Shown: one piece after another, positions 1-64,000 of the stretch | Position numbering within the stretch: the first letter of the stretch is position 1 | Layout of the letters: each line of letters opens with the position of its first letter | Assembly (NCBI GenBank): GCA_036365515.1 | Contig: CM070877.1 | Coordinates: 119,046,321 to 119,110,320, forward strand | Source: Torymus aiolomorphi | Lineage: Eukaryota > Arthropoda > Insecta > Hymenoptera > Torymidae | Direction of reading: 5' to 3' | DNA length: 64,000 nt | The notes under the pieces: model-generated | Seen by the model: only the letters and a program-made list of their open reading frames with translations | Told to the model about the DNA's origin: nothing | The model's database searches: none | Made by a program: the position numbers and the translations under genes

Positions 1-2
1 AA

Positions 3-122
3 AAAGTTTACGATTCCGAAAAATATCAAGATATCGATTTAGAACTCTCCTTTAACACCCAAAAAACTACCGCAAGTAATTTATCATTGACTCAGTTAAC
101 AGATAACTACGAATCAATATAA
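3..122 (+). pseudogene. Non-LTR retrotransposon ORF1, C-terminal end (partial)
   Basis: An open frame runs from the window edge to a TAA stop at 120-122 (39 residues ending DNYESI). It lies 75 bp upstream of the ATG of the endonuclease/reverse-transcriptase ORF and on the same strand, which is the place of ORF1 (the gag-like RNA-binding protein) in I- and Jockey-type elements. No zinc knuckle falls inside the visible part. The assignment rests on position only. Confidence 0.5.
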
Positions 123-197
123 ATTAGCGGCTACAACAGTTACATAACCTTACATAAATAACGCCAATAAAAATCACAAATAATCACCCCTTTCATA

Positions 198-1082
198 ATG
201 CAGAATAACAAAAACAAAAACTATAGCTCTCAAACTAGACAAGAAAATAGAAATAACTTAAAAATTCTCCAATGGAATTGCCGCTCAATAATAAATAAAA
301 TAGACGCCCTAAAATCTATAGCTGATGACTACGATGTCATCCTGCTATCAGAAACTTGGCTATTCCCTGAAAAGAAATTTACTATAAAAAATTTTAACAT
401 TATCAGAAACGATAGACCAACCCATAACCAAAAAATAAAGAAAACGGTGGTGGAGTCTGTATCTTAATCAAAACTAAATACACATTTGAAATATTTAATC
501 GAATCTATAACAAGCCAAAACACTTAGAAACAGTTGCAATAACAATAAACCTTGAAAACAACGAAAAAATACTTCTGTGCTCCGTCTACAGAATACCTGG
601 ACAAATCACCTCAATAGAAAACTGGAACAAATTACTACACTCAGTAGACAGTTTTGAAAATAAAATAATCAGAGGAGATCTCAACTCGCACAATAAATTG
701 TGGGGCTCAGATCATAATTGTACTTCAGGAATAAACCTATTAGACGCATTAGAAGATAGAGATTTAATAGTATTAAATGATGGATCCATGACATACGCAA
801 AATCTGAAAACAACGTCACATCCTTCTCTGCAATAGACCTATCAATAGTATCCACCAATCTATACTTGCAATCACAATGGACCACAAAAGGCGATAAAAT
901 GTATAGCGACCATTACCAAATAGAAAGAACTCTCAACAAAGCTCCAAAAATCAACCCCACCTCCTCCAGCCATAAATTAAAAATCAAAAACATCAAATGG
1001 AACCACTTCAACATGCTAATCAACAACCAAATAGACCAATACTACCCCTCAACCCAAATCAATACATTTATGCAAAAACCTT
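198..1082 (+). pseudogene. ORF2 endonuclease domain (APE/EEP family), frameshifted
   Basis: The ATG at 198 opens ORF2. Visible endonuclease motifs in order are ILQWNCRSI, LLSETWL (catalytic Glu), GGGVCILIK, RGDLNSHN (catalytic Asp/Asn) and YSDHYQI (catalytic Asp-His). The first frame runs to 467 and the motifs continue in other frames, so there is a shift near 435 and at least one more before 698. The domain nicks target DNA to prime reverse transcription. The frame is then broken at 1,083 by a MITE; removing the MITE with one copy of its TT duplication restores the reading frame across the junction. Confidence 0.8.
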
Positions 1083-1704
1083 CCCAGGCGGAAATGATCT
1101 TCTATAATAAAAGTTAAAAAAAGTTTATAACTGATATTAGCAGATTATAAAGTCAGGATTTGAGACTTTTATAAAAGTCTAAAACTATTATAAATAGTTA
1201 TAAATAGTTATTTACTTTTTTAAGTTTTTTGGATTGCCGAAAAATGTGAATATTTGATCAGTAAAAAAAAGTAAATAACTATTAATAACTATTATCAATT
1301 TTTAATAATTGAAAATAATTATTTTAAACTTATAATTAATAATGATTTCATATAATAAGAATTTTAGAATGATTTTAAAGTTTAAATTCATTCAAAACTA
1401 TTTAAAACTATTAATAACTATTATTATCAAATAAAAAAAGTTTATAACTGATAATAACTTTTTACAGATTGATTTTATGGTTATCCACTGCAGCCCAAAA
1501 AAGTAAATACAAGTTTATAACTGTTATAAACTTTTTTTAGCTGTTCATAACAGAAAAAACTGTTGATAACTTTTATAAACTGTTACTATAGTCTCAAATC
1601 CTATCTTTATAAACAGTTATGAACAGTTATAAACTTTTTTTTAAATTATAAAAAGTTATATATTGTTATTAATAATTATTTGTAAAGTTTTATTTCCGCC
1701 TGGG
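1083..1704. mobile_element. CCCTAG-type foldback MITE, copy 1
   Basis: Terminal inverted repeats CCCAGGCGGAAAT and ATTTCCGCCTGGG bound 622 bp with no coding capacity. The interior is nearly palindromic and built of many copies of AACTRTTATAAACT-like words on both strands. TT is found on both sides (1,081-1,082 and 1,705-1,706), and deleting the element plus one TT restores the retrotransposon reading frame, so the 2-bp target duplication is well supported. Copies 2-5 of the same family lie at 5,785, 44,866, 62,020 and 62,869. Confidence 0.85.
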
Positions 1705-2238
1705 TTTAAACGATAAGTACAACTTCATATCAACCACACTCACAAATGCTATATCAATACTAACCAAGCGAAAACAAAATAAAGAATCCAAACCAAATAA
1801 TTCTCATTGTTCAAACTACCAAGAGCAAAACCTCAACGAAAACAAACCTGATACCACCAATAATAGACCTCAACAAATTAAAAATAAACTAAAAACAAGC
1901 CATAAATCACATCCAGCTAAACCTCCATGGTGGAACGATGAAGCCACTGAAATAAATATAAAAAGAAGAAATCTAGAAAAAAACCTGAAAAAAATCCAAC
2001 CACACTATCATTAAAAGCATTAAAAGAGTTTGAAATTATCTCCAAAAAAAGATTGAAAGAAATAAAACCCGAAAGCTTCAAAACCTATACCGAAACTAAG
2101 CTCTCCAGAGAATCAGATACCACAGAGGTTTGGAACACAATACATAAATTCAACAGCAGTAAACAAAACTCCTTCCCACAACCATACCTAGAAACAATAA
2201 ACAACATGAAAAACTTCATTACAGATTTCTGCCCATAA
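1705..2238 (+). pseudogene. ORF2 linker between endonuclease and RT, frameshifted
   Basis: Downstream of the MITE the frame continues with a segment containing KPPWWNDEA, the conserved linker motif of many insect non-LTR ORF2 proteins, then shifts frame to 2,053-2,238. A stop at 2,236-2,238 separates it from the reverse-transcriptase frame that begins about 80 bp later. It has no known catalytic role; it joins the endonuclease to the polymerase. Confidence 0.6.
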
Positions 2239-2319
2239 ACAGCCTCCTACAATAAACCCCCAGAGTACAACTTTAACACTGACTCAAACAATATCGCTGA
2301 TCTAGACCAACCATTCACC

Positions 2320-3180
2320 ATGAAAGAACTTAACATAGCCATAGATTCCTGTAATTCGAACTCCAGTCCTGGACTGGACCAGATAGACAACCTAATGCTT
2401 AAGAACACCCCAGAGAACTTCAGACTCCTCTTGCTACACACTATAAACGAGATGTTCACTACCAGTAGCTTTCCTCAAGAGTGGAAAGAATTTCTAGTGA
2501 TACTAATTCCAAAAAAAGATAAAAATAAGTTCAGACCAATCACATTGGCATCATGCATGCTTAAATTAACCGAAAAATTAATCCAAACACGCTTAATATA
2601 CTACTTAGAGAAAAACTCCATCCTACCAGAATCACAAAGTGGTTTTAGAAAGTTCAAATCATGCTCAACAAGCATAGCCTACCTAGTCTCACAGATTCAC
2701 AAAGCGTTTATAGAAGACTCACACTTATTCGGATTATTAATAGATATCAAAGCAGCACTTGATATGGTAAACCCAAATCTGCTACAAGACATACTGAAAG
2801 ACCTCGAAATTCCTATCAATATCCGTAAATTTATATTCAACCTGATGGTAGATAGAAACCTATACTTTAAAATCGATCACAAATTAGAAGGTCCATTTTT
2901 TAAGCATTTGGGAGTCCCACAAGGTTGTGTTCTGAGCCCAACCTTATATCTAATATACATCTTATACCTAAATAAACACATCACAAAAAAGAACGACATA
3001 CTACAATTTGCTGATGATACAATAATCTTTAATATAAACAAATCAATTAAGGATGGCTTAAAAACTTAGAGCATAATGCCAACAAAATAATTGAATTTTT
3101 TGAATCCATAGGGCTAGACATCGCCCCTCAAAAATCACAGCTAATTATATTCTCTAAATCTAAGCTAACCAACAAAAACA
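2320..3180 (+). pseudogene. ORF2 reverse transcriptase domain
   Basis: Reverse-transcriptase blocks are seen in order: SSPGLDQI, FRPITLASCMLKL, QSGFRKFKSCSTS, LLIDIKAALDMV (catalytic Asp), LGVPQGCVLSP and the FADDT active site near 3,010. The open frame runs to a stop at 3,067-3,069, and the thumb region continues in another frame up to the next ORF at 3,183, so one frameshift separates them. The enzyme copies the element RNA into the nicked target. Confidence 0.85.
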
Positions 3181-3182
3181 AC

Positions 3183-4817
3183 TTGTTTATCTCCTTAAAA
3201 GATAATACAATCACTAATTCCAAAGCAGTTAAATACCTTGGTATTTGGCTCGACACAAAATTAGACTGGAACATTCAAGCTCAAGCCCTGATAGAAAAGA
3301 CTCAAAAATCTTTAAACACCATCAAAGTTCTAAGAACCACTTGGTGGGGCGGCCACCCACAAGTGCTACTTAATGTATACAGAGGACTTATTAGGAGCTC
3401 CATAGATTATAATTGCTTCTGCACAAATATTAAAAATACCACACTCAAAGTAAAAATAAACAAACTACAGTACAAAGCCATTAGACTAGCTCTAGGCTAC
3501 AGGATTTCAACTCCCATAAACGTTATATTAGCAGAATCTAAAGAACCAACCATTAACATCAGAACTGGATTTTTAGCAGATAAATTTGCAATTAAATTAA
3601 ACTCCATAGAATTAGATAGACTGTCAGACATACTATGCGAAATATACGTCATTTCCAAAAACAAGAACAAACTTCAAACATTACTAACCATATTCCCACT
3701 ATTCAAAACATACATAAACCACTTTTTCAAAAAAAAACAAATTATCCACAAATCTTGCCTACCACTACCCTTTCCATACAACCTAAAAGATATTATAGTA
3801 GACGATATCATATCAATAGATATACTAAAATCAAAAAATCCAATAGAACCCTTTCAGAAAACTTTAAATAAAAACTTCACAGAATGCATAGAATTTTACA
3901 CAGATGGTTCAAAAATAACTGAAAACAACTTCACTGGAGCTGCAATATACTCCCCTAAACTAAACCTAAAACTTAAATTTAAAATTTCAAGAAGTGCCTC
4001 AATCTTTACAGCAGAAGCTATAGCTATATTGCAAACTCTAAAATTTATTCAACAGAACAACACTTCAAACTCCAAAATATTCACAGATTCACTATCAGTA
4101 TTACAAGCTTTGACAAAATTTTCTCCCATAAAATCCAAAAACACATCATATCTAATACTAGAAATCCTAACCCTAATATCTAAGTTTAAAAACAACAACA
4201 AGAAAATAGAAATACACTGGATACCCGCCCACATAAACATTGATGGAAACGAGACGGCAGACAAATTAGCTAAAAAAGCAACTATAAACGGAGAAAACAT
4301 AGACTTAAAAATTCCATACTCAGACTTCTTTGAAGAGGTAAAAGATGCAGCAAACACAAAATTTAAACATGTAATTAATTTCCAACGACAATACAAAGGA
4401 AAACAATACTTTGATAATTATTATAATGATGGTCCAAAATCATGGTTCCACGACAGCCACTTCCCTAGATTTCACATCACCACAATCAATAGATTACGGG
4501 CCAATCATTATAATCTCGCTGAAAGCTTACATAGGAAGAATATGATTGAATCACCCCGATGTAAATGCGGATATAGAGAAGAATCTATAGAACACACAAT
4601 AGTGGACTGCCCACTATATTCTAAAGAAAGAACAACGCTAAACAAAAAACTCAAAAATAACAAAACCTCAGTCCCATTAGACATCATCAAAACACTCAAA
4701 ACCCCAAATAGCAAAGACTCCAAATTTATTACTGAATTTTTACATCCTTGCAAACTCTTTGATTACGATGCCTATCCTATAACCACTACCACAAGCAAAA
4801 TAAAAACTTTCCAATAA
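3183..4817 (+). pseudogene. ORF2 RT thumb, RNase H and C-terminal zinc knuckle
   Basis: This open frame of 544 codons begins in the RT thumb (VKYLGIWLDTKLDWN). Its RNase H domain spans about residues 235-365: FYTDGSK (Asp), FTAEAIAI (Glu), IFTDSLSVLQAL (Asp) and GNETADKLAKKA (final Asp), preceded by HWIPAH. Near the C terminus a Cys-rich motif CKCGYREESIEHTIVDC (C-x-C-x8-H-x4-C pattern) is typical of I/R1-like ORF2 tails. The piece is intact in itself but lacks an in-frame upstream polymerase. Confidence 0.85.
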
Positions 4818-5030
4818 AACACGGTACTGATTAATTGGCCTCGAGAACATCATTTTAAGTCCAACTCTAAATTGAAGTACAAAAGTTGTACAACCACGCA
4901 ACGCCAACAGCCATTCACACCAGTCACCAGACGACAGAATAATCTTAAAAATTATCAGATACCACCGGGTGATGGCAGCACGAGCTTAGCTCAGTTGCCA
5001 GAAAAATAAGAAGAAGAAGAAGAAGAAGAG
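4818..5030 (+). other. Retrotransposon 3' UTR with AAG-repeat tail
   Basis: This is a non-coding stretch after the ORF2 stop that ends in about seven AAG units (5,008-5,030). Short tandem repeats in place of poly(A) are usual for I-type elements. No polyadenylation hexamer was recognised. Confidence 0.5.
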
Positions 5031-5109
5031 CGAGACACAAACGACACGACAAGCTTGTCGCTTACATATAAACGACAAAAGTCACCACAGCTTAGAGGAT
5101 ACGGACCCA

Positions 5110-5154
5110 GGCGATGGCGCAGCGTAGCGCAGCGCTTATGTACATTCTCCCTAA
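5110..5154. mobile_element. Right-end remnant of a GGGAGAGTGCACATAAGCGC-type MITE
   Basis: The sequence GCGCTTATGTACATTCTCCC followed by TAA matches the right terminus of the complete hairpin MITE at 25,531-25,753. Only this end is present here, and the Harbinger element has inserted at its flanking TAA. The rest of the remnant was probably lost when the retrotransposon arrived or by deletion. Confidence 0.6.
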
Positions 5155-5527
5155 GGGAGTCGCCACAAATGCACCGTGGCGTGTCGTGTCGGTGGCGTGG
5201 CGTGGCGAACGCTTTTCAAAAACGAGTGTTCCATCTATCAAGACTATTGCATCCGTGATTCAAGCGTTTTTTAGAATATGAGTCTACCATCTGTAATCTT
5301 CGATTCGTGACGAAAAAAATAGAGAGAGACGTCTCATTGACTTCGAAATTTTATATTAACATTAAACATTAATTAGTCTACAGTTTTGTGATACCTTCTT
5401 TGTCTTATATAATAATAATTACAATATGGACGAAAATAAAAAGGAGCATTCTTAACTTGTTGCAAATTACATGCGACTGCTGTATCCTTAGTAATAATAG
5501 CGAAAATATTAAAAAAGAAAAAAAAAA

Positions 5528-5767
5528 TTGAGGAGATGGTGGGTAAAACTACATCTTTATTCACAAGTCAGACATGTACTTGGAGCATACAGTATAGTTT
5601 GTATGCATTTTCAATTAAATGACCACGAAGAGTTTGAGAAATTTTTGAGGATGTCTCCTGAAGATTTTGAACATCTTCTTAATCTGACACAAGCAAGACT
5701 CCAAAAAACTATCAATAGAAGACAACCAATTTCTCCAGAGATTCGTTTAGCTTCGACTCTGCAGTAA
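5528..5767 (+). pseudogene. HARBI1-like transposase, N-terminal block
   Basis: The frame holds RRWWVK, LNDHEEFEKFLRMSPEDFEHLL and ISPEIRLASTL, the helical N-terminal region shared by insect HARBI1-like nucleases. It ends at a stop just before the inserted MITE; whether this stop lies in an intron or the coding frame is broken cannot be decided. The ATG at 5,534 (before RRWWVK) is a plausible start but an upstream exon is possible. Confidence 0.75.
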
Positions 5768-5784
5768 TAATTTATTTATTAGTA

Positions 5785-6314
5785 CCCTAGCGGAAATAGG
5801 ATTTGCAAATAACTGTTAATAACTGCAAATAACTGCAAATAACTGAAATAAACAGTTAGGTTTGAGACAGTATAATCAGTTTTTAGCAGTTATTAGTAAT
5901 TATTAACAGTTATAAGCAGTTATTAGCAGTTATTTACAGTTATTTTGCAGTTTTTAAAATAAATACTGTAGAAATAAAGGTGCTATATTAACAGTTATTA
6001 GTAGTTATTTGCAGTTATTTGCAGTTATTTACCGTTATAAACAATTATAAACAGTTAATTTTTTCGCTCTAATAATAACTTTATTTATTATTAACAAAAC
6101 TGCAAATAACTGCAAATAACTGCAAATAACTGCTAATAACTGCAAATAACTGCAAATAACTCTTAATAACTGTTAATAACTGCTAATAACTGCAAAAAAC
6201 TGAATATACTGTCTCAAACCTAACTGTTTATTTCAGTTATTAGCAGTTATATGTAGTTATTAACAGTTATTTGCAGCTTTTAATAGTTATTTGCAGTTAT
6301 TATTTCCGCCTGGG
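5785..6314. mobile_element. CCCTAG-type foldback MITE, copy 2
   Basis: Termini CCCTAGCGGAAATAGG and AATTATTTCCGCCTGGG-like enclose 530 bp made of repeated TAACTGCAAATAACTG words on one arm and the complement on the other. TA is duplicated (5,783-5,784 and 6,315-6,316). It is inserted inside the Harbinger transposase region, so it arrived after that element. Confidence 0.85.
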
Positions 6315-6369
6315 TATTATAAAACATACACATAAATTATGTTAATATTAATTTCTATTAATCTTTTTC

Positions 6370-6730
6370 TAAATAGTTATTTAGGATATGAAGGTAGCAC
6401 TGCAGCAATGCAATGCAATTTCGGATTGGAATTTCAACATTTAAAGCAATAGTAGAAGAAACATGCAAAGTTTTATCATCGGTTCTGTTACCTTTGTATC
6501 TGCAATTGCCAAATGAAAAATCTTGGCTTTAAATTGCATCAGATTTTTACAGAATATGAAATTTTCCTAATTGTATAGGAATACTTGATGGAAAACATAT
6601 TCGAATTCAATGCCCACCTCATGGAGGAAGTATTTTTTATAATTATAAAAAATTTCATAGTATAGTGCTCATGGCATTAAGTGATGCTCATTCAAAGTTT
6701 ACATGGTTTAGTATTGGGGATTGTGGTTAG
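6370..6730 (+). pseudogene. HARBI1-like transposase, middle DDE block
   Basis: Translation gives GYEGSTAAMQ, FRIGISTFKAIV, GILDGKHIRIQCPPHGGS (first catalytic Asp), FYNYKKFHSIVLMALSD and FTWFSIGDCG. Stop codons interrupt the stretch between 6,529 and 6,560, and the N-terminal edge is frameshifted relative to the first block. An intron donor of the form TTAGTAAAAAC follows GDCG at about 6,728. The block carries part of the DDE endonuclease fold that cuts the transposon ends. Confidence 0.7.
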
Positions 6731-6809
6731 TAAAAACTAAATTCTAGTTTTTTTTTGGAAAATCTATGTACGAAATTGAGTTTTATAAACATGTATGTTT
6801 TATTTATAG

Positions 6810-7345
6810 GATCAAATAATAATCATGGCGTTTTTGCTGCTACTATACTTTCAGAAAACTTAGCTAATGGTGAATTGAATATTCCAAATCCACGGCCAAT
6901 TCCTAATACAGATATTGTGTTGCCATTTGTAATAGTTTCTGATGAAATATTTGGATTATCCACCAATATTATGAAGCCATATAAACGAAGATTGGGACTT
7001 AATTATGAAGAGAAGATTTTCAATTATCGTTTAAGTCGTGCAAGATTCACAATTGAATGTGCATTTGGGATCTTATGTACTAAGTGGCAAATATTGAAGA
7101 ATGCCTTAAAGTGTGATCTACCAAACTCAATAAATATAGTTACTTCTTGTATTTGTTTACATAATATGTTAATTGCAAGAAATCGAATAGTGGTAGAGGA
7201 ACCCCCCAACGTCAGAGAATATGAAATAGATAATGTACCACCCAATATTGCGGTAAGACATTTACCACATATGATTAGAAGTGAACTAAAAGAATACTTT
7301 GTATTGGAACAAGGATCACTGGATTGGCAACATTTGCAAATATGA
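6810..7345 (+). pseudogene. HARBI1-like transposase, C-terminal DDE block
   Basis: The block follows an intron acceptor (TTTATAG) and reads GSNNNHGVF, LPFVIVSDEIFGLS (second catalytic Asp region), MKPYKRRLGLNYEEKIFNYRLSRAR, IECAFGIL (catalytic Glu region) and SCICLHNM, the usual ending of Harbinger nucleases, to a TGA at 7,343. It is open throughout. An ATG at 6,755 lies in the intron and is unlikely to be used. Confidence 0.8.
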
Positions 7346-7765
7346 TTTTATCATGAAATAGGAATTTTTATTATAAAGAAAAATCTATACTAGTTGTAAA
7401 TAAATTAATGTAATCTCAAATTATTTTTGTATATTTTGTACTTGGGACACTCTGTTATTTTCTAATAAATAAATAAATAAATAAAGTGTTAATTATCTAA
7501 TGAAATGTGTTTTTATTAAAAAAAAAATACATAAAAAAATAGAAGAAATTAAATACAGTTTTATAATAATCTTATGTAGAAAATTTCGGAGTCAATGAGA
7601 CTGCTCCGTTTTTTTTCGTCACAAACAAAGATTACAGATAGTATACTCATATTATAAAAAGCGCTTGAATCACGGATGCAACAGTCTTAATAGACAGAGC
7701 ACTCGTTTTTGAAAAGCGTTCGCCACGCCACGCCACGCCACGGTGCATTTGTGGAGACTCCCTAA

Positions 7766-8011
7766 GAGCGAATCCACATTAGGTGCCATGAGCTTTGTGC
7801 CATGAGCTTTGTGCTATACCAGAAAGAAAGTATTGTTCTACATCTACATACTTATTACCACAGGATAAAGAGGAAGGACCTACTCTCGTATTGAACAGAG
7901 CATAGATGTCAAACATAGATAACAGTTACATAGATGTCGAACAACACTTTCTTTCTGGTATGGCAAAAAGCTCATGGCACAAAACTCAGGGCACGTAATG
8001 TGGATTCACTC
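7766..8011. mobile_element. Hairpin MITE, GAATCCACATT type (copy A)
   Basis: Termini GAGCGAATCCACATTAGG and ATGTGGATTCACTC bound 246 bp that fold into one long hairpin (GCCATGAGCTTTGTGC and GCACAAAGCTCATGGC-like arms). TAA flanks both ends; the left TAA is shared with the Harbinger element. Related hairpins with the core GAATCCACATTGCATGCCG lie at 22,125 and 31,601. Confidence 0.8.
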
Positions 8012-8014
8012 TAA

Positions 8015-8030
8015 GGGACAATGCACATAA
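8015..8030. mobile_element. Solo terminus GGGACAATGCACA plus TAA
   Basis: Thirteen bases resembling the ends of the GGGACTGTCCACATA and GGGAGAGTGCACATA families sit between two TAA triplets, with no matching right end nearby. It may be a remnant left by deletion or imprecise excision of a related element. Confidence 0.35.
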
Positions 8031-8108
8031 GAGCTGTGTCGTGCTGTGTCGTGTTGTGCCTTGCTCTTGCCGTGCTGTGCTGTGCTTTGCCATGCTGTGT
8101 GCTGCTAC

Positions 8109-10595
8109 CAGAGATGAATAGGGAGATTGCCAGCGCCCCGGAAAAAAGTGAGGCGGACTTCGGCGCGCGGCGCGCTACTGGCCTCTCGCGGCAGGGACGT
8201 CGAACTGTACACACGCCACCTAATCGGCTGTTCAAACATGTGTACGGCGTGGAGCGGGGGAAGCGGGAGAAGACGGCTTGGCGGCTCGGTGCACGTGCAC
8301 TGAGCGTGTGTATGCTGGAGCGGCCCGGCGCGCCGCGCGCCTGCCGTCTCTGTTTACTTCTCCCGCAACAATCCGACAACGGCCGAGCGGCCTGACAATC
8401 GACGCTCGGTCGAACATTTTTATTACACGCACTAATTAACGAAATTTTTAACTCAAAACTACCAAACCAAAATTCTAAATCGCAACCCAAGCCCGAAGGG
8501 GGGGAGATAAACATAAACGATTTTAGTGCTACGGATTAATATCGTACCGGTAGCCGTGGCGGCTAAGCCGTGCAGTTACTTTTGCTCCATTCTTTTGGAT
8601 CCAAGTTCGATTCCCGTTCGCATTTTTTTTTTTTTTTTTTTTTTCACTATAACATAAGTATGTAAAATTTCTTTCATTCTATTATTATTGTATAAACATT
8701 TTTTTACCTCAATTTTTGTTTTCGGTTTGTCCCAGATAACATTGCAAGTAAAATTTTCGTTTTCAAAATTATTTTATTAAATGCGCTAATGTTATAAGTA
8801 CTATAATATTTTGGGTAATATTTGTTTACCCAGTTAAGAATATTTTGAGTAAATTAATTCACTGAAAATGAATTGATTAATTAATTTAATACATGGTTAT
8901 TAATAATTTAATAATAATCGTTGTGCACGCAAGTTCAATTTCCTAAATACATATTCCCGCATTCACGTTCTCTAATCCCAAAAATATATGTTATTTGTTA
9001 TATAAGTAAGTTTCTATTAATATTATTGATTAAATCCTAATCAATAAATATCACAACTGTAAGAACAGAATGACCAATTTGAAAAACATCTTTAATCAAA
9101 GAATAATTAGAATACCGCTTATCTGTATTTCCAAAAGCACGTTTTGCCAGCCGAATATACGATTCGGTGATGTACAAAAAATACGATTGTGCTTTAATTA
9201 TTTATTGAACCCTTAAAGAAACTAACATGAAAATCCAAAGTCAAAATCCAAACGGGTTAAGGTGATGAGCCTGAAAGATTTTACACTTTGCATTTTTATT
9301 ATACACATTTATTACTCTAGTGGAGCAGGCTTGCAAATAATTAATTAAACTTTCAATTATAATTATTCAGGTATTCTTTGAAGGAAATGGTCATTACACT
9401 ATCTATAATTATTCAGTTTAATAAGGATTATAATTTTAATCATTAATTAAACCCACGTTTAATTAAAAATAAGCATTCAATTGTTAATTAAACCCGCGTT
9501 TAATTAAGAATTAAAATTGCAATTGTTAGTTGAACACGTTTAGTTAGTTTAATTCGGAATTAAAATTTCAATTGTTAATTAACATTCTTTAACATATTAT
9601 AAACGAAAATCGCGCCGCAGAAGGCGGACGAGTTTTGCAAAAACTCGAGTATACTCTACGCAACACGATCCTGCTTTTGGAGTGAATATGCGATTGTGCC
9701 GCGTATAAGACCCAAATTTACGTTTCGAGACCCGATTTTCTAGCAGGAGGCTTCAAGGAACATTTCCTAGCGTTTTTAAATACTACTATTCTGTAATACA
9801 AACGACGAAGCCGCGGCAGAAATCGGGGGAATTTAAGAAAACTCTGGTATAGTCTGTACACGACGGGAACGCGAACCCATTGCAAAAGCAATTTAGATTT
9901 AGATTTCCTAAATTTCTTCGCCTTTAGTGGCGCGTTTTTCGTTTAGAACATGTTCAAGAATGCTATTTTACCCATGTAATTAACGATTGAAGTATTAATT
10001 CTTAATTAATTGCGGATTTAATTAACGATTAAAATTCGAATTCTTTATTGATGATGGTATAATTGATATTTTCGCAACCTTAAGTAGTGGAGTTGAAATT
10101 TTAATAATTTCAAAAACCATGTTTTAATCAATAATAACTCTTCTATCAAATAATCGAAACATATTTCTGCGAAATATAATCAATTACAATCTGTATAATA
10201 TGAAAAATAAAAGAATTTTTATGTTATATACATTTATTACTATAGTGGAGTTGAAATTTGAATAATTTCAAAAATCATATTTGAATTAATAATAACTCTT
10301 CTATAAAATATATAATTATATACTTACTTTTACAGCGACCTAATTATTTTACTCGCTTTCCCATTCATTAATTTTTTATTCTATTTAAATGTATCAAATA
10401 GCCAAGACTTATGACTTTTGTGACAACTTTTCGAAGTACGTCAATAATCATAAAAGAGATAGGCAAACAATATAGAAAATTACAATAATCTCTGAAATAA
10501 GACAATGCGAAAAATTCCGTACTTTTTGAAGCTACATTTGTCATTTTTAAAGCGATATTCTTAATTAGTCCAGCTTCATAGAAAGCTGGACTCCA
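8109..10595 (+). repeat. P element left terminal inverted repeat
   Basis: The outer 300 bp is very GC-rich (CGGCGCGCGGCGCGC-like), followed by a tRNA-like block, a T-run and then AT-rich sequence with many TTAATTAA palindromes. It pairs in inverse orientation with 17,945-21,696 almost without gaps to 10,440 and more weakly to about 10,595. ORFs in the GC part are by-products of base composition. Confidence 0.85.
8525..8640 (+). repeat. tRNA-derived segment in the left P TIR
   Basis: The stretch GGTAGCCGTGGCGGCTAAGC resembles a pol III A box, and AGTTCGATTCCC is an exact B-box core; a run of about 20 T follows, a pol III terminator. Acceptor arms do not pair properly, so this is not a functional tRNA but a tRNA-like or SINE head, class II (Leu/Ser) in look. 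Its inverted twin is at about 21,181-21,290. Confidence 0.45.
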
Positions 10596-11059
10596 TCGAA
10601 TATTGCGATCAAAGCAAACTCGACTTGATAACATTTTTTTCCACCCCTTCTTTAAAGTATTTGGTAATAGTAATATCTTTAGTTGCATTATTATTCTCTA
10701 TTTTTTTCATTAATAACGAATCGATAAAATTTGGAATTTTACAGCGTAAAAAAAATTTTTTTAAATTAGATCTCAAACTTCTTAATGTTTTTAATTCTAA
10801 TTTTTTTCCGAGAACAAATGATTTTTAAATTATAAAAGTTAAAAAATTAACAACGTATCGTTTACTAAACTTATTACGTTACTTTTTACATGATATCTTC
10901 AATACTATATAACAGTATTATTATGGTTATCAGAATTTATTCAATGTTATTTTCAAGCATTTATGTATTATTAGTATTTTTACAGATCTTTTTTGGAAGA
11001 GTCTGAAAAAATGAATTGCTAAATTTTTTCTTGACTTTAAATGGTCTGTGTATTCTTGG

Positions 11060-11438
11060 AAATCCGCGGCGCGCGCGCGGGCTACGGGGGCTCTTGTCCG
11101 CTCGCTCGCGCGCGTGTGTTGTTGTTCCGCGTTTGGCGGTTTAAAGAGCTTGCATTTGTTTTTATTCAGACTTTAAGTTGCGTGGCGCGTGCATAATCGT
11201 TGTGACAGTAAGCCAGGGATAGCCACATATTTCTAGTGCGTGTGACAAAACTGAAGTGTATGAAAGTGACATTTGTGCTAATTAAAGGTGCGCTTTATTA
11301 ACAATGTGTTTTTAGCTACCGCCGAAAACAGTTAACTTTTTGTAGATTATTCTTTAACCGAACAACGCTAATAACTTACGCTAAGTACTTGTGTACTTTC
11401 ATTTATTATAATGTAAAGTGTAGTGTACTTTTTCTATA
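11060..11438 (+). promoter_or_regulatory. Putative P transposase promoter and 5' UTR
   Basis: A CpG-rich patch (11,066-11,135) in otherwise AT-rich DNA lies upstream of the transposase ATG at 11,439. A TTTAAAG box and a TTCAGACTTT initiator-like site (about 11,170) follow it. It lies inside the unique centre of the element, not in the TIR. The assignment is by position and composition only. Confidence 0.35.
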
Positions 11439-11592
11439 ATGAGTGAAAGTGTTAAGACGATGATGCCAAAGCGAGAGACGACCTACAGTCGATGCAAATA
11501 TTGGCATTGCAACAATGGGAAGTACAATGGTTACCATTTGTATCATTTCCCTGCTAAACAAGAAAAGCAGCTACAGTGGATAGAAAATTCAG
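11439..11592 (+). CDS. P transposase exon 1: first half of THAP domain
   Basis: The ATG at 11,439 opens 51 codons plus one base. Residues include C19 and C24 (SRCKYWHC), the first two zinc ligands of a C2CH THAP finger, then YHLYHFPAK and the conserved Trp of QLQWIENS. The exon ends at CAG|GTTAGT. The phase matches an acceptor at 15,159|15,160, which brings in the missing C-x2-H (CQLH) 45 residues after C24, within the THAP spacing. The THAP domain binds the transposon ends. Confidence 0.8.
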
Positions 11593-11604
11593 GTTAGTAT
11601 TGTA

Positions 11605-13960
11605 CACATTTTCTATTAGGATAAAATCGTCGCTTCCCGGTTAAAAGGCGTTATTTATAAATTGGCTTTATAAAAATGCGTTATCTGGAAATCGGCCTGA
11701 AAGAGGCGTTCGCTCGGAATGAACCTGAAGAAGGCGTTTTCCGCGCGTAAATTTTTTTACTCTAATTAAAGTTGGCCGCATTGTCAACATTTTCTTGATT
11801 TAATTTCAAAAATATATTATATGATAATTAGATACAATGTTTGAAATTAACTGCAAATGCGGGGCGAAAGTAAAATTAACATATTTTGTGTTTAACGATT
11901 TATTTATACAATACTATATTGATTTTATAATAAATATATAATGAATATATGTATAACTAATATTATATAATTTTTTTTAAACACGTGTCCCAAACAGATT
12001 TTTTCTACTACTTCTTTATACAATAAGGGAACGGAAAGTACTCGTGTACAATCAAAACCGACATCCTTTTGCTCGGTATTGAGAATAAAAAAATGATTTT
12101 TTTGTATTTCCAGAAAAATACTAAAAAATTACTTTTTTTCTTTAAATGTTAGCCATTTTATCAGGTTAAATAATACAAAAATTAAAAAAAAAAGAGAATC
12201 AAACTTAAAATTAAATTAAATTAAAAGTTACGTGAGTTTTAAGATAAGTTTGAGATACACGAAAAATTTTGAAAAGCGGTAAAAGCGATATCTCCAAACT
12301 CATAACTTTTCAAGAATTTAAAATTTTTTATTTTTCAAAAAAGGAAATGAAAGCTCTCGCTTTCTAGTTTCAAATTCTCTATTTTGCCTTAAAAAAATTT
12401 TGACGACTTTTAAGGTCGTTACAAAGGCTACTTTTTTGTATAGATATATTCATAAATATATATACATATATGTGTGCGTATGTGTGCGTGTGTGTGCGTG
12501 TGTGTATTTAATACACAGAACTATATACCTGAAAGTTGTATAAAAAAACGCGCATTTCGAGCCGTGATTTGGGAAAGAATGAAAAAAAAAATAGTACACA
12601 TTTCGATACAAGTGTGTGAAGCGGATGATTCGCATACGAGTGCAGTTCGTCCGCGCGAGCGAAGAGATAGCGACAAAAACACCCGTGCATCGATCACCCG
12701 CTCTACCCACATGCATTGAACTATTTTTTTAACGAAGTGAACGAAACTCGGAGAACAATTATTATGTATGCATAATGTATATACTTGAAAAGTGTGAAGT
12801 TTGGCTTGCGAGAAGCGAGAGTGACAATCATACGAGTCAAGGGCAAGATAAGGAGGTTGGAAGCACAGTCCTACGAGAAGCGTACGCGAAGTAAATTGAT
12901 CTACGCATGGGCGTACTTCGCGTACACCGTGTGTAAAACAGCTACTTTGCGCGCGCAAACGAAGCACGAAAAAGTGAGTTTCGCACACTCCGTTAAAAAA
13001 AAAAAATCAAATTTTTCCCAGGTTAACGAGGAATTTGTATATTACCCAACTAGGGAAGCATCAAGAGCAAGTCCAGAGAATATGTTAATTACCACACGAG
13101 CCGAAGGCGAGGCTGACAAACATGTGCTCTGGGATGGCCCTCTTCATCCCCGTGTTGCGTATACTGTTTTTCACCATACCCAGGCCAAAAATACCAGATT
13201 CGCGTTTTTGAGTCAGAAGCGAAAGCGGTACTTTCGGCCAGTATGGTGAATAAATAGAAAGTTAGGCGATTCTCACATGCACGGATATTGCCGCTCGAGC
13301 GGCATAATCACCTTCTTTATGTACGCGTAGTGTATACGCTATTTTTTTCTCACAAGTTACGGAATAAACTATGAAAGGAACAAAAAAAAGCAAATTAAAG
13401 GTCTTGTTTTCCAGTTTAATTTGAATTTAATTGATTTTTTTTTCAATTTTTGTATTATTTTTTCTGAGAAAATGGCTAGCATTTGAAAAAGGGTAATTTT
13501 TTATCATTTTTTTCTGGAAATACAAAAAAATCATTTTTTATTCCCAATGTCGAGAAAAGGGGTGTCGTTTTTTATTATACACGAGTACTTTCCGTTTCGT
13601 TATTGTATAAAGAAGTAGTAGAAAAAATCTGTTTGGGAGGTGTGTTTAAAAAAAAAAATTATATAATATTGGTTATACATTTGCCCCGCATTTGCAGTTA
13701 ACTTAAAAAATTGTAACTAATTATCATATAATATATTTCTGAAATTAATTCAAAAAAATGTTGACAATGTGGCCAACTTAAATTAGAGTCAAAAAAATTT
13801 ACGCGCGAGATAACGCCATTCTCAGATGAATTAGAAGTTAACACCTTCTTCAGGCTGATTTCCAGATAACGCCTTTTACAAGCCGATTTTTAAATAACGC
13901 CTTTAAACCGAAAAGCGACGAAATAATAGTTCAGCAATAAAAAAAAAATGTGTACAGTAA
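11605..13960. mobile_element. Inverted-repeat element nested in the P transposase intron
   Basis: Arms of about 500 bp face each other. The left runs from TGTACACATTTT through CGTCGCTT, GGCGTTATTTATAAAT and GGAACGGAAAGTACTCGTGT to about 12,120; the right is the complement from about 13,490 to 13,960. The centre has a TG microsatellite, an ATAGTACACATTTCG module and no recognisable protein. It begins only about 12 bp inside the splice donor. Superfamily unknown; a clear target duplication was not found. Confidence 0.65.
12460..12510. repeat. TG/CA microsatellite
   Basis: A short TATATG and TGTGTGCG run lies inside the nested inverted-repeat element. The ORFs drawn through it on both strands are spurious. 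Confidence 0.6.
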
Positions 13961-15159
13961 ATGATTTTTTTAAACACGTGCTATTAATTTATTTTAATTT
14001 ATAAAACGAAATGATAATAGAGAGAACAAATGAGACCATTGCTTTAACGTGATGATAACTTCTTACTTGTATCAATTTAATAATAAAAGTTGAAATTTAT
14101 TATGTATATATTTACCGGTGATTTCATATGTGTAATGGATATAATAACAGAGTAATAAATTAATTACAAAAAAAGTCATGACTTTTTTGCGCGATAAAAA
14201 AAGCAACAATTTTGTATTAGAAATAAATAAAATAGGATTCTGTATTTCATCAAGTTCGTTTATTTCGTGATTTTTTCTTCATTTTTAATCGTGTGGTTCA
14301 TTTATTGGAATACCCATTTTTACAGCAATATAAAGAATATTATTGCTACTTTAACTTTAAAAGATAATTTGTTTTCTGATCTGTTTTTTAATTACTATTT
14401 TAAATGTAAGTACCCTTCCTCTTCCCACTATAGCTTGACATTTTGAAATTAATAATCTGCTTTAATCTTAATATCGCGAAAGCACGCTTAACTTTTTTAT
14501 TATTTTAATTTTCGAAAATCTATTACCTAACAAACAATAGTTCAGCTTTCCGTCTTGAAAATATTTTATTTATATGTAAGTTGTGAATTAATTTCAAGAA
14601 AATATATGCTAATAAATGTTCATAAAATATAGTTTTATCCGAAGGTAAGCAACTAAAAAAATAATAATTTTTAAAAATTACAAATTAATATATTATGCAT
14701 GAACGTAATTTTTTTTATCGCTATTATTTGTTTTTGATGTTGTTATTGAAAAAGTAATATTTTTCTTAAGAACTTCTTCTTAAGAATAAAGGGCATAGCT
14801 AACGAAAATTGTTGTTTTTCAATTGTCGAGAATTTCATTCTGCATCTAGTACATAATTAATATAAGCTCAATGTTAAATGTAAAGTCTGTTAAAAGTGAA
14901 TAATTTATTTTGAAAACGTTCAAAATTGATAGAAATAAGATTATTTTTCCAATATCTTAAATGAAATATTTTAAACATGTTTTGTAGGAAACTTTTTTCT
15001 TTTTGGTACAAAGTACCTTTAAAATAACCAGAAATGCTACTGATAGAAGAAAAAATAATTTACTTTAAGATAAATAACAGATCATTGATAATTATAGTAT
15101 AATTACAAAAAAAAATATATATATATAAGAAATCCTATATCACTTTTAAATTTTCACAG

Positions 15160-17302
15160 GAAACATTTTACTTTCCAATTGGTCCACAACTTCCATTAGA
15201 TCTGCAGGACTCTGTCAACTACATTTCAAGGACGATGACTTCAAATTCAACAAAGAAGAATTTAACTTTTGAAGCCGAATAGCGTTCCTCTTCATTGGCA
15301 AAGAGCTGAAAATGGCGGTGAAGAACTGCCTGCACAAGCGCAAGCTCAGCTTGAGATGCATGCAGAAGAAGCCGAACAACAACAACCAGAACAAGAAAGG
15401 CAACAAGAACAACATCAGAGGCAACAACAAGGACAGCAAGAAGAACAACAAGATCAACAACATCAAGGACAACAACAAGGACAACAAGAACAACATCCTC
15501 AAGAAGAACATCAGCAGCAACAGGTAGTACAAGACGTTTATGTAAATGAAACGGCAGAAGAGCCCCAATCGGAAAAAGAGAATGATTTTATAGGTACGGT
15601 GAAAAGGTCATTGACATCTGTATCTTACCCCTCTGGTAAGGAAATTTTTTCTTATTCTGAAAAGGATGGTGACCTGTCGTTTCTTCATTATGAGCCCCCT
15701 GCTAAGACTATTAAAGTAAACGTTAGTTCAACAACTGAAGACTCTACTCCAATTGCTTCACCTTTGAGAAAACGCGTTGATACAATAGTTCAGTATAAAG
15801 TTTATATTTGTAAATTAAAAAGTAAATTATTAGCTGCAGAAACAAAGATTCAACAATTGCAGAGAGCCCTTAAAACTGAGAAAACTAAGAACAGTCGTTA
15901 CGCTAAACGTTTAGAAAAAAATGTGAACAAAAAATTTGCCGATATTGACGATCTTTTGAAAGAAAAAGATATCCCTGATATGGCTAAGACAATGTTAAAA
16001 TTACAATTGCACAAGCCCAACACGCCATATACAACCGATGAGAAAGACTTGGCAAAACAAATTTATTTTCATTCAGCAGCTTGTTATTCTCGATTAAGGG
16101 CTGGGGGATTAGTTTTGAATCAACGGTTAGATCCTGGGTAGCGGAATGTGATATTGTCCCAGGTATCAATGACGCAATTTTTAAGAAGATAGGACAATAT
16201 TTGATGCTCCTTCCGGAGCAAGAGCGATTGTGTGCGTTGAAATTTGATGAAATGTCCATCAGAGCGGCAGAAGAATATTCGAAAAAATATGATGTAATCG
16301 AAGGTCTTGTCGATATGGGGAAAGATCGTAGAGATTCTAAAGTCGCGAAACACGTGTTACTATTTTGCATTGATAGTATTAATGCCAACAATTCATGGCG
16401 TCAAATAGTAGCTTTCGGATTTAACAAAAATGGCACTAGTGCAGAAGAGCTATTTGAGATCGTTCCCCAAATTGTAACAGAACTTCGAAAAGTAGGAGCA
16501 AATATTCGTGCGATTGTTTGTGATCAAGGTAGCAACAACCAAAAATTATTTAAATTATTGAAAGTATCTCCAAAGTATCCTTATTTTATTTTAGATTCTG
16601 TAAAGATTTTTGCAATTTTTGATTGGCCACACCTTATCAAAAGATTGATAGCACAGCTAAGAGCCCACGATTGCATTTATGTTGATGATGAAAAAATTAT
16701 TTCTTTCACCGATTTAAAGCAAACCTGGAAGCTTGACAAATTTCATAGTACATCAAATTTATTAGGCTTTTTATCAGAAAATCACTTTAACCCTGATAGT
16801 TTTGATGCTATGAAAGTAAAGCTTGCTTTTCAACTGTTAAGTCGTCGAATGGCATGTGCAATTAAATTAGCCGGCGAAGATGTTCAATCAGGGTTATCTT
16901 CGGATACATGGAAAAAGTCAGCCGATTTTGTTGAGACAATGGATGCTGTTATCGATGCATGTAATGTATATAGTTTGAAAAATCGACATGCATTGAAGCG
17001 ACCATTGTCTGACAGAAATCCAGAAATTCAACAGCGACTTGAAAGTTTTCATCGAGTGGTCAGAGAAATGGTATGTAAATAATAAAAAAGGCAACAAGGC
17101 GCCTTGTTTTTATGGGTTACCTCTCACTGCTCGTGCTTTACTAAGTCTGTATTTGGAAATAAAATCTTCATTCCCCGACTTTGAATTAACAACAGGTCTG
17201 TGCATTCAAGATTCTGTGGAGCATGCTCATTCTAAGTTGCGCGGAAGAGGTGGATTTAATCCGAATCCTACCTGTAGAATGTATCGAAGAATTATAACTT
17301 GA
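15160..17302 (+). pseudogene. P-element transposase, exon 2 (THAP end, coiled coil, DDE nuclease)
   Basis: Exon 2 completes the THAP finger (LCQLHF, then LKPNSVPLHW, the AVPT-like box). A Gln/Glu-rich stretch (about 15,360-15,520) and a coiled coil (about 15,790-15,950) follow. The P transposase core then shows SWVAECDIVPG, ALKFDEMSI (catalytic Asp), VCDQGSNNQ, IFDWPHLIK, GLPLTARALLSLY and QDSVEHAHSKLRGRGG near the end. Three frame changes are needed, each in or near a homopolymer: about 15,265, 16,100 (G run) and 17,075. They could be decay or consensus errors. The rejoined product would be about 780 residues, normal for the family. Confidence 0.82.
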
Positions 17303-17944
17303 CTGCTTTAAAAAGTACTTTACGTAAATTTTTTAACTATTAAATCATGAGCGTACTTTTTCCCAATGATAGTTATAAGTTCCCGTTTTTGAATAATAAT
17401 AATGACATTATAATATACGTTCTGGTGTAAATATGTTGATAATGTTCTAAATTATTAATATAAGGCGACTCGATTTGTTGTATCGTTTTGTAATTATAAT
17501 GTATAAAGTGTGTAAATAACATAATTATTATCCTTTTTAGGATATTTTTCAGGTATATTACACAAGACAAATTATTAGAAAATTACATTTTCAAGGTAAA
17601 ATTTTTATAATGTTATAAAAATATTTAAAACTTTATAAAAATACAAAAAATAATTTAGGATTCCTATGGCTAATAAGGTATTATCGTTTTCAGATCGTTT
17701 TATTTTCAGGTGGGGGATGATTTTGGTTGCCTTCTCGTTGGTGCCCCCCGAAAACAAATGAGCTTATTGTAATTAATCGATGCAGTGCAATAAGTTCTTT
17801 TGGCCAAACAACCAATAAATTAGTTTAAAAAACACCATGCTTAATATAAAATATTAATCAAATTTTTCATTTATTTTACGTAAAAAATCTTTTTATATTC
17901 AAAATTCTGTTTTGTTAATAGATATGAAAAGATATTATTAGATA
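17303..17944 (+). other. P transposase 3' flank
   Basis: AT-rich non-coding sequence between the transposase stop and the right TIR. An AATAAA at about 17,814 could serve as polyadenylation signal. Nothing else was recognised. Confidence 0.3.
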
Positions 17945-19370
17945 AAAAGCCTTCAATGAAACTGGACTAATTACCTCTCTTTCTCTTGTGTGCATCCGTC
18001 CGTCTCCTATTAGAATATCGCCTTAAAAATGATAAACGTAACTCCAAAAAGTAATTTTTCGCATTAGTCGTATTTAAGAGATTATTGGGACGTTCTAAAT
18101 TGTTTGCAACAATTTTAAGAAGTACGAAATATAAATATAAGAGATTTTTCAAAAGATTGTTAGAGTGCTTGCCTTCTCTTATATATGATTAACGCTATTT
18201 AATAAAAACTTAGTCCATGAAATGTTTAATATTTACGTACTTCTAAAAGTTGTCACAAAAGTCATAAGTCTTAGCTATGTGATACATTTAAATAGAATAA
18301 AAAATTAAAGAATGGGAAAGCGAGTAAAATGATTAGGTCGCTGTAAAAGTATGTATATAATTATATATTTCATAGAAGATTTGTTATTAATTCAAATATG
18401 ATTTTTGAAATTATTCAAATTTCAACTCCACTACAGTAATAAATGTCTATAACATAATAATTTTTTTTTTCGTATTATACAGACTATAATTAATATTTCA
18501 TAGAAATATGTTGTTTCGATTATTTGATAGAAGAGTTATTATTGACTAAAACATGGTTTTTTAAATTATTAAAATTTTAACTCCACTACAAGGTTGCGAA
18601 AATATGAATTATACCATCATCAATAAAGAATTCGAATTTTAATCGTTAATTAAACCCGCACTTAATTAAGAATTAATATTTCAATCGTTAATTACATGGG
18701 TAAAATAGCATTCTTGAACATGTTCTAAACGAAAAACGCGCCACTAAAGGCGAAGAAATTTAGGAAATCTAAATCTAAATTGCTTTTGTAATGGTTTCGC
18801 GTTCCCGTCGTGTATAGACTATACCAGAGTTTTCTTAAATTCCCCCGATTTCTGCCGCGGCTTCGCCGTTTGTATTATATTACAGAATAGTAGTATTTAA
18901 AAACGCTAGGAAATGTTCCTTGAAGCCTCCTGCAAGAAAATCGGGTCTGGAAACGTAAATTTAGGTCTTACACGCGGCACAATCGCGTATTCACTCTAAA
19001 AGCAGGAACGTGCTGCGTAGAGTATACTCGAGTTTTTGCTAAACTCATCCGCTTTCCGCGGCGCGATTTTCGTTTATAATATGTTAAAGAATGTTAATTA
19101 ACAATTGAAATTTTAATTCCGAATTAAACTAACTAAACGTGTTCAACTAACAATTGCAATTTTAATTCTTAATTAAATGGTTTAATTAACGATTGAATGC
19201 TGATTTTTAATTAAACGTGGGTTTAATTAATGATTAAAATTCTAATTCTTATTAAACTGAATAATTATAATTGAAAGTTTAATTAATTATTTGCAAGCCT
19301 GCTCCACTAGAGTAATAAATGTGTATAATAAAATTGCAAAGTATAAAATCTTTCAGGCTCATCACCTTAA

Positions 19371-20350
19371 CCCATTAACGCACAAATGCACATTTTTGTG
19401 CACACATTTTCAAGTACAGAATTCTATTGGAAAAACAAAGTGATTTTTATTCAAAATCCTATATAGGGGGTTTTCGAGGGTGCTCTTTCAGAATCTGCAA
19501 CTTATTTTTTAAAAAAAAGTCAGTAAGTGTATTATTTTTGAGTTTTTAAAAAAAAAAAGTAAAAAAATTTAATAAAATTTTTTTTTCAAATCAATTTTTG
19601 TTACTGTTTCTGTTTTTGGATAATCATATTACCGCCAGAAATCGCGATCCGAATGTCTGGCGTTTCCAAAACACTGGTTGTGAATCTTTTTTCCCCTTTT
19701 AGCTTTTCCAAAATGGCGGATTTTGTGAAACAGCGTAATGTTAAACTTCATGATTTTTTTTCTCAAAAGAATCACTCAAAAAATACGTATGAATTTTTTC
19801 AGAAGTTTTTGAGACATTTTTTGATTTTTCAAAAATGTTAAAAATTAAAAAATTCAAAATTGGTTCAAAAACTTCTGAAAAAATTCATACGTATTTTTTG
19901 AGTGATTCTAAGCATTTTTTGTTCTATAACATTTTTTCGTTAAGTTCATACATTTCGAGAAAAAAAATCATGAAGTTTAACATTACGCTGTTTCACAAAA
20001 TCCGCCATTTTGGAAAAGCTAAAAGGGGAAAAAAGATTCACAACCAGTGTTTTGGAAACGCCAGACATTCGGACGGCGATTTCTGGCGGTAATATGATTA
20101 TCTAAAAACAGAAACAGTAACAAAAATTGATTTGAAAAAAAAATTTTATTAAATTTTTTTACTTTTTTTTTTTAAAAACTCAAAAATAATACACTTACTG
20201 ACTTTTTTTTACAAAATAAGTTGCAGATTCTGAAAGAGCACCCTCGAAAACCCCCTATATAGGATTTTGTATAAAAATGACTTTGTTTTTCCAATAGAAT
20301 TCTGTACTTGAAAATGTGTTCACAAAAATGTGCATTTGCGCGTTAATGGG
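19371..20350. mobile_element. Palindromic TTAA element in the right P TIR
   Basis: Ends CCCATTAACGCACAAATGCA and its complement enclose 980 bp that fold back over the whole length (GAATTCTATTGGAAAAACAA on both arms). TTAA flanks it at 19,367-19,370 and 20,351-20,354. The left P TIR holds the matching empty site (GGGTTAAGGTGATG at about 9,254-9,267), proving insertion after the two arms existed. CCC ends with TTAA point to the piggyBac group; no transposase is present. Confidence 0.85.
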
Positions 20351-20702
20351 TTAACCCGTTTGGATTTTGACTTTGGATTTTCATGTTAGTTTCTTTGAGG
20401 GTTCAATAAATAATTAAAGCACAATCGTATTTTTTGTACAGCACCGAATCGTATATTCGGCTGGCAAACCGTGCTTTTGGAAATACAGATAAGCGGTATT
20501 CTAATTATTCTTTGATTAAAGATTTTTTCAAATTGGTCATTCTGTTCTTACAGTTGTGATATTTATTGATTACGATTTAATCAATAATATTAATAGAAAC
20601 TTACTTATATAACAAATAACATATATTTTTGGGATTAGAGAACGTGAATGCGGGAATATGTATTTAGAAAATTGAACTTGCGTGCACAAAGTAGTCGTTG
20701 TG

Positions 20703-20890
20703 CAATAAAAACATATTTTTTTTTTCACTATAACATAAGTATGTAAAATTTCTTTCATTCTATTATTATTGTACAAACATTTTTTTTACCTCAATTTTTG
20801 TTTCTGGTTTGTCCCAGATAACATTGCAAGTAAAATTTTCGTTTTCAAAATTATTTTATTAAATGCGCTAATGTTATAAGTACTATAATA
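20703..20890. repeat. Inverted local duplication within the right P TIR
   Basis: The segment from TTTTTCACTATAACATAAG to GTTATAAGTACTATAATA repeats, in inverse orientation, the sequence at about 21,000-21,180 of the same arm. The left arm has only one copy (8,640-8,815), so this is an extra fold-back copy gained on the right. Confidence 0.6.
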
Positions 20891-21180
20891 ATTTAATAAT
20901 AATTTATTACATTATTAATAACCATGTATTAAATTAATTAATCAATTCATTTTCAGTGAATTAATTTACTCAAAATATTCTTAACTGGGTAAACAAATAT
21001 TATCCAAAATATTATAGTACTTATAACATTAGCGCATTTAATAAAATAATTTTGAAAACGAAAATTTTACTTGTAATGTTATCTGGGACAAACCGAAAAC
21101 AGAAATTGAGGTAAAAAAAATGTTTGTACAATAATAATAGAATGAAAGAAATTTTACATACTTACGTTATAGTGAAAAAA

Positions 21181-21290
21181 AAATGCGAACGGGAATCGAA
21201 CTTGGATCCAAAAGAATGGAGCAACAGTAACTGCGCGGCTTAGCCGCCAGGGCTACCGGTACGATATTAATCCGTAGCACTAAAATCGTT
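21181..21290 (-). repeat. tRNA-derived segment in the right P TIR
   Basis: This is the inverse of 8,525-8,640: read on the minus strand it contains GGTAGCCCTGGCGGCTAAGC and AGTTCGATTCCCGTTCGC followed by a T-run. Small differences from the left copy (CCCTGG against CCGTGG) improve the A-box arm slightly. It travels as part of the TIR. Confidence 0.45.
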
Positions 21291-21879
21291 TATGTTCATC
21301 TCCCCCCCTTCAGGCTTGGGTTGCGATTTAGAATTTTGGTTTGGTAGTTTTGAGTTAAAAATTTCGTTAATTAGCGCGTGTAATAAAAATGTTCGGCCGA
21401 GCGTCGATTGTCAGGCCGCTCGGCCGTTGTCGGATTGTTGCGGGAGAAGTAAACAGAGACGGCAGGCGCGCGGCGCGCCGGGCCGCTCCAGCATACACAC
21501 GTTCAGTGCACGTGCACCGAGCCGCCGAACCGTCTTCTCCCGCTTCCCCCGCTCCGCGCCGTACACACGTTTGAACAGCCAATCAGGTGGCGTGTGTACA
21601 GTTCGACGTCGCTGCCGCGAGAGGCCAGCAGCGCGCCGCGCGCCGAAGTCCGCCTCACTTTTTTCCGGGGCGCTGGCAATCTCCCTATTCATCTCTGCTG
21701 CTACGCGTGGATTACTTATAGAACTAATGTCGCTCATTGGCGAATGTTTAAGTATTAGCCAATCAACGGCGTAGTTTCACAGGTAATCCATACTCACTAC
21801 GGCAAAAGCACAGCCAGTACGGCAACAGCAAGGCACGGCACGGCAAAGCACAACTCAACACAGCACGGCACGGCTCTAA

Positions 21880-22106
21880 GGGACTGTCCACATAGCTTCT
21901 CATGTGCCTTGTCTCTTGTCTCATGTCTCAAGCGCGAAAAAAATCGTTGTCCGCAATCTTAATCATTTCTAATCTATGGTCATTTTTTCTGTATAATTTT
22001 CTATTGCCATAAACTATAAATATACAAGAATTCGGACAACGATTTTTTTCGCGCGTGAGACATGAGACAAAAGACAAGGCACACCAGACGTTATGTGGAC
22101 AGTCCC
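21880..22106. mobile_element. Hairpin MITE, GGGACTGTCCACATA type
   Basis: Termini GGGACTGTCCACATAGC and TTATGTGGACAGTCCC bound 227 bp forming a hairpin whose arms include GCCTTGTCTCTTGTCTCATG and CGGACAACGATTTTTTTCGC. TAA at 21,877-21,879 and 22,107-22,109 is the duplication; the left TAA is shared with the preceding MITE. Confidence 0.85.
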
Positions 22107-22124
22107 TAAATACTATGACACTTA

Positions 22125-22317
22125 CAGTGAATTCACATTGCATGCCGTATGCCGTATGCCGTCAGAAAAAAAGTTGTCTGAAATCTATAGGATTTATAAC
22201 TCTATGGTTATAAATCCTATAGGAATTGTAACCATAGAGTTATAAATATTATAGATTTCGAACAACAACTATTTTTCTGACGGCATACGGCATACGGCAT
22301 GCAATGTGGATTCACTG
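22125..22317. mobile_element. Hairpin MITE, GAATCCACATTGCATGCCG type (copy B)
   Basis: CAGTGAATTCACATTGCATG and its complement bound 193 bp; the arms contain three tandem GCCGTAT words. TTA is duplicated at 22,122-22,124 and 22,318-22,320. It interrupts the left end of the next hairpin MITE, whose CACTTAAAAAA motif supplied the TTA target. Copy C is at 31,601. Confidence 0.85.
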
Positions 22318-22725
22318 TTAAAAAAAAACAGTGCACGGACACAAGAAATAGCATTGGTTGTATATCTATATACACGGTGTCTCATTTTAATCTATGCAGC
22401 CAAATATCTCCGAATGCAGGCCAGATACAGAAAAATGGTTCAGATAAAAATTGTTCGTGACGATGGGGGTCAACTTTTGGTCACCTTCAATTTGACCTTG
22501 AGATCATTTTTCAAGGTCATTTCAAGGTTAAGATCATTTTTTCAAATTAGAACCCCTATTTCTGACGTCGGAATCGGATAGAGCGGGAAATTTTACGTCC
22601 AAAACCGTTCTTTAAACATTTTTTTGTGACCTCCACAAGGTTAAATCAAGGTCAAATGCTTAAAAATTGGTCAGAACGCGAAATTTCATAGTTGTCTCAA
22701 GCAGAACAAGCCTTGATAAACCCAA

Positions 22726-22860
22726 CCAATTAAAGGATGTCTTATACAGCTCAGCATGCCGCTTAGCTGCTGCACGATAATTGCCATTATATTGCTCTAA
22801 AACCATTATCATGTCAACTATTTGATCAGCTGGATAATTCACAGATACAATAAAAAAGGG
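22726..22860 (-). pseudogene. Inverted second copy of the transposase N terminus
   Basis: On the minus strand the words YPADQIVDMIMVLEQYNGNY and RAAAKRHAELY repeat the first 40 residues of the transposase that starts at 23,309 on the plus strand. The copy lies just inside the left TIR and points outward. It is a fragment without the rest of the gene. Confidence 0.7.
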
Positions 22861-23308
22861 ATCTGTACCCAACACCAGACCCACCAACTCTTATGAATTT
22901 TGATGTGCTAAAACCGAATCTGGGGCCAGAATTATGCCATCACCTTCCATTTTTTATTAAAACTCAAGAAATCACCCTCCCACTTACGAAAATTCATGAT
23001 TTTATGGGAATAAGCGTTACGTAAAAAAATATAAAGTGAAAGAAATTTTTATCTTTATCACAGGAATAACGATGTCAACAGTTTAAAATCTAATAATTGA
23101 TAACAAGATTAACTAAGAGGTTAAAATACAAGTGTTAACTATTACATTGTTGAAAATAAGCAAGAATTGAATTTTCAACAATTTGTATTGAATTTGTAAC
23201 TTAAGTTAAATTTCCAAGACACGAAGGTTTATTTGTTCTCAATATTTTAAAAAATAATTTAAAAATTAAATCTTTTTCAATTATCTCGTCTATAAGTAAA
23301 GTTACATC

Positions 23309-24280
23309 ATGGCGGATTATCCAGCTGATCAAATAGTTGAAATGATAATGGTTTTAGGGCAATGTAATGGTAATTATCGTGCAGCAGCTAGGTGGTATGC
23401 TGAGTTGTATCCACAAAGAAGACATCCTACTGATTTAACAATCAGAACTTTAACTCAAAGAGCTCGCGGTGGTCACCTTATTCGTCAGCGCAGGCACCAC
23501 GAATACGATGAAAACGATGCTCGTGTCGTGACTATTTTAGCAATTGTTCATCTCAACCCGCATATTAGCACACGCCAAATTGAAAGAGAAATTGGTATTT
23601 CCCGTCCGACGGTTTCAAGGATTCTGAGAATTATTGATTATCATGCCTACCATATAACTTTAGTTCAGGAACTAAGGCAGAACCATATTCAATTGCGCAT
23701 TGAATTTTGTCACTGGGCTTTAAAAATGGTAGAAAGTGATCCAGATTTTTTCAAATACGTCCTTTTTTCGGATGAGGCAAAATTTTGTAGCGATGGGCGA
23801 CTGAACAGGCACAATTGCCATTATTGGTCAGATGTGAACCCTCAGAGCGATGGATCATCAAAATCGGTGGAGCATAATGGTGTGGTGTGGGAATAGTCAA
23901 TGGTTACTTGATAGGTCCGTATTTCTTTGAGCGAAATGTCGATAGAAGCAGCTATTTAGAGCTAATAAGAGATCATTTGCCAGTACTTTTGGAAAACGTC
24001 GACCTAGCTACAAGACAAAGAATGTGGCTTCAGCAAGATGGTGCAGCACTACATTTTGCACGAATCGTTCGATTTTTAAATAACAACTACAATGACAGGT
24101 GCTAATTCACCAGATTTTTTTTGTGGGGGTACGTAAAAAATGTAGTTTTTGCTCAACGGCCTACAACAAGGGAAGATTTTAGGGATAGAATTCGTAGAGC
24201 TTGCGAATCCATTTCTAGAGCAACGTTGCTCAGGACTGTGGATCATTTCCAACGGCGATTACGCCTGTGGCAACGGAGGT
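23309..24280 (+). pseudogene. Tc3/mariner-like transposase with N-terminal HTH
   Basis: The ATG at 23,309 opens an N-terminal helix-turn-helix (YPADQIVEMIMVLGQCNGNY), a second HTH (HISTRQIEREIGISRPTVSR) and a DDE/D core with VLFSDEAKF (first Asp) and MWLQQDGAALHF (second Asp). A frame change occurs at about 23,890. Near 24,105 the stretch that should carry the third acidic residue (the WPxRSPDLTP box) is deleted; FFLWGYVKNVVFAQRPTTRE follows in another frame to a TAA near 24,280. Without the third catalytic residue it cannot be active. Confidence 0.8.
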
Positions 24281-24328
24281 AACTTTGAACATGTACTCCG
24301 TGGATAGATAATGTCAACTGCAGTAATA

Positions 24329-24635
24329 ATGGTGAGAGACAAGGGGACTCACGTTAAACAAGCACCCCAGTGAGAGGCAAGGGGACTCACGTTAAACAAG
24401 CATCCCAGTGAAAGGCAAGGGGACTCACGTTAAACAAGCACCCCAGTAAGAGGCAAGGGGACTCACGTTAAACAAGCACCCGTGAGAGGCAAGGGGACTC
24501 ACGTAAACAAGCACCCCAGTGAGAGGCAAGGGGACTCGCGTTAAAAAAAGCACCCCAGTGAGAGGCAAGGGGACTCACGTTAAACAAGCACCCTAGTGAG
24601 AGGCAAGGAGACTCACGTAAACAAGCACCCCAAAG
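24329..24635. repeat. 38-bp minisatellite, about eight units
   Basis: The unit is GTGAGAGGCAAGGGGACTCA followed by CGTTAAACAAGCACCCCA, about 38 bp, with small indels between units. It follows directly on the transposase stop inside the Tc1-like element. It is not a CRISPR array: there are no unique spacers. Confidence 0.9.
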
Positions 24636-25530
24636 GAAACAGGCCTTACTACTACTACGTCCGCGTCGTTGTTTCTGGGTAACGCTAAACGTAAGGACCC
24701 AGTATTATCAAAAAGAGCTTAAAGTCAATAGAGCAATGTTGCTGGAACTTCTGTAGATAAGTGACCGCGAAAACTCCCAGGATAGTATTTTTAGCGATTT
24801 TGATGGAAATTGGAAAATTGACCCCACTTAAAGCGATTCAATCTCCAGGTGGTACTCCGGCGTCGCATCTGACTTCGAATTTATAATCAGCGACCCCTGA
24901 AGCTCTCAGAATGTGTTTTTAGTGATTTTCATAGTGATTCAAAATGACCTCATTTGGGATATTTCAGCCTCCATACGGTACCATCGCATCGCACCCCACA
25001 GAAACCTAACATCATGTTCACAATTGGCGACCACAAAAATTTCTTAATTGGTTGGGTTTATCAAGGCTTGTTCTGCTTGAGACAACTATGAAATTTCGCG
25101 TTCTGACCAATTTTTAAGCATTTGACCTTGATTTAACCTTGTGGAGGTCACAAAAAAATGTTTAAAGAACGGTTTTGGATGTAAAATTTCCCGCTCTATC
25201 CGATTCCGACGTCAGAAATAGGGGTTCTAATTTGAAAAAATGATCTTAACCTTAAAATGACCTTGAAAAATGATCTCAAGGTCAAATTGAAGGTGACCAA
25301 AAGTTGACCCCCATCGTCACGAACAATTTTCATCTGAACCATTTTTCTGTATCTGGCCTGCATTCGGCGATATTTGGCTGCATAGATTAAAATGAGACAC
25401 CGTGTATATCAAGAACAGCGAGGAACAACGAGCAGTTCTTCATATATATAGATATACAACCAATGCTATTTCTTGTGTCTGTGCACTGTTCTTTTTTAAG
25501 TGCCCGGGCCCTTACGTACTATGTCCCTAA

Positions 25531-25753
25531 AGGAGAGTGCACATAAGCGCTACGCGACGCGACGCGACGCAACGCAACGCTACTGTTACTTGTGGAATTT
25601 GTTGCTTGGCTAATAAGTTTTGTGGTGTACGAGTTAACTATATATAACCGTAGGGTTACTCGACTTATTAGCCAATCAGCAACAAATTCCACAAGTAACA
25701 GTAGCGTTGCGTTGCGTCGCGGAGCGTCGCGTAGCGCTTATGTACACTCTCCC
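25531..25753. mobile_element. Hairpin MITE, GGAGAGTGCACATAAGCGC type
   Basis: AGGAGAGTGCACATAAGCGC and GCGCTTATGTACACTCTCCC bound 223 bp; the arms are CGACGCGACGC repeats then GCTACTGTTACTTGTGGAAT. TAA at 25,528-25,530 and 25,754-25,756. This is the intact form of the end fragment at 5,110-5,151. Confidence 0.85.
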
Positions 25754-25756
25754 TAA

Positions 25757-26730
25757 CGCATCGACGTCAGTTTACTAGCTCATTGGATAAGGAAGCACGA
25801 TTTGGAGCACATGCGCCATTTCCGTGCATTTTCCGCTTAATCACTTATTTATTAGTTCATTATTAATAAGTATGAATGTTTTTAAGGATTTCAAGTTATT
25901 TTAAATTCTTTTACGCAATTATTATTAATTGTGCCCTTTATTTCTATACGTCCGCAATTAATAATCAAGTGATTATTTTTGTTACTATAAAACAAAAATG
26001 TTAAATAATTCATAATTAATTTTTCTATTTGAAATGTTTTAATTTTCTTTTCTTAATAGCAAGAATTAAGACCAAAAAATTAAAAGAACAATTAACAAAC
26101 ATAGATTATGTAAAAAATATTTAGCAAGAAATTAATACTATTTTGATAAATAAATTGCATGAATAAGTTACTATATTATAAAAGGATTACGAAAAAACTA
26201 TTTTACAAACAATTTTTTTTAAGTTTGCTTATTTATTTTTGTTTTTCATTAAAAATATGTAATATGCGAGCAATCTAACCTTATCATATCAAGCTTTTAA
26301 GGTTGTATTGGCCGTAAGGTCCCTGTGAAGTTAGTTTTTCACGTTAAAACTGCGACAAATAATTATGTAAAGCAATCGATCAATTTTTAGTTCTCACGAT
26401 GAATGTATCAATGCAATTGAAATATTATAAGCTTTAAAGATAAAAAATCAAAGCAAAATTGTAAACTCGGTACTATTTTTTTTAAATCGTCAAAATGCAC
26501 TAATTTCAACGTAATGATAATTTTTACTTAATAAAAAGTAAATAAAGCTATTTATTTAATGCAGTTTGATTCCAGACTTTTGATCATTATTTGGGTCCTG
26601 GCGTGATCCATAATTCTCCATACGACATTTGGAGTGATCATTAATTGCTCCACGTAAGTGTTTAAAAACTAAAGTTCTTTAGGCACGACCACCGCTGCTC
26701 GTTACGCGACCGCTATTCGGGAGAGCCTTA
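25757..26730. other. Unique AT-rich DNA, nothing recognised
   Basis: No ORF, repeat pair or RNA gene stands out between the two MITEs. Short A/T runs only. Confidence 0.5.
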
Positions 26731-26878
26731 GGGTGCGATTCCATGGCGTTCCGAAAAATTAGACGAAACCATTTAAGCCCGTAAGAGCGAGAGAGGCATT
26801 CACGGAAGAACCTCTCTCTCGCACTCACGGGCTTAAATGGTTCCGTCTAATTTTACGGAACGCCATGGGATCGCACCC
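26731..26878. mobile_element. Hairpin MITE with TTA duplication, 148 bp
   Basis: GGGTGCGATTCCATGGCGTT and its complement bound a hairpin whose arms include AAGCCCGTAAGAGCGAGAGA; TTA is duplicated at 26,728-26,730 and 26,879-26,881. Confidence 0.85.
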
Positions 26879-27036
26879 TTATATTCTCACCACAGCGAAA
26901 ATGGTTACACCTCAAATACTAATAATTTATTATATAAAAATTGTTCTTCACCTAAAATGAATCCATTTTAAGCGTTTTCCGAGATGTACCTATAGGTACA
27001 TTACAGACATACATATACACTCCGCACAAAAATTAA

Positions 27037-27582
27037 GGGGATGCCTTACTCGTACTATTACCGACCGAGCAATTCACACAGTTTCAAGCTGATTAAAAAT
27101 AAAATACGTCGAATCACAAAAAATCAAGAGAACACTCTTCTGTGTTTTTTAACGTTCTATCATCCAGTCAAAGTTTGGAGTCGAAATATCAAGCCGTTTT
27201 TTCAAAAACTTTGAACGAAATTAAATTTAATTTCGAGCAATTCACACAGTTTCAAGCTGATTAAAAATAAAATACGTCGAATCACAAAAAATCAAGAGAA
27301 CACTCTTCTGTGTTTTTTAACGTTCTATCATCCAGTCAAAGTTTGGAGTCGAAATATCAAGCCGTTTTTTCAAAAACTTTGAACGAAATTAAATTTAATT
27401 TCGTTCAAAGTTTTTGAAAAAACGGCTTGATATTTCGACTCCAAACTTTGACTGGATGATAGAACGTTAAAAAACACAGAAGAGTGTTCTCTTGATTTTT
27501 TGTGATTCGACGTATTTTATTTTTAATCAGCTTGAAACTGTGTGAATTGCTCGGTCGGTAATGGTACGAGTATGGCATCCCC
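27037..27582. mobile_element. TTAA foldback family 1, copy 1 (with internal duplication)
   Basis: GGGGATGCCTTACTCGTAC and its complement; TTAA at 27,033-27,036 and 27,583-27,586. Arms contain GCAATTCACACAGTTTCAAG and end in the palindrome AATTTAATTTCG. The left arm carries a 170-bp direct duplication (27,065-27,231 against 27,235-27,402). It was inserted into the TTAA inside the left TIR of the larger element. Other copies are at 30,954, 43,142, 45,985 and 46,367. Confidence 0.85.
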
Positions 27583-28547
27583 TTAAGGGAACACCTAAAT
27601 TTAGCCTAAAAAGAAGCACCAACTTTAAGCTGATGTAACTTTGGCTAGAATTGTCCTAGAGAGAGCTTTTAAAAAGCAAATTACAGGTATTTTTTTTTTC
27701 AATTTTTAGATTCCATGAAGTGTTTTTTTCTTAACTTTAAATTTAATGCTTTTATAAATTAAAAACAAAACTCTGCGGAAATTTATAACCTTATACAACT
27801 TTCTCAGTTCACGCGGGCTCCAATAATTTTTTTGTACTTATAAACAAGTGCTTCTTAAAATTTAACTCAGCATAATTTCATTTTTTACGGGCCTAATATC
27901 GATTTTTTGTAACCGAGTTATCGCTGTTTAAGGACGCTCTTGCACGACAATACAGTTTGTGCGCTCAGCTCGTGCACGTCGTCTGCTATTTGTGTTTATA
28001 ATCATGAATTAAAGGAAATTTCTCACGGCTACGTACAATTTACAAGGTGTGGTTTGAAAGGGGAAGCCGCAATCTTTACGCCGTGTTTTTTACTGGTCAA
28101 AAATTTGATCCCTTTTCAGAAATACTCGACTTAACCTATTTTTTGCCGCCGTCCCATAAGACTACATGTAAAACATGATAAGTTCAAACGTTAATTTCTC
28201 AAAATTTTCCACGGTTATAGGGTAAAATAAACATACCACAAGATTCGGTACATCTTGAACTATTGAAAATGTTATATCCCAGTTTGAAAATTTTCATGCA
28301 AGAGCGTCCTTAAAAAAAAAACGTGAATTTCAACTTTAATGCTTGTAATTCAGTGAAAAATTATCGTAGACATTTTCAAAAATGAAAATTAAAGGTTTTA
28401 AATCTCTCTTTTATGAAAAATTATTGCAATAATTTTAATTTCTTGATTTCCCTAAGAATTTTGTGGCTTTCTGAACTCCTGAAATGCAAGAACATTCACG
28501 ACGCTAGGAACAGCATTCCGTAGGTCCATTAAAACTTCGAATTTAAG

Positions 28548-29037
28548 TGGTAGGGTGACTACACCAGTATTGGAACAGTCACTAGTTAACGAACATTTTC
28601 TTTATATATACGAAAATATCAAGCTTCCTACCTATTGTTTATCTAACATGACGATAATTTTTGAATCCTTGACAATTTTGATTTCATTTTATATAAAGAT
28701 TCTGCATAAAAGAAATTATCTTCTTAAGAATAAATAAAAAACCGCCGCTATTAAGTGTTTCTTCACTGGCGATGTATTCCTTCACTGGTGAAACATATTT
28801 AGATACTAAGATTGCGTGTTCCTTTACTGGTTTTTAGGAGATATTTACAGATTTTCATTAAATAAAATTTTGACTTTGATTCTTTATTCAAAATTTGCTC
28901 ACCAACGTAAAGTTTAAACATTTTAGAATGTAAATTTCAAAAGGGTTTTACTTTTAATCCATTTTTAAACCACTTAATTAAATAACAAAAGTTATAATTT
29001 CCTTATTCGTTCCTTCACTGGTGAAGTCACCCTACCA
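28548..29037. mobile_element. Small TIR element, TGGTAGGGTGACT ends
   Basis: TGGTAGGGTGACTACACCAG and CTGGTGAAGTCACCCTACCA bound about 490 bp of AT-rich DNA with three further TTCACTGGT words inside. No coding content and no clear target duplication. Confidence 0.6.
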
Positions 29038-29299
29038 ATGGACATTTTAAAGTAGACACTATGCCCTTGAAGATCCATTTTGATTTTCATTCATAAACGG
29101 CTGAGATATTGAACTTAAAAGCTCGATAACACTCTTAAGTACCCTAGACTCATTATCGTAAAACATTTTATGGACTGTTTCAATCTTTATTTGGCGATAT
29201 TTGATCAAACTTTATTTTTCTAATTGAAATTTCAAACTTAATTTGAAAAAACTAACGCCTTCTGAACTGATAATTGCCGTCGAAGCGGATTTAATTTTT

Positions 29300-29660
29300 A
29301 CTTCACTTAATACCCTTTATGGCCATGTGAAACCGTGAATTTCAATATTTTTTAAATCAACATTCAAGCGTTTATTCGGAAAAAAAATTTTGTCAAGCGC
29401 TCCGTACACATAAACACTGCATTCAAGAATTTTTTTGAGTGATTCTATTAACATTTTCGTTAGATATGCTCATTTGAAAAGTAGGTCAATTGCAGATTCC
29501 TACTTACCGATAGTATGGTTTTTATTTAATTAAATAAATTCTCATACTTTTTTTGGAAAAACACGTATGTCAAGCACTCCGTATATGTTAATACTATACT
29601 CAGATTTTTTTTGGATGATTCTATTGGTATTTTCATGATGTAGTCGTTTGAAAAGTATGT
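29300..29660 (-). repeat. Dispersed two-unit repeat, copy 1
   Basis: Two related ~160-bp units, each with CGGAGCGCTTGACGAA-like and AATAAA-rich parts on the minus strand (here read as TTGTCAAGCGCTCCGTACAC and TGTCAAGCACTCCGTATATG). The same two-unit block occurs at 42,270-42,640 and 61,545-61,860 on the plus strand. Confidence 0.65.
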
Positions 29661-29858
29661 CGGTATTTAACATCGCCTTATCTCGCTAATCTTGTGTACG
29701 GTAGGAACTTAACCTACGGAGTTAGAAGCTTTTAAAGTTGCAATTCACTTTTTCTCTTTAAACAGCGATAACTCGGTTAGAAAAAATCGAAAACAGGCCC
29801 GTAAAAAATGAAATTAAAGCTGAAGAGTTAAACGTCAAGAAGGACTTGTTTATAAGTA

Positions 29859-30029
29859 CACCTAATGGACACTGATTCGTGTGAAACATGCATGGTACAT
29901 TTCAAAATTATGCAATCCCATTGAACAATTCAAGTGTAACCATCAACTTTAAATTGGAATCATCCAATGAGATTGCAGGATTTTAAAATTGATTAGACAC
30001 GTTCCAGACGAATCAATGTCCATCGGGTG
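29859..30029. mobile_element. Small hairpin MITE with TA duplication
   Basis: CACCTAATGGACACTGATTC and complement bound 171 bp; TA at 29,857-29,858 and 30,030-30,031. The opposite arm of the host element (about 27,840) lacks it, so it is a later insertion. Confidence 0.65.
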
Positions 30030-30689
30030 TACAACAAAAATTTATTGAAGCCCATGCGAACTGAGAAAGTTGTAAGGTTATCAAATTTCTGCCAAGTTTA
30101 GTTTTTTTCTTATTTTTTTTTCAGCATTTTAAGAAAAAAAAACACTTCATGGAATCTAAAACTTGAAAAATACCTTTAATTTGCTTTTTTAAAGGTCTCT
30201 CTAGAACAATTCTAGCCAAAGTTACATCAGTTTAAAGTTGGTGCTTTTTTAGGTTAAATTTAGGTGTTCCCTTAATTTTTGTGCGGAGTGTATGAATGTC
30301 TCATATGTTCGTCTTCTTCTTCTTAATTTTAATTGGCTTTGTATTATCTGCTTATGTTGCAGCGGTCACTTAAGCCATATATACTTAACAGTAAGAGGCC
30401 CAAAGCAAATATAAAGGTTAAACAAATTTGTCACACGTCCGCGTCCATCAGAAGTCGATCGACATCTCCTGATATGTCCGTATCTAATCAAGTTCCTCGA
30501 TTATCGTAGCAAAATTTCGACGGATCCAAAGGAATTTTAGGCCAGATACTCGTCTAATTATAATTACTGGACAGTTCTATACTGAGCCGAATTCATTGGA
30601 AAATAAAAAAACACCAAAGCAAATAAAATTTGAAAAAAAAAAAAAAAAGATTTTTAAAGAGGTTCATGCGCGACTCCCTAGTCAAAGCA

Positions 30690-30950
30690 GTGCCAATGCT
30701 CCATCTACAACCTCACGCAAAAACTGTGCGTGCACGCAAATCTCACTAGATTTTGCTAGAGCTAGTTGTGCAACCAACCTTGACTAAAAATTGCCACACT
30801 TTGTCTCCAGAAAACCATCCAAGAATTGTTTGTTTGAGGTTAGAAAATAGTTTTGATTTTTAAACAAGGTTGGTTGCACTCCTTATTCTAGTGAAATCTA
30901 GCGAAATTTGCGTGCACGCAGTTTTTGCGTAAGGTTGTAGAAGGCTCTTA
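30690..30950. mobile_element. Hairpin element with ACGCAAAAACTG arms
   Basis: TCTACAACCTCACGCAAAAA and GTGCGTGCACGCAAATCTC on the left pair with AAATTTGCGTGCACGCAGTT and TTTTTGCGTAAGGTTGTAGA on the right. The outer ends are imperfect and no target duplication was settled. Confidence 0.55.
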
Positions 30951-30953
30951 ACG

Positions 30954-31323
30954 GGGTTCCATGGTCCTACCATTACCGACTGAGCAATTCACACAGTTTC
31001 AAGCTTATTAAAAATAAAATACATCGAATCACAAAAAATCAAGAGAACACTCTTCTGTGATTTTTAACGTTCTATCATCCAGTCAAAGTTTGGAGTCGAA
31101 ATATCAAGTCATTTTTGCAAAAACTTTGAACAAAGCGAAATTTAATTTCGTTCAAAGTTTTTGAAAAAACGGCTTAATATTTCGACTCCAAACTTTGACT
31201 GGATGATAGAACGTTAAAAAACACAGAAGAGTGTTCTCTTGATTTTTTGTGATTTGACGTATTTTGTTTTTAATCAGCTTGAAACCGTGTGAATTGCTCG
31301 GTCAGTAATGATAAGAGTATGGC
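30954..31323. mobile_element. TTAA foldback family 1, copy 2 (right end worn)
   Basis: Starts after TTAA with CGGGGTTCCATGGTCCTACC and pairs with GGTCAGTAATGATAAGAGTA, but the final CATCCCC and TTAA are missing on the right. Arms carry the same GCAATTCACACAGTTTCAAG word as the other copies. Confidence 0.75.
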
Positions 31324-31600
31324 TAAAATTTAGAAAAACCACACTTGTTATGTTATTCATCCATTTGAAATGATATAAATAGTCAATGTGTTATAAAAAA
31401 AGTTTATTTAACATGACTAATCAAACTAACCTCTTTATTTAGCACTGCTTTGATTAGGGAGTATGGAAATAATTTTCGGTATAAATCTACACTGAAAGAA
31501 GCGCACGATTCGTAAGACGGCGGTGTCTCGAGCGTTTCATACAGCAGCATCACGAATTTCCGCGGGCACCAGCGGCCCGAAATCACCAAATAAATGGTAA

Positions 31601-31782
31601 CAGTGAATCCACATTGCATGCCGTATACCTATGCCGTATGCCGTATGCGTTTACTACTCGTAGACTTCCCTGCTGATTGGCTGAGCTTTAAAAAAACAGC
31701 CAATCAGCAGGGGAAGTCTATGAGTAGTAAACGCATACGGCATATGGCATATAGGCATACGGCATGCAATGTGGATTCACTG
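31601..31782. mobile_element. Hairpin MITE, GAATCCACATTGCATGCCG type (copy C)
   Basis: CAGTGAATCCACATTGCATG and complement bound 182 bp; TAA at 31,598-31,600 and 31,783-31,785. The loop AGCCAATCAGCAG is itself part of the stem. Confidence 0.85.
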
Positions 31783-32467
31783 TAATGGTCTAGGCGCCAC
31801 AGAGGTCCCCGTGGCCGATTGAGGTCGAGTCACTCGCCAAAGCTGTTCTTATGTATTTTGACGCGCTGATTACGAATTTCGAAGGGAATAAGCTTGAAAA
31901 TACGTCCTTAAAAAGTTATAAACAATTTAATTGTTTAAATTGATGTTAATAGTAGTTAAATTCCAAGTCTATAAAATTGTAGCATTTTCATACACGATTC
32001 AGCTCCTTCTTGAAAAATCAAAAAATTATTGTTAGAACTCAAAATATTGCAAATTTACTGCACAAAGGTCTCTCTTCCACGCTCCGCGCCCATATCTTGA
32101 CGTCACATAGGACATCAAGGTCAAGTCACTCACCACAGCTTTATTTATGTATTTTAATCTGCTGATAACGAATCACGAAGATAATTTCTCGGAAAATGCG
32201 GGCGATTTTACGGAAAATTTTGAAAAAATTTTTACCTTTGCGCTTCAAAAAATTTTTTTTTCAATTCTTCGAACAAATTTAAGAGTATACACTAACAATT
32301 ACATTTGATGATTTATAATTTGTCTAAATAATGAAAAGGAGTTGCATGTACAAATACTATACCTTTTAGTTATTTTTATGGCTTCGGCGATTTTTCAACG
32401 AGAAACGAGGCATTTTACGAAAATATGTATTAGAACACTTTTCTTTTAAATTTATACGAAGAATTGA

Positions 32468-32645
32468 AAAATAGTACATTGTGCAACTAGGGGAGAAAAT
32501 GAGCTATTTCAAGCGAGGGTGAGGTGGTCAGCACGAGTTGTAGTCGAGGGCGCCGAAGGCGCCCGAGACGGAGACGAGTGCTGAAAACACCTCACCCGAG
32601 TCTGAAATAGGTCTTCTTCCCGTGTTACACATCGTATTTTTTTCA
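32468..32645. repeat. ATAGTACAT hairpin module 1
   Basis: It begins ATAGTACATTGTGCAACTAG and closes CCCGTGTTACACATCGTATT; the core palindrome is GGGCGCCGAAGGCGCCC, with stem halves GAGGTG...CACCTC and GAGCTATTTC...GAAATAG. Non-coding. Confidence 0.6.
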
Positions 32646-32825
32646 ACGAGTGCATGAGAGGGCCTTTTTATATGCATGAAAGTTGTATAGGGGATCGTGT
32701 ATTTCGAGTCGTGCACAACCCAGTTTAAAAGTTATTTTATATTATACTAAAAAGGTCAAAACTTCATAAAATATATAAATTTGACAATAAGAGAACAATT
32801 GCACAAAAATTCGTTGTAGCGGGGA

Positions 32826-32985
32826 AAAATAGTACATTATGTAACAAGGGAGAAAAGTCGCTCTTGATTCCGGCGGGTGGGTTCACTGCCCGAGCGAGCG
32901 AAGCGAAGCGAGGGCAGTGATCACCCGAGGGAATCATCGACTTTTCTCCCGAGTTACATATAGTACTTTATTCCCATCTCAACTG
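32826..32985. repeat. ATAGTACAT hairpin module 2
   Basis: ATAGTACATTATGTAACAAG and CGAGTTACATATAGTACTTT close a stem with AGAAAAGTCG...CGACTTTTCT; the core is CGAGCGAGCGAAGCGAAGCG. Same layout as the modules at 32,468, 37,754 and 46,747. Confidence 0.6.
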
Positions 32986-34040
32986 TGGCCACTTTTTTAT
33001 TTGGAAAATGGGACCGACGAAAATATGGGGAGTGTTTGTAAACATGGGCGGCGGCCGGCAAAAAGAGGGAAATATGGCCATATTTCCCTCTTTTGCGGGA
33101 AATACGTCATATTTCCCGCAAACGTTAAATTTGTTGAAAGAGGGAAACAAATCTAACTTTTGTTCCGCTTTTCAGGGAAAAAGTGGCCATATTTGTTGAG
33201 ATAGGAATAAAAGGATTTTTCCCCGCTAAAGTGTAAAAAATGGATTTTTTTCATTCTTTCCTAAATCACGCTCGAAATGTGCGATTTTCTACACGGCTTT
33301 CAGACATGAAAAAAGGTCCATTTTATGCACGTGTTGAAAAAAAAAATTTTTGGGGCGCAAAGGTGAAAATTTTTTCAAAAATCATCCTTGGACGCATTTT
33401 CCGGGAAATTACCCTTGTGATTCGTAATCAACAGGTTAAAATACATAAATAAAGCTGTGGCGAGTGACTAGACCTTGATGTCCTACCCTCTGTGACGTTA
33501 AGACATGGGCGCGGAGCGTGAAATTCGCAGTAAATTTGCAATATTTTGAGTTCCAACAATAATTTTTTAATTTTTCAAGGAGCTGAATCTTGTATGAAAA
33601 TGCTACCATTTTACAGCGATTTAAACAATTAAATTGTCTATAACTTTTTAAGGACGCATTTTCAAGCTTATCCCCTTCGAAATTTGTAATCAGCACGTCA
33701 AAATACATAAGAACAGCTTTGGTGAGTGACTGGACCTCAATCTGCCACGGGGACCCTTGTGGCGCCTAGACTATGGGCTGAGCGCCAACTTTCGGACGGA
33801 TACAGTCTGTTGTAAATCATGTAAATGCAAGCAATTGATGATTAAATTTTTAATAAAATTTAGTTTAAGTAATAAATTTGAAATTAATTTTATGATTGAA
33901 ATTATACCTACCTAACTACACTGATATCGTAAACGGGGGATTTTCGAATGATACACATTTTACTACTAGGATAAATGGTATTGCTGCATTTGATTGAAGG
34001 ACTTTTAATTACTAATATCGATTATATAGTTAACCTTTAA

Positions 34041-34181
34041 GCTGCCTCTACACGGCGTGCCGCAAGCCGCGGCCGCGTGCCCTAGACAAAGACAGATATA
34101 CGAAATCCTATAGGATTCGTATATCTGTCTTTGTCTAGGGCACGCGGCTCGCGGCTCGCGGCACGCCGTGTAGAGGCAGCT
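34041..34181. mobile_element. Perfect hairpin MITE, 141 bp, TTA duplication
   Basis: AGCTGCCTCTACACGGCGTG and complement; the stem is almost perfect and the centre is AATCCTATAGGATT. TTA at 34,038-34,040 and 34,182-34,184. Confidence 0.88.
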
Positions 34182-34537
34182 TTAGTGGGTAGGCATGACG
34201 GTATACGACTTCATCCGCTAAATCGGACATATCAGTCTATATTTATAAATATAGATACCTATAGGCAAGCATTGGCTAATTATGTACTAGATTCTATCAA
34301 TTTTACAATATTTAATCATTTTTCAAACCTTGGCCCTCACCTCTAAGATTGACAAAATGTTAATTTCCCAAAAAAATGATAGTAAAAATTTTAGATTAAA
34401 ATTAAATTAAAATTTTCTTAGAAATATCAAAATAAATACTACATTTTAAAATACCGGCACTTTGGTGAGGTAGCAGTACTGCACTTCGGCCGATCACTGA
34501 ATTTAAGGACGTTCTCCGAGGGCATAGTGCTGCTTAA

Positions 34538-34976
34538 GGTATTTCTCTTCACATTGCAAAAACTGAAAAAGCTTCTGAAAAAAATATACAAATATTCTTC
34601 AAAGTCACAGAAATGATACCATATGTTTGTTTACATACATTGCGGAACAAATTTTTGAGAAAAAAATTCTTGAAAATGGTTATTTTTACATGAGAGTAAA
34701 TGAGTGCTATATCAACTGTGACAGAAAGTAATAGAATTACTCATCAAAAAAACTGGACTTCAAAAAGAAAAACATAGCTTAAGAAATATGAAATTCGGCT
34801 CTTTCTATTAAGTTTATCAAATATGTATCAAGCCGATCTTTTTAAAAAGATATTAATGATTATAAACACAAATAGCAGACGACGTGCACGAGAGCGAGAG
34901 AGACAGAACGACGCCCATGGTATAGTTTGTTGTGCTCTCGCTGAGCAACAAACTGTAGTGCCCGAGGAGAACCCCC
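34538..34976. mobile_element. 439-bp TTAA element, twin 1
   Basis: Ends GGTATTTCTCTTCACATTGC and GCCCGAGGAGAACCCCC, with TTAA at 34,534-34,537 and 34,977-34,980. Almost base-for-base identical to 43,524-43,962. Unlike its neighbours it is not palindromic; short ORFs inside are not recognised. Confidence 0.8.
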
Positions 34977-34980
34977 TTAA

Positions 34981-35655
34981 GGGCGTTCTCTTGGTTGAAA
35001 CAGCAGTTTTCGAATTTTTAACTTTCAAATAATGTTTAATTAATTTAATAATCCAGTAGTAAGTACATATAGCAAATATACATTAGAGGGAATATAAAAC
35101 AATTTTTTTCAAACGAATTCAGGCAATAGTTACTATGATATTGTTAAAATTGAAGACAAAAACTTCAATAAGTTACCTAATTTTTTTTCTTTCTTATCCA
35201 ATCTTAACGAAATAAAGCTTATTTTGTTCGCTAAGAAATTTCAGGGGGAGTATCGATCGGAAAATTTGATACGAGTTACCAGTACGGCGTAATATCAATT
35301 TGTTTAAGAAAAGTAAGTCAAGTTTTAATAAACAAATTGATATTACGTCGTATTGGTAACTCGTATCATAAATTTTCCCATCGATACTCCCTCTGAAATT
35401 TCTTAGCGAACAAAATAAGCTTTATTTCGTTAAGATTGGATAAGAAACAAAAAAAATTAGGTAACTTATTAAAGTTTTTGTCTTTAATTTTAACAATATC
35501 ATGGTAACTATTGCCTGAATTCGTTTAAAAAATTTTTTTTATGTTCCTTCTAGTGTATATTTGTTATATGTACTTACTTTTGGATTATTAAATTAATTAA
35601 GCATTATTTATAAGTTAAAAATTCGAAAACTGCTATTTCGACCAAGAGAACGTCC
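34981..35655. mobile_element. Palindromic TTAA element, GGGCGTTCTCTTGG ends
   Basis: GGGCGTTCTCTTGGTTGAAA and its near complement; TTAA at both ends. The arms (AACTGATATTACG region at the tip, AAGCTTATTTTGTTCG inward) fold back over the full 675 bp. The element at 37,565 shares most of the arm sequence. Confidence 0.8.
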
Positions 35656-36290
35656 TTAACTTCATCAATATTGCAAAAATTATGATAATAAAATATTATT
35701 TATGATGAAAACCTTTCAATAGTTTGTATGAACGATCCAGAAAATATTAAAAATGACCATATTGAACATGCCATATTGAACATTATACCAAATAATTTCT
35801 AATATCCTGTAGTCTTGCATATTGCGTAAATTCACGCGTCAATTTCAAGAATATTGCATTATATAAATTATTGAACATTTTGATTATTAAAAATGCTGTG
35901 ATCCCGCATTCTTTACACGATAAGAAATCGTTAGCAACTTAATTTTCAATATCACGAAGTAAATTCCGTGTGAACAATGGGAATTGCGGCTCGAGGTGGT
36001 AGTCACTATCGGTAAAGTTCGCTCCTACATGCACTTAACGCTACAACTTTCAATTTTATAAGTCAAATATTTCTATTTTGAATACCGCTTTCGATGCCGG
36101 GTTTTGAAGCATATACTAAGGACACTAAATCAAGCTTTCTCTAAAAGTTTCAGAAAAATCACAAGAAAATTGATTTTTAGGAGAACGTCCTTAAGCAGCG
36201 CTGGGCGCGGTTAGTACTTGATGGGTGATTCGGCTGACCGCGGCAAACCTATGCAACTTCGGGGATCGTTAGGTAATTTTTCGTTCTTAA

Positions 36291-36943
36291 GGTAGCATGA
36301 GCGGTGGGTACCATACCAAGCGGGGGCACCTGGTGGTCCTAAAGAAATTTCAATGCTAATTTTCTGCAAATTTTACTTATGAATGTGCAAAATCACTTGA
36401 TAATGATAAATGAAATAAAAACCTTAATGCTAAAGTTAATCAAACAACAATTCCGTCTCTTTTCTCTCTCCGAGTTAAGACATGTATTTTTTATACGCTC
36501 CTGACGCGACCTGCCGCGACATCCACACATGCATGTCGGGGCCTGGCCGCAGCATGTAAACAACGTGGTTTCATGCGCAGTAAGCGCTTTTATACATGAG
36601 GTTATCGAAAGTAACTAACTTTCATCATAATTTTCATGATATTTTGCTCGGCGACGCATATTTTGTTTGGTTCTACGCTAATCTGCGTGAAATACTCTAC
36701 AACCTGTAGTTTTCTCTTCAAGATTTAGTATTTTATGACTGAGTTATTCCTGATGAATCGTGTTTGGGAAAGGGAACTTCCATAACACCCGTGTAAAACT
36801 AACATTTTTCAACATTTGTTTTCTCGATAATTTGGTCGGTAATCCTATTTTGTCTGGGTGGATAAGATTAGTTGAATACTTCAAGAATATAGTCTAATTT
36901 TCTTAGCTATAGCTAGTATTTTACAAAAGTCGCTCATGCTACC
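36291..36943. mobile_element. TIR element, GGTAGCATGAGCG ends
   Basis: GGTAGCATGAGCG and CGCTCATGCTACC bound 653 bp; the left flank is TTAA, the right TTAC, read as a mutated TTAA duplication. Inner sequence is not palindromic and has no recognised protein. Confidence 0.6.
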
Positions 36944-37564
36944 TTACGGTGGCTCCGGCGAATTAGCGAAGTCGATAAGTAAGAAAAAAGAAAAATACCT
37001 ACTGAAAGTACGAATTTTAACTTTTTTTTTGTATTTTTCTCAAGTAGTCACCAGATGAATTACAGAGAAAAAAATTTGTGAAAATTTAATTTTTAACATA
37101 GGCTCTTATGGAGAGAAAAGCATTTTTCCTCGTCATTTCATGAAAATCGATAATTTTTTTTTTCATAAAACCACCTAGAGAGTTATAAATAGTATATTAC
37201 GCACCATGGGAGGAAAAAACTCCGTTCGAGCCTCCGTCGGTCCGAATTTTTCGGGAGCACTTTCAAAAAGGTGTCTCCCGGAATTTTGGCGGTGAAGATT
37301 CGAAACTATTCTGTCGGATTAGGCTTGCGGTTTTCGATACAACCTGTAGGTAGGCTGATGAGCTAGGTGCGCTGAGTTCATTAATCAACAGTCTATCACT
37401 GAGGGTCAGTACGGGAACCTCGCCTAATCTGAAGCACAAATTCTTACAAAAAGTCCCATGGGCAACACATATGAATGGTGGCAACTTGGGTCCCAAACGG
37501 AGTACCCATAGCCAATGAAAAGAAGAAGAAAAAGGTGCGAAACTTCAGAGCGGAGACCCATTAA

Positions 37565-38440
37565 GGACGTTCTCGGGGTCGAAACAGCAATTTTAGTTTT
37601 TATATTTTTATATAATGTTTTATTAATTTGACAATCCAAGCATAAGTACATGTAACAAATATATACTTGAAAGGACATAAGACAATTTTTTTCAGACAAA
37701 TTCAGACAATAGTCACTATGCTATTGTTACAATTAAACACAAAACCTTCAATAAGTTCTTTAATAGTACATTTCGACATGGGTGGGGAAGTCGATTATTT
37801 AGCTGGTATGACATTTTGCACGAGCGAAGCGAGTGCGAAAAAGTCACACCACCTAAATAATCGACTTACGCACTAGTTTCGAACGGTATTTTATACCACG
37901 AGCGCCGAAAAATCATATCAAAGTTGTGATTTTGAGGTTAGAGTGGTATAAATTTTTTTATTTTTTATCCGATCTTAACGAAATAAAGCTTATTTTGTTC
38001 GTTAAGAAATTTTTGGGGGAGTATCGATGGGAAAATTTATGATACAAGTTACCAGTACGGCGCAATATCAGTTTGTTTAAGAAAGTTTTGATGAAAACTT
38101 GACTTGCTTTTCTTAAACAAATTGATATTGCGCCGTACTGGTAACTCGTATCATAAATTTTCCCATCGATACTCCCTCTGAAATTTCTTGACGAACAAAA
38201 TAAGCTTTATTTCGTTAAGATCGGATAAAAAATTAAAAAATTTAATGAACTTATTGAAGGTTTTGTATTTAATTGTAACAATAGCATAGTGACTATTGCC
38301 TGAATTTGTCTGAAAAAAGGGGTTTTATATTCTTTCAAGTATATATTTGTTATATGTACTTACTCTTGGGTTATCAAATTAATAAAGCATTATATAAAAA
38401 TATAAAAACTAAAATTGCTGTTTCGACCCCGAGAATGTCC
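37565..38440. mobile_element. Palindromic TTAA element, GGACGTTCTCGGGGTC ends
   Basis: TTAA at 37,561-37,564 and 38,441-38,444. Arms share AACAGCAATTTTAG and AAGCTTATTTTGTTCG words with the element at 34,981. Its left arm carries an ATAGTACAT hairpin module (37,754-37,955) that the right arm lacks. Confidence 0.8.
37754..37955. repeat. ATAGTACAT hairpin module 3
   Basis: ATAGTACATTTCGACATGGG start; stem AAGTCGATTATTTAG with CTAAATAATCGACTT; core CACGAGCGAAGCGAGTGCG; closes GTTAGAGTGGTATAA. Nearly identical to 46,747-46,940. Confidence 0.7.
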
Positions 38441-39342
38441 TTAATGGGTCTCCGCTCTGAAGTTTCGCATCTTTTTCTTCTTCTTTTTTCATTGTCTATG
38501 GGTACTCCGTTTCGGACCCAAGTTTACACCATTCATATTTGTTGCCCATGGGGCTTTTTGTAAGAATTTGTGCTTCAGATTAGGCGAGGTTCCCGTACTG
38601 ACCCTCAGTGATAGACTGTTGATTATAGTGAACTCAGCGCACCTAGCTCACCAGCCTACACACAGGTTGTATCGAAAACCGCAAGCCCAATCCGACAGAA
38701 TAATTTCGAATCTTCACCGCCAAAAAATCCGGGAGACACGTTTTTGAAAGTGCTCCCGAAAAATTTGGACCGACGGAGGCTCGAACACCATCGCCGCTAA
38801 GCAACACACACACATCCATACGGACATTTTCTAAAAATAGTGTACTTCGATTCCAAATATGTTAAACAACATGCCTAACCTATTTTCTTAAAAATTTTTT
38901 TTTTACTATCACAAAGCTTCCTCTAGGAGGAAGCAAAGTTTTTTTGAAACAATAGTTTAATTTTAATTTTATGAAAATGCCCTGATTAAAATGTTCTAAA
39001 GGATTCGGAAAGCTTCGGGTTCAAAGTCCGGAAAGGTTTAAAAAAAAAACCTTCAAGACTTTTCCTGTACTTTTCTTTCATTATCTGAACATTTCCGGAT
39101 TTTGGTACCGGACCATTCCAAACATTTACGGCATTTTAACCAGGGTGCAGCGTCGCGGAAATAATGCATACATAATTTTTTTAAAGGTAGGTAGGCACAT
39201 TAAATCAAACTACGTTTTCTAATTATTTAAGAAGGAATAATAGTCTAAAAAATTGGTATAAGGCATTTGGAAAAGTTATTTTTTTTTTACGACAGTCAAA
39301 AGATGAAAAGACAGTACTACAGTACGCGAAGAAAATCTCTGA

Positions 39343-39532
39343 GGGAGAGTCGAGACTGGCGCTGCCCGTACGATCCGCGGATGCGCGCTGCGCGTCCAAC
39401 CAATGGCAGCTTGGCTCGAGCGGAATCGAGTAGAAAGAAAGATGATCTAGTCCGCTCGAGCCAAGCTGCTATTGGTTGGATGCGCAGCGCGCATCCACGG
39501 ATCGTACGCGCAGCGCCAGTCTGGATCCTCCC
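39343..39532. mobile_element. Hairpin MITE with TGA duplication
   Basis: GGGAGAGTCGAGACTGGCGC and GCGCCAGTCTGGATCCTCCC bound 190 bp; stem continues CAACCAATGGCAGCTTGGCT. TGA at 39,340-39,342 and 39,533-39,535. Confidence 0.8.
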
Positions 39533-39669
39533 TGAATTTATGGCTTTTTTGATGTTCCATTGGCTTATCCTTGTTCATAAGTGAGTACATATTACTGGAA
39601 GTGAATTTTATAGATATTTGCTTGAATTAGACAGCTTATCTTGGAACCACAGTTCGTCGGGAGAAAGGA

Positions 39670-39945
39670 GGAAGGTGCTATTTGAGCGGCGCGCTACGAA
39701 AATCGCTATTTGAGGGGCGGTTAAAAGTGCGATTTTTGTAGCACGCCGCTCAAATAGCACCTTCTGTAACGCACCGCCCAAATAGCACCCTTTGTGACGT
39801 GCCGCCCAATTATATAGCACCTTTTGTAACGCGCCGCTCAAATAGCACCATTTGTAATGCGCCACCTAAATATATAGCACCTCCTGCAACGGGGCGCCCA
39901 AATATATAACACCTTCTGTAACACGCCGCCCAGATAGCATCTTCC
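39670..39945. repeat. Minisatellite, CCGCCCAAATAGCACC unit
   Basis: About seven diverged units of roughly 30-38 bp, each with a CGCC-CAAATAGCACCTT-TGTAACG pattern; the first unit or two (39,670-39,740) are inverted relative to the rest, so the array starts with a short fold-back. Non-coding. Confidence 0.75.
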
Positions 39946-40049
39946 TCCTCCCACCAGACTCGACGTTATATATACATGCGCACACAAACTTAGAATACAT
40001 ACTCACTTTGGTTCATATTATTTGTCTGTAAAACTTCTCCTTAAAATTT

Positions 40050-40157
40050 CTATTCAGGATCATTTTCCAGTAGTTCACCAGCAGATATCACCGTAACGAA
40101 ACCTGCGGCAGCTACTTTTGCTTTGTATGCTTCCGGTTCGAACCAGCGAATCGGTGC
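40050..40157 (-). CDS. mxt: mxt coding exon 10 and stop
   Basis: Acceptor AATAG; APIRWFEPEAYKAKVAAAGF, VTVISAGELLENDPE, stop TAG at 40,050-40,052. Residues 466-500. The 3' UTR extends left of 40,050, perhaps into the minisatellite-bearing region; no AATAAA was settled. Confidence 0.85.
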   Translation of the reverse strand, partial: APIRWFEPEAYKAKVAAAGFVTVISAGELLENDPE

Positions 40158-43100
40158 CTATTAAAATGTAAAAATTATACAATGAATAATTTTTTTCGTC
40201 AACGTATCATAATAATATATTAACATTTGAAGGTTTTTTTATATAATACATTTTTTTGTACTTTTTAATAAATTTGTAATCATATCTTTAAAAGTTAATA
40301 AGATGTGTAATACGATTATAAAAATACTTAAGACAAAATGATACCCTTAAAAGCTTAACTTCTTACCTTGTTACATCCTTAGAAGCAGCATGCTTTGAAT
40401 GTAGATTAAAAATATGATAAGTTAATTTGGTTATATTGTTTTAAAAGGATAAAAGCTTGTAAATAAAAACTGTGCAATGCAATGAAGGTGGATATACAAC
40501 TATAACAGCGTGCTTTTTGATTGTTGTGAAGGTATAATAGAAAATAAGAAAAGAAACACATTCATTAATTAAACAATGTTTATTTTTCACATATTTAAGA
40601 AAGCAAGTACAAAAAAAAATTGAATATTTTATTATAAAATAATAAGTATTTTTATTCTATACTAATCAAACTAAAGTTTATAATCACAACTGAGATTCAT
40701 TCTCATTTTCTAGTATTAATGTAGTGACTAAACCATCAAAATACTTTAAGGGGGTGTGGTACTCATGCACTCTGTTTTACCGGCAGAACTCAGTAAATTC
40801 TATATTATTAAAATAAATATATCGAATTACGTCTTATAAAGAGATAGTTGCCCTGTGCAATGTAATAATCTACCAGCTTGCGCAGTTTTGAGCCCAAATA
40901 TCAACGGCACCCTAAACAATTTTGCGAACAAAAATAACCGAAATTTCGTTCGCAAAATTTTTTAGGGTGCCGTTGATATTTGGGCTCAAAACTGCGCAAG
41001 CTGGTAGATTATTACATTGCATAGGGCAACTATCTCTTTATAAGACGTAATTCGATGTATTTATTTTAATAATATAGAATTTACCCAGTTCTGCCGGTAA
41101 AACAGAGTACATGAGTACCACACTCTCTTAATCACATATGAAATTCACTCAAATTTTTAGTCTTATGTGTCAGTTGAATAATAATCAACTACAAGAACTT
41201 TATTCCTTAAGTAATACTTAAATCGAATATTCTTAAAAAAAAATAATTTGTGTTCATCTTATTTTTAATATTTTACTTTAGACTTAGTAAATAATTACTA
41301 TGATCATGTAATAATATAAAGGAATTTTTCTGACAACTATTAAATCAATAGTCTTAGAATCTGGTATTGAAAAAATGTTTCATTTTCCTCTTTTTCGTCG
41401 AGAAAAAAAGTAAATAAATTGAGCCTCTGTTAGCAAACCTAATACTAGAGCTTTCAAAAATACTGATTTTTTAAATATTTGCCTTTTATGATTGTTGAAT
41501 GAAAAAACGAGCTATTTTTTGAAAATTAAACTTTGGTCTTGAATCACAGCAACCTGTTGTTATTAATGAATCATTCATTGAATTGAAGGATTTTAATTCT
41601 GTGTTATTATTGTTAAAATAGTTTGTTTTCTCTTTAAAATAAGGAGAAAAGTTATTTTGTGAAACAGTTTTATCAATAAATAATTTATGATTTAGTGTGT
41701 TAGTATCATAGTCTTTGCAGGTAAAAACGCTATTAGTAATATTGCCTTCTACCTTTCGCACAATATTAGGACATTCTTTTTGAATTCGATCCCAGTCCAC
41801 CGGAGGTCGTTTAGCAAACGGACCCTTTGCACACTGCATGAGAATTTCATATGAAAGTTCCCTAGATGAATCTGAAACATATCAAAGATCTTATTAATTG
41901 TTAAGAGTAAAAAAAGGACGATATTTAATATGAAGAATTTTCAAAATCGCATGAAATAAAAATGTTACAACTATTCAGAACCTAAGGTTTGGATTATGCT
42001 ACTATTGAGTATTGCTTATTAAAAATCAAACCTACTAAAGTAAAGTACCCGAAAGCGGGACACATTCGGAGTACAACCATATACAAACGGTGTTTTCAGA
42101 ACGGACAATCAAAATTTTTTTTAATTTTTTAATCTAATCATTGATACACAATCTATCTTACTATTCTATACAAAAATAAACCTATTTAAATACTTTTTTC
42201 TAATAACTAAGATTGAAAAAACATGTATACAACTGCTATTCCTGGACACTCTATGTCGAGCTGGGACCTAAATCGGGACGTTACGGTGATGTTAAATATC
42301 GACATAATTTTCAAACGAGTAACATCTCATGAAAATACCAATAGAATCATTAAAAAAAAAAAATCTGAGTATAGTATTAACATATACGGAGCGCTTGACG
42401 AACGTGTTTTTCCAAAAAAATGATGAGAATTTATTTAATTAAATAAAACCCGTACTGTCGGTAAGTAGGAATCTGCAATTGACCTACTTTTCAAACGAGC
42501 ATAGCTAACGAAAATGCTAATAGAATCACTCAAAAAATGCCTGAATATAGTGTGTATGTGTACGGAGCGCTTGACGAATTTTTTTTCCGAATAAACGCTT
42601 GAATGTTGATTTAAAAAATATTGACATTCACGGTTTCACATGGCCTTACTCGAACCCTATGTCGGGACAATACTTTTAAGGGGATGTAGGAGCGAACTTT
42701 ACCTATGGTGACCCCCACCTCGAGTCGTATTTCCCATTGTTTACGCGAAATTTACTTCGTGATATTGAAAATTAAGTTGCTAACGATTTGTTATCGTGTA
42801 AAAAATGCGGGATCACAGCATTTTCAATAATCAAAATGTTCAATAATTTATATAATGCAATATTCTTAAAATTGACACGTGTAATTACGTAAAAGTGACG
42901 GTCATCGTACACTTTTCTGTGTGGAACGACATCCTCACCTCGCGTCGTATTTCCCATTATTTGTCTTAACTAAAAATTATTAAACGCTGCGTAACGTTCA
43001 CAAACATTCTTTATTATAACAAGAACACGCGATCACCGCATTTTTGTGTTTTACGATTGTATACTTTTTTTTATTTATGATATTATGTTTTTGAGGTTAG

Positions 43101-46100
43101 GAAAATTTCAACCAATCAGCGTGGCTCCGACATCCCCTTAAGGGGATGCCATACTCGTACCATTACCGACCGAGCAATTCACACAGTTTTAAGCTGATTA
43201 TAAAAAAAGTACGTCGAATCATAAAAAATCAAGAGAACACTCTTCTGTGTTTTTTAACGTTCTATCACCCAGTCAAAGTTTGGAGTCGAAATATCAAGTT
43301 GTTTTTGCAAAAACTTTGAACAAAGCGAAATTTAATTTCGTTCAAACTTTTTGAAAAAACGGCTTGATATTCCGACTCCAAACTTTGACTGGGTGATAGA
43401 ACGTTAAAAAACACAGAAGAGTGTTCTCTTGATTTTTTATGATTCGACGTACTTTTTTTATAATCAGCTTAAAACTGTGTGAATTGCTCGGTCGGTAATG
43501 GTACGAGTATGGCATCCCCTTAAGGTAGTTCTTCTCTTCACATTGCAAAAACTGAAAAAGCTTCTGAAAAAAATATACAAATATTCTTCAAAGTCACAGA
43601 AATGATACCATATGTTTGTTTACATACATTGCGGAACAAATTTTTGAGAAAAAAATTCTTGAAAATGGTTATTTTTACATGAGAGTAAATGAGTGCTATA
43701 TCAACTGTGACAGAAAGTAATAGAATTACTCATCAAAAAAACTGGACTTCAAAAAGAAAAACATAGCTTAAGAAATATGAAATTCGGCTCTTTCTATTAA
43801 GTTTATCAAATATGTGTCAAGCCGATCTTTTTAAAAAGATATTAATGATTATAAACACAAATAGCAGACGACGTGCACGAGAGCGAGAGAGACAGAACGA
43901 CGCCCATGGTATAGTTTGTGCTTTCGCTGAGCAACAAACTGTAGTGCCCGAGGAGAACCCCCTTAAATGTGTTCCGCTTTCGGGTATTGGGAACCATGAG
44001 GCACCTAAAATGAGACAAAGATTTGACTTCTCACGCTACTGAAATATAACCTCGAAAAGTTTGGATACCGTTTGCAATCAATTAAAAGAGTAAATTAAGA
44101 CAAAATTGATGTGTATAGTATCACAAATAATGCTAACAAAGTAATGCCGTTACTCCATTAACATTTTCCTTAATATAAATTAAGTGATCGAGATTCGTTC
44201 GGTTTTCGAGTATTTTTGCGATGTATCTCGAATTATTGCGAGGTAATCTCGAAGCGAGAAAGAAAGCGAGAAAGAACGGAACGACGGCGCGCGTAGCGCG
44301 CCAATTAACACTAGTTTAGTAGTTATTTCACTGCGTTCCCGACTTTGGTCCCATTTTTAATTTGTCCCGATTTCGGGTACTTTACCTTATTAAGGCACAC
44401 AGTTCAAGTTGTCATTCAAATACAATCAATAATAGTGTAAAATTTTGTAACAGACTATCGGCGCTTATAGTTATAGGTAAAACTTTTTTCTTATTTCAAT
44501 AATTAAGAAAATGACTTATTTACCATTTTTTTTGGGCTCGATTTCAGAAATGGACACTTCCTTAGATTTATCGATTTCTGCTGCGCCACTCTCGTAACTT
44601 AAATTTCTTCTTAAAAAATTTGTCTGGCCTGCAGACAATGGAGTATGTGGCGTCGTTGGAGTAACAGGAGAGAATGCAGATTCTTCATCAAATGTGAAAT
44701 ATTCTACTCCACTACCAGTATGCTCCGATTCTTCTGAGAAGTATTCATCTAGAGCTAGTTTTGCAGCCTGGAATGATAAGATTTTATTAGAATTTTCAGA
44801 TTGTTTCAAAAGTGAGGTGCGGAAACAAAATTATTAATTCAAGAATATTATTTAAAGAGGACCTACCCTAGTGGAAATATCATTTGTTCAAAACTGTTTA
44901 AAACTGTTCAAAACTGTTTAAAATTGTTCAAAAGTACGTATTTTTGGACGTTTATAACAGTTTTGAACAGTTTTGAACACTTTTAAACAGTTTTAAACTT
45001 TTGTATGAAAATAGTATTAATCAACAAGAATTTGTTTAGAACAGTTTTGAACAGTTATGAACGATTTTAAACAGTTTTGACCAGTTTTAAATAGTTTTAA
45101 ACGGTTTTGAACATTTATGAACAGTATTAAACAGTTTTGAACAGTTTTAAATGGTTATAAACAGTTTTGAACAATTTTAATTATTAATACTATTCATACT
45201 ATTTTAAAACAAAAGTTCGAAACTGTTTAAAACTATACGAAAGTGTTCAAAACCGCTTAAAACTGTTTAAAACCGTTCATAACTATTCAAAACCGTTTTA
45301 AACTGTTCCAAAAAAATTCTTATTGATTAATACTATTTTCACAAAAAAGTTCAAAACTGTTCAGAACTGTTTAAAACTGTTCAGAACTGTTTAAAACTGT
45401 TCAGAACTGTTTAAAACTGTTCAAAACAGTTTAATCAAAGAGCAACATTCAATTTTTGGATTGATCATATCTTTTTTTTTCTCTTCAGTAATCAACCTCC
45501 TTAAGGTAGTTCCTCAATATTCGTGAAAATGAGACTCAGACACCGAAAAATTCTATTACAATCTTTAATAAACAAAGAATTTTTTACAATTCTTGTGTGC
45601 GATATTTTAGATCGTTTGTCAATTCGGTTATGGAATTATTCAACTTCAAAGTTCAACTTTTAAGTTGAACGAGTTTTCATACACGGGTTCTTATGGCAGT
45701 ACCTTGGTAAAGCAAAAAACACTTAGGATGCGATTCTTTAAAAATGATAAGAATGATTAAAGAAAACTACTGGCAATATAGTAAATATACAAGAGAATAT
45801 ACAAGAGAATGTTTACACGAAATGTGAACGCGATAGACGACGTCGATTCCGAGTACTGCGGCAAAACGGTAAACATACGATCGAGTTCGTTGGCTGCGGG
45901 AGGGGGTGCGCGGGGCAGCGGCACACGGTCCGAGGGGACCCCCTCCTCACACCCCGGGAGCTGAGAGCTACCCAACCTCCTTAAGGGGATGCCTTACTCG
46001 TACTATTACCGACCGAGCAATTCACACAGTTTCAAGCTGATTAAAAATAAAATACGTCGAATCACAAAAAATCAAGAGAACACTCTTCTGTGTTTTTTAA

Positions 46101-49100
46101 CGTTCTATCATCCAGTCAAAGTTTGGAGTCGAAATATCAAGCCGTTTTTTCAAAAACTTTGAACGAAATTAAATTTCGCTTTGTTCAAAGTTTTTGCAAA
46201 AATGACTTGATATTTCGACTCCAAACTTTGACTGGATGATAGAACGTTAAAAAATACAGAAGAGTGTTCTCTTGATTTTTTATGATTCGACGTACTTTTT
46301 TTATAATCAGCTTAAAACTGTGTGAATTGCTCGGTCGGTAATGGTACGAGTATGGCATCCCCTTAACGGGGTGCCATAGTCCTATTATTACCGACCGAGC
46401 AATTCACACAGTTTCAAGCTGATTAAAAATAAAATACGTCGAATCACAAAAAATCAAGAGAACACTCTTCTGTGTTTTTTAACGTTCTATCATTCAGTCA
46501 AAGTTTGGAGTCGAAATATCAAGTCATTTCTGCAAAAACTTTGAACAAACGAAATTTAATTTCGTTCAAAGTTTTTGAAAAAACGGCTTGATATTTCGAC
46601 TCCAAACTTTGACTGGATGATAGAACGTTAAAAAACACAGAAGAGTGTTCTCTTGATTTTTTGTGATTCGACGTATTTTATTTTTAATCAGCTTGAAACT
46701 GTGTGAATTGCTCGGTCGGTAATAGTACGAGTAAGGCATCCCCTTAATAGTATATTTCGACACGGGTGGGGAAGTCGATTATTTAGCTGGTGTGACTTTT
46801 TGCACGAGCGAAGCGAGTGCGAAAAAGTCACACCACCTAAATAATCGACTTACGCACTAGTTTCGAACGGTATTTTATACCACGAGCGCCGAAAAATCAT
46901 ATCAAAGTTGTGATTTTGAGGTTAGAGTGGTATAAATATTTTTTATTACTAGGTATAACTTTTTATTTTTAGACACTATTTTTATTATACGCTATTTTAT
47001 ATTTTTAATTTATCTTATGACTAAGATAACAATGACGCAGGAGACGTAAAACATCATTTGGATTTTTTTACTTTGCTGTAAAATACCTTTAAAAAGTAAT
47101 TTTCATGTGTTCATAACACACATTAATTTTACTTTTTGAACATTTTTCTATCGATTATATTGAAGTATAAATAATATAGTTAAAGTGTTTCGCAAAAAGT
47201 CGTCAAGTGCAACCAGATTTAAACTTTTGCGTCTTACAAAATACCTTACATTATTATACGTAAGGGGCTTGTGGTACTATACTTGTCGCCATGTTCTTAG
47301 GTGTTTTGGAATTGATTGAAAACGATGTCGGATGATAAATTGCATGAAGAGCAATTATGCATTATGCAAAACTAAGACACCATTGCCCCTTGTAATAATT
47401 CACTCTATTATGCTGCAAAGTTTTAAACCAATATTCCAAAACATCTACGAATGTCTTTTTTACAAATTATACAACCAAATCATAAATTTTGTTGAAATAC
47501 CATTTGTAGAATGAATTATTTTAAAATTTTTAAAATATGTAATTAATTTAGCCCGATCGGTAACAATGGACTATCGGACCCTCTGAAGGAGATGCCTTTT
47601 ACCGACACAGTCATCTGGTTAATTAAATATTTATTATTAACTTTTTCGGAAATTTCTACGCATATAGGTAAACTTATTATCTAATTCCCGGTCAAATTTC
47701 GGATAAATCTATTGGGAAATAAAGACGAAATTATCAAAATTGCAAGATGTATTTTGGGGTTAACATATTATGCGACGAATCGATTTTTCAAATTTTGTCT
47801 TTATTTTTCAATTGATTTGTCTAAAATTTGGCCTATGATTAGATAATAAATTTATTTTTGTGTCTCTGCTCACAGAATTCAAGAAACGGCCTGTAATAAT
47901 AAATGTAAGAATACCCCAGGGCATCAAACTTTAAACTGTTACCAACCGAGTAAATTTTATAGTTATGAGGCTATAGAAAAAGAAATACTTCAATTATATA
48001 AAAATCAATAATGCATTTCTTTAAATTTTACAATATTCTACCACTATATGAAAATTTCAAGTTAAAATATCAATTTTTTCTTGCTTAGTCTAAACAAAAT
48101 TTTGAGGTGTTATGTTTTGGTGGAGCATGGTACTTATATATACCATGAAGTGGTATAGAGTTGGATTCTTGGTTTGAAAGTTCTTTAGAAAAGAACTGTT
48201 CTATTTCATTTACAAAATTTACTATTATAGCATTACATACCCGGACGAGATCTAAATTACTGCCAGTAATTTTTAAAGAATGTGGTCCAACAGTAACAGT
48301 ATACTTATATTCGCCAATACTGGCGTCGTTGGTGGACAAACTGTGAAGAAGAGATGAGCGCAATGACGAATGTTGCTGTTGTAATCTATTGCTTTCATCA
48401 GATGCACTACTATTTAATGAAGAACTTGATCCCCCAATACCACTTTTCTCTCGTCCACCTTGTTCGATTCGCACAGGTGATGCGTTTCGTTGAATTGTAT
48501 CTTTTATTAAATCCTTCGCATAACTGCAAAAAATGGAAATGGGAATTGAAAAAGAAAAGTTTTAAAAACTATTGAATAGTTTAATTTTACTTACTGTATC
48601 TTGTCCTCGGAAGTACCCGTTATTTGGACAAGTCGTTCTTTTGCTCCAGGGTTCACTAAAAAATTCTTTTGGTTTAATACTAATTCAATTCACGGAAATA
48701 TTAATCTCAAGTTCTTTATCTTATTAATTGGTTTATCAGTTGTAACATATTTTAAGAATGTTACCAAATATCACATGTTATTAGAAAAGGGCACATTAAA
48801 CTTTGATTTTAATGTTACATTTCACATAAAAAATTAGATTAAACTGTTTATACTTAAGTACATATTAAAATGCAAGATGAAAAAAAAAAAAAAATAAACA
48901 AGAATATGTGATGAATATATTTAGTATTGTTTAGAAATTCATGTTAAAGGACACTCAGTGCTTCATGCTTAGAATAGCTGTTATGAAAAACAATCCTATA
49001 GGATTTATTTCTGTTTATTTTAGAAAAGATAATTATTTTTATAAATCAAACCATGAATAAATTTCGAGAATCTTATCCAAGATTATTTTTATAAGAAATA

Positions 49101-50566
49101 ATTATAATTAACTAAATAAGATAATTTTATTTATATCAATTTAGATTAATAAACATAAATTAATAAGAAATAATTATCTTTTCTAAAAAAAATAAGTATT
49201 ATTCTAAATTTTAGTTGTGAACTCTAAAATAAAATTATTATTATATGACTATTAGAAAATTTGTAAGAAAAAAAAATAAAAATATAAAAGACTTATAGAT
49301 TATCATTGTTGTGCTTCATTATTAGATTAATTAAGTGGATCTGATGCATGAGCTTATTATTATCTCAAGCTTTACTTGCACGCCATTCCTATCTTTCACT
49401 TTACCTCTCTGGAAGGAGATGATTGTCTCGCTGAGTTCTTCAATCATGTGAACCCGTCGCCCTTTTATTCCCATCACTATATATTCGTGTAAATTAATTT
49501 AAAAAAAAAAAAATTACTTATATCTTGTTGTCTATTCAATTAACTTAATTTACTACAATTGCCCTTTCAATTCATAATGTATAGAAATCATATCTCAGAA
49601 AAAATAAATAAAGAAATCATAAAATTATTATAAAATATAATTTTACCTTTTCCGGAGTCACTGTTACGAATGACAACTTCATCTTTGCAATAGTTTTTGC
49701 CTGGTATACGAGTTGGCTTTGTAAATTTACCACTATTTTTTATTACTTCACCAGGACCAAGTAGGGGTGGTGATGTTGAATTCATATTCATCAATGATGG
49801 TGTCATCAGATTTGTTGGGGTATCAGGCGTGAGCAGCTCATTTTGCTAAATGAAATAGAAATGAGTAGTAATTTATTGTAATTCAATTTTAATTAAATGA
49901 ATATGTAATGTACTCACATTATCCAAATTCGAAAGCTTTTGAGAATAATAAGCATTCATGGATTCATTATGATGCCATTGTTTAGCTCTCAATTCAATCA
50001 ACTCCAGTAAATGAACCCTGGTCGTCATGTCTAACCGTTCATCTTGACTACCATTCCTTATAGCAATAAATGCTCTATCAAGTTGATCTAGGATAATAAT
50101 ATATTATTGTTAATTATAACAGATGGACATGATGATATATTAATTCCACAACACAATTTTGTTGAAATGAAAATAAACAAATCTGTTTAATTTCAATATT
50201 ATTATTAAAATAAAAGCAAAGTCTCACCTTTATAAATCATTTCTAGCTGATGAGAGTACAACTTCAAATGATTACACATGGTAACGATACTGGTTTGTAA
50301 GTTTTGATCGTAAAATCCGCTATTTAGGTGCATAGCAACATTGTCGATCAATGAGACTATGTCGTCGACTGCAAGACCAAAGAGCAATTGAGAAACGACG
50401 ATACTTTACTTAAATGGCGAAAGGTAGCTACTTTCGCGAAAGTAAAAAACGAAAACTCACCAGTCGTAATCCGCGTGTCGGTCGTTGGGCTGCGCTGGCT
50501 AATCTTCAGCGGCCGAGGCTTTTCCAGCTTCTTGATCGTTCGAGGTCTATTTACCGTGGTTGCCAT
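40050..50566 (-). CDS. mxt: Mextli (mxt), eIF4E-binding MIF4G/KH protein; 10 coding exons
   Basis: Coding exons on the minus strand: 50461-50566, 50228-50368, 49918-50087, 49647-49845, 49405-49476, 48595-48655, 48241-48523, 44524-44767, 41753-41871, 40050-40157. All introns are GT-AG and the phases agree, giving 1,503 nt and 500 residues. Residues about 36-140 form the MIF4G-like helical region (LDRAFIAIRNGSQDERLDMT), and about 190-262 a KH domain with the GIKGRR loop (GxxG at 208-211). Residues 426-465 (SYEILMQCAKGPFAKRPPVD) resemble the eIF4E-binding tails of 4E-T/eIF4G-like proteins, though I do not see a strict Y-x4-L-hydrophobic. Mextli promotes cap-dependent translation by linking eIF4E to ribosomal factors. 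This is the only intact host gene in the window. Confidence 0.9.
40750..41127. mobile_element. Palindromic TTAA element in mxt intron 9
   Basis: GGGGGTGTGGTACTCATGCA and near complement bound 378 bp; TTAA at 40,746-40,749 and 41,128-41,131. Arms AATTCTATATTATTAAAAT and CAGCTTGCGCAGTTTTGAGC. It lies 0.6 kb from the last exon. Confidence 0.82.
41753..41871 (-). CDS. mxt: mxt coding exon 9 (eIF4E-binding-like segment)
   Basis: Acceptor TTTCAG; DSSRELSYEILMQCAKGPFA then KRPPVDWDRIQKECPNIVRK; donor GTAGAA. The basic KRP after a hydrophobic helix is like other eIF4E-binding tails. The open frame continuing to 41,486 is intronic. Residues 426-465. Confidence 0.85.
42270..42640 (+). repeat. Dispersed two-unit repeat, copy 2
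   Basis: ACATATACGGAGCGCTTGAC and GTGTACGGAGCGCTTGACGA mark two ~160-bp units; plus-strand equivalent of 29,300-29,660. Confidence 0.65.
42680..43137. mobile_element. TTAA element, GGGGATGTAGGAGCG ends
   Basis: GGGGATGTAGGAGCG and GGCTCCGACATCCCC; TTAA at 42,676-42,679 and 43,138-43,141. Its inner part (TTTATATAATGCAATATTCT) is inverse to 35,840-36,040. Confidence 0.75.
43142..43519. mobile_element. TTAA foldback family 1, copy 3
   Basis: GGGGATGCCATACTCGTACC and complement, 378 bp; TTAA shared on the left with the previous element and on the right with the next. Confidence 0.88.
43524..43962. mobile_element. 439-bp TTAA element, twin 2
   Basis: Near-identical to 34,538-34,976 (two compensating 3-bp indels, very few substitutions). 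TTAA at 43,520-43,523 and 43,963-43,966. Confidence 0.82.
44524..44767 (-). CDS. mxt: mxt coding exon 8
   Basis: Acceptor TTCCAG; starts AAKLALDEYF, which continues LVR from exon 7 across a 3.5-kb intron, then an acidic stretch and SPVTPTTPHTPLS, possible proline-directed phosphosites; donor GTAAAT, phase 1. Residues 345-425. Confidence 0.85.
44866..45440. mobile_element. CCCTAG-type foldback MITE, copy 3 (right end missing)
   Basis: CCCTAGTGGAAATATCATTT start after TA; interior of AACTGTTCAAAACTGTTTAA words on one arm and complement on the other, ending in seven tandem copies (45,355-45,430). The matching right terminus is absent. In mxt intron 7. Confidence 0.75.
45505..45980. mobile_element. 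Possible TTAA element, GGTAGTTCC start
   Basis: Lies between two copies of CAACCTCCTTAAGG (45,493-45,506 and 45,973-45,986). Left start GGTAGTTCCTC, right end GAGCTACC plus CAACCTCC. The right 130 bp is GC-rich. Either an element with an unusually long direct flank or two overlapping insertions. Confidence 0.4.
45985..46362. mobile_element. TTAA foldback family 1, copy 4
   Basis: GGGGATGCCTTACTCGTACT and GGTACGAGTATGGCATCCCC; TTAA at 45,981-45,984 and 46,363-46,366. Confidence 0.88.
46367..46743. mobile_element. TTAA foldback family 1, copy 5
   Basis: Starts CGGGGTGCCATAGTCCTATT, ends GTACGAGTAAGGCATCCCC; shares TTAA 46,363-46,366 with copy 4 and has TTAA at 46,744-46,747. Two members of one family stand head to tail. 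Confidence 0.88.
46747..46940. repeat. ATAGTACAT hairpin module 4
   Basis: ATAGTATATTTCGACACGGG start; core CACGAGCGAAGCGAGTGCG; closes GTTAGAGTGGTATAAA. Nearly identical to 37,754-37,955 and, like it, directly after TTA(A). Confidence 0.7.
46941..48240 (-). other. mxt intron 7 remainder
   Basis: AT-rich intron sequence; no element ends or conserved ORFs recognised. Confidence 0.5.
48241..48523 (-). CDS. mxt: mxt coding exon 7
   Basis: Acceptor TTTGCAG; last KH helix (YAKDLIKDTIQRN), a Ser-rich linker, then YKYTVTVGPHSLKITGSNLD and LVR; donor GTATGT. Read-through past the donor adds 35 residues and a stop, which I regard as intron sequence. Residues 250-344. Confidence 0.85.
48595..48655 (-). 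CDS. mxt: mxt coding exon 6 (KH)
   Basis: 61-nt exon reading VNPGAKERLVQITGTSEDKI; acceptor TTTAG, donor GTAAGT. It ends the KH sheet. Residues 230-249. Confidence 0.85.
49405..49476 (-). CDS. mxt: mxt coding exon 5 (KH GxxG loop)
   Basis: Short exon VMGIKGRRVHMIEELSETII then SFQR, holding the KH GIKG loop. Too short to appear as an open frame of its own; identified by splice sites TATAG and GTAAAG and by phase. Residues 206-229. Confidence 0.85.
49647..49845 (-). CDS. mxt: mxt coding exon 4
   Basis: Acceptor ATTTAG; a Thr/Pro-rich linker, then the conserved LLGPGEVIKNSGKFTKPTRI and the first KH strand (DEVVIRNSDSGK); donor GTAAAA. Residues 140-205. Confidence 0.88.
49918..50087 (-). CDS. 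mxt: mxt coding exon 3 (MIF4G-like)
   Basis: Acceptor ATCCTAG; reads DQLDRAFIAIRNGSQDERLD, then LLELIELRAKQWHH; donor GTGAGT. Residues 83-139, end of the helical domain. Confidence 0.85.
50228..50368 (-). CDS. mxt: mxt coding exon 2 (MIF4G-like)
   Basis: Acceptor CTTGCAG at 50,369; reads VDDIVSLIDNVAMHLNSGFY and on to QLEMIYK; donor GTGAG. Residues 36-82. Confidence 0.85.
50461..50566 (-). CDS. mxt: mxt coding exon 1
   Basis: ATG at 50,566 (MATTVNRPRTIKKLEKPRPL), 35 codons plus one base, donor GTGAG at 50,460. The ATG is preceded by TTTTTTGCAG then ACA, a splice acceptor, so a non-coding 5' exon must lie upstream in the GC-rich region. Confidence 0.85.
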
Positions 50567-51700
50567 TGTCTGCAAAAAAGAGTAAAATTCGTTGAAAAGT
50601 GCACCGGGAGCGGGGCCAAGAAAGGCGGGGAACAGCAGCGAGAGAAAAACAATCGAGTGAGTGTACGCTACCCGCGCGGACACGAGCGAACAAAAGAAAA
50701 CAATTAAATACATTGCGTTCGCGGCCCACAAGAAGTGTCGCTCTGCTCGAACTCGTCAATATAACCTGAGAGTCGCCGCGAGCGCGCGCCTGAAAAACAA
50801 TAAACAATTTCCGCCCTCGGCAGCGGCGTGCCGCGGAATCCCGCCATTGTCGCTCGCGCCTTTTCGCAATTTGCATTAGAGAATTTGCACACGTACGCCA
50901 ATCGCTTCGAATTCCGGCTTGCCTCTCGCCGTGTCCGGCCAGACGGACCACGTCGTCGACGACGATGCCGACGACACAAAGGCAGCTCGCGAAAAGAAAG
51001 GCGTCATTTTAACTTTATCAAGGGCCTGCTAATTCGCGGAAAAGCACACACACAACACAACACTTGATGAACAAAGTCGTCCTTCTCGGCGACGTTCGCG
51101 CACTGCTTTGACACAAAAGCATCTCCGCTGGCTACGATGTGTTCTGCGTCGCGGGCGATTTAAAAATAACTCGCAAAAAGAAAGGGAAAAAAGGAATTTA
51201 CCGTGAAGAGACGGAGAGCGCGCGCGCAGAGAGATAGGCCCTTCTAGTAGTGTGTCGCGCACGGGAAAACGCCTATGTGTACTACTGTACTAGTTACAAG
51301 TACAGTAGCTCACTCACTCCGTGTGCAACCTCGAGTCTGTCTTCACTATACTCCGTCCCCGTCGGCCAACTCGATGGGTAGCACTCCGTGCATGCGAGTG
51401 AATATGTGCGCACCGCGCGCTCGACGACGTCGTGTGTATCTCCTTCCGCGAATTCCCAACGGTGTGCGCAAGCGCGCGCGCCTCTGCGTGAGCGAGCGGC
51501 GTCGACGGAGGAACTTTGAGAAGTGACGAGCATATAGCACCGCAACCCGCAAGCGCAGGAGGAAAGCTGCTGCGCTGCCACCACCCCCCTCCCCGCGACT
51601 CACTCCCGCGTGCGCGCCTCGCGCGCCGGCATGCGGCAGGGCCGGATCTCGAAGATTCAAAGGGGAACTGATACTTATCTATTATCTTACTTAGTGCCAC
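50567..51700 (-). promoter_or_regulatory. mxt: mxt promoter and 5' UTR region (GC/CpG-rich)
   Basis: Base composition changes sharply to CpG-rich just upstream of the mxt start. The acceptor before ATG implies a non-coding first exon here, but the start site could not be placed. Many overlapping ORFs on both strands are composition artefacts. Confidence 0.5.
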
Positions 51701-53980
51701 GGCATTGCCGGACATCCGAGTACCAAGTGTACTTTACTTCTACTTATAGTTTACAATGACTATTCATTGATCTCGAGTTTTGGCATATTTACTTTAAAAT
51801 GGCTATGAATCATGACTAACGAGTATCATGTGAAATTTTGTCTACAGAGAATATAAAAACCGATACAACTTGTACTTCTTTTTTAAAATTCTGTTTATGG
51901 ATCTTTATGTATAGAAAGTGCTATTATGTTTTGTTGTTTTAATTTTTTACAAAGGAATATAGCGCATGAAGTGGTATCGTTTAGAATAACAAAATTATAA
52001 GTAATTTATACAAAAATTTATAAATTAAAAAATTAAGGTAGGTACAAAAAATATCACTGACTTATTTAGCGTGGTATCTTTTCGAATTATTTGCATTCAT
52101 AACTTTGAACTTTGTGTGATATTATTAATATTTTTGACACTCTATACATAAAGTACCACTTTTACGCACGTTTACGTCGGGAAGCATGCTCAAAAATACT
52201 TAGCACTTTACGTACGGAGTGTCAAAAAGTACTATCATTACCAATCACCATAACATAAAGCGGAATTTATCACTTAAAATAATTAAATTATCTGGAAAAA
52301 ATTTGAAATTATTGGTATCTTTAAAATTAAATAAAACTTTATGTGAATGTTTTTGTTATTAAGTGTGCTAATGAGCATTTTAATGAACGACGAAAGTATT
52401 TATAGATTTAGAGAAAAAATTGAAGCACAAAAATCGTTATTCCGCTAGGTACAGAGCAGTAAGTAGCAGGAATTGGCACAATTTATGACTTTGAAAAAAC
52501 AAATATAGTATTTACTTATGCCTATTTTTTCATCGTTGATGTTAATTTTGTAATAAATGATTTACTCAAAGATACTGAGCTACCTACTGTACATTTGGCG
52601 TCATAAAAAATTTGTCTCGATTTTGATAACGTTATCTTACGCGTAAAAAAATCACGCGTTAAAGTGAAAGTGTTCATTTTAATTATCTCGAGTGACTGGG
52701 CCGTATACCACAGCTTTTGAAAACCAATGCCTAGGTATAACAATTTTTTTTCTCGAGAAACAAAAACGAAGGTGCCTAGGTATACTAATGAATGGGGCAC
52801 TTTGCCAGAGTACGTCGACGTTGGTCTAGGCCTGGCAAGTCGCGGGCACACATTATATGTAGCAGGCGAGAAAGAGGCGTGCGCGCACGCTCCCGGTAAC
52901 GGGAAGGGGTAAAAAACGCTCGGCTCAGCACGCGCCGCGAGATAGTAGGAAGCGAGAAAGAAAGAGTGAGAGGAAGAGGGAACAGAGCCAGCCCGAGATA
53001 GAAGACGGGGAGTAGGAGAGGCGCGCGCGTGTGCGAGCAAGAGAAAAATAAAGGAGACCATACCGTATAAGACGGACGCATGCATAGGTATATAAAGGCA
53101 CACTGCCGCATGCCTTCCATGCCCCCGCGCGCAGACCACAGCGCACGACGAGCCGCAGGGGGGCCTCTGTTTCGGCTGTCGGGCCCCTTCGTGTCCGTTA
53201 CTGCTTCGCGACCTCTCTCCACCGATGACGGCCGAACAATTAAGTAATCAAAGAGTACCAGTAGCGTGCCGCTCATGCGCTCGAGAGAAACCTGGCCTGA
53301 TTTTTATTGCAACCCGTTGGGCCCCCGTACACACTTGTCGCTTCTATATCCCAGTGGATTACTATAGAAAAAAGCCTCGTCACATTGACGCGCGCTCGCA
53401 AAATTCACTGTGCTGTTTTCTCTCTTCTCGCGCTCATCAGCTGAAAGCACTGCCAGAAAAGGGCCGAAAGGCTCTATCCCGTTGTCGCGCTGCCCCCTTT
53501 ATCTGCGCACTGCACCTTTAACGGGAACAGTCCCAACCGATGGGATTCCCCGAATACAGTCGGCAACGAGACGGCACGAATGACTCCTTGAAATGTACAC
53601 GCGCGCACTCACTATGTATTTATTGTATATACCTTCGTCGATGTGCAAGCTTCTTTCGAGACACCTCGGCTCACTGCGCGCCGCTGTCGCTGCTTTCGTC
53701 GTCGTCGTTGTTGAAATGCCGCTCTCCCTCGCTGCGCCGAGTACTATACACACGCGCTCGCTACACCTCGCGCCGCTCTCTTCCTCTATTTGTCTCGCCG
53801 TCTCGCTCCCACCTCCGCCTCTTCCTCCTTCTCGCGGCCCACGAGATTTTCTTCTCCCGCCACCCCGACTATATCTATATCTGCATCTGCTTATGTGTGC
53901 GCGCGCGTGTGCCTGTGTTTCTCTCTTTAATTCTCTACATACACGTATATTGTGCTAGCAGCACGATTCGAACTTTCTCA
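51701..53980. other. Intergenic: AT-rich then GC-rich, no gene recognised
   Basis: 51,700-52,700 is AT-rich unique DNA. 52,750-53,980 is GC-rich with purine and pyrimidine runs (GAGAGAGG, CTCTCTC). The ORFs here overlap on all frames and match no family I know. Confidence 0.4.
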
Positions 53981-53984
53981 CAAG

Positions 53985-54140
53985 TAGTATAAAAGGACTG
54001 CACTCGCTGTCGGCGAAAGTCACTAGAGGTGTACGGTCGCTAGGGAAAGCGCGGCCGCTCATCATCCACGGAGAGCTTTTCCTATATTCTTTCTTTCTCC
54101 TTTCTTTCGTAGCATGATTGCCCAATCTAGGTGACTGATT
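53985..54140 (+). promoter_or_regulatory. Possible plus-strand TATA promoter
   Basis: TATAAAAGG at about 53,988 followed 33 bp later by AAAGTCACTAG at a position suitable for an initiator, at the edge of the GC-rich block. No coding exon was recognised downstream in the window, so a real gene would need a long first intron. Confidence 0.3.
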
Positions 54141-55655
54141 GAATGGAAGGAAAAGGTGATGTGTCGCTCATACGTAGTCTGCTTGGTATTTGAAAGAGTT
54201 ACACACTTCAGCGATTGCAGAACGTGTTGTTGGACGATTAAATCAAATTTACTGGGGCAACATTTATTTAATTAATCGCTTGGAACAGAATAATCTTTAA
54301 ACTATATCTCAATATAACCAAATAAAATTAGTAAATTAAAATAATTATTTTAAAAATTCTTTCTCGATTTTTAGAAAACAAATAAGTAGTTAAAGACTGC
54401 AGGTACTGAAATTGTATATGAGAATATTTACACGAACAATTTACATATGTATAGTAACAAATTAAATAAATAAGTAAATAATATCACTATAATTTTTAAC
54501 TTTGTTATAAACATCGCTTTTTGTTGGGACCAAAAAATATATGCAAAAGTAATTGAAACGGCGAAAAATGAAACCCGTTGTGATCCTAAAACTACACTGC
54601 GCGCATATGGAATTCGCTTAAGTAACACGACAAATTCCGTTATTCTCTTAGAAGATCCTGTCATTTAAAATAATGGATGCAAGAAACGTTTTTACCCACA
54701 TTAAATATCGAACACACCATTTATTACGATTCATCTTCAGAATGTCGATATAAGTAACGGAATAAATTCTGATTATTGATAGTCAATCGATCAACAATAT
54801 GTCCAAAATCAATTATAATTAATTATATTTCAATACTTTTACGTAATTGTCTTATAATTATAATACTGATTTGTAAATTTGTTTTCACTTATTATGAACA
54901 TTTTTTTAAATTGCAAATTGAAAATGTATTTATTTATTTTTCTTAAAGAAAGGAAACTATAAACTAAACTAACAAAACTAACTATAAGATTAAAAAAGGA
55001 GTATACTAAAATATATTTAAAAAATGTGCACCGAATTCAGCAATCACTTATATTTAATTTTTAAACACATTGAAACACTGTTTTGTAAATAATTGTTACA
55101 GTTGAAAATGAAGAAATCAGTCTTCTGTTGAACAAATTTTTTCAGATTGGTTTATTAATTCTCCTCATTCTCTTATTGAGAATTGTTTATATTTATTAAA
55201 AATGAACCTTCAAAATATTAATCTTGCGAAATTTATTTGATTTGATTATTGAACAGATGTAGTTAATACAAACTTTCAACAAAAATGTATTGTGAAAAAT
55301 CAGAATGAAATGGTTAAAAAAAATTTATGGATATAGGTAGTGTTTGCATATGGGAAAGGCTTAACGTTTACGTTTTTCCAACTAAACGTTCAGAAATCGG
55401 ATCAATTCTAATATGATTCCATATCTCTCTAACAGGGTAGCGAAATTTATAATTAGCCGATTGGCAACTAACAACTAAAATTTGAGTTTTTTATCCAACC
55501 GGCCTTTAATTAATAACTAAATTTTGGTTATTAATTAGATGCCCATTCAACTAACAACTATATAATTTAGTTCTTAGTTACCCGGCCTTCAACTAAAAAC
55601 TAACATTGAATTGTTTGAAAACTAGTCAGGAGAGCATTTTCGCTGAAAACACTAA
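54141..55655. other. AT-rich DNA, no gene recognised
   Basis: Unique AT-rich sequence. From about 55,440 to 55,620 a loose repetition of ACTAACAACTAAA words is visible. A minus-strand ORF at 54,428-54,664 matches nothing I know. Confidence 0.4.
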
Positions 55656-55827
55656 TGGTTCGGACACTTAAAAAGGAACAGATAAAAAGAACAAGAATTA
55701 CATAGGTCTCTATATCTATATGTATGAGGAACAGCGAGATACAGAAGGAACAAGATGTATATATAGAATATAGAAATCCATGTAATTCTTGTTCTTTTTA
55801 TCTGTTCCTTTTTAAGTGTCCGAGCCC
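55656..55827. mobile_element. Hairpin MITE, CGGACACTTAAAAAGGAACA type
   Basis: TGGTTCGGACACTTAAAAAG and its near complement bound 172 bp; TAA at 55,653-55,655 and 55,828-55,830. Stem continues GAACAAGAATTACAT. Sister of the split hairpin at 22,110-25,511. Confidence 0.82.
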
Positions 55828-56509
55828 TAAATGAGAAAGTTTCAGGGTTTTGAATAAACTATGACGTAGTATGCCCTTTTTTAGGACCTACTAAACTTTT
55901 GGGCCTTTTTGAGACCCAAATTGAGTTTTATCAATCAGAAGCCCTATTTTTTACTCCAAATTCGTTTGCAGCGTTAATTTTTATGTTTTTGGACCTTTGG
56001 GTCCAAAGTATGTTCTTTGGTTAAACATTGTGTTATTGCAGATGGGTATAGTGAATTTGGTATCATAGCTTATATGCTTAAATGCATATACCAGTGTTAG
56101 AAAAACACACGATGTTTTATGATTTGTATGATGACCGAGTGATGGCGCGCGCACTTGGATATATCGATGCGAGGTATAGACCGATTTTTGAGAGAGCGTC
56201 ACTGCGCAACAAGACGGCGACACGTTCGGATCGGACCGTCACGTTGCTTATTGTTAAACAATCCAGATTGAATAAATAAACCTCTTTATTTTCTACTTTT
56301 CAACAAAATCATTGTTTTGTATTTTACCTCGAACATCCTCCTCTGACACTGCGCGTTAATTTGAATTTGTAAGAGCCAGAAACATAACTATATTTATCCC
56401 TTAAACTTATAGTTTCTAAGTACAAGCACCTCTACTTAGTATAACTACTATACGAATTTCTTCATCCGCGCGCCGAGATATGCGACCTTGTTCCGCTCTT
56501 ATAGGCTAT

Positions 56510-57420
56510 AGGAGGTACGAATCAGCAGTCGATATAGCCTAGAAGGTACGAATTGTGAAACGCGGCGTTCGCGAAATCGTACCTCCTACACCCTTGACAC
56601 GTTATTTTTCGTATCTCTCAGCTGGATTCGACCTCCAAATCATATCTGTTATTATTATTTCACTGTTCAAACACAATAAACCCCATATTTGGCTTGCCGG
56701 ACCCTAAAAATTTGGAATATAAGCTCAATAGAAGGTACGAATTACGAAACGCGACATTCACGAAATCGTATCTCCTAAACACTTGACACGTTATTTTTCG
56801 AATATGTCAGCTGGATTTGACCAACGAATCGTTGCTACTACTATTATTTCACTGCTTAAGGACAATGAACCCATTTTTGGCTTACTGAATCCTAAAAATT
56901 TCGGATATATCATAAGCTCAATATATTCTAGGAGGTGCGATTTCGCGGACATGGTGGTTTGTAATTCGTACATCCTAGACTATATTGCGCTTATGTTCGA
57001 AATTGCTAGGATTCACCAAGCTAAAAATGGGGTTAATCATGCTTGAGCAGTGAAATAATATAATAACAGATACGATTTATAGGTCGAATCCAGTTGAGGG
57101 ATTCGAAAAATAACGTGTCAAGGGTTTAGGAGGTACGATTTCGCGGACGCCGCGTTTCATAATTCCTGCCTCCTAGACTATATTTCGCTTATATTCGAAA
57201 TTTTTAGAATCCAGGAAGCCAAAAATGGGGTCCATTATGCTTGAAGAGTGACATAATAGTAGCAAATACAATTTGTAGGTCGAATCCAGATGAGACTTTC
57301 GAAAAATAGCGGGTCAAGGGTCTAGGAGGTACGATTTAACAGACGTCGCGTTTCGTAATTCGTACCTTCCAGGCTACATTTCGCTTATCTTCGACGTTTG
57401 TAGGATCCAGCAAGCTGAAA
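56510..57420. repeat. Inverted array of ~195-bp repeats (two direct, two inverted)
   Basis: GACACGTTATTTTTCG recurs about 190 bp apart on the plus strand (about 56,596 and 56,785), then as its complement at about 57,105 and 57,300. Other unit words are AGGAGGTACGATTTCGCGG and TCAGCTGGATTCGACC. The whole can fold into one long hairpin. Flanks at 55,980-56,060 and 57,500-57,600 (CTTTGGACCCAAAAGG) are also inverted, so it is probably the core of a larger foldback element. Confidence 0.65.
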
Positions 57421-57630
57421 CGGAAGCAGGATTACGTCCTGAAACCACTCATTACCCAAAATTAGAAATTTTCCTACGGTAAAGAAGCTTTGGGCCCGTA
57501 AGGCCAGAAACATGAGAATATACTAAATTCACTATCCACCTACAATAACACATTTTTAATGAAAATAATTACTTTGGACCCAAAAGGCTCAAAAACTGAC
57601 TAAGGAATAAGGATACCATCAATAACCATT

Positions 57631-58361
57631 TTGGTTTTATTTTTTAAAAAATCTCGAAGAAGATTTCATCTCATCAATCTACAGGAAGTGTCTCTAGCCT
57701 TGGAACAAGCCCAAAAACAACTCCAACAACACCAAATGCAACAAATGGAGCAGAATCATGAAGTATTAGAAGACATACATAAGCATGTATACCAGCAGGA
57801 AATCGCATATAATGATTTAAAGTCTCTTAATCAAAATAGAAAAGCAACAGATAATTTGATTTTATATTTGAATATAAGAGGTTTAAAAACTAATTTTGAG
57901 AAATTGCAAATCTTGAATAAAAGGCTCAAAATCAAACCATATGTGATAGTATGCACGGAAACCGGTAACTTAGAACACTATCAATATTATCAATTGAATG
58001 GGTACAATATATGTTATAACCATAGTCACATAAACAAATCAGATAGTGTAGTCGTATATGTAAAAAAAGGCGTAACACAGACAACTAATGTAATAGAACT
58101 GGGTAGGCTAAAAATACTGAATACAATTATAAACCTTCAAAACAATAGTCATTTGCAAATTTCAACTATGTACAGATCACATGATTTGCATAATACAGAG
58201 TTTATTTTAAAAGTAAATCAATATTTGCAACTTAAGAGAAACGTTAAAAACCATTTGATAATAGGTGACTTTAATATAAATATAATGCTACAAAACAATA
58301 TTAGTCAGAATTTTCTATTCAATTTCCTTGAAAATGGCTATTACCCTGGCTTTACAGATAC
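57631..58361 (+). pseudogene. Non-LTR retrotransposon endonuclease, first part
   Basis: A Gln-rich coiled coil (LEQAQKQLQQHQMQQ) precedes an EEP endonuclease: LYLNIRGLKTNFEKLQ, VIVCTETGN (catalytic Glu), SVVVYVKKGV and HLIIGDFNINI. The frame is cut at 58,361 by a 715-bp element and resumes in frame at 59,082. No RT follows, so only the endonuclease end of the element is left. The first 60 nt may not be coding in the original. Confidence 0.75.
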
Positions 58362-59076
58362 ACGGAGAGAAATTTTAGAGTAAAAATTACCAAGGTGCCT
58401 TGGCAGCGCATGGATAGACTGTCAAAAGCCGTGATATTCCCAGGTTTCTAATACAATTTATAAGTTTCCCAGGAAAAACTACCATACCCACTTAAAAAAA
58501 ATACCAAATTATCTGAATAAAAATTACCAGACACACTAGTAAAAATTGAGGTCTAGTCATTTTTACAAGGTAACCTAAGAATTTTTACTAAGAAAACTGA
58601 TAAATTTTACCAAATAACCTGGTATTTGTGTACTCGCGCATGCGCACTGCGCATTATTGTGTTTCAGAAGATTGATACTAGAGGCGTGCGCGACGTTAAA
58701 ATGAAAACAATACACATATTTTCAGTAAGTAATAACGGCGATTCAAATGGCTGTTGGTAACAGCTTCCATGGCGCAGTCGGTAGAACATCGGACTCTCAA
58801 CCCAAAGATCGTCGGATCGAATCCCGCTTCCGTAAAAATTTTTTTCAGTTTAATGTTTTTTCATTCTTGTTTCTGTTTCTATTTCTATATTAAAATGCTA
58901 TATATCCATCAATATGGATAAAAAAAGTTAATTTTTTTAATTTAAATTAACTAAAAAATTTTTACCAAGGCACTTTTGTAAAAAGTTTGAAATTGTCAGT
59001 CTGTCCATCCATTACCATAGAAACTGGTAATTTTGTCTCGAATATTTGTAATTTTCACTACAAAATTTCTCTCCGT
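58362..59076. mobile_element. 715-bp TIR element with 5-bp duplication and tRNA-like core
   Basis: ACGGAGAGAAATTTTAGAGT and its near complement; GATAC is duplicated (58,357-58,361 and 59,077-59,081), and removing the element plus one GATAC restores the endonuclease frame (GFTDT then TRPYN). Inner arms TTACCAAGG and CCTTGGTAA face each other. Superfamily unknown; 5-bp duplications are typical of Transib, but the ends do not start CAC. Confidence 0.8.
58763..58833 (+). repeat. tRNA-like sequence inside the 715-bp element
   Basis: TGGCGCAGTCGGTAGAACAT fits an A box/D arm, GGATCGAATCC the B box, and GGACTCTCAACCC an anticodon arm; it resembles a worn Lys-type tRNA. The acceptor ends do not pair, so it is a tRNA-derived core, not a working tRNA gene. 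Confidence 0.45.
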
Positions 59077-59322
59077 GATACGACTAGACCATATAATATA
59101 ACTACTGATAGTGGAACATGCATAGAAAATATTTTTATAAAAACTAGCTCAATCAATGCAAAAACTTTCAAATTAATGACACTTATTACTGATCACTTAT
59201 CCGCTATTTATAGACATAAAAAAGCACTAGTGAATACAGACATGGAAAAAAAGAAAACTAATTATTCATTAAATTACAAAAAAAAAAATAGCTGTTATAG
59301 CAAGTCAAAAATATTCGACTGA
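59077..59322 (+). pseudogene. Non-LTR endonuclease, second part
   Basis: Continues with TRPYNITTDSGTCIENIF and LITDHLSAIY, the last EEP motifs (catalytic Asp-His), then degenerates into Lys/Asn-rich sequence and a stop at 59,320. No reverse transcriptase follows. Confidence 0.75.
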
Positions 59323-59327
59323 ATACA

Positions 59328-59672
59328 AAAACTTATTTTTTCATGTCTACATGACTCCCTTATAAGCGTGGACCTCATATCCTCCGCCTACTTGGGTTTA
59401 AAAATTAATTAAATAGTTGTCTTGCTTATGTTGCACGTCTACGTAACTCCGTTATATGCGTGAACCTCGCGTCCCCCGAGTACTTGGGTTTAATAATTAT
59501 TCAAATAATCGTTTTGCTTATTTTTTCATGTCTACATGACTTCCTTATATGTGTGGACCTCATTTTCCCCGCCTACTTGGGTTTAAATATTATTTAAATA
59601 ATCGTTTGTCTTATTTTTTCATGTCTACATGACTTCCTTATATGCGTGGACCTCATATCCCCTGCCTACTAA
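59328..59672. repeat. ~93-bp tandem repeat, about 3.7 units
   Basis: Unit words TTTTTTCATGTCTACATGAC, TATGCGTGGACCTCAT and CCCGCCTACTTGGGTTTAA recur at about 93-bp spacing. The array fills the gap between the endonuclease fragment and the Penelope-like fragment; it may be the tail of one of them. Confidence 0.75.
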
Positions 59673-59879
59673 ATTTTTCTATCGTTTAACTGAGATAATT
59701 ATTTAAAAAACAACCATTTTTAGTTAAAGGCCATAAAAAGTATGTAGAAAATAAAATTCTAATGCATAACTTTTTGCAAATATTTTTAAGTTTGTGCCTC
59801 ATGGGTTTGGGAATTTTGAGATTTTGCCGCCCCCCAGATGCTGCCGCCCCTACGCCATGCGTTGGTGACGTAGGGGGTA

Positions 59880-60840
59880 ATACGGCCCTGTTCTTTTGTG
59901 AATTTAATTCTATCATGGATAGAATTAAACACATCCACCATATCATCCACAAAACATTCAGATACAACTGCAAAAATGTCATCAACATATCTTTTAAAAA
60001 TAATTGGCTGAAAAACAAATTTAGACAAAGCAACACTTTCCAATTTTTCCATTACTAAATTCGTTATCAGATGACAAAGGTAATCCCATTGGACAACCAT
60101 ATCTTCGCTCATATAAACTATTCTTAAAAGAAAAAATTGTGTTTTTAAAAACCAATTAAGTGCCTTTACAAATTCATCTTTTGTTAAACTAGTATCTACT
60201 TTAATTTCAGACCATTTATCTTGTATAATATCATTCAACAACTCTAGAGGTATATTTGTAAACAAAGACACTACATCCAATGAAGTCATCCTATGATCAT
60301 TCGGAATAACAATATCTTTCATTATATCATAAAAACTCCAACTATCTTTAATATATGAATTTGTTTTACCCACTATCTTGAACAATATATTAGATAAAAA
60401 ACTCGCCAGTCTATAAGTCGGAAAATTTATCGATGATATTATTATGCTATATGTCAACTGTTCTTTGTGAATCTTAGGAAGCCCATAACATTTAGCTACA
60501 GTGCCATTTTCACATTTTAAATATTTAAACATACTATCCTTAATATAAGCTTTTGTTTTCCAATGCATCAATAATTCTTTCTGTTTATCTTGTAGTCTAT
60601 TGATATGTGGATTCCTAATTTTCACGTAAGTGATATCATCATCCAACATAAGTTGAATTTTATTTATATAATCCCTTTTATCTGAAACTACCGATACATT
60701 TCCTTTATCTGCTTTTTGGCAGATCATATTCGGATTCTCTCTCAAGAATTTTTTCGTTATTTTTAATTCATGCAACAAATTACTGTTCAAATAATTATCA
60801 AATCTATTTTCTCTTTTAAAATGATTAATAACTTTAACTA
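59880..60840 (-). pseudogene. Penelope-like reverse transcriptase
   Basis: Family blocks in order: NMICQKADKGNVSVV, CYGLPKIHKE, YRLASFLSNIL, TSLDVVSLFTNIPLELL (catalytic Asp) and FKRYVDDIFAVV (catalytic Asp pair). Thereafter the frame runs into unrelated sequence. The enzyme would prime reverse transcription at DNA ends; without the nuclease and with a frameshift at about 60,840 it is dead. Confidence 0.85.
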
Positions 60841-61286
60841 AACTTTAAAGAACTCCTACATTCTTTTTTAAACTCTAGATTAAAAGTACTAAAACTACTA
60901 ATAAGCGTACTTTCTACCTCAGCGATGATATTCTTGATCGGAAGAGCTTTACTTGAATATGATATTCCAAATTTAGCACCCTTTGACATGATATTTACCA
61001 CCTCTTCTGGTATTACTTTGTCCGTTAGATTTCTAAACCAATCTTTATTAACATTATTAGTTTGATTGACCTGAGAGTGTTTTTTATGTTTTAAATATTC
61101 AAATTTTCTTTTTAATTTACTCCTATGATTATATTTTACTTTTTCGAAGTGCCTCTTTTGACCACGAAAAAATTCTTGCAAATCATTCTGTTCTACTTTA
61201 TTATATAAATATCTTTCAAGCTCTAATAAACATTTATTCAAACGATTAATTTCAAAATTCAAATCTCTAATGTCTAAATTAAGCAA
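60834..61286 (-). pseudogene. Penelope-like N-terminal region
   Basis: Lys-rich, helical region (FFRGQKRHFEKVKYNHRSKL, then WFRNLTDKVIPEEVVNIMSK and GAKFGIS) that precedes the RT in Penelope-like proteins. It is one frame off the RT and stops at 60,834. Confidence 0.7.
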
Positions 61287-61544
61287 TTTATTCTTGAAAA
61301 AGAAAATATTTTTCCGTAGATCATAAGAAACTCTTTTGTTGTAATCCCGATAAAAACCCTTATCATCAAATTTTTTCCCAATATGGATAGTTTTTTACAC
61401 CTAAGAAGATTTTTTACTCTGGATAAATAAATAAATAAATAAATAAATTTACCTTTTAAAACCGTAGTCATTCAATCTTGGAAAGTTTTAAATAGAATTA
61501 TGAAAAAAGAAAATAAGACTAGCCGAATCGCTTTCAGGTGATTT

Positions 61545-61860
61545 GAAATACCGACATAATTTGAGAACAAGTACATCTAATACTATAATAGAATCGCTCA
61601 AAAAATTTTCTGAGTGCAGTATTAACATATATGGAGAGTATGACAACCGTGTTTTTCCAAAAAAATATTTAGAAATTATTCAATTAAATAAAAACCACAT
61701 TGTCGATAAGTATAAGGAATCTGCATTTTTATCATTTTACCTAATTTGCAAACAAGTACATCTTATAAATATTCTAATAGAATTATTTTAAAAAAATTGT
61801 GAGTATGCACGCACGGGGGGCCTGACAAACGTGTTTTTCCAAATAAACGTTCGAAAGTTA
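61545..61860 (+). repeat. Dispersed two-unit repeat, copy 3
   Basis: TATTAACATATATGGAGAGT and CGTGTTTTTCCAAAAAAATA, then a second unit ending AAATAAACGTTCGAAAG; same layout as 29,300 and 42,270 but more diverged. Confidence 0.6.
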
Positions 61861-62019
61861 GTTTATTAAATAATGCTTTCGGGTTAATTTTGAACTACAC
61901 ATCGGCTTAAAAAAATTGCGCGAAAAACATGCAAAAGTTCGATCCTTCTAGTTTTATTTTCTTTTGTTTGTAATTAGGTTGGCTACATTTTTTTTATTTC
62001 GGATATGATAGAGAACGAT

Positions 62020-62747
62020 CCCTAGTGGAAATTTAATTTGGGCAAAACGGTTTAAAACAATTCGTAACTGTTCAAATCTGTTTAAAACTGTTTATTAGTG
62101 TGAATTTTTGGACGTTTAAAACAGTTCTAAACAGTTATGAACAATTTTAAACAGTTTTAAACAATTCAGAATTATTGTATTGAAAATACAATCATCAGGA
62201 AATTATTTGAAATAGTTTAAAACAGTTTTGAACAGTTTACAGCAGTTTTGAGCAAATTAAATTTCCACTAAGGAAGCGACTTTTCGTCATATCTGCGACG
62301 ATGGCTACATTAATAACTGTTCAAAACTGTTCAAAACTATTCTAAACAAATTCATATTGTTCAAATGAAAGTTCAGAACGGATTAAAACTGTTCAAAATT
62401 GTTTGAAACCATTCATAAATGTTCAAAACCATTTAAAACTGTTTAAAACAGTTCATAACTGTTCAAAATTATTTTAAACTGTTTTAAATAAATTTTTATT
62501 AATTAATAATATTTTAATACAAAAGTTCAAAACAGTTTTAAATTGTTCGTAAATGTTTAAAAAAGTTCAAAAGTATTCAAAACTGTTTAAAACTGTTCAT
62601 AACTGTTTAGAACTGTTTTAAACGTCCAAAAATTCACACTAATAAACAGTTTTAAACGGTTTTGAACAGTTTTAAACAATTTTAAACAGATTTGAACAGT
62701 GACGAATTGTTTTAAACTATTTTCAGCAAATTAAATTTCCACTAGGG
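62020..62747. mobile_element. CCCTAG-type foldback MITE, copy 4
   Basis: CCCTAGTGGAAATTTAATTT and AAATTAAATTTCCACTAGGG bound 728 bp; AT flanks both sides. An additional internal right terminus (TTTCCACTAAGG at about 62,264-62,275) shows that a second element or a partial duplication is built in. Interior of AACTGTTCAAAACTG words with GGACGTTTAAAACAG on each arm. Confidence 0.8.
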
Positions 62748-62868
62748 ATCGAAAAATTAGGTCGTTTTTTTTCTTTTTTATTTAAATAATGATTATAAAA
62801 GTTATAGCAATTAGAAAGTCGTGTGACGTCACTTCAAGAGTATCGAAGTGACGTAATTTACCTATGTA

Positions 62869-63488
62869 CCCTGTCGTAAATTTTAAATGTTAATAACAGT
62901 TAATAACTATTAAAAATTATTAATAACTATTTAGAACTGTTTAAAACTGTTTACAAGTGTTACAAAATGTATGATTTTGGACACATTTTTTCTAATTATA
63001 ATACTTTGTAACAGTTTCAAACAGTTTTTAATAGTTATAAACACTTTCAAACAGTTTCAAATAATTTTAAATTTGATATATTTCAGGAAAAATTAATAAT
63101 TAATAAATTATTATTAATAATTATTTAATAGCCTCATTATTATAATCATTAGAATCAAGGAGCGCGGGAGCACTCCGAAGGCAAGTAACAGTCAAACAGA
63201 AGAAGCAAAACCTTAATTATTTACCTTAAATGCAGAAGAAGCCTAAGGAGTGTTTAATTATACTAATAATTAATTATTACTATGTTAATAATAATAATTA
63301 ATAAATATTTAAAAGTTATTAAATAATTTAATAACTCTTACAAACCGTTAAAAACTGTTGAAAAATGTTACAAACAGTTACAAACGATTAATAACGTCCA
63401 AAATCCTACATTTTGTAACATTTTTAAATAGTTTATAACTCTTTCTAACAGTTTTTAACATTTTTGAACAAAAATATTTCCGCTAGGG
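62869..63488. mobile_element. CCCTAG-type foldback MITE, copy 5
   Basis: Left CCCTGTCGTAAATTTT (diverged) and right AAAATATTTCCGCTAGGG; TA at 62,867-62,868 and 63,489-63,490. Interior AACTGTTTACAAGTGTTAC words with a paired GGAC/GTCC centre block. A GC-richer patch at about 63,160-63,190 does not match the other copies. Confidence 0.75.
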
Positions 63489-63490
63489 TA

Positions 63491-64000
63491 GTATATCAAT
63501 ATATATCAAACATTTGAAAACTTTAAAATGCTGTATCTTGAAAATTATTAATCGAATTTAAAAAAGGAAAAATACGACCTCATTATTTTTTAGTATTCTA
63601 CTCAATGAAAGAAAAAAAGATTAAATTTTTATTTTTTGTAGCCAACCCCATTTAAAAGAAGAATATCAGTACTTCAAAATAATACGGTTAATTTTATATT
63701 CATTAATTTATTTTTATTATTATAGGAAAACAAAGCAATATTATGAAGTTTCAGCATATTATTTAACATAGGTTTAATGCTATGGTAGGTAGAGTCAATG
63801 GAAAAAAACTTGGAGTCGGACTGGAACTCCAGCCGCCATGTATATGAATTAGGTTCTTACGGGCATGTTCAACTCGAATGTAGTTCCGTACCTTACCGGC
63901 ACCTAAATTTTATTTTTTTATCACACCTAAATAAAAATTTTAGGAAAAAGCGTTCTTCCAAAAAAGTTTTTGAAATTAGTAATTAATAAGAATAAAGATT
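63491..64000. other. AT-rich tail of the window, nothing recognised
   Basis: No conserved protein or element end is visible. The ORF at 63,798-63,986 matches nothing I know. Confidence 0.4.

Follow-up and report, generated by a model that had tools for sequence, protein, structure and literature searches.

The P element of Drosophila melanogaster is 2.9 kb long, carries terminal inverted repeats (TIRs) of 31 bp and is flanked by an 8-bp target site duplication (TSD) according to PMC7776569. For P elements of Anopheles gambiae lengths of up to 7,545 bp, TIRs of 27–31 bp and 8-bp duplications are described (PMC1562414), and for zebrafish Pdre2 / THAP9 13-bp TIRs, 12-bp subterminal repeats and 8-bp duplications (PMC10983969). 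1360 / Hoppel / ProtoP is named as a further P-superfamily member of Drosophila (PMC4168063). Longer repeats are described for Galileo, a P-superfamily element of Drosophila. Its TIRs measure about 0.3–1.2 kb, and 4,246 and 4,680 bp in one D. willistoni copy (PMC3573991, PMC4168063), and in D. mojavensis the longest TIRs are attributed to non-autonomous copies (PMC3573991). Galileo duplications are given as 7 bp with the consensus GTATTAC, three 8-bp cases being reported for D. willistoni (PMC4168063, PMC3573991, PMC3688188). The element is said to be devoid of introns (PMC10990002). Its THAP domains bound the TIRs in work on defective copies or reconstructed proteins, in which transposition was not detected (PMC3688188).

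Here we compare a locus of Torymus aiolomorphi with these systems. The window, to which all positions refer, is the whole stretch of 64,000 nucleotides that was analysed. Judged from its sequence, the locus is very probably (we put this at about 93%) a DNA transposon of the cut-and-paste type belonging to the P superfamily, and a defective member of a large family in which the two tips of a pair are typically 12–13 kb apart.

Borders and inverted arms of the element

The element spans positions 8109–21697 (~13.6 kb) and ends in the symmetric tips CAGAGATG and CATCTCTG. Exact occurrences of the 17-base tip number exactly two in the window, one per border, at a chance expectation of 0.06 matches if up to three mismatches are allowed. 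The first-pass annotation had described kilobase TIRs together with a P-superfamily transposase. This was borne out, with arms of 2,453 and 3,686 bp around a P-type THAP transposase (Table 1). The arms also align as a single inverted repeat that is continuous apart from inserts, so that the refuting outcome named for them in the first-pass annotation did not occur. Identity is 95.5% for 8109–8914/20904–21697, 98.2% for 8921–9260/20351–20689, 90.4% with gaps for 9251–10446/18230–19376 and 83% for 10463–10561/18012–18107. Internal direct repeats are found in the left arm, e.g. 10085–10152 versus 10243–10310 (91%). The right arm is longer than the left because of the piggyBac-like insert and the inverted duplication listed in the table. 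The empty site of the former was found in the left arm, and the right arms of C1, C2 and C5, the three others included in the comparison, lack the insert. The inverted duplication is also present in the right arms of C5 and C1.

Table 1. Positions of the element's features within the window.
Feature	Position	Strand	Basis or remark
Target site duplication, left copy (CTGCTAC, 7 bp)	8102..8108	.	sequence
Left terminal inverted repeat, 2,453 bp	8109..10561	+	self-alignment; GC-rich outer part
Transposase exon 1 (start codon and first THAP half)	11439..11592	+	translation
Predicted intron, GT...AG, phase 1, splitting the THAP domain	11593..15159	+	frame and splice sites
Nested insert within the intron, 2.3 kb, inverted arms about 84–85% alike	11627..13921	.	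alignment
Transposase exon 2 region	15160..17299	+	second THAP half, Q-rich linker, RNase H N, GTP-binding insertion, RNase H C
Right terminal inverted repeat, 3,686 bp including inserts	18012..21697	-	self-alignment
Palindromic piggyBac-like insert in right arm, 980 bp	19371..20350	.	TTAA duplication 19367–19370 / 20351–20354
Inverted duplication of arm sequence in right arm, 214 bp	20690..20903	.	20716–20939 matches 8635–8859
Target site duplication, right copy (CTGCTAC)	21698..21704	.	sequence

A tRNA-like block had furthermore been assigned to the TIRs. Judged by ARAGORN and Rfam, it finds no support: ARAGORN, run on the window and on 16 fetched loci, reported no tRNA, and Rfam produced none at E ≤ 1 within positions 7500–22500 of the window or at E ≤ 0.1 in seven loci. 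The Rfam matches that were obtained lay below the gathering scores; microRNA families accounted for nearly all of them, and a small RNA family for one.

Family members and target sites

In the host genome the exact tip occurs 319 times (160 forward, 159 reverse), and reversed-pattern controls gave 0 and 3 matches. Among the first 100 of the 319 tips listed we found 27 facing pairs less than 30 kb apart with a median span of 12.5 kb, 19 of which enclose a transposase match. By the pairing rule used, 46 of these 100 tips had no facing partner within 30 kb. Viral contigs yielded no match to the tip pattern and four transposase stretches, none of which was confirmed.

Other copies share the border of the window copy and carry a target duplication, so that the borders passed the check set for them in the first-pass annotation. 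The duplication is 7 bp long, instead of the 8 bp given there: the 8-mer GCTGCTAC takes in the final G of the right tip, and this eighth base matches in 8 of the 20 copies whose 7-bp repeat is exact. These 20 were found among 23 copies checked, namely 20 fetched tip pairs (17 exact, two with one mismatch and one with two mismatches) plus the window copy, the C2 copy and the two-arm copy L014, all three of them exact. All 20 exact sites have T at position 2 and 17 of them A at position 6; other positions are weaker. A duplication of 7 bp is also known from 1360 / Hoppel / ProtoP.

Tips of hAT elements have the form CAG.G. The present tip starts with CAGAG, which in combination with the previously given 8-bp duplication would suit a hAT-type or other element that had captured a P transposase. 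We reject this extremely improbable reading, since the duplication has 7 bp and not the 8 bp of hAT, and since the transposase found inside is of the P type, with matches within 19 of the 27 tip pairs.

The transposase gene

From the reading frame and the splice sites we infer that an intron of ~3.6 kb divides the THAP domain of the transposase. The THAP half on exon 1 of the window copy scores under the cut-off by itself (E = 0.021); for copy K, an intact-frame member of the family, the domain obtained by the predicted splicing scores above the Pfam cut-off (E = 2.4e-8). The insert nested in the intron is common to the copies on C1 and C2 and missing from copy K. The exon 2 frame is broken near 15.27, 16.11 and 17.05 kb; the window copy itself is disabled by frameshifts.

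Both copies match the Pfam models TNP-like RNaseH_N (PF21787; 2.3e-27 in the window, 5.1e-26 in copy K) and GBD (PF21788; 3.3e-9 and 1.7e-9, respectively), and the RNase H C-terminal model stays under its cut-off in copy K (20.9 vs 24.0). The best solved relative is the P transposase 6p5a (window 5.4e-19, copy K 3.1e-29). Its residues D230, D303 and E531, described as the catalytic residues of P transposase (PMC7776569), are kept at the aligned positions of copy K. The family thus has the marks of the P superfamily: an RNase H domain with a GTP-binding insertion, an N-terminal THAP domain, D/D/E, and TIRs with a 7-bp TSD.

In a tree made from 37 of 39 rows the transposase falls inside a well-supported clade whose named rows all come from Hymenoptera; the rows P0003 (Trichomalopsis) and P0091 (Lasius) fell out as they covered too little of the compared region. 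The transposase is therefore not an isolated lineage.

Intact-frame copies and evolution of the arms

Copy K has a length of 12,697 bp, an open frame of 990 aa and arms of 2,165 and 2,776 bp, which are 97.9% alike over 1,808 bp. In copy M a stop-free transposase match lies in an open frame of 748 aa, and the arms of about 2.47 kb are 96.4% alike over about 2,470 bp. These are the two intact-frame copies in which the arms were read. They bear on the idea that the long arms arose by decay, a P element with short TIRs having gained an inverted duplication in a single dead copy or a few of them. Such decay would be in line with the broken transposase of the window copy and the inserts in its arms, and also with the longest D. 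mojavensis Galileo TIRs being those of non-autonomous copies (PMC3573991). It is, however, contradicted by copies K and M. An open frame together with 2.2/2.8-kb arms, as in copy K, means that the kilobase arms are not just decay, and we consider this idea very unlikely.

The divergence between arms is 0.4–7% within one element versus 9–26% between lineages, in a comparison that includes copy M in two and the C2 right arm in one of four segments. By these alignments the arms evolve in concert, in three element lineages within one genome. In the inner half the arms of the young subfamily group by side and not by element, and the proposed arm-to-arm copying would therefore be patchy. A search for a functional core by arm conservation among 16 tips revealed roughly even conservation and no core; windows of low conservation lie at poly-T and near 9359, where the alignments break.

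As a cut-and-paste P-superfamily transposon the element would be mobilized by a transposase whose THAP domain binds sites within the arms. The transposase would pair both tips, excise the element and join it to the target at a 7-bp stagger, and repair of the donor gap would raise the copy number. During gap repair, or by hairpin-primed synthesis, one arm may be copied onto the other. Such copying would keep the arms alike and could likewise yield the inverted duplication of the right arm.

Discussion

With the D. melanogaster P element the family has in common the transposase type, the catalytic residues, the THAP domain, target duplication and, very probably, cut-and-paste transposition. The canonical form (about 3 kb, 31-bp TIRs, 8-bp TSD) is not matched, the Torymus elements typically having 12–13 kb, 2-kb arms and 7 bp. 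P elements of Anopheles gambiae as well as Pdre2 / THAP9 share the P-type THAP transposase but differ as described in their TSD and in TIR length; the size of up to 7,545 bp is a further likeness of the former.

The earlier suggestion of a new lineage or form holds in part. Kilobase TIRs were already known in the P superfamily from Galileo, and the transposase has hymenopteran relatives. What is new here is an intact-frame copy with arms of more than 2 kb, apparently hymenopteran, and the predicted intron inside the THAP domain. Tentatively, one may go further and picture a P-superfamily lineage of Hymenoptera, in which a mobile coding element of 12–13 kb has its >2-kb arms repeatedly re-copied, the arms being part of the transposition machinery with many transposase sites and not debris. 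The 7-bp target with T2/A6 as in Galileo would then point to a long-armed branch predating the fly–wasp split, or to strong convergence. Hundreds of tips together with intact-frame copies with >2-kb arms would allow direct tests of what long arms do and how they are maintained, and three lineages with co-evolving arms are available within a single genome.

Galileo is among the known systems closest to the Torymus family. As far as described, both have a P-type THAP transposase, long and internally repetitive TIRs, 7-bp duplications, two-TIR copies and TE fragments inside TIRs (PMC4168063, PMC3573991, PMC3688188), and the Torymus target (T2 20/20, A6 17/20) resembles the published consensus GTATTAC. 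The family could be Galileo proper, which would then have come to occupy a second order of insects through vertical inheritance or horizontal transfer, as the repeat-containing kilobase TIRs, the length and similarity of the target, the derivative of only two arms and the other transposon inserted in an arm would suggest. We regard this as unlikely: the named rows of the transposase clade are all hymenopteran, and the Galileo gene is described as intronless (PMC10990002), in contrast to the predicted 3.6-kb intron in the THAP domain here. No protein named Galileo was among the matches of the protein searches, some of which scored only part of the candidates. The Galileo copy with 4.2/4.7-kb TIRs is described as lacking a transposase, whereas the Torymus copies K and M combine intact frames with >2-kb arms in elements of 12–13 kb. 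A nearly complete Galileo of D. willistoni is reported with TIRs of 765/757 bp, compared with more than 2 kb per arm in copies K and M.

Structure and borders of the element

Inverted-repeat and BLAST searches of the window recovered a single long inverted repeat that pairs 8109-10561 with 18012-21697 and is interrupted in the right arm. Together with the P-type transposase domains inside, this bears out the first-pass annotation, which had proposed a P-superfamily transposon whose kilobase terminal inverted repeats (TIRs, or arms) align as one. The arms are 95.5% and 98.2% identical in the outer two blocks (outer 1.15 kb), falling to 83% over the innermost 100 bp. The tip CAGAGATGAATAGGGAG, i.e. 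the outermost conserved bases of each arm, is confined within the window to the two element borders (chance expectation 0.06 with ≤3 mismatches). Both immediate flanks share the 7 bp CTGCTAC. The 8-bp flanks claimed previously have to be shortened accordingly: the 8-mer took in the terminal G of the right tip.

The right arm contains a 980-bp palindrome that begins with CCCATTAACGC, ends with GCGTTAATGGG and has a TTAA copy on either side. Since the left arm holds the empty site CACCTTAACCCG, the palindrome is a later piggyBac-like insertion; it was missing from all three other right arms compared (copies on the host contigs C1, C2 and C5). At 20690-20903 lies a 214-bp stretch of inverted, duplicated arm sequence, which the right arms of the C5 and C1 copies share. 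Within the transposase intron, a 2.3-kb insert is common to the C1 and C2 copies and missing from another copy, K.

The insertion site of the P element appears to be a low-complexity, MITE-like stretch. The two tandem arrays lie about 19 kb apart, the first being 100% identical over 2 copies.

Features surrounding the P element in the window
Feature	Position	Strand	Basis or remark
Non-LTR retrotransposon remnant	428-4817	+	consecutive open frames encoding endonuclease, reverse transcriptase and RNase H domains
DDE_Tnp_4 transposase fragment, presumably Harbinger-like	6734-7345		domain match; directly left of the P element
Hairpin-forming repeats flanking the P element	7724-8053 and 21879-22318		sequence
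Tc3-type helix-turn-helix transposase-domain fragment	23300-23896		domain match
Tandem arrays with repeat periods of 168 and 381	27066-27403 and 45979-46747		units share sequence

Transposase

The start and the first half of the THAP domain lie at 11439-11592, and the remainder extends in three frames to about 17299; we infer a GT...AG intron up to 15159. Pfam matches were obtained to PF21787 (2.3e-27), PF21788 (3.3e-9) and PF21789 (3.2e-6), and the closest solved structure is the Drosophila P transposase 6p5a. Three frame breaks of the window copy are missing from the C1 and C2 copies, which carry different ones of their own. In copy K (C1:173629101-173641797, 12,697 bp) the exon-2 frame stays open for 990 aa. 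With exon 1 joined by putative splicing it matches THAP (2.4e-8), RNaseH_N (5.1e-26) and GBD (1.7e-9), the RNaseH_C model staying below its cut-off, and its residues D, D and E align with the catalytic D230, D303 and E531 of 6p5a.

The family in the host genome

The window element is a real feature, one of a large family that includes copies with intact frames. In the host assembly (1.08 Gb, 21 contigs) the outer 592 bp of the arm gave at least 44 matches (best 40 of 722 candidates scored) and the transposase core at least 123 (best 117 of 1005 candidates scored). Among the latter, 10 copies counted by eye were stop-free with an open frame of ≥900 aa, one of them from a lineage with just 69% identity. 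The tip sequence, allowing G or A at position 14, matched 160 times forward and 159 times reverse, compared to 0 and 3 matches for a reversed control. Among the first 100 tip matches listed (C1 and part of C2), 27 facing pairs were found within 30 kb. Their spans range from 3.7 to 27.8 kb with a median of 12,546 bp, and 19 pairs enclose a transposase match; by the same 30-kb rule 46 of the 100 tips had no facing partner.

At C1:210723763-210744390 some 8 kb of other sequence appears to interrupt the left arm near TIR position 130; the outermost part of this arm is known from the tip sequence alone.

Target site duplications

That other genomic copies are flanked by a target duplication was confirmed, at a length of 7 bp. 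The duplication was exact in 17 of 20 tip pairs fetched for this test, with a one-base difference in two and a two-base difference in one. Including the window copy, the C2:205926648-205943389 copy and the two-arm C4:108788282 copy, all exact, this amounts to 20/23 copies checked. Among the 20 exact duplications T is invariant at position 2; A occupies position 6 in 17 and position 3 in 11, and position 1 holds G or C in 15. These preferences agree with the target GTATTAC given for D. willistoni Galileo, a P-superfamily family with long TIRs (PMC4168063).

The copy at C4:108788282 (3.48 kb) has two arms, no transposase match and the duplication ATTGAAT, making it a two-TIR, non-autonomous derivative of the type seen in Galileo. 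At C1:114235989-114263797, a 27.8-kb tip pair, the flanking 7-mers mismatch at two positions, due either to mutation or to ectopic recombination between copies.

Concerted evolution of the arms

Long arms are normal parts of the element. Those of copy K, with ends at 2,165 bp (left) and 2,776 bp (right), share 97.9% identity over 1,808 bp; those of copy M (C1:187281944-187293826) share 96.4% over about 2,470 bp. Over the segments compared, the two arms of an element diverge by 0.4-7%, and arms from different lineages (window subfamily, K, M) by 9-26%; the gap narrows in segment 9377-9690, with 7.1% between the arms of the window element vs 9.1-10.8% to K. Arms therefore evolve together within a lineage. 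Within the arms of the young window subfamily, 4 of 1,241 columns compared in the outer part (8109-9408) show a fixed difference between left and right, against 47 of 1,124 in the inner part (9409-10561), where arms cluster by side. Copying between the arms thus seems to be episodic and to intensify towards the tips; it may proceed via gap repair or template switching.

Comparison with known P elements

In a 37-row tree of transposase cores, built without any protein named Galileo, the window element, copy K and P0018 fall into a 21-row clade with full support. The named minority of these rows comprises the Hymenoptera Athalia, Neodiprion, Vollenhovia and Cataglyphis. The Drosophila P row forms a long branch outside, its place being unsure. 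Further named protein matches include Trichomalopsis, Lasius, Ceratina and Lasioglossum, and together these names suggest a hymenopteran host; none of the protein-search matches was named Galileo. By titles and abstracts, no long-armed P element in Hymenoptera was found among the open-licence papers searched.

The element had initially been placed far outside the known form. This does not hold for the long TIRs, since Galileo TIRs of about 0.3-1.2 kb are published (PMC3573991), with multiple THAP sites demonstrated in vitro (PMC3688188). A 9,021-bp D. willistoni Galileo copy even carries TIRs of 4,246/4,680 bp, without transposase, and a nearly complete one TIRs of 765/757 bp (PMC4168063); in D. 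mojavensis the copies with the longest TIRs were reportedly never nearly complete (PMC3573991). Galileo-like in its architecture, the element in the window belongs to the P superfamily and does not represent a new kind of element. What does stand out is the combination of an intact-frame transposase, arms of >2 kb and a size of 12-13 kb, together with the concerted evolution of the arms.
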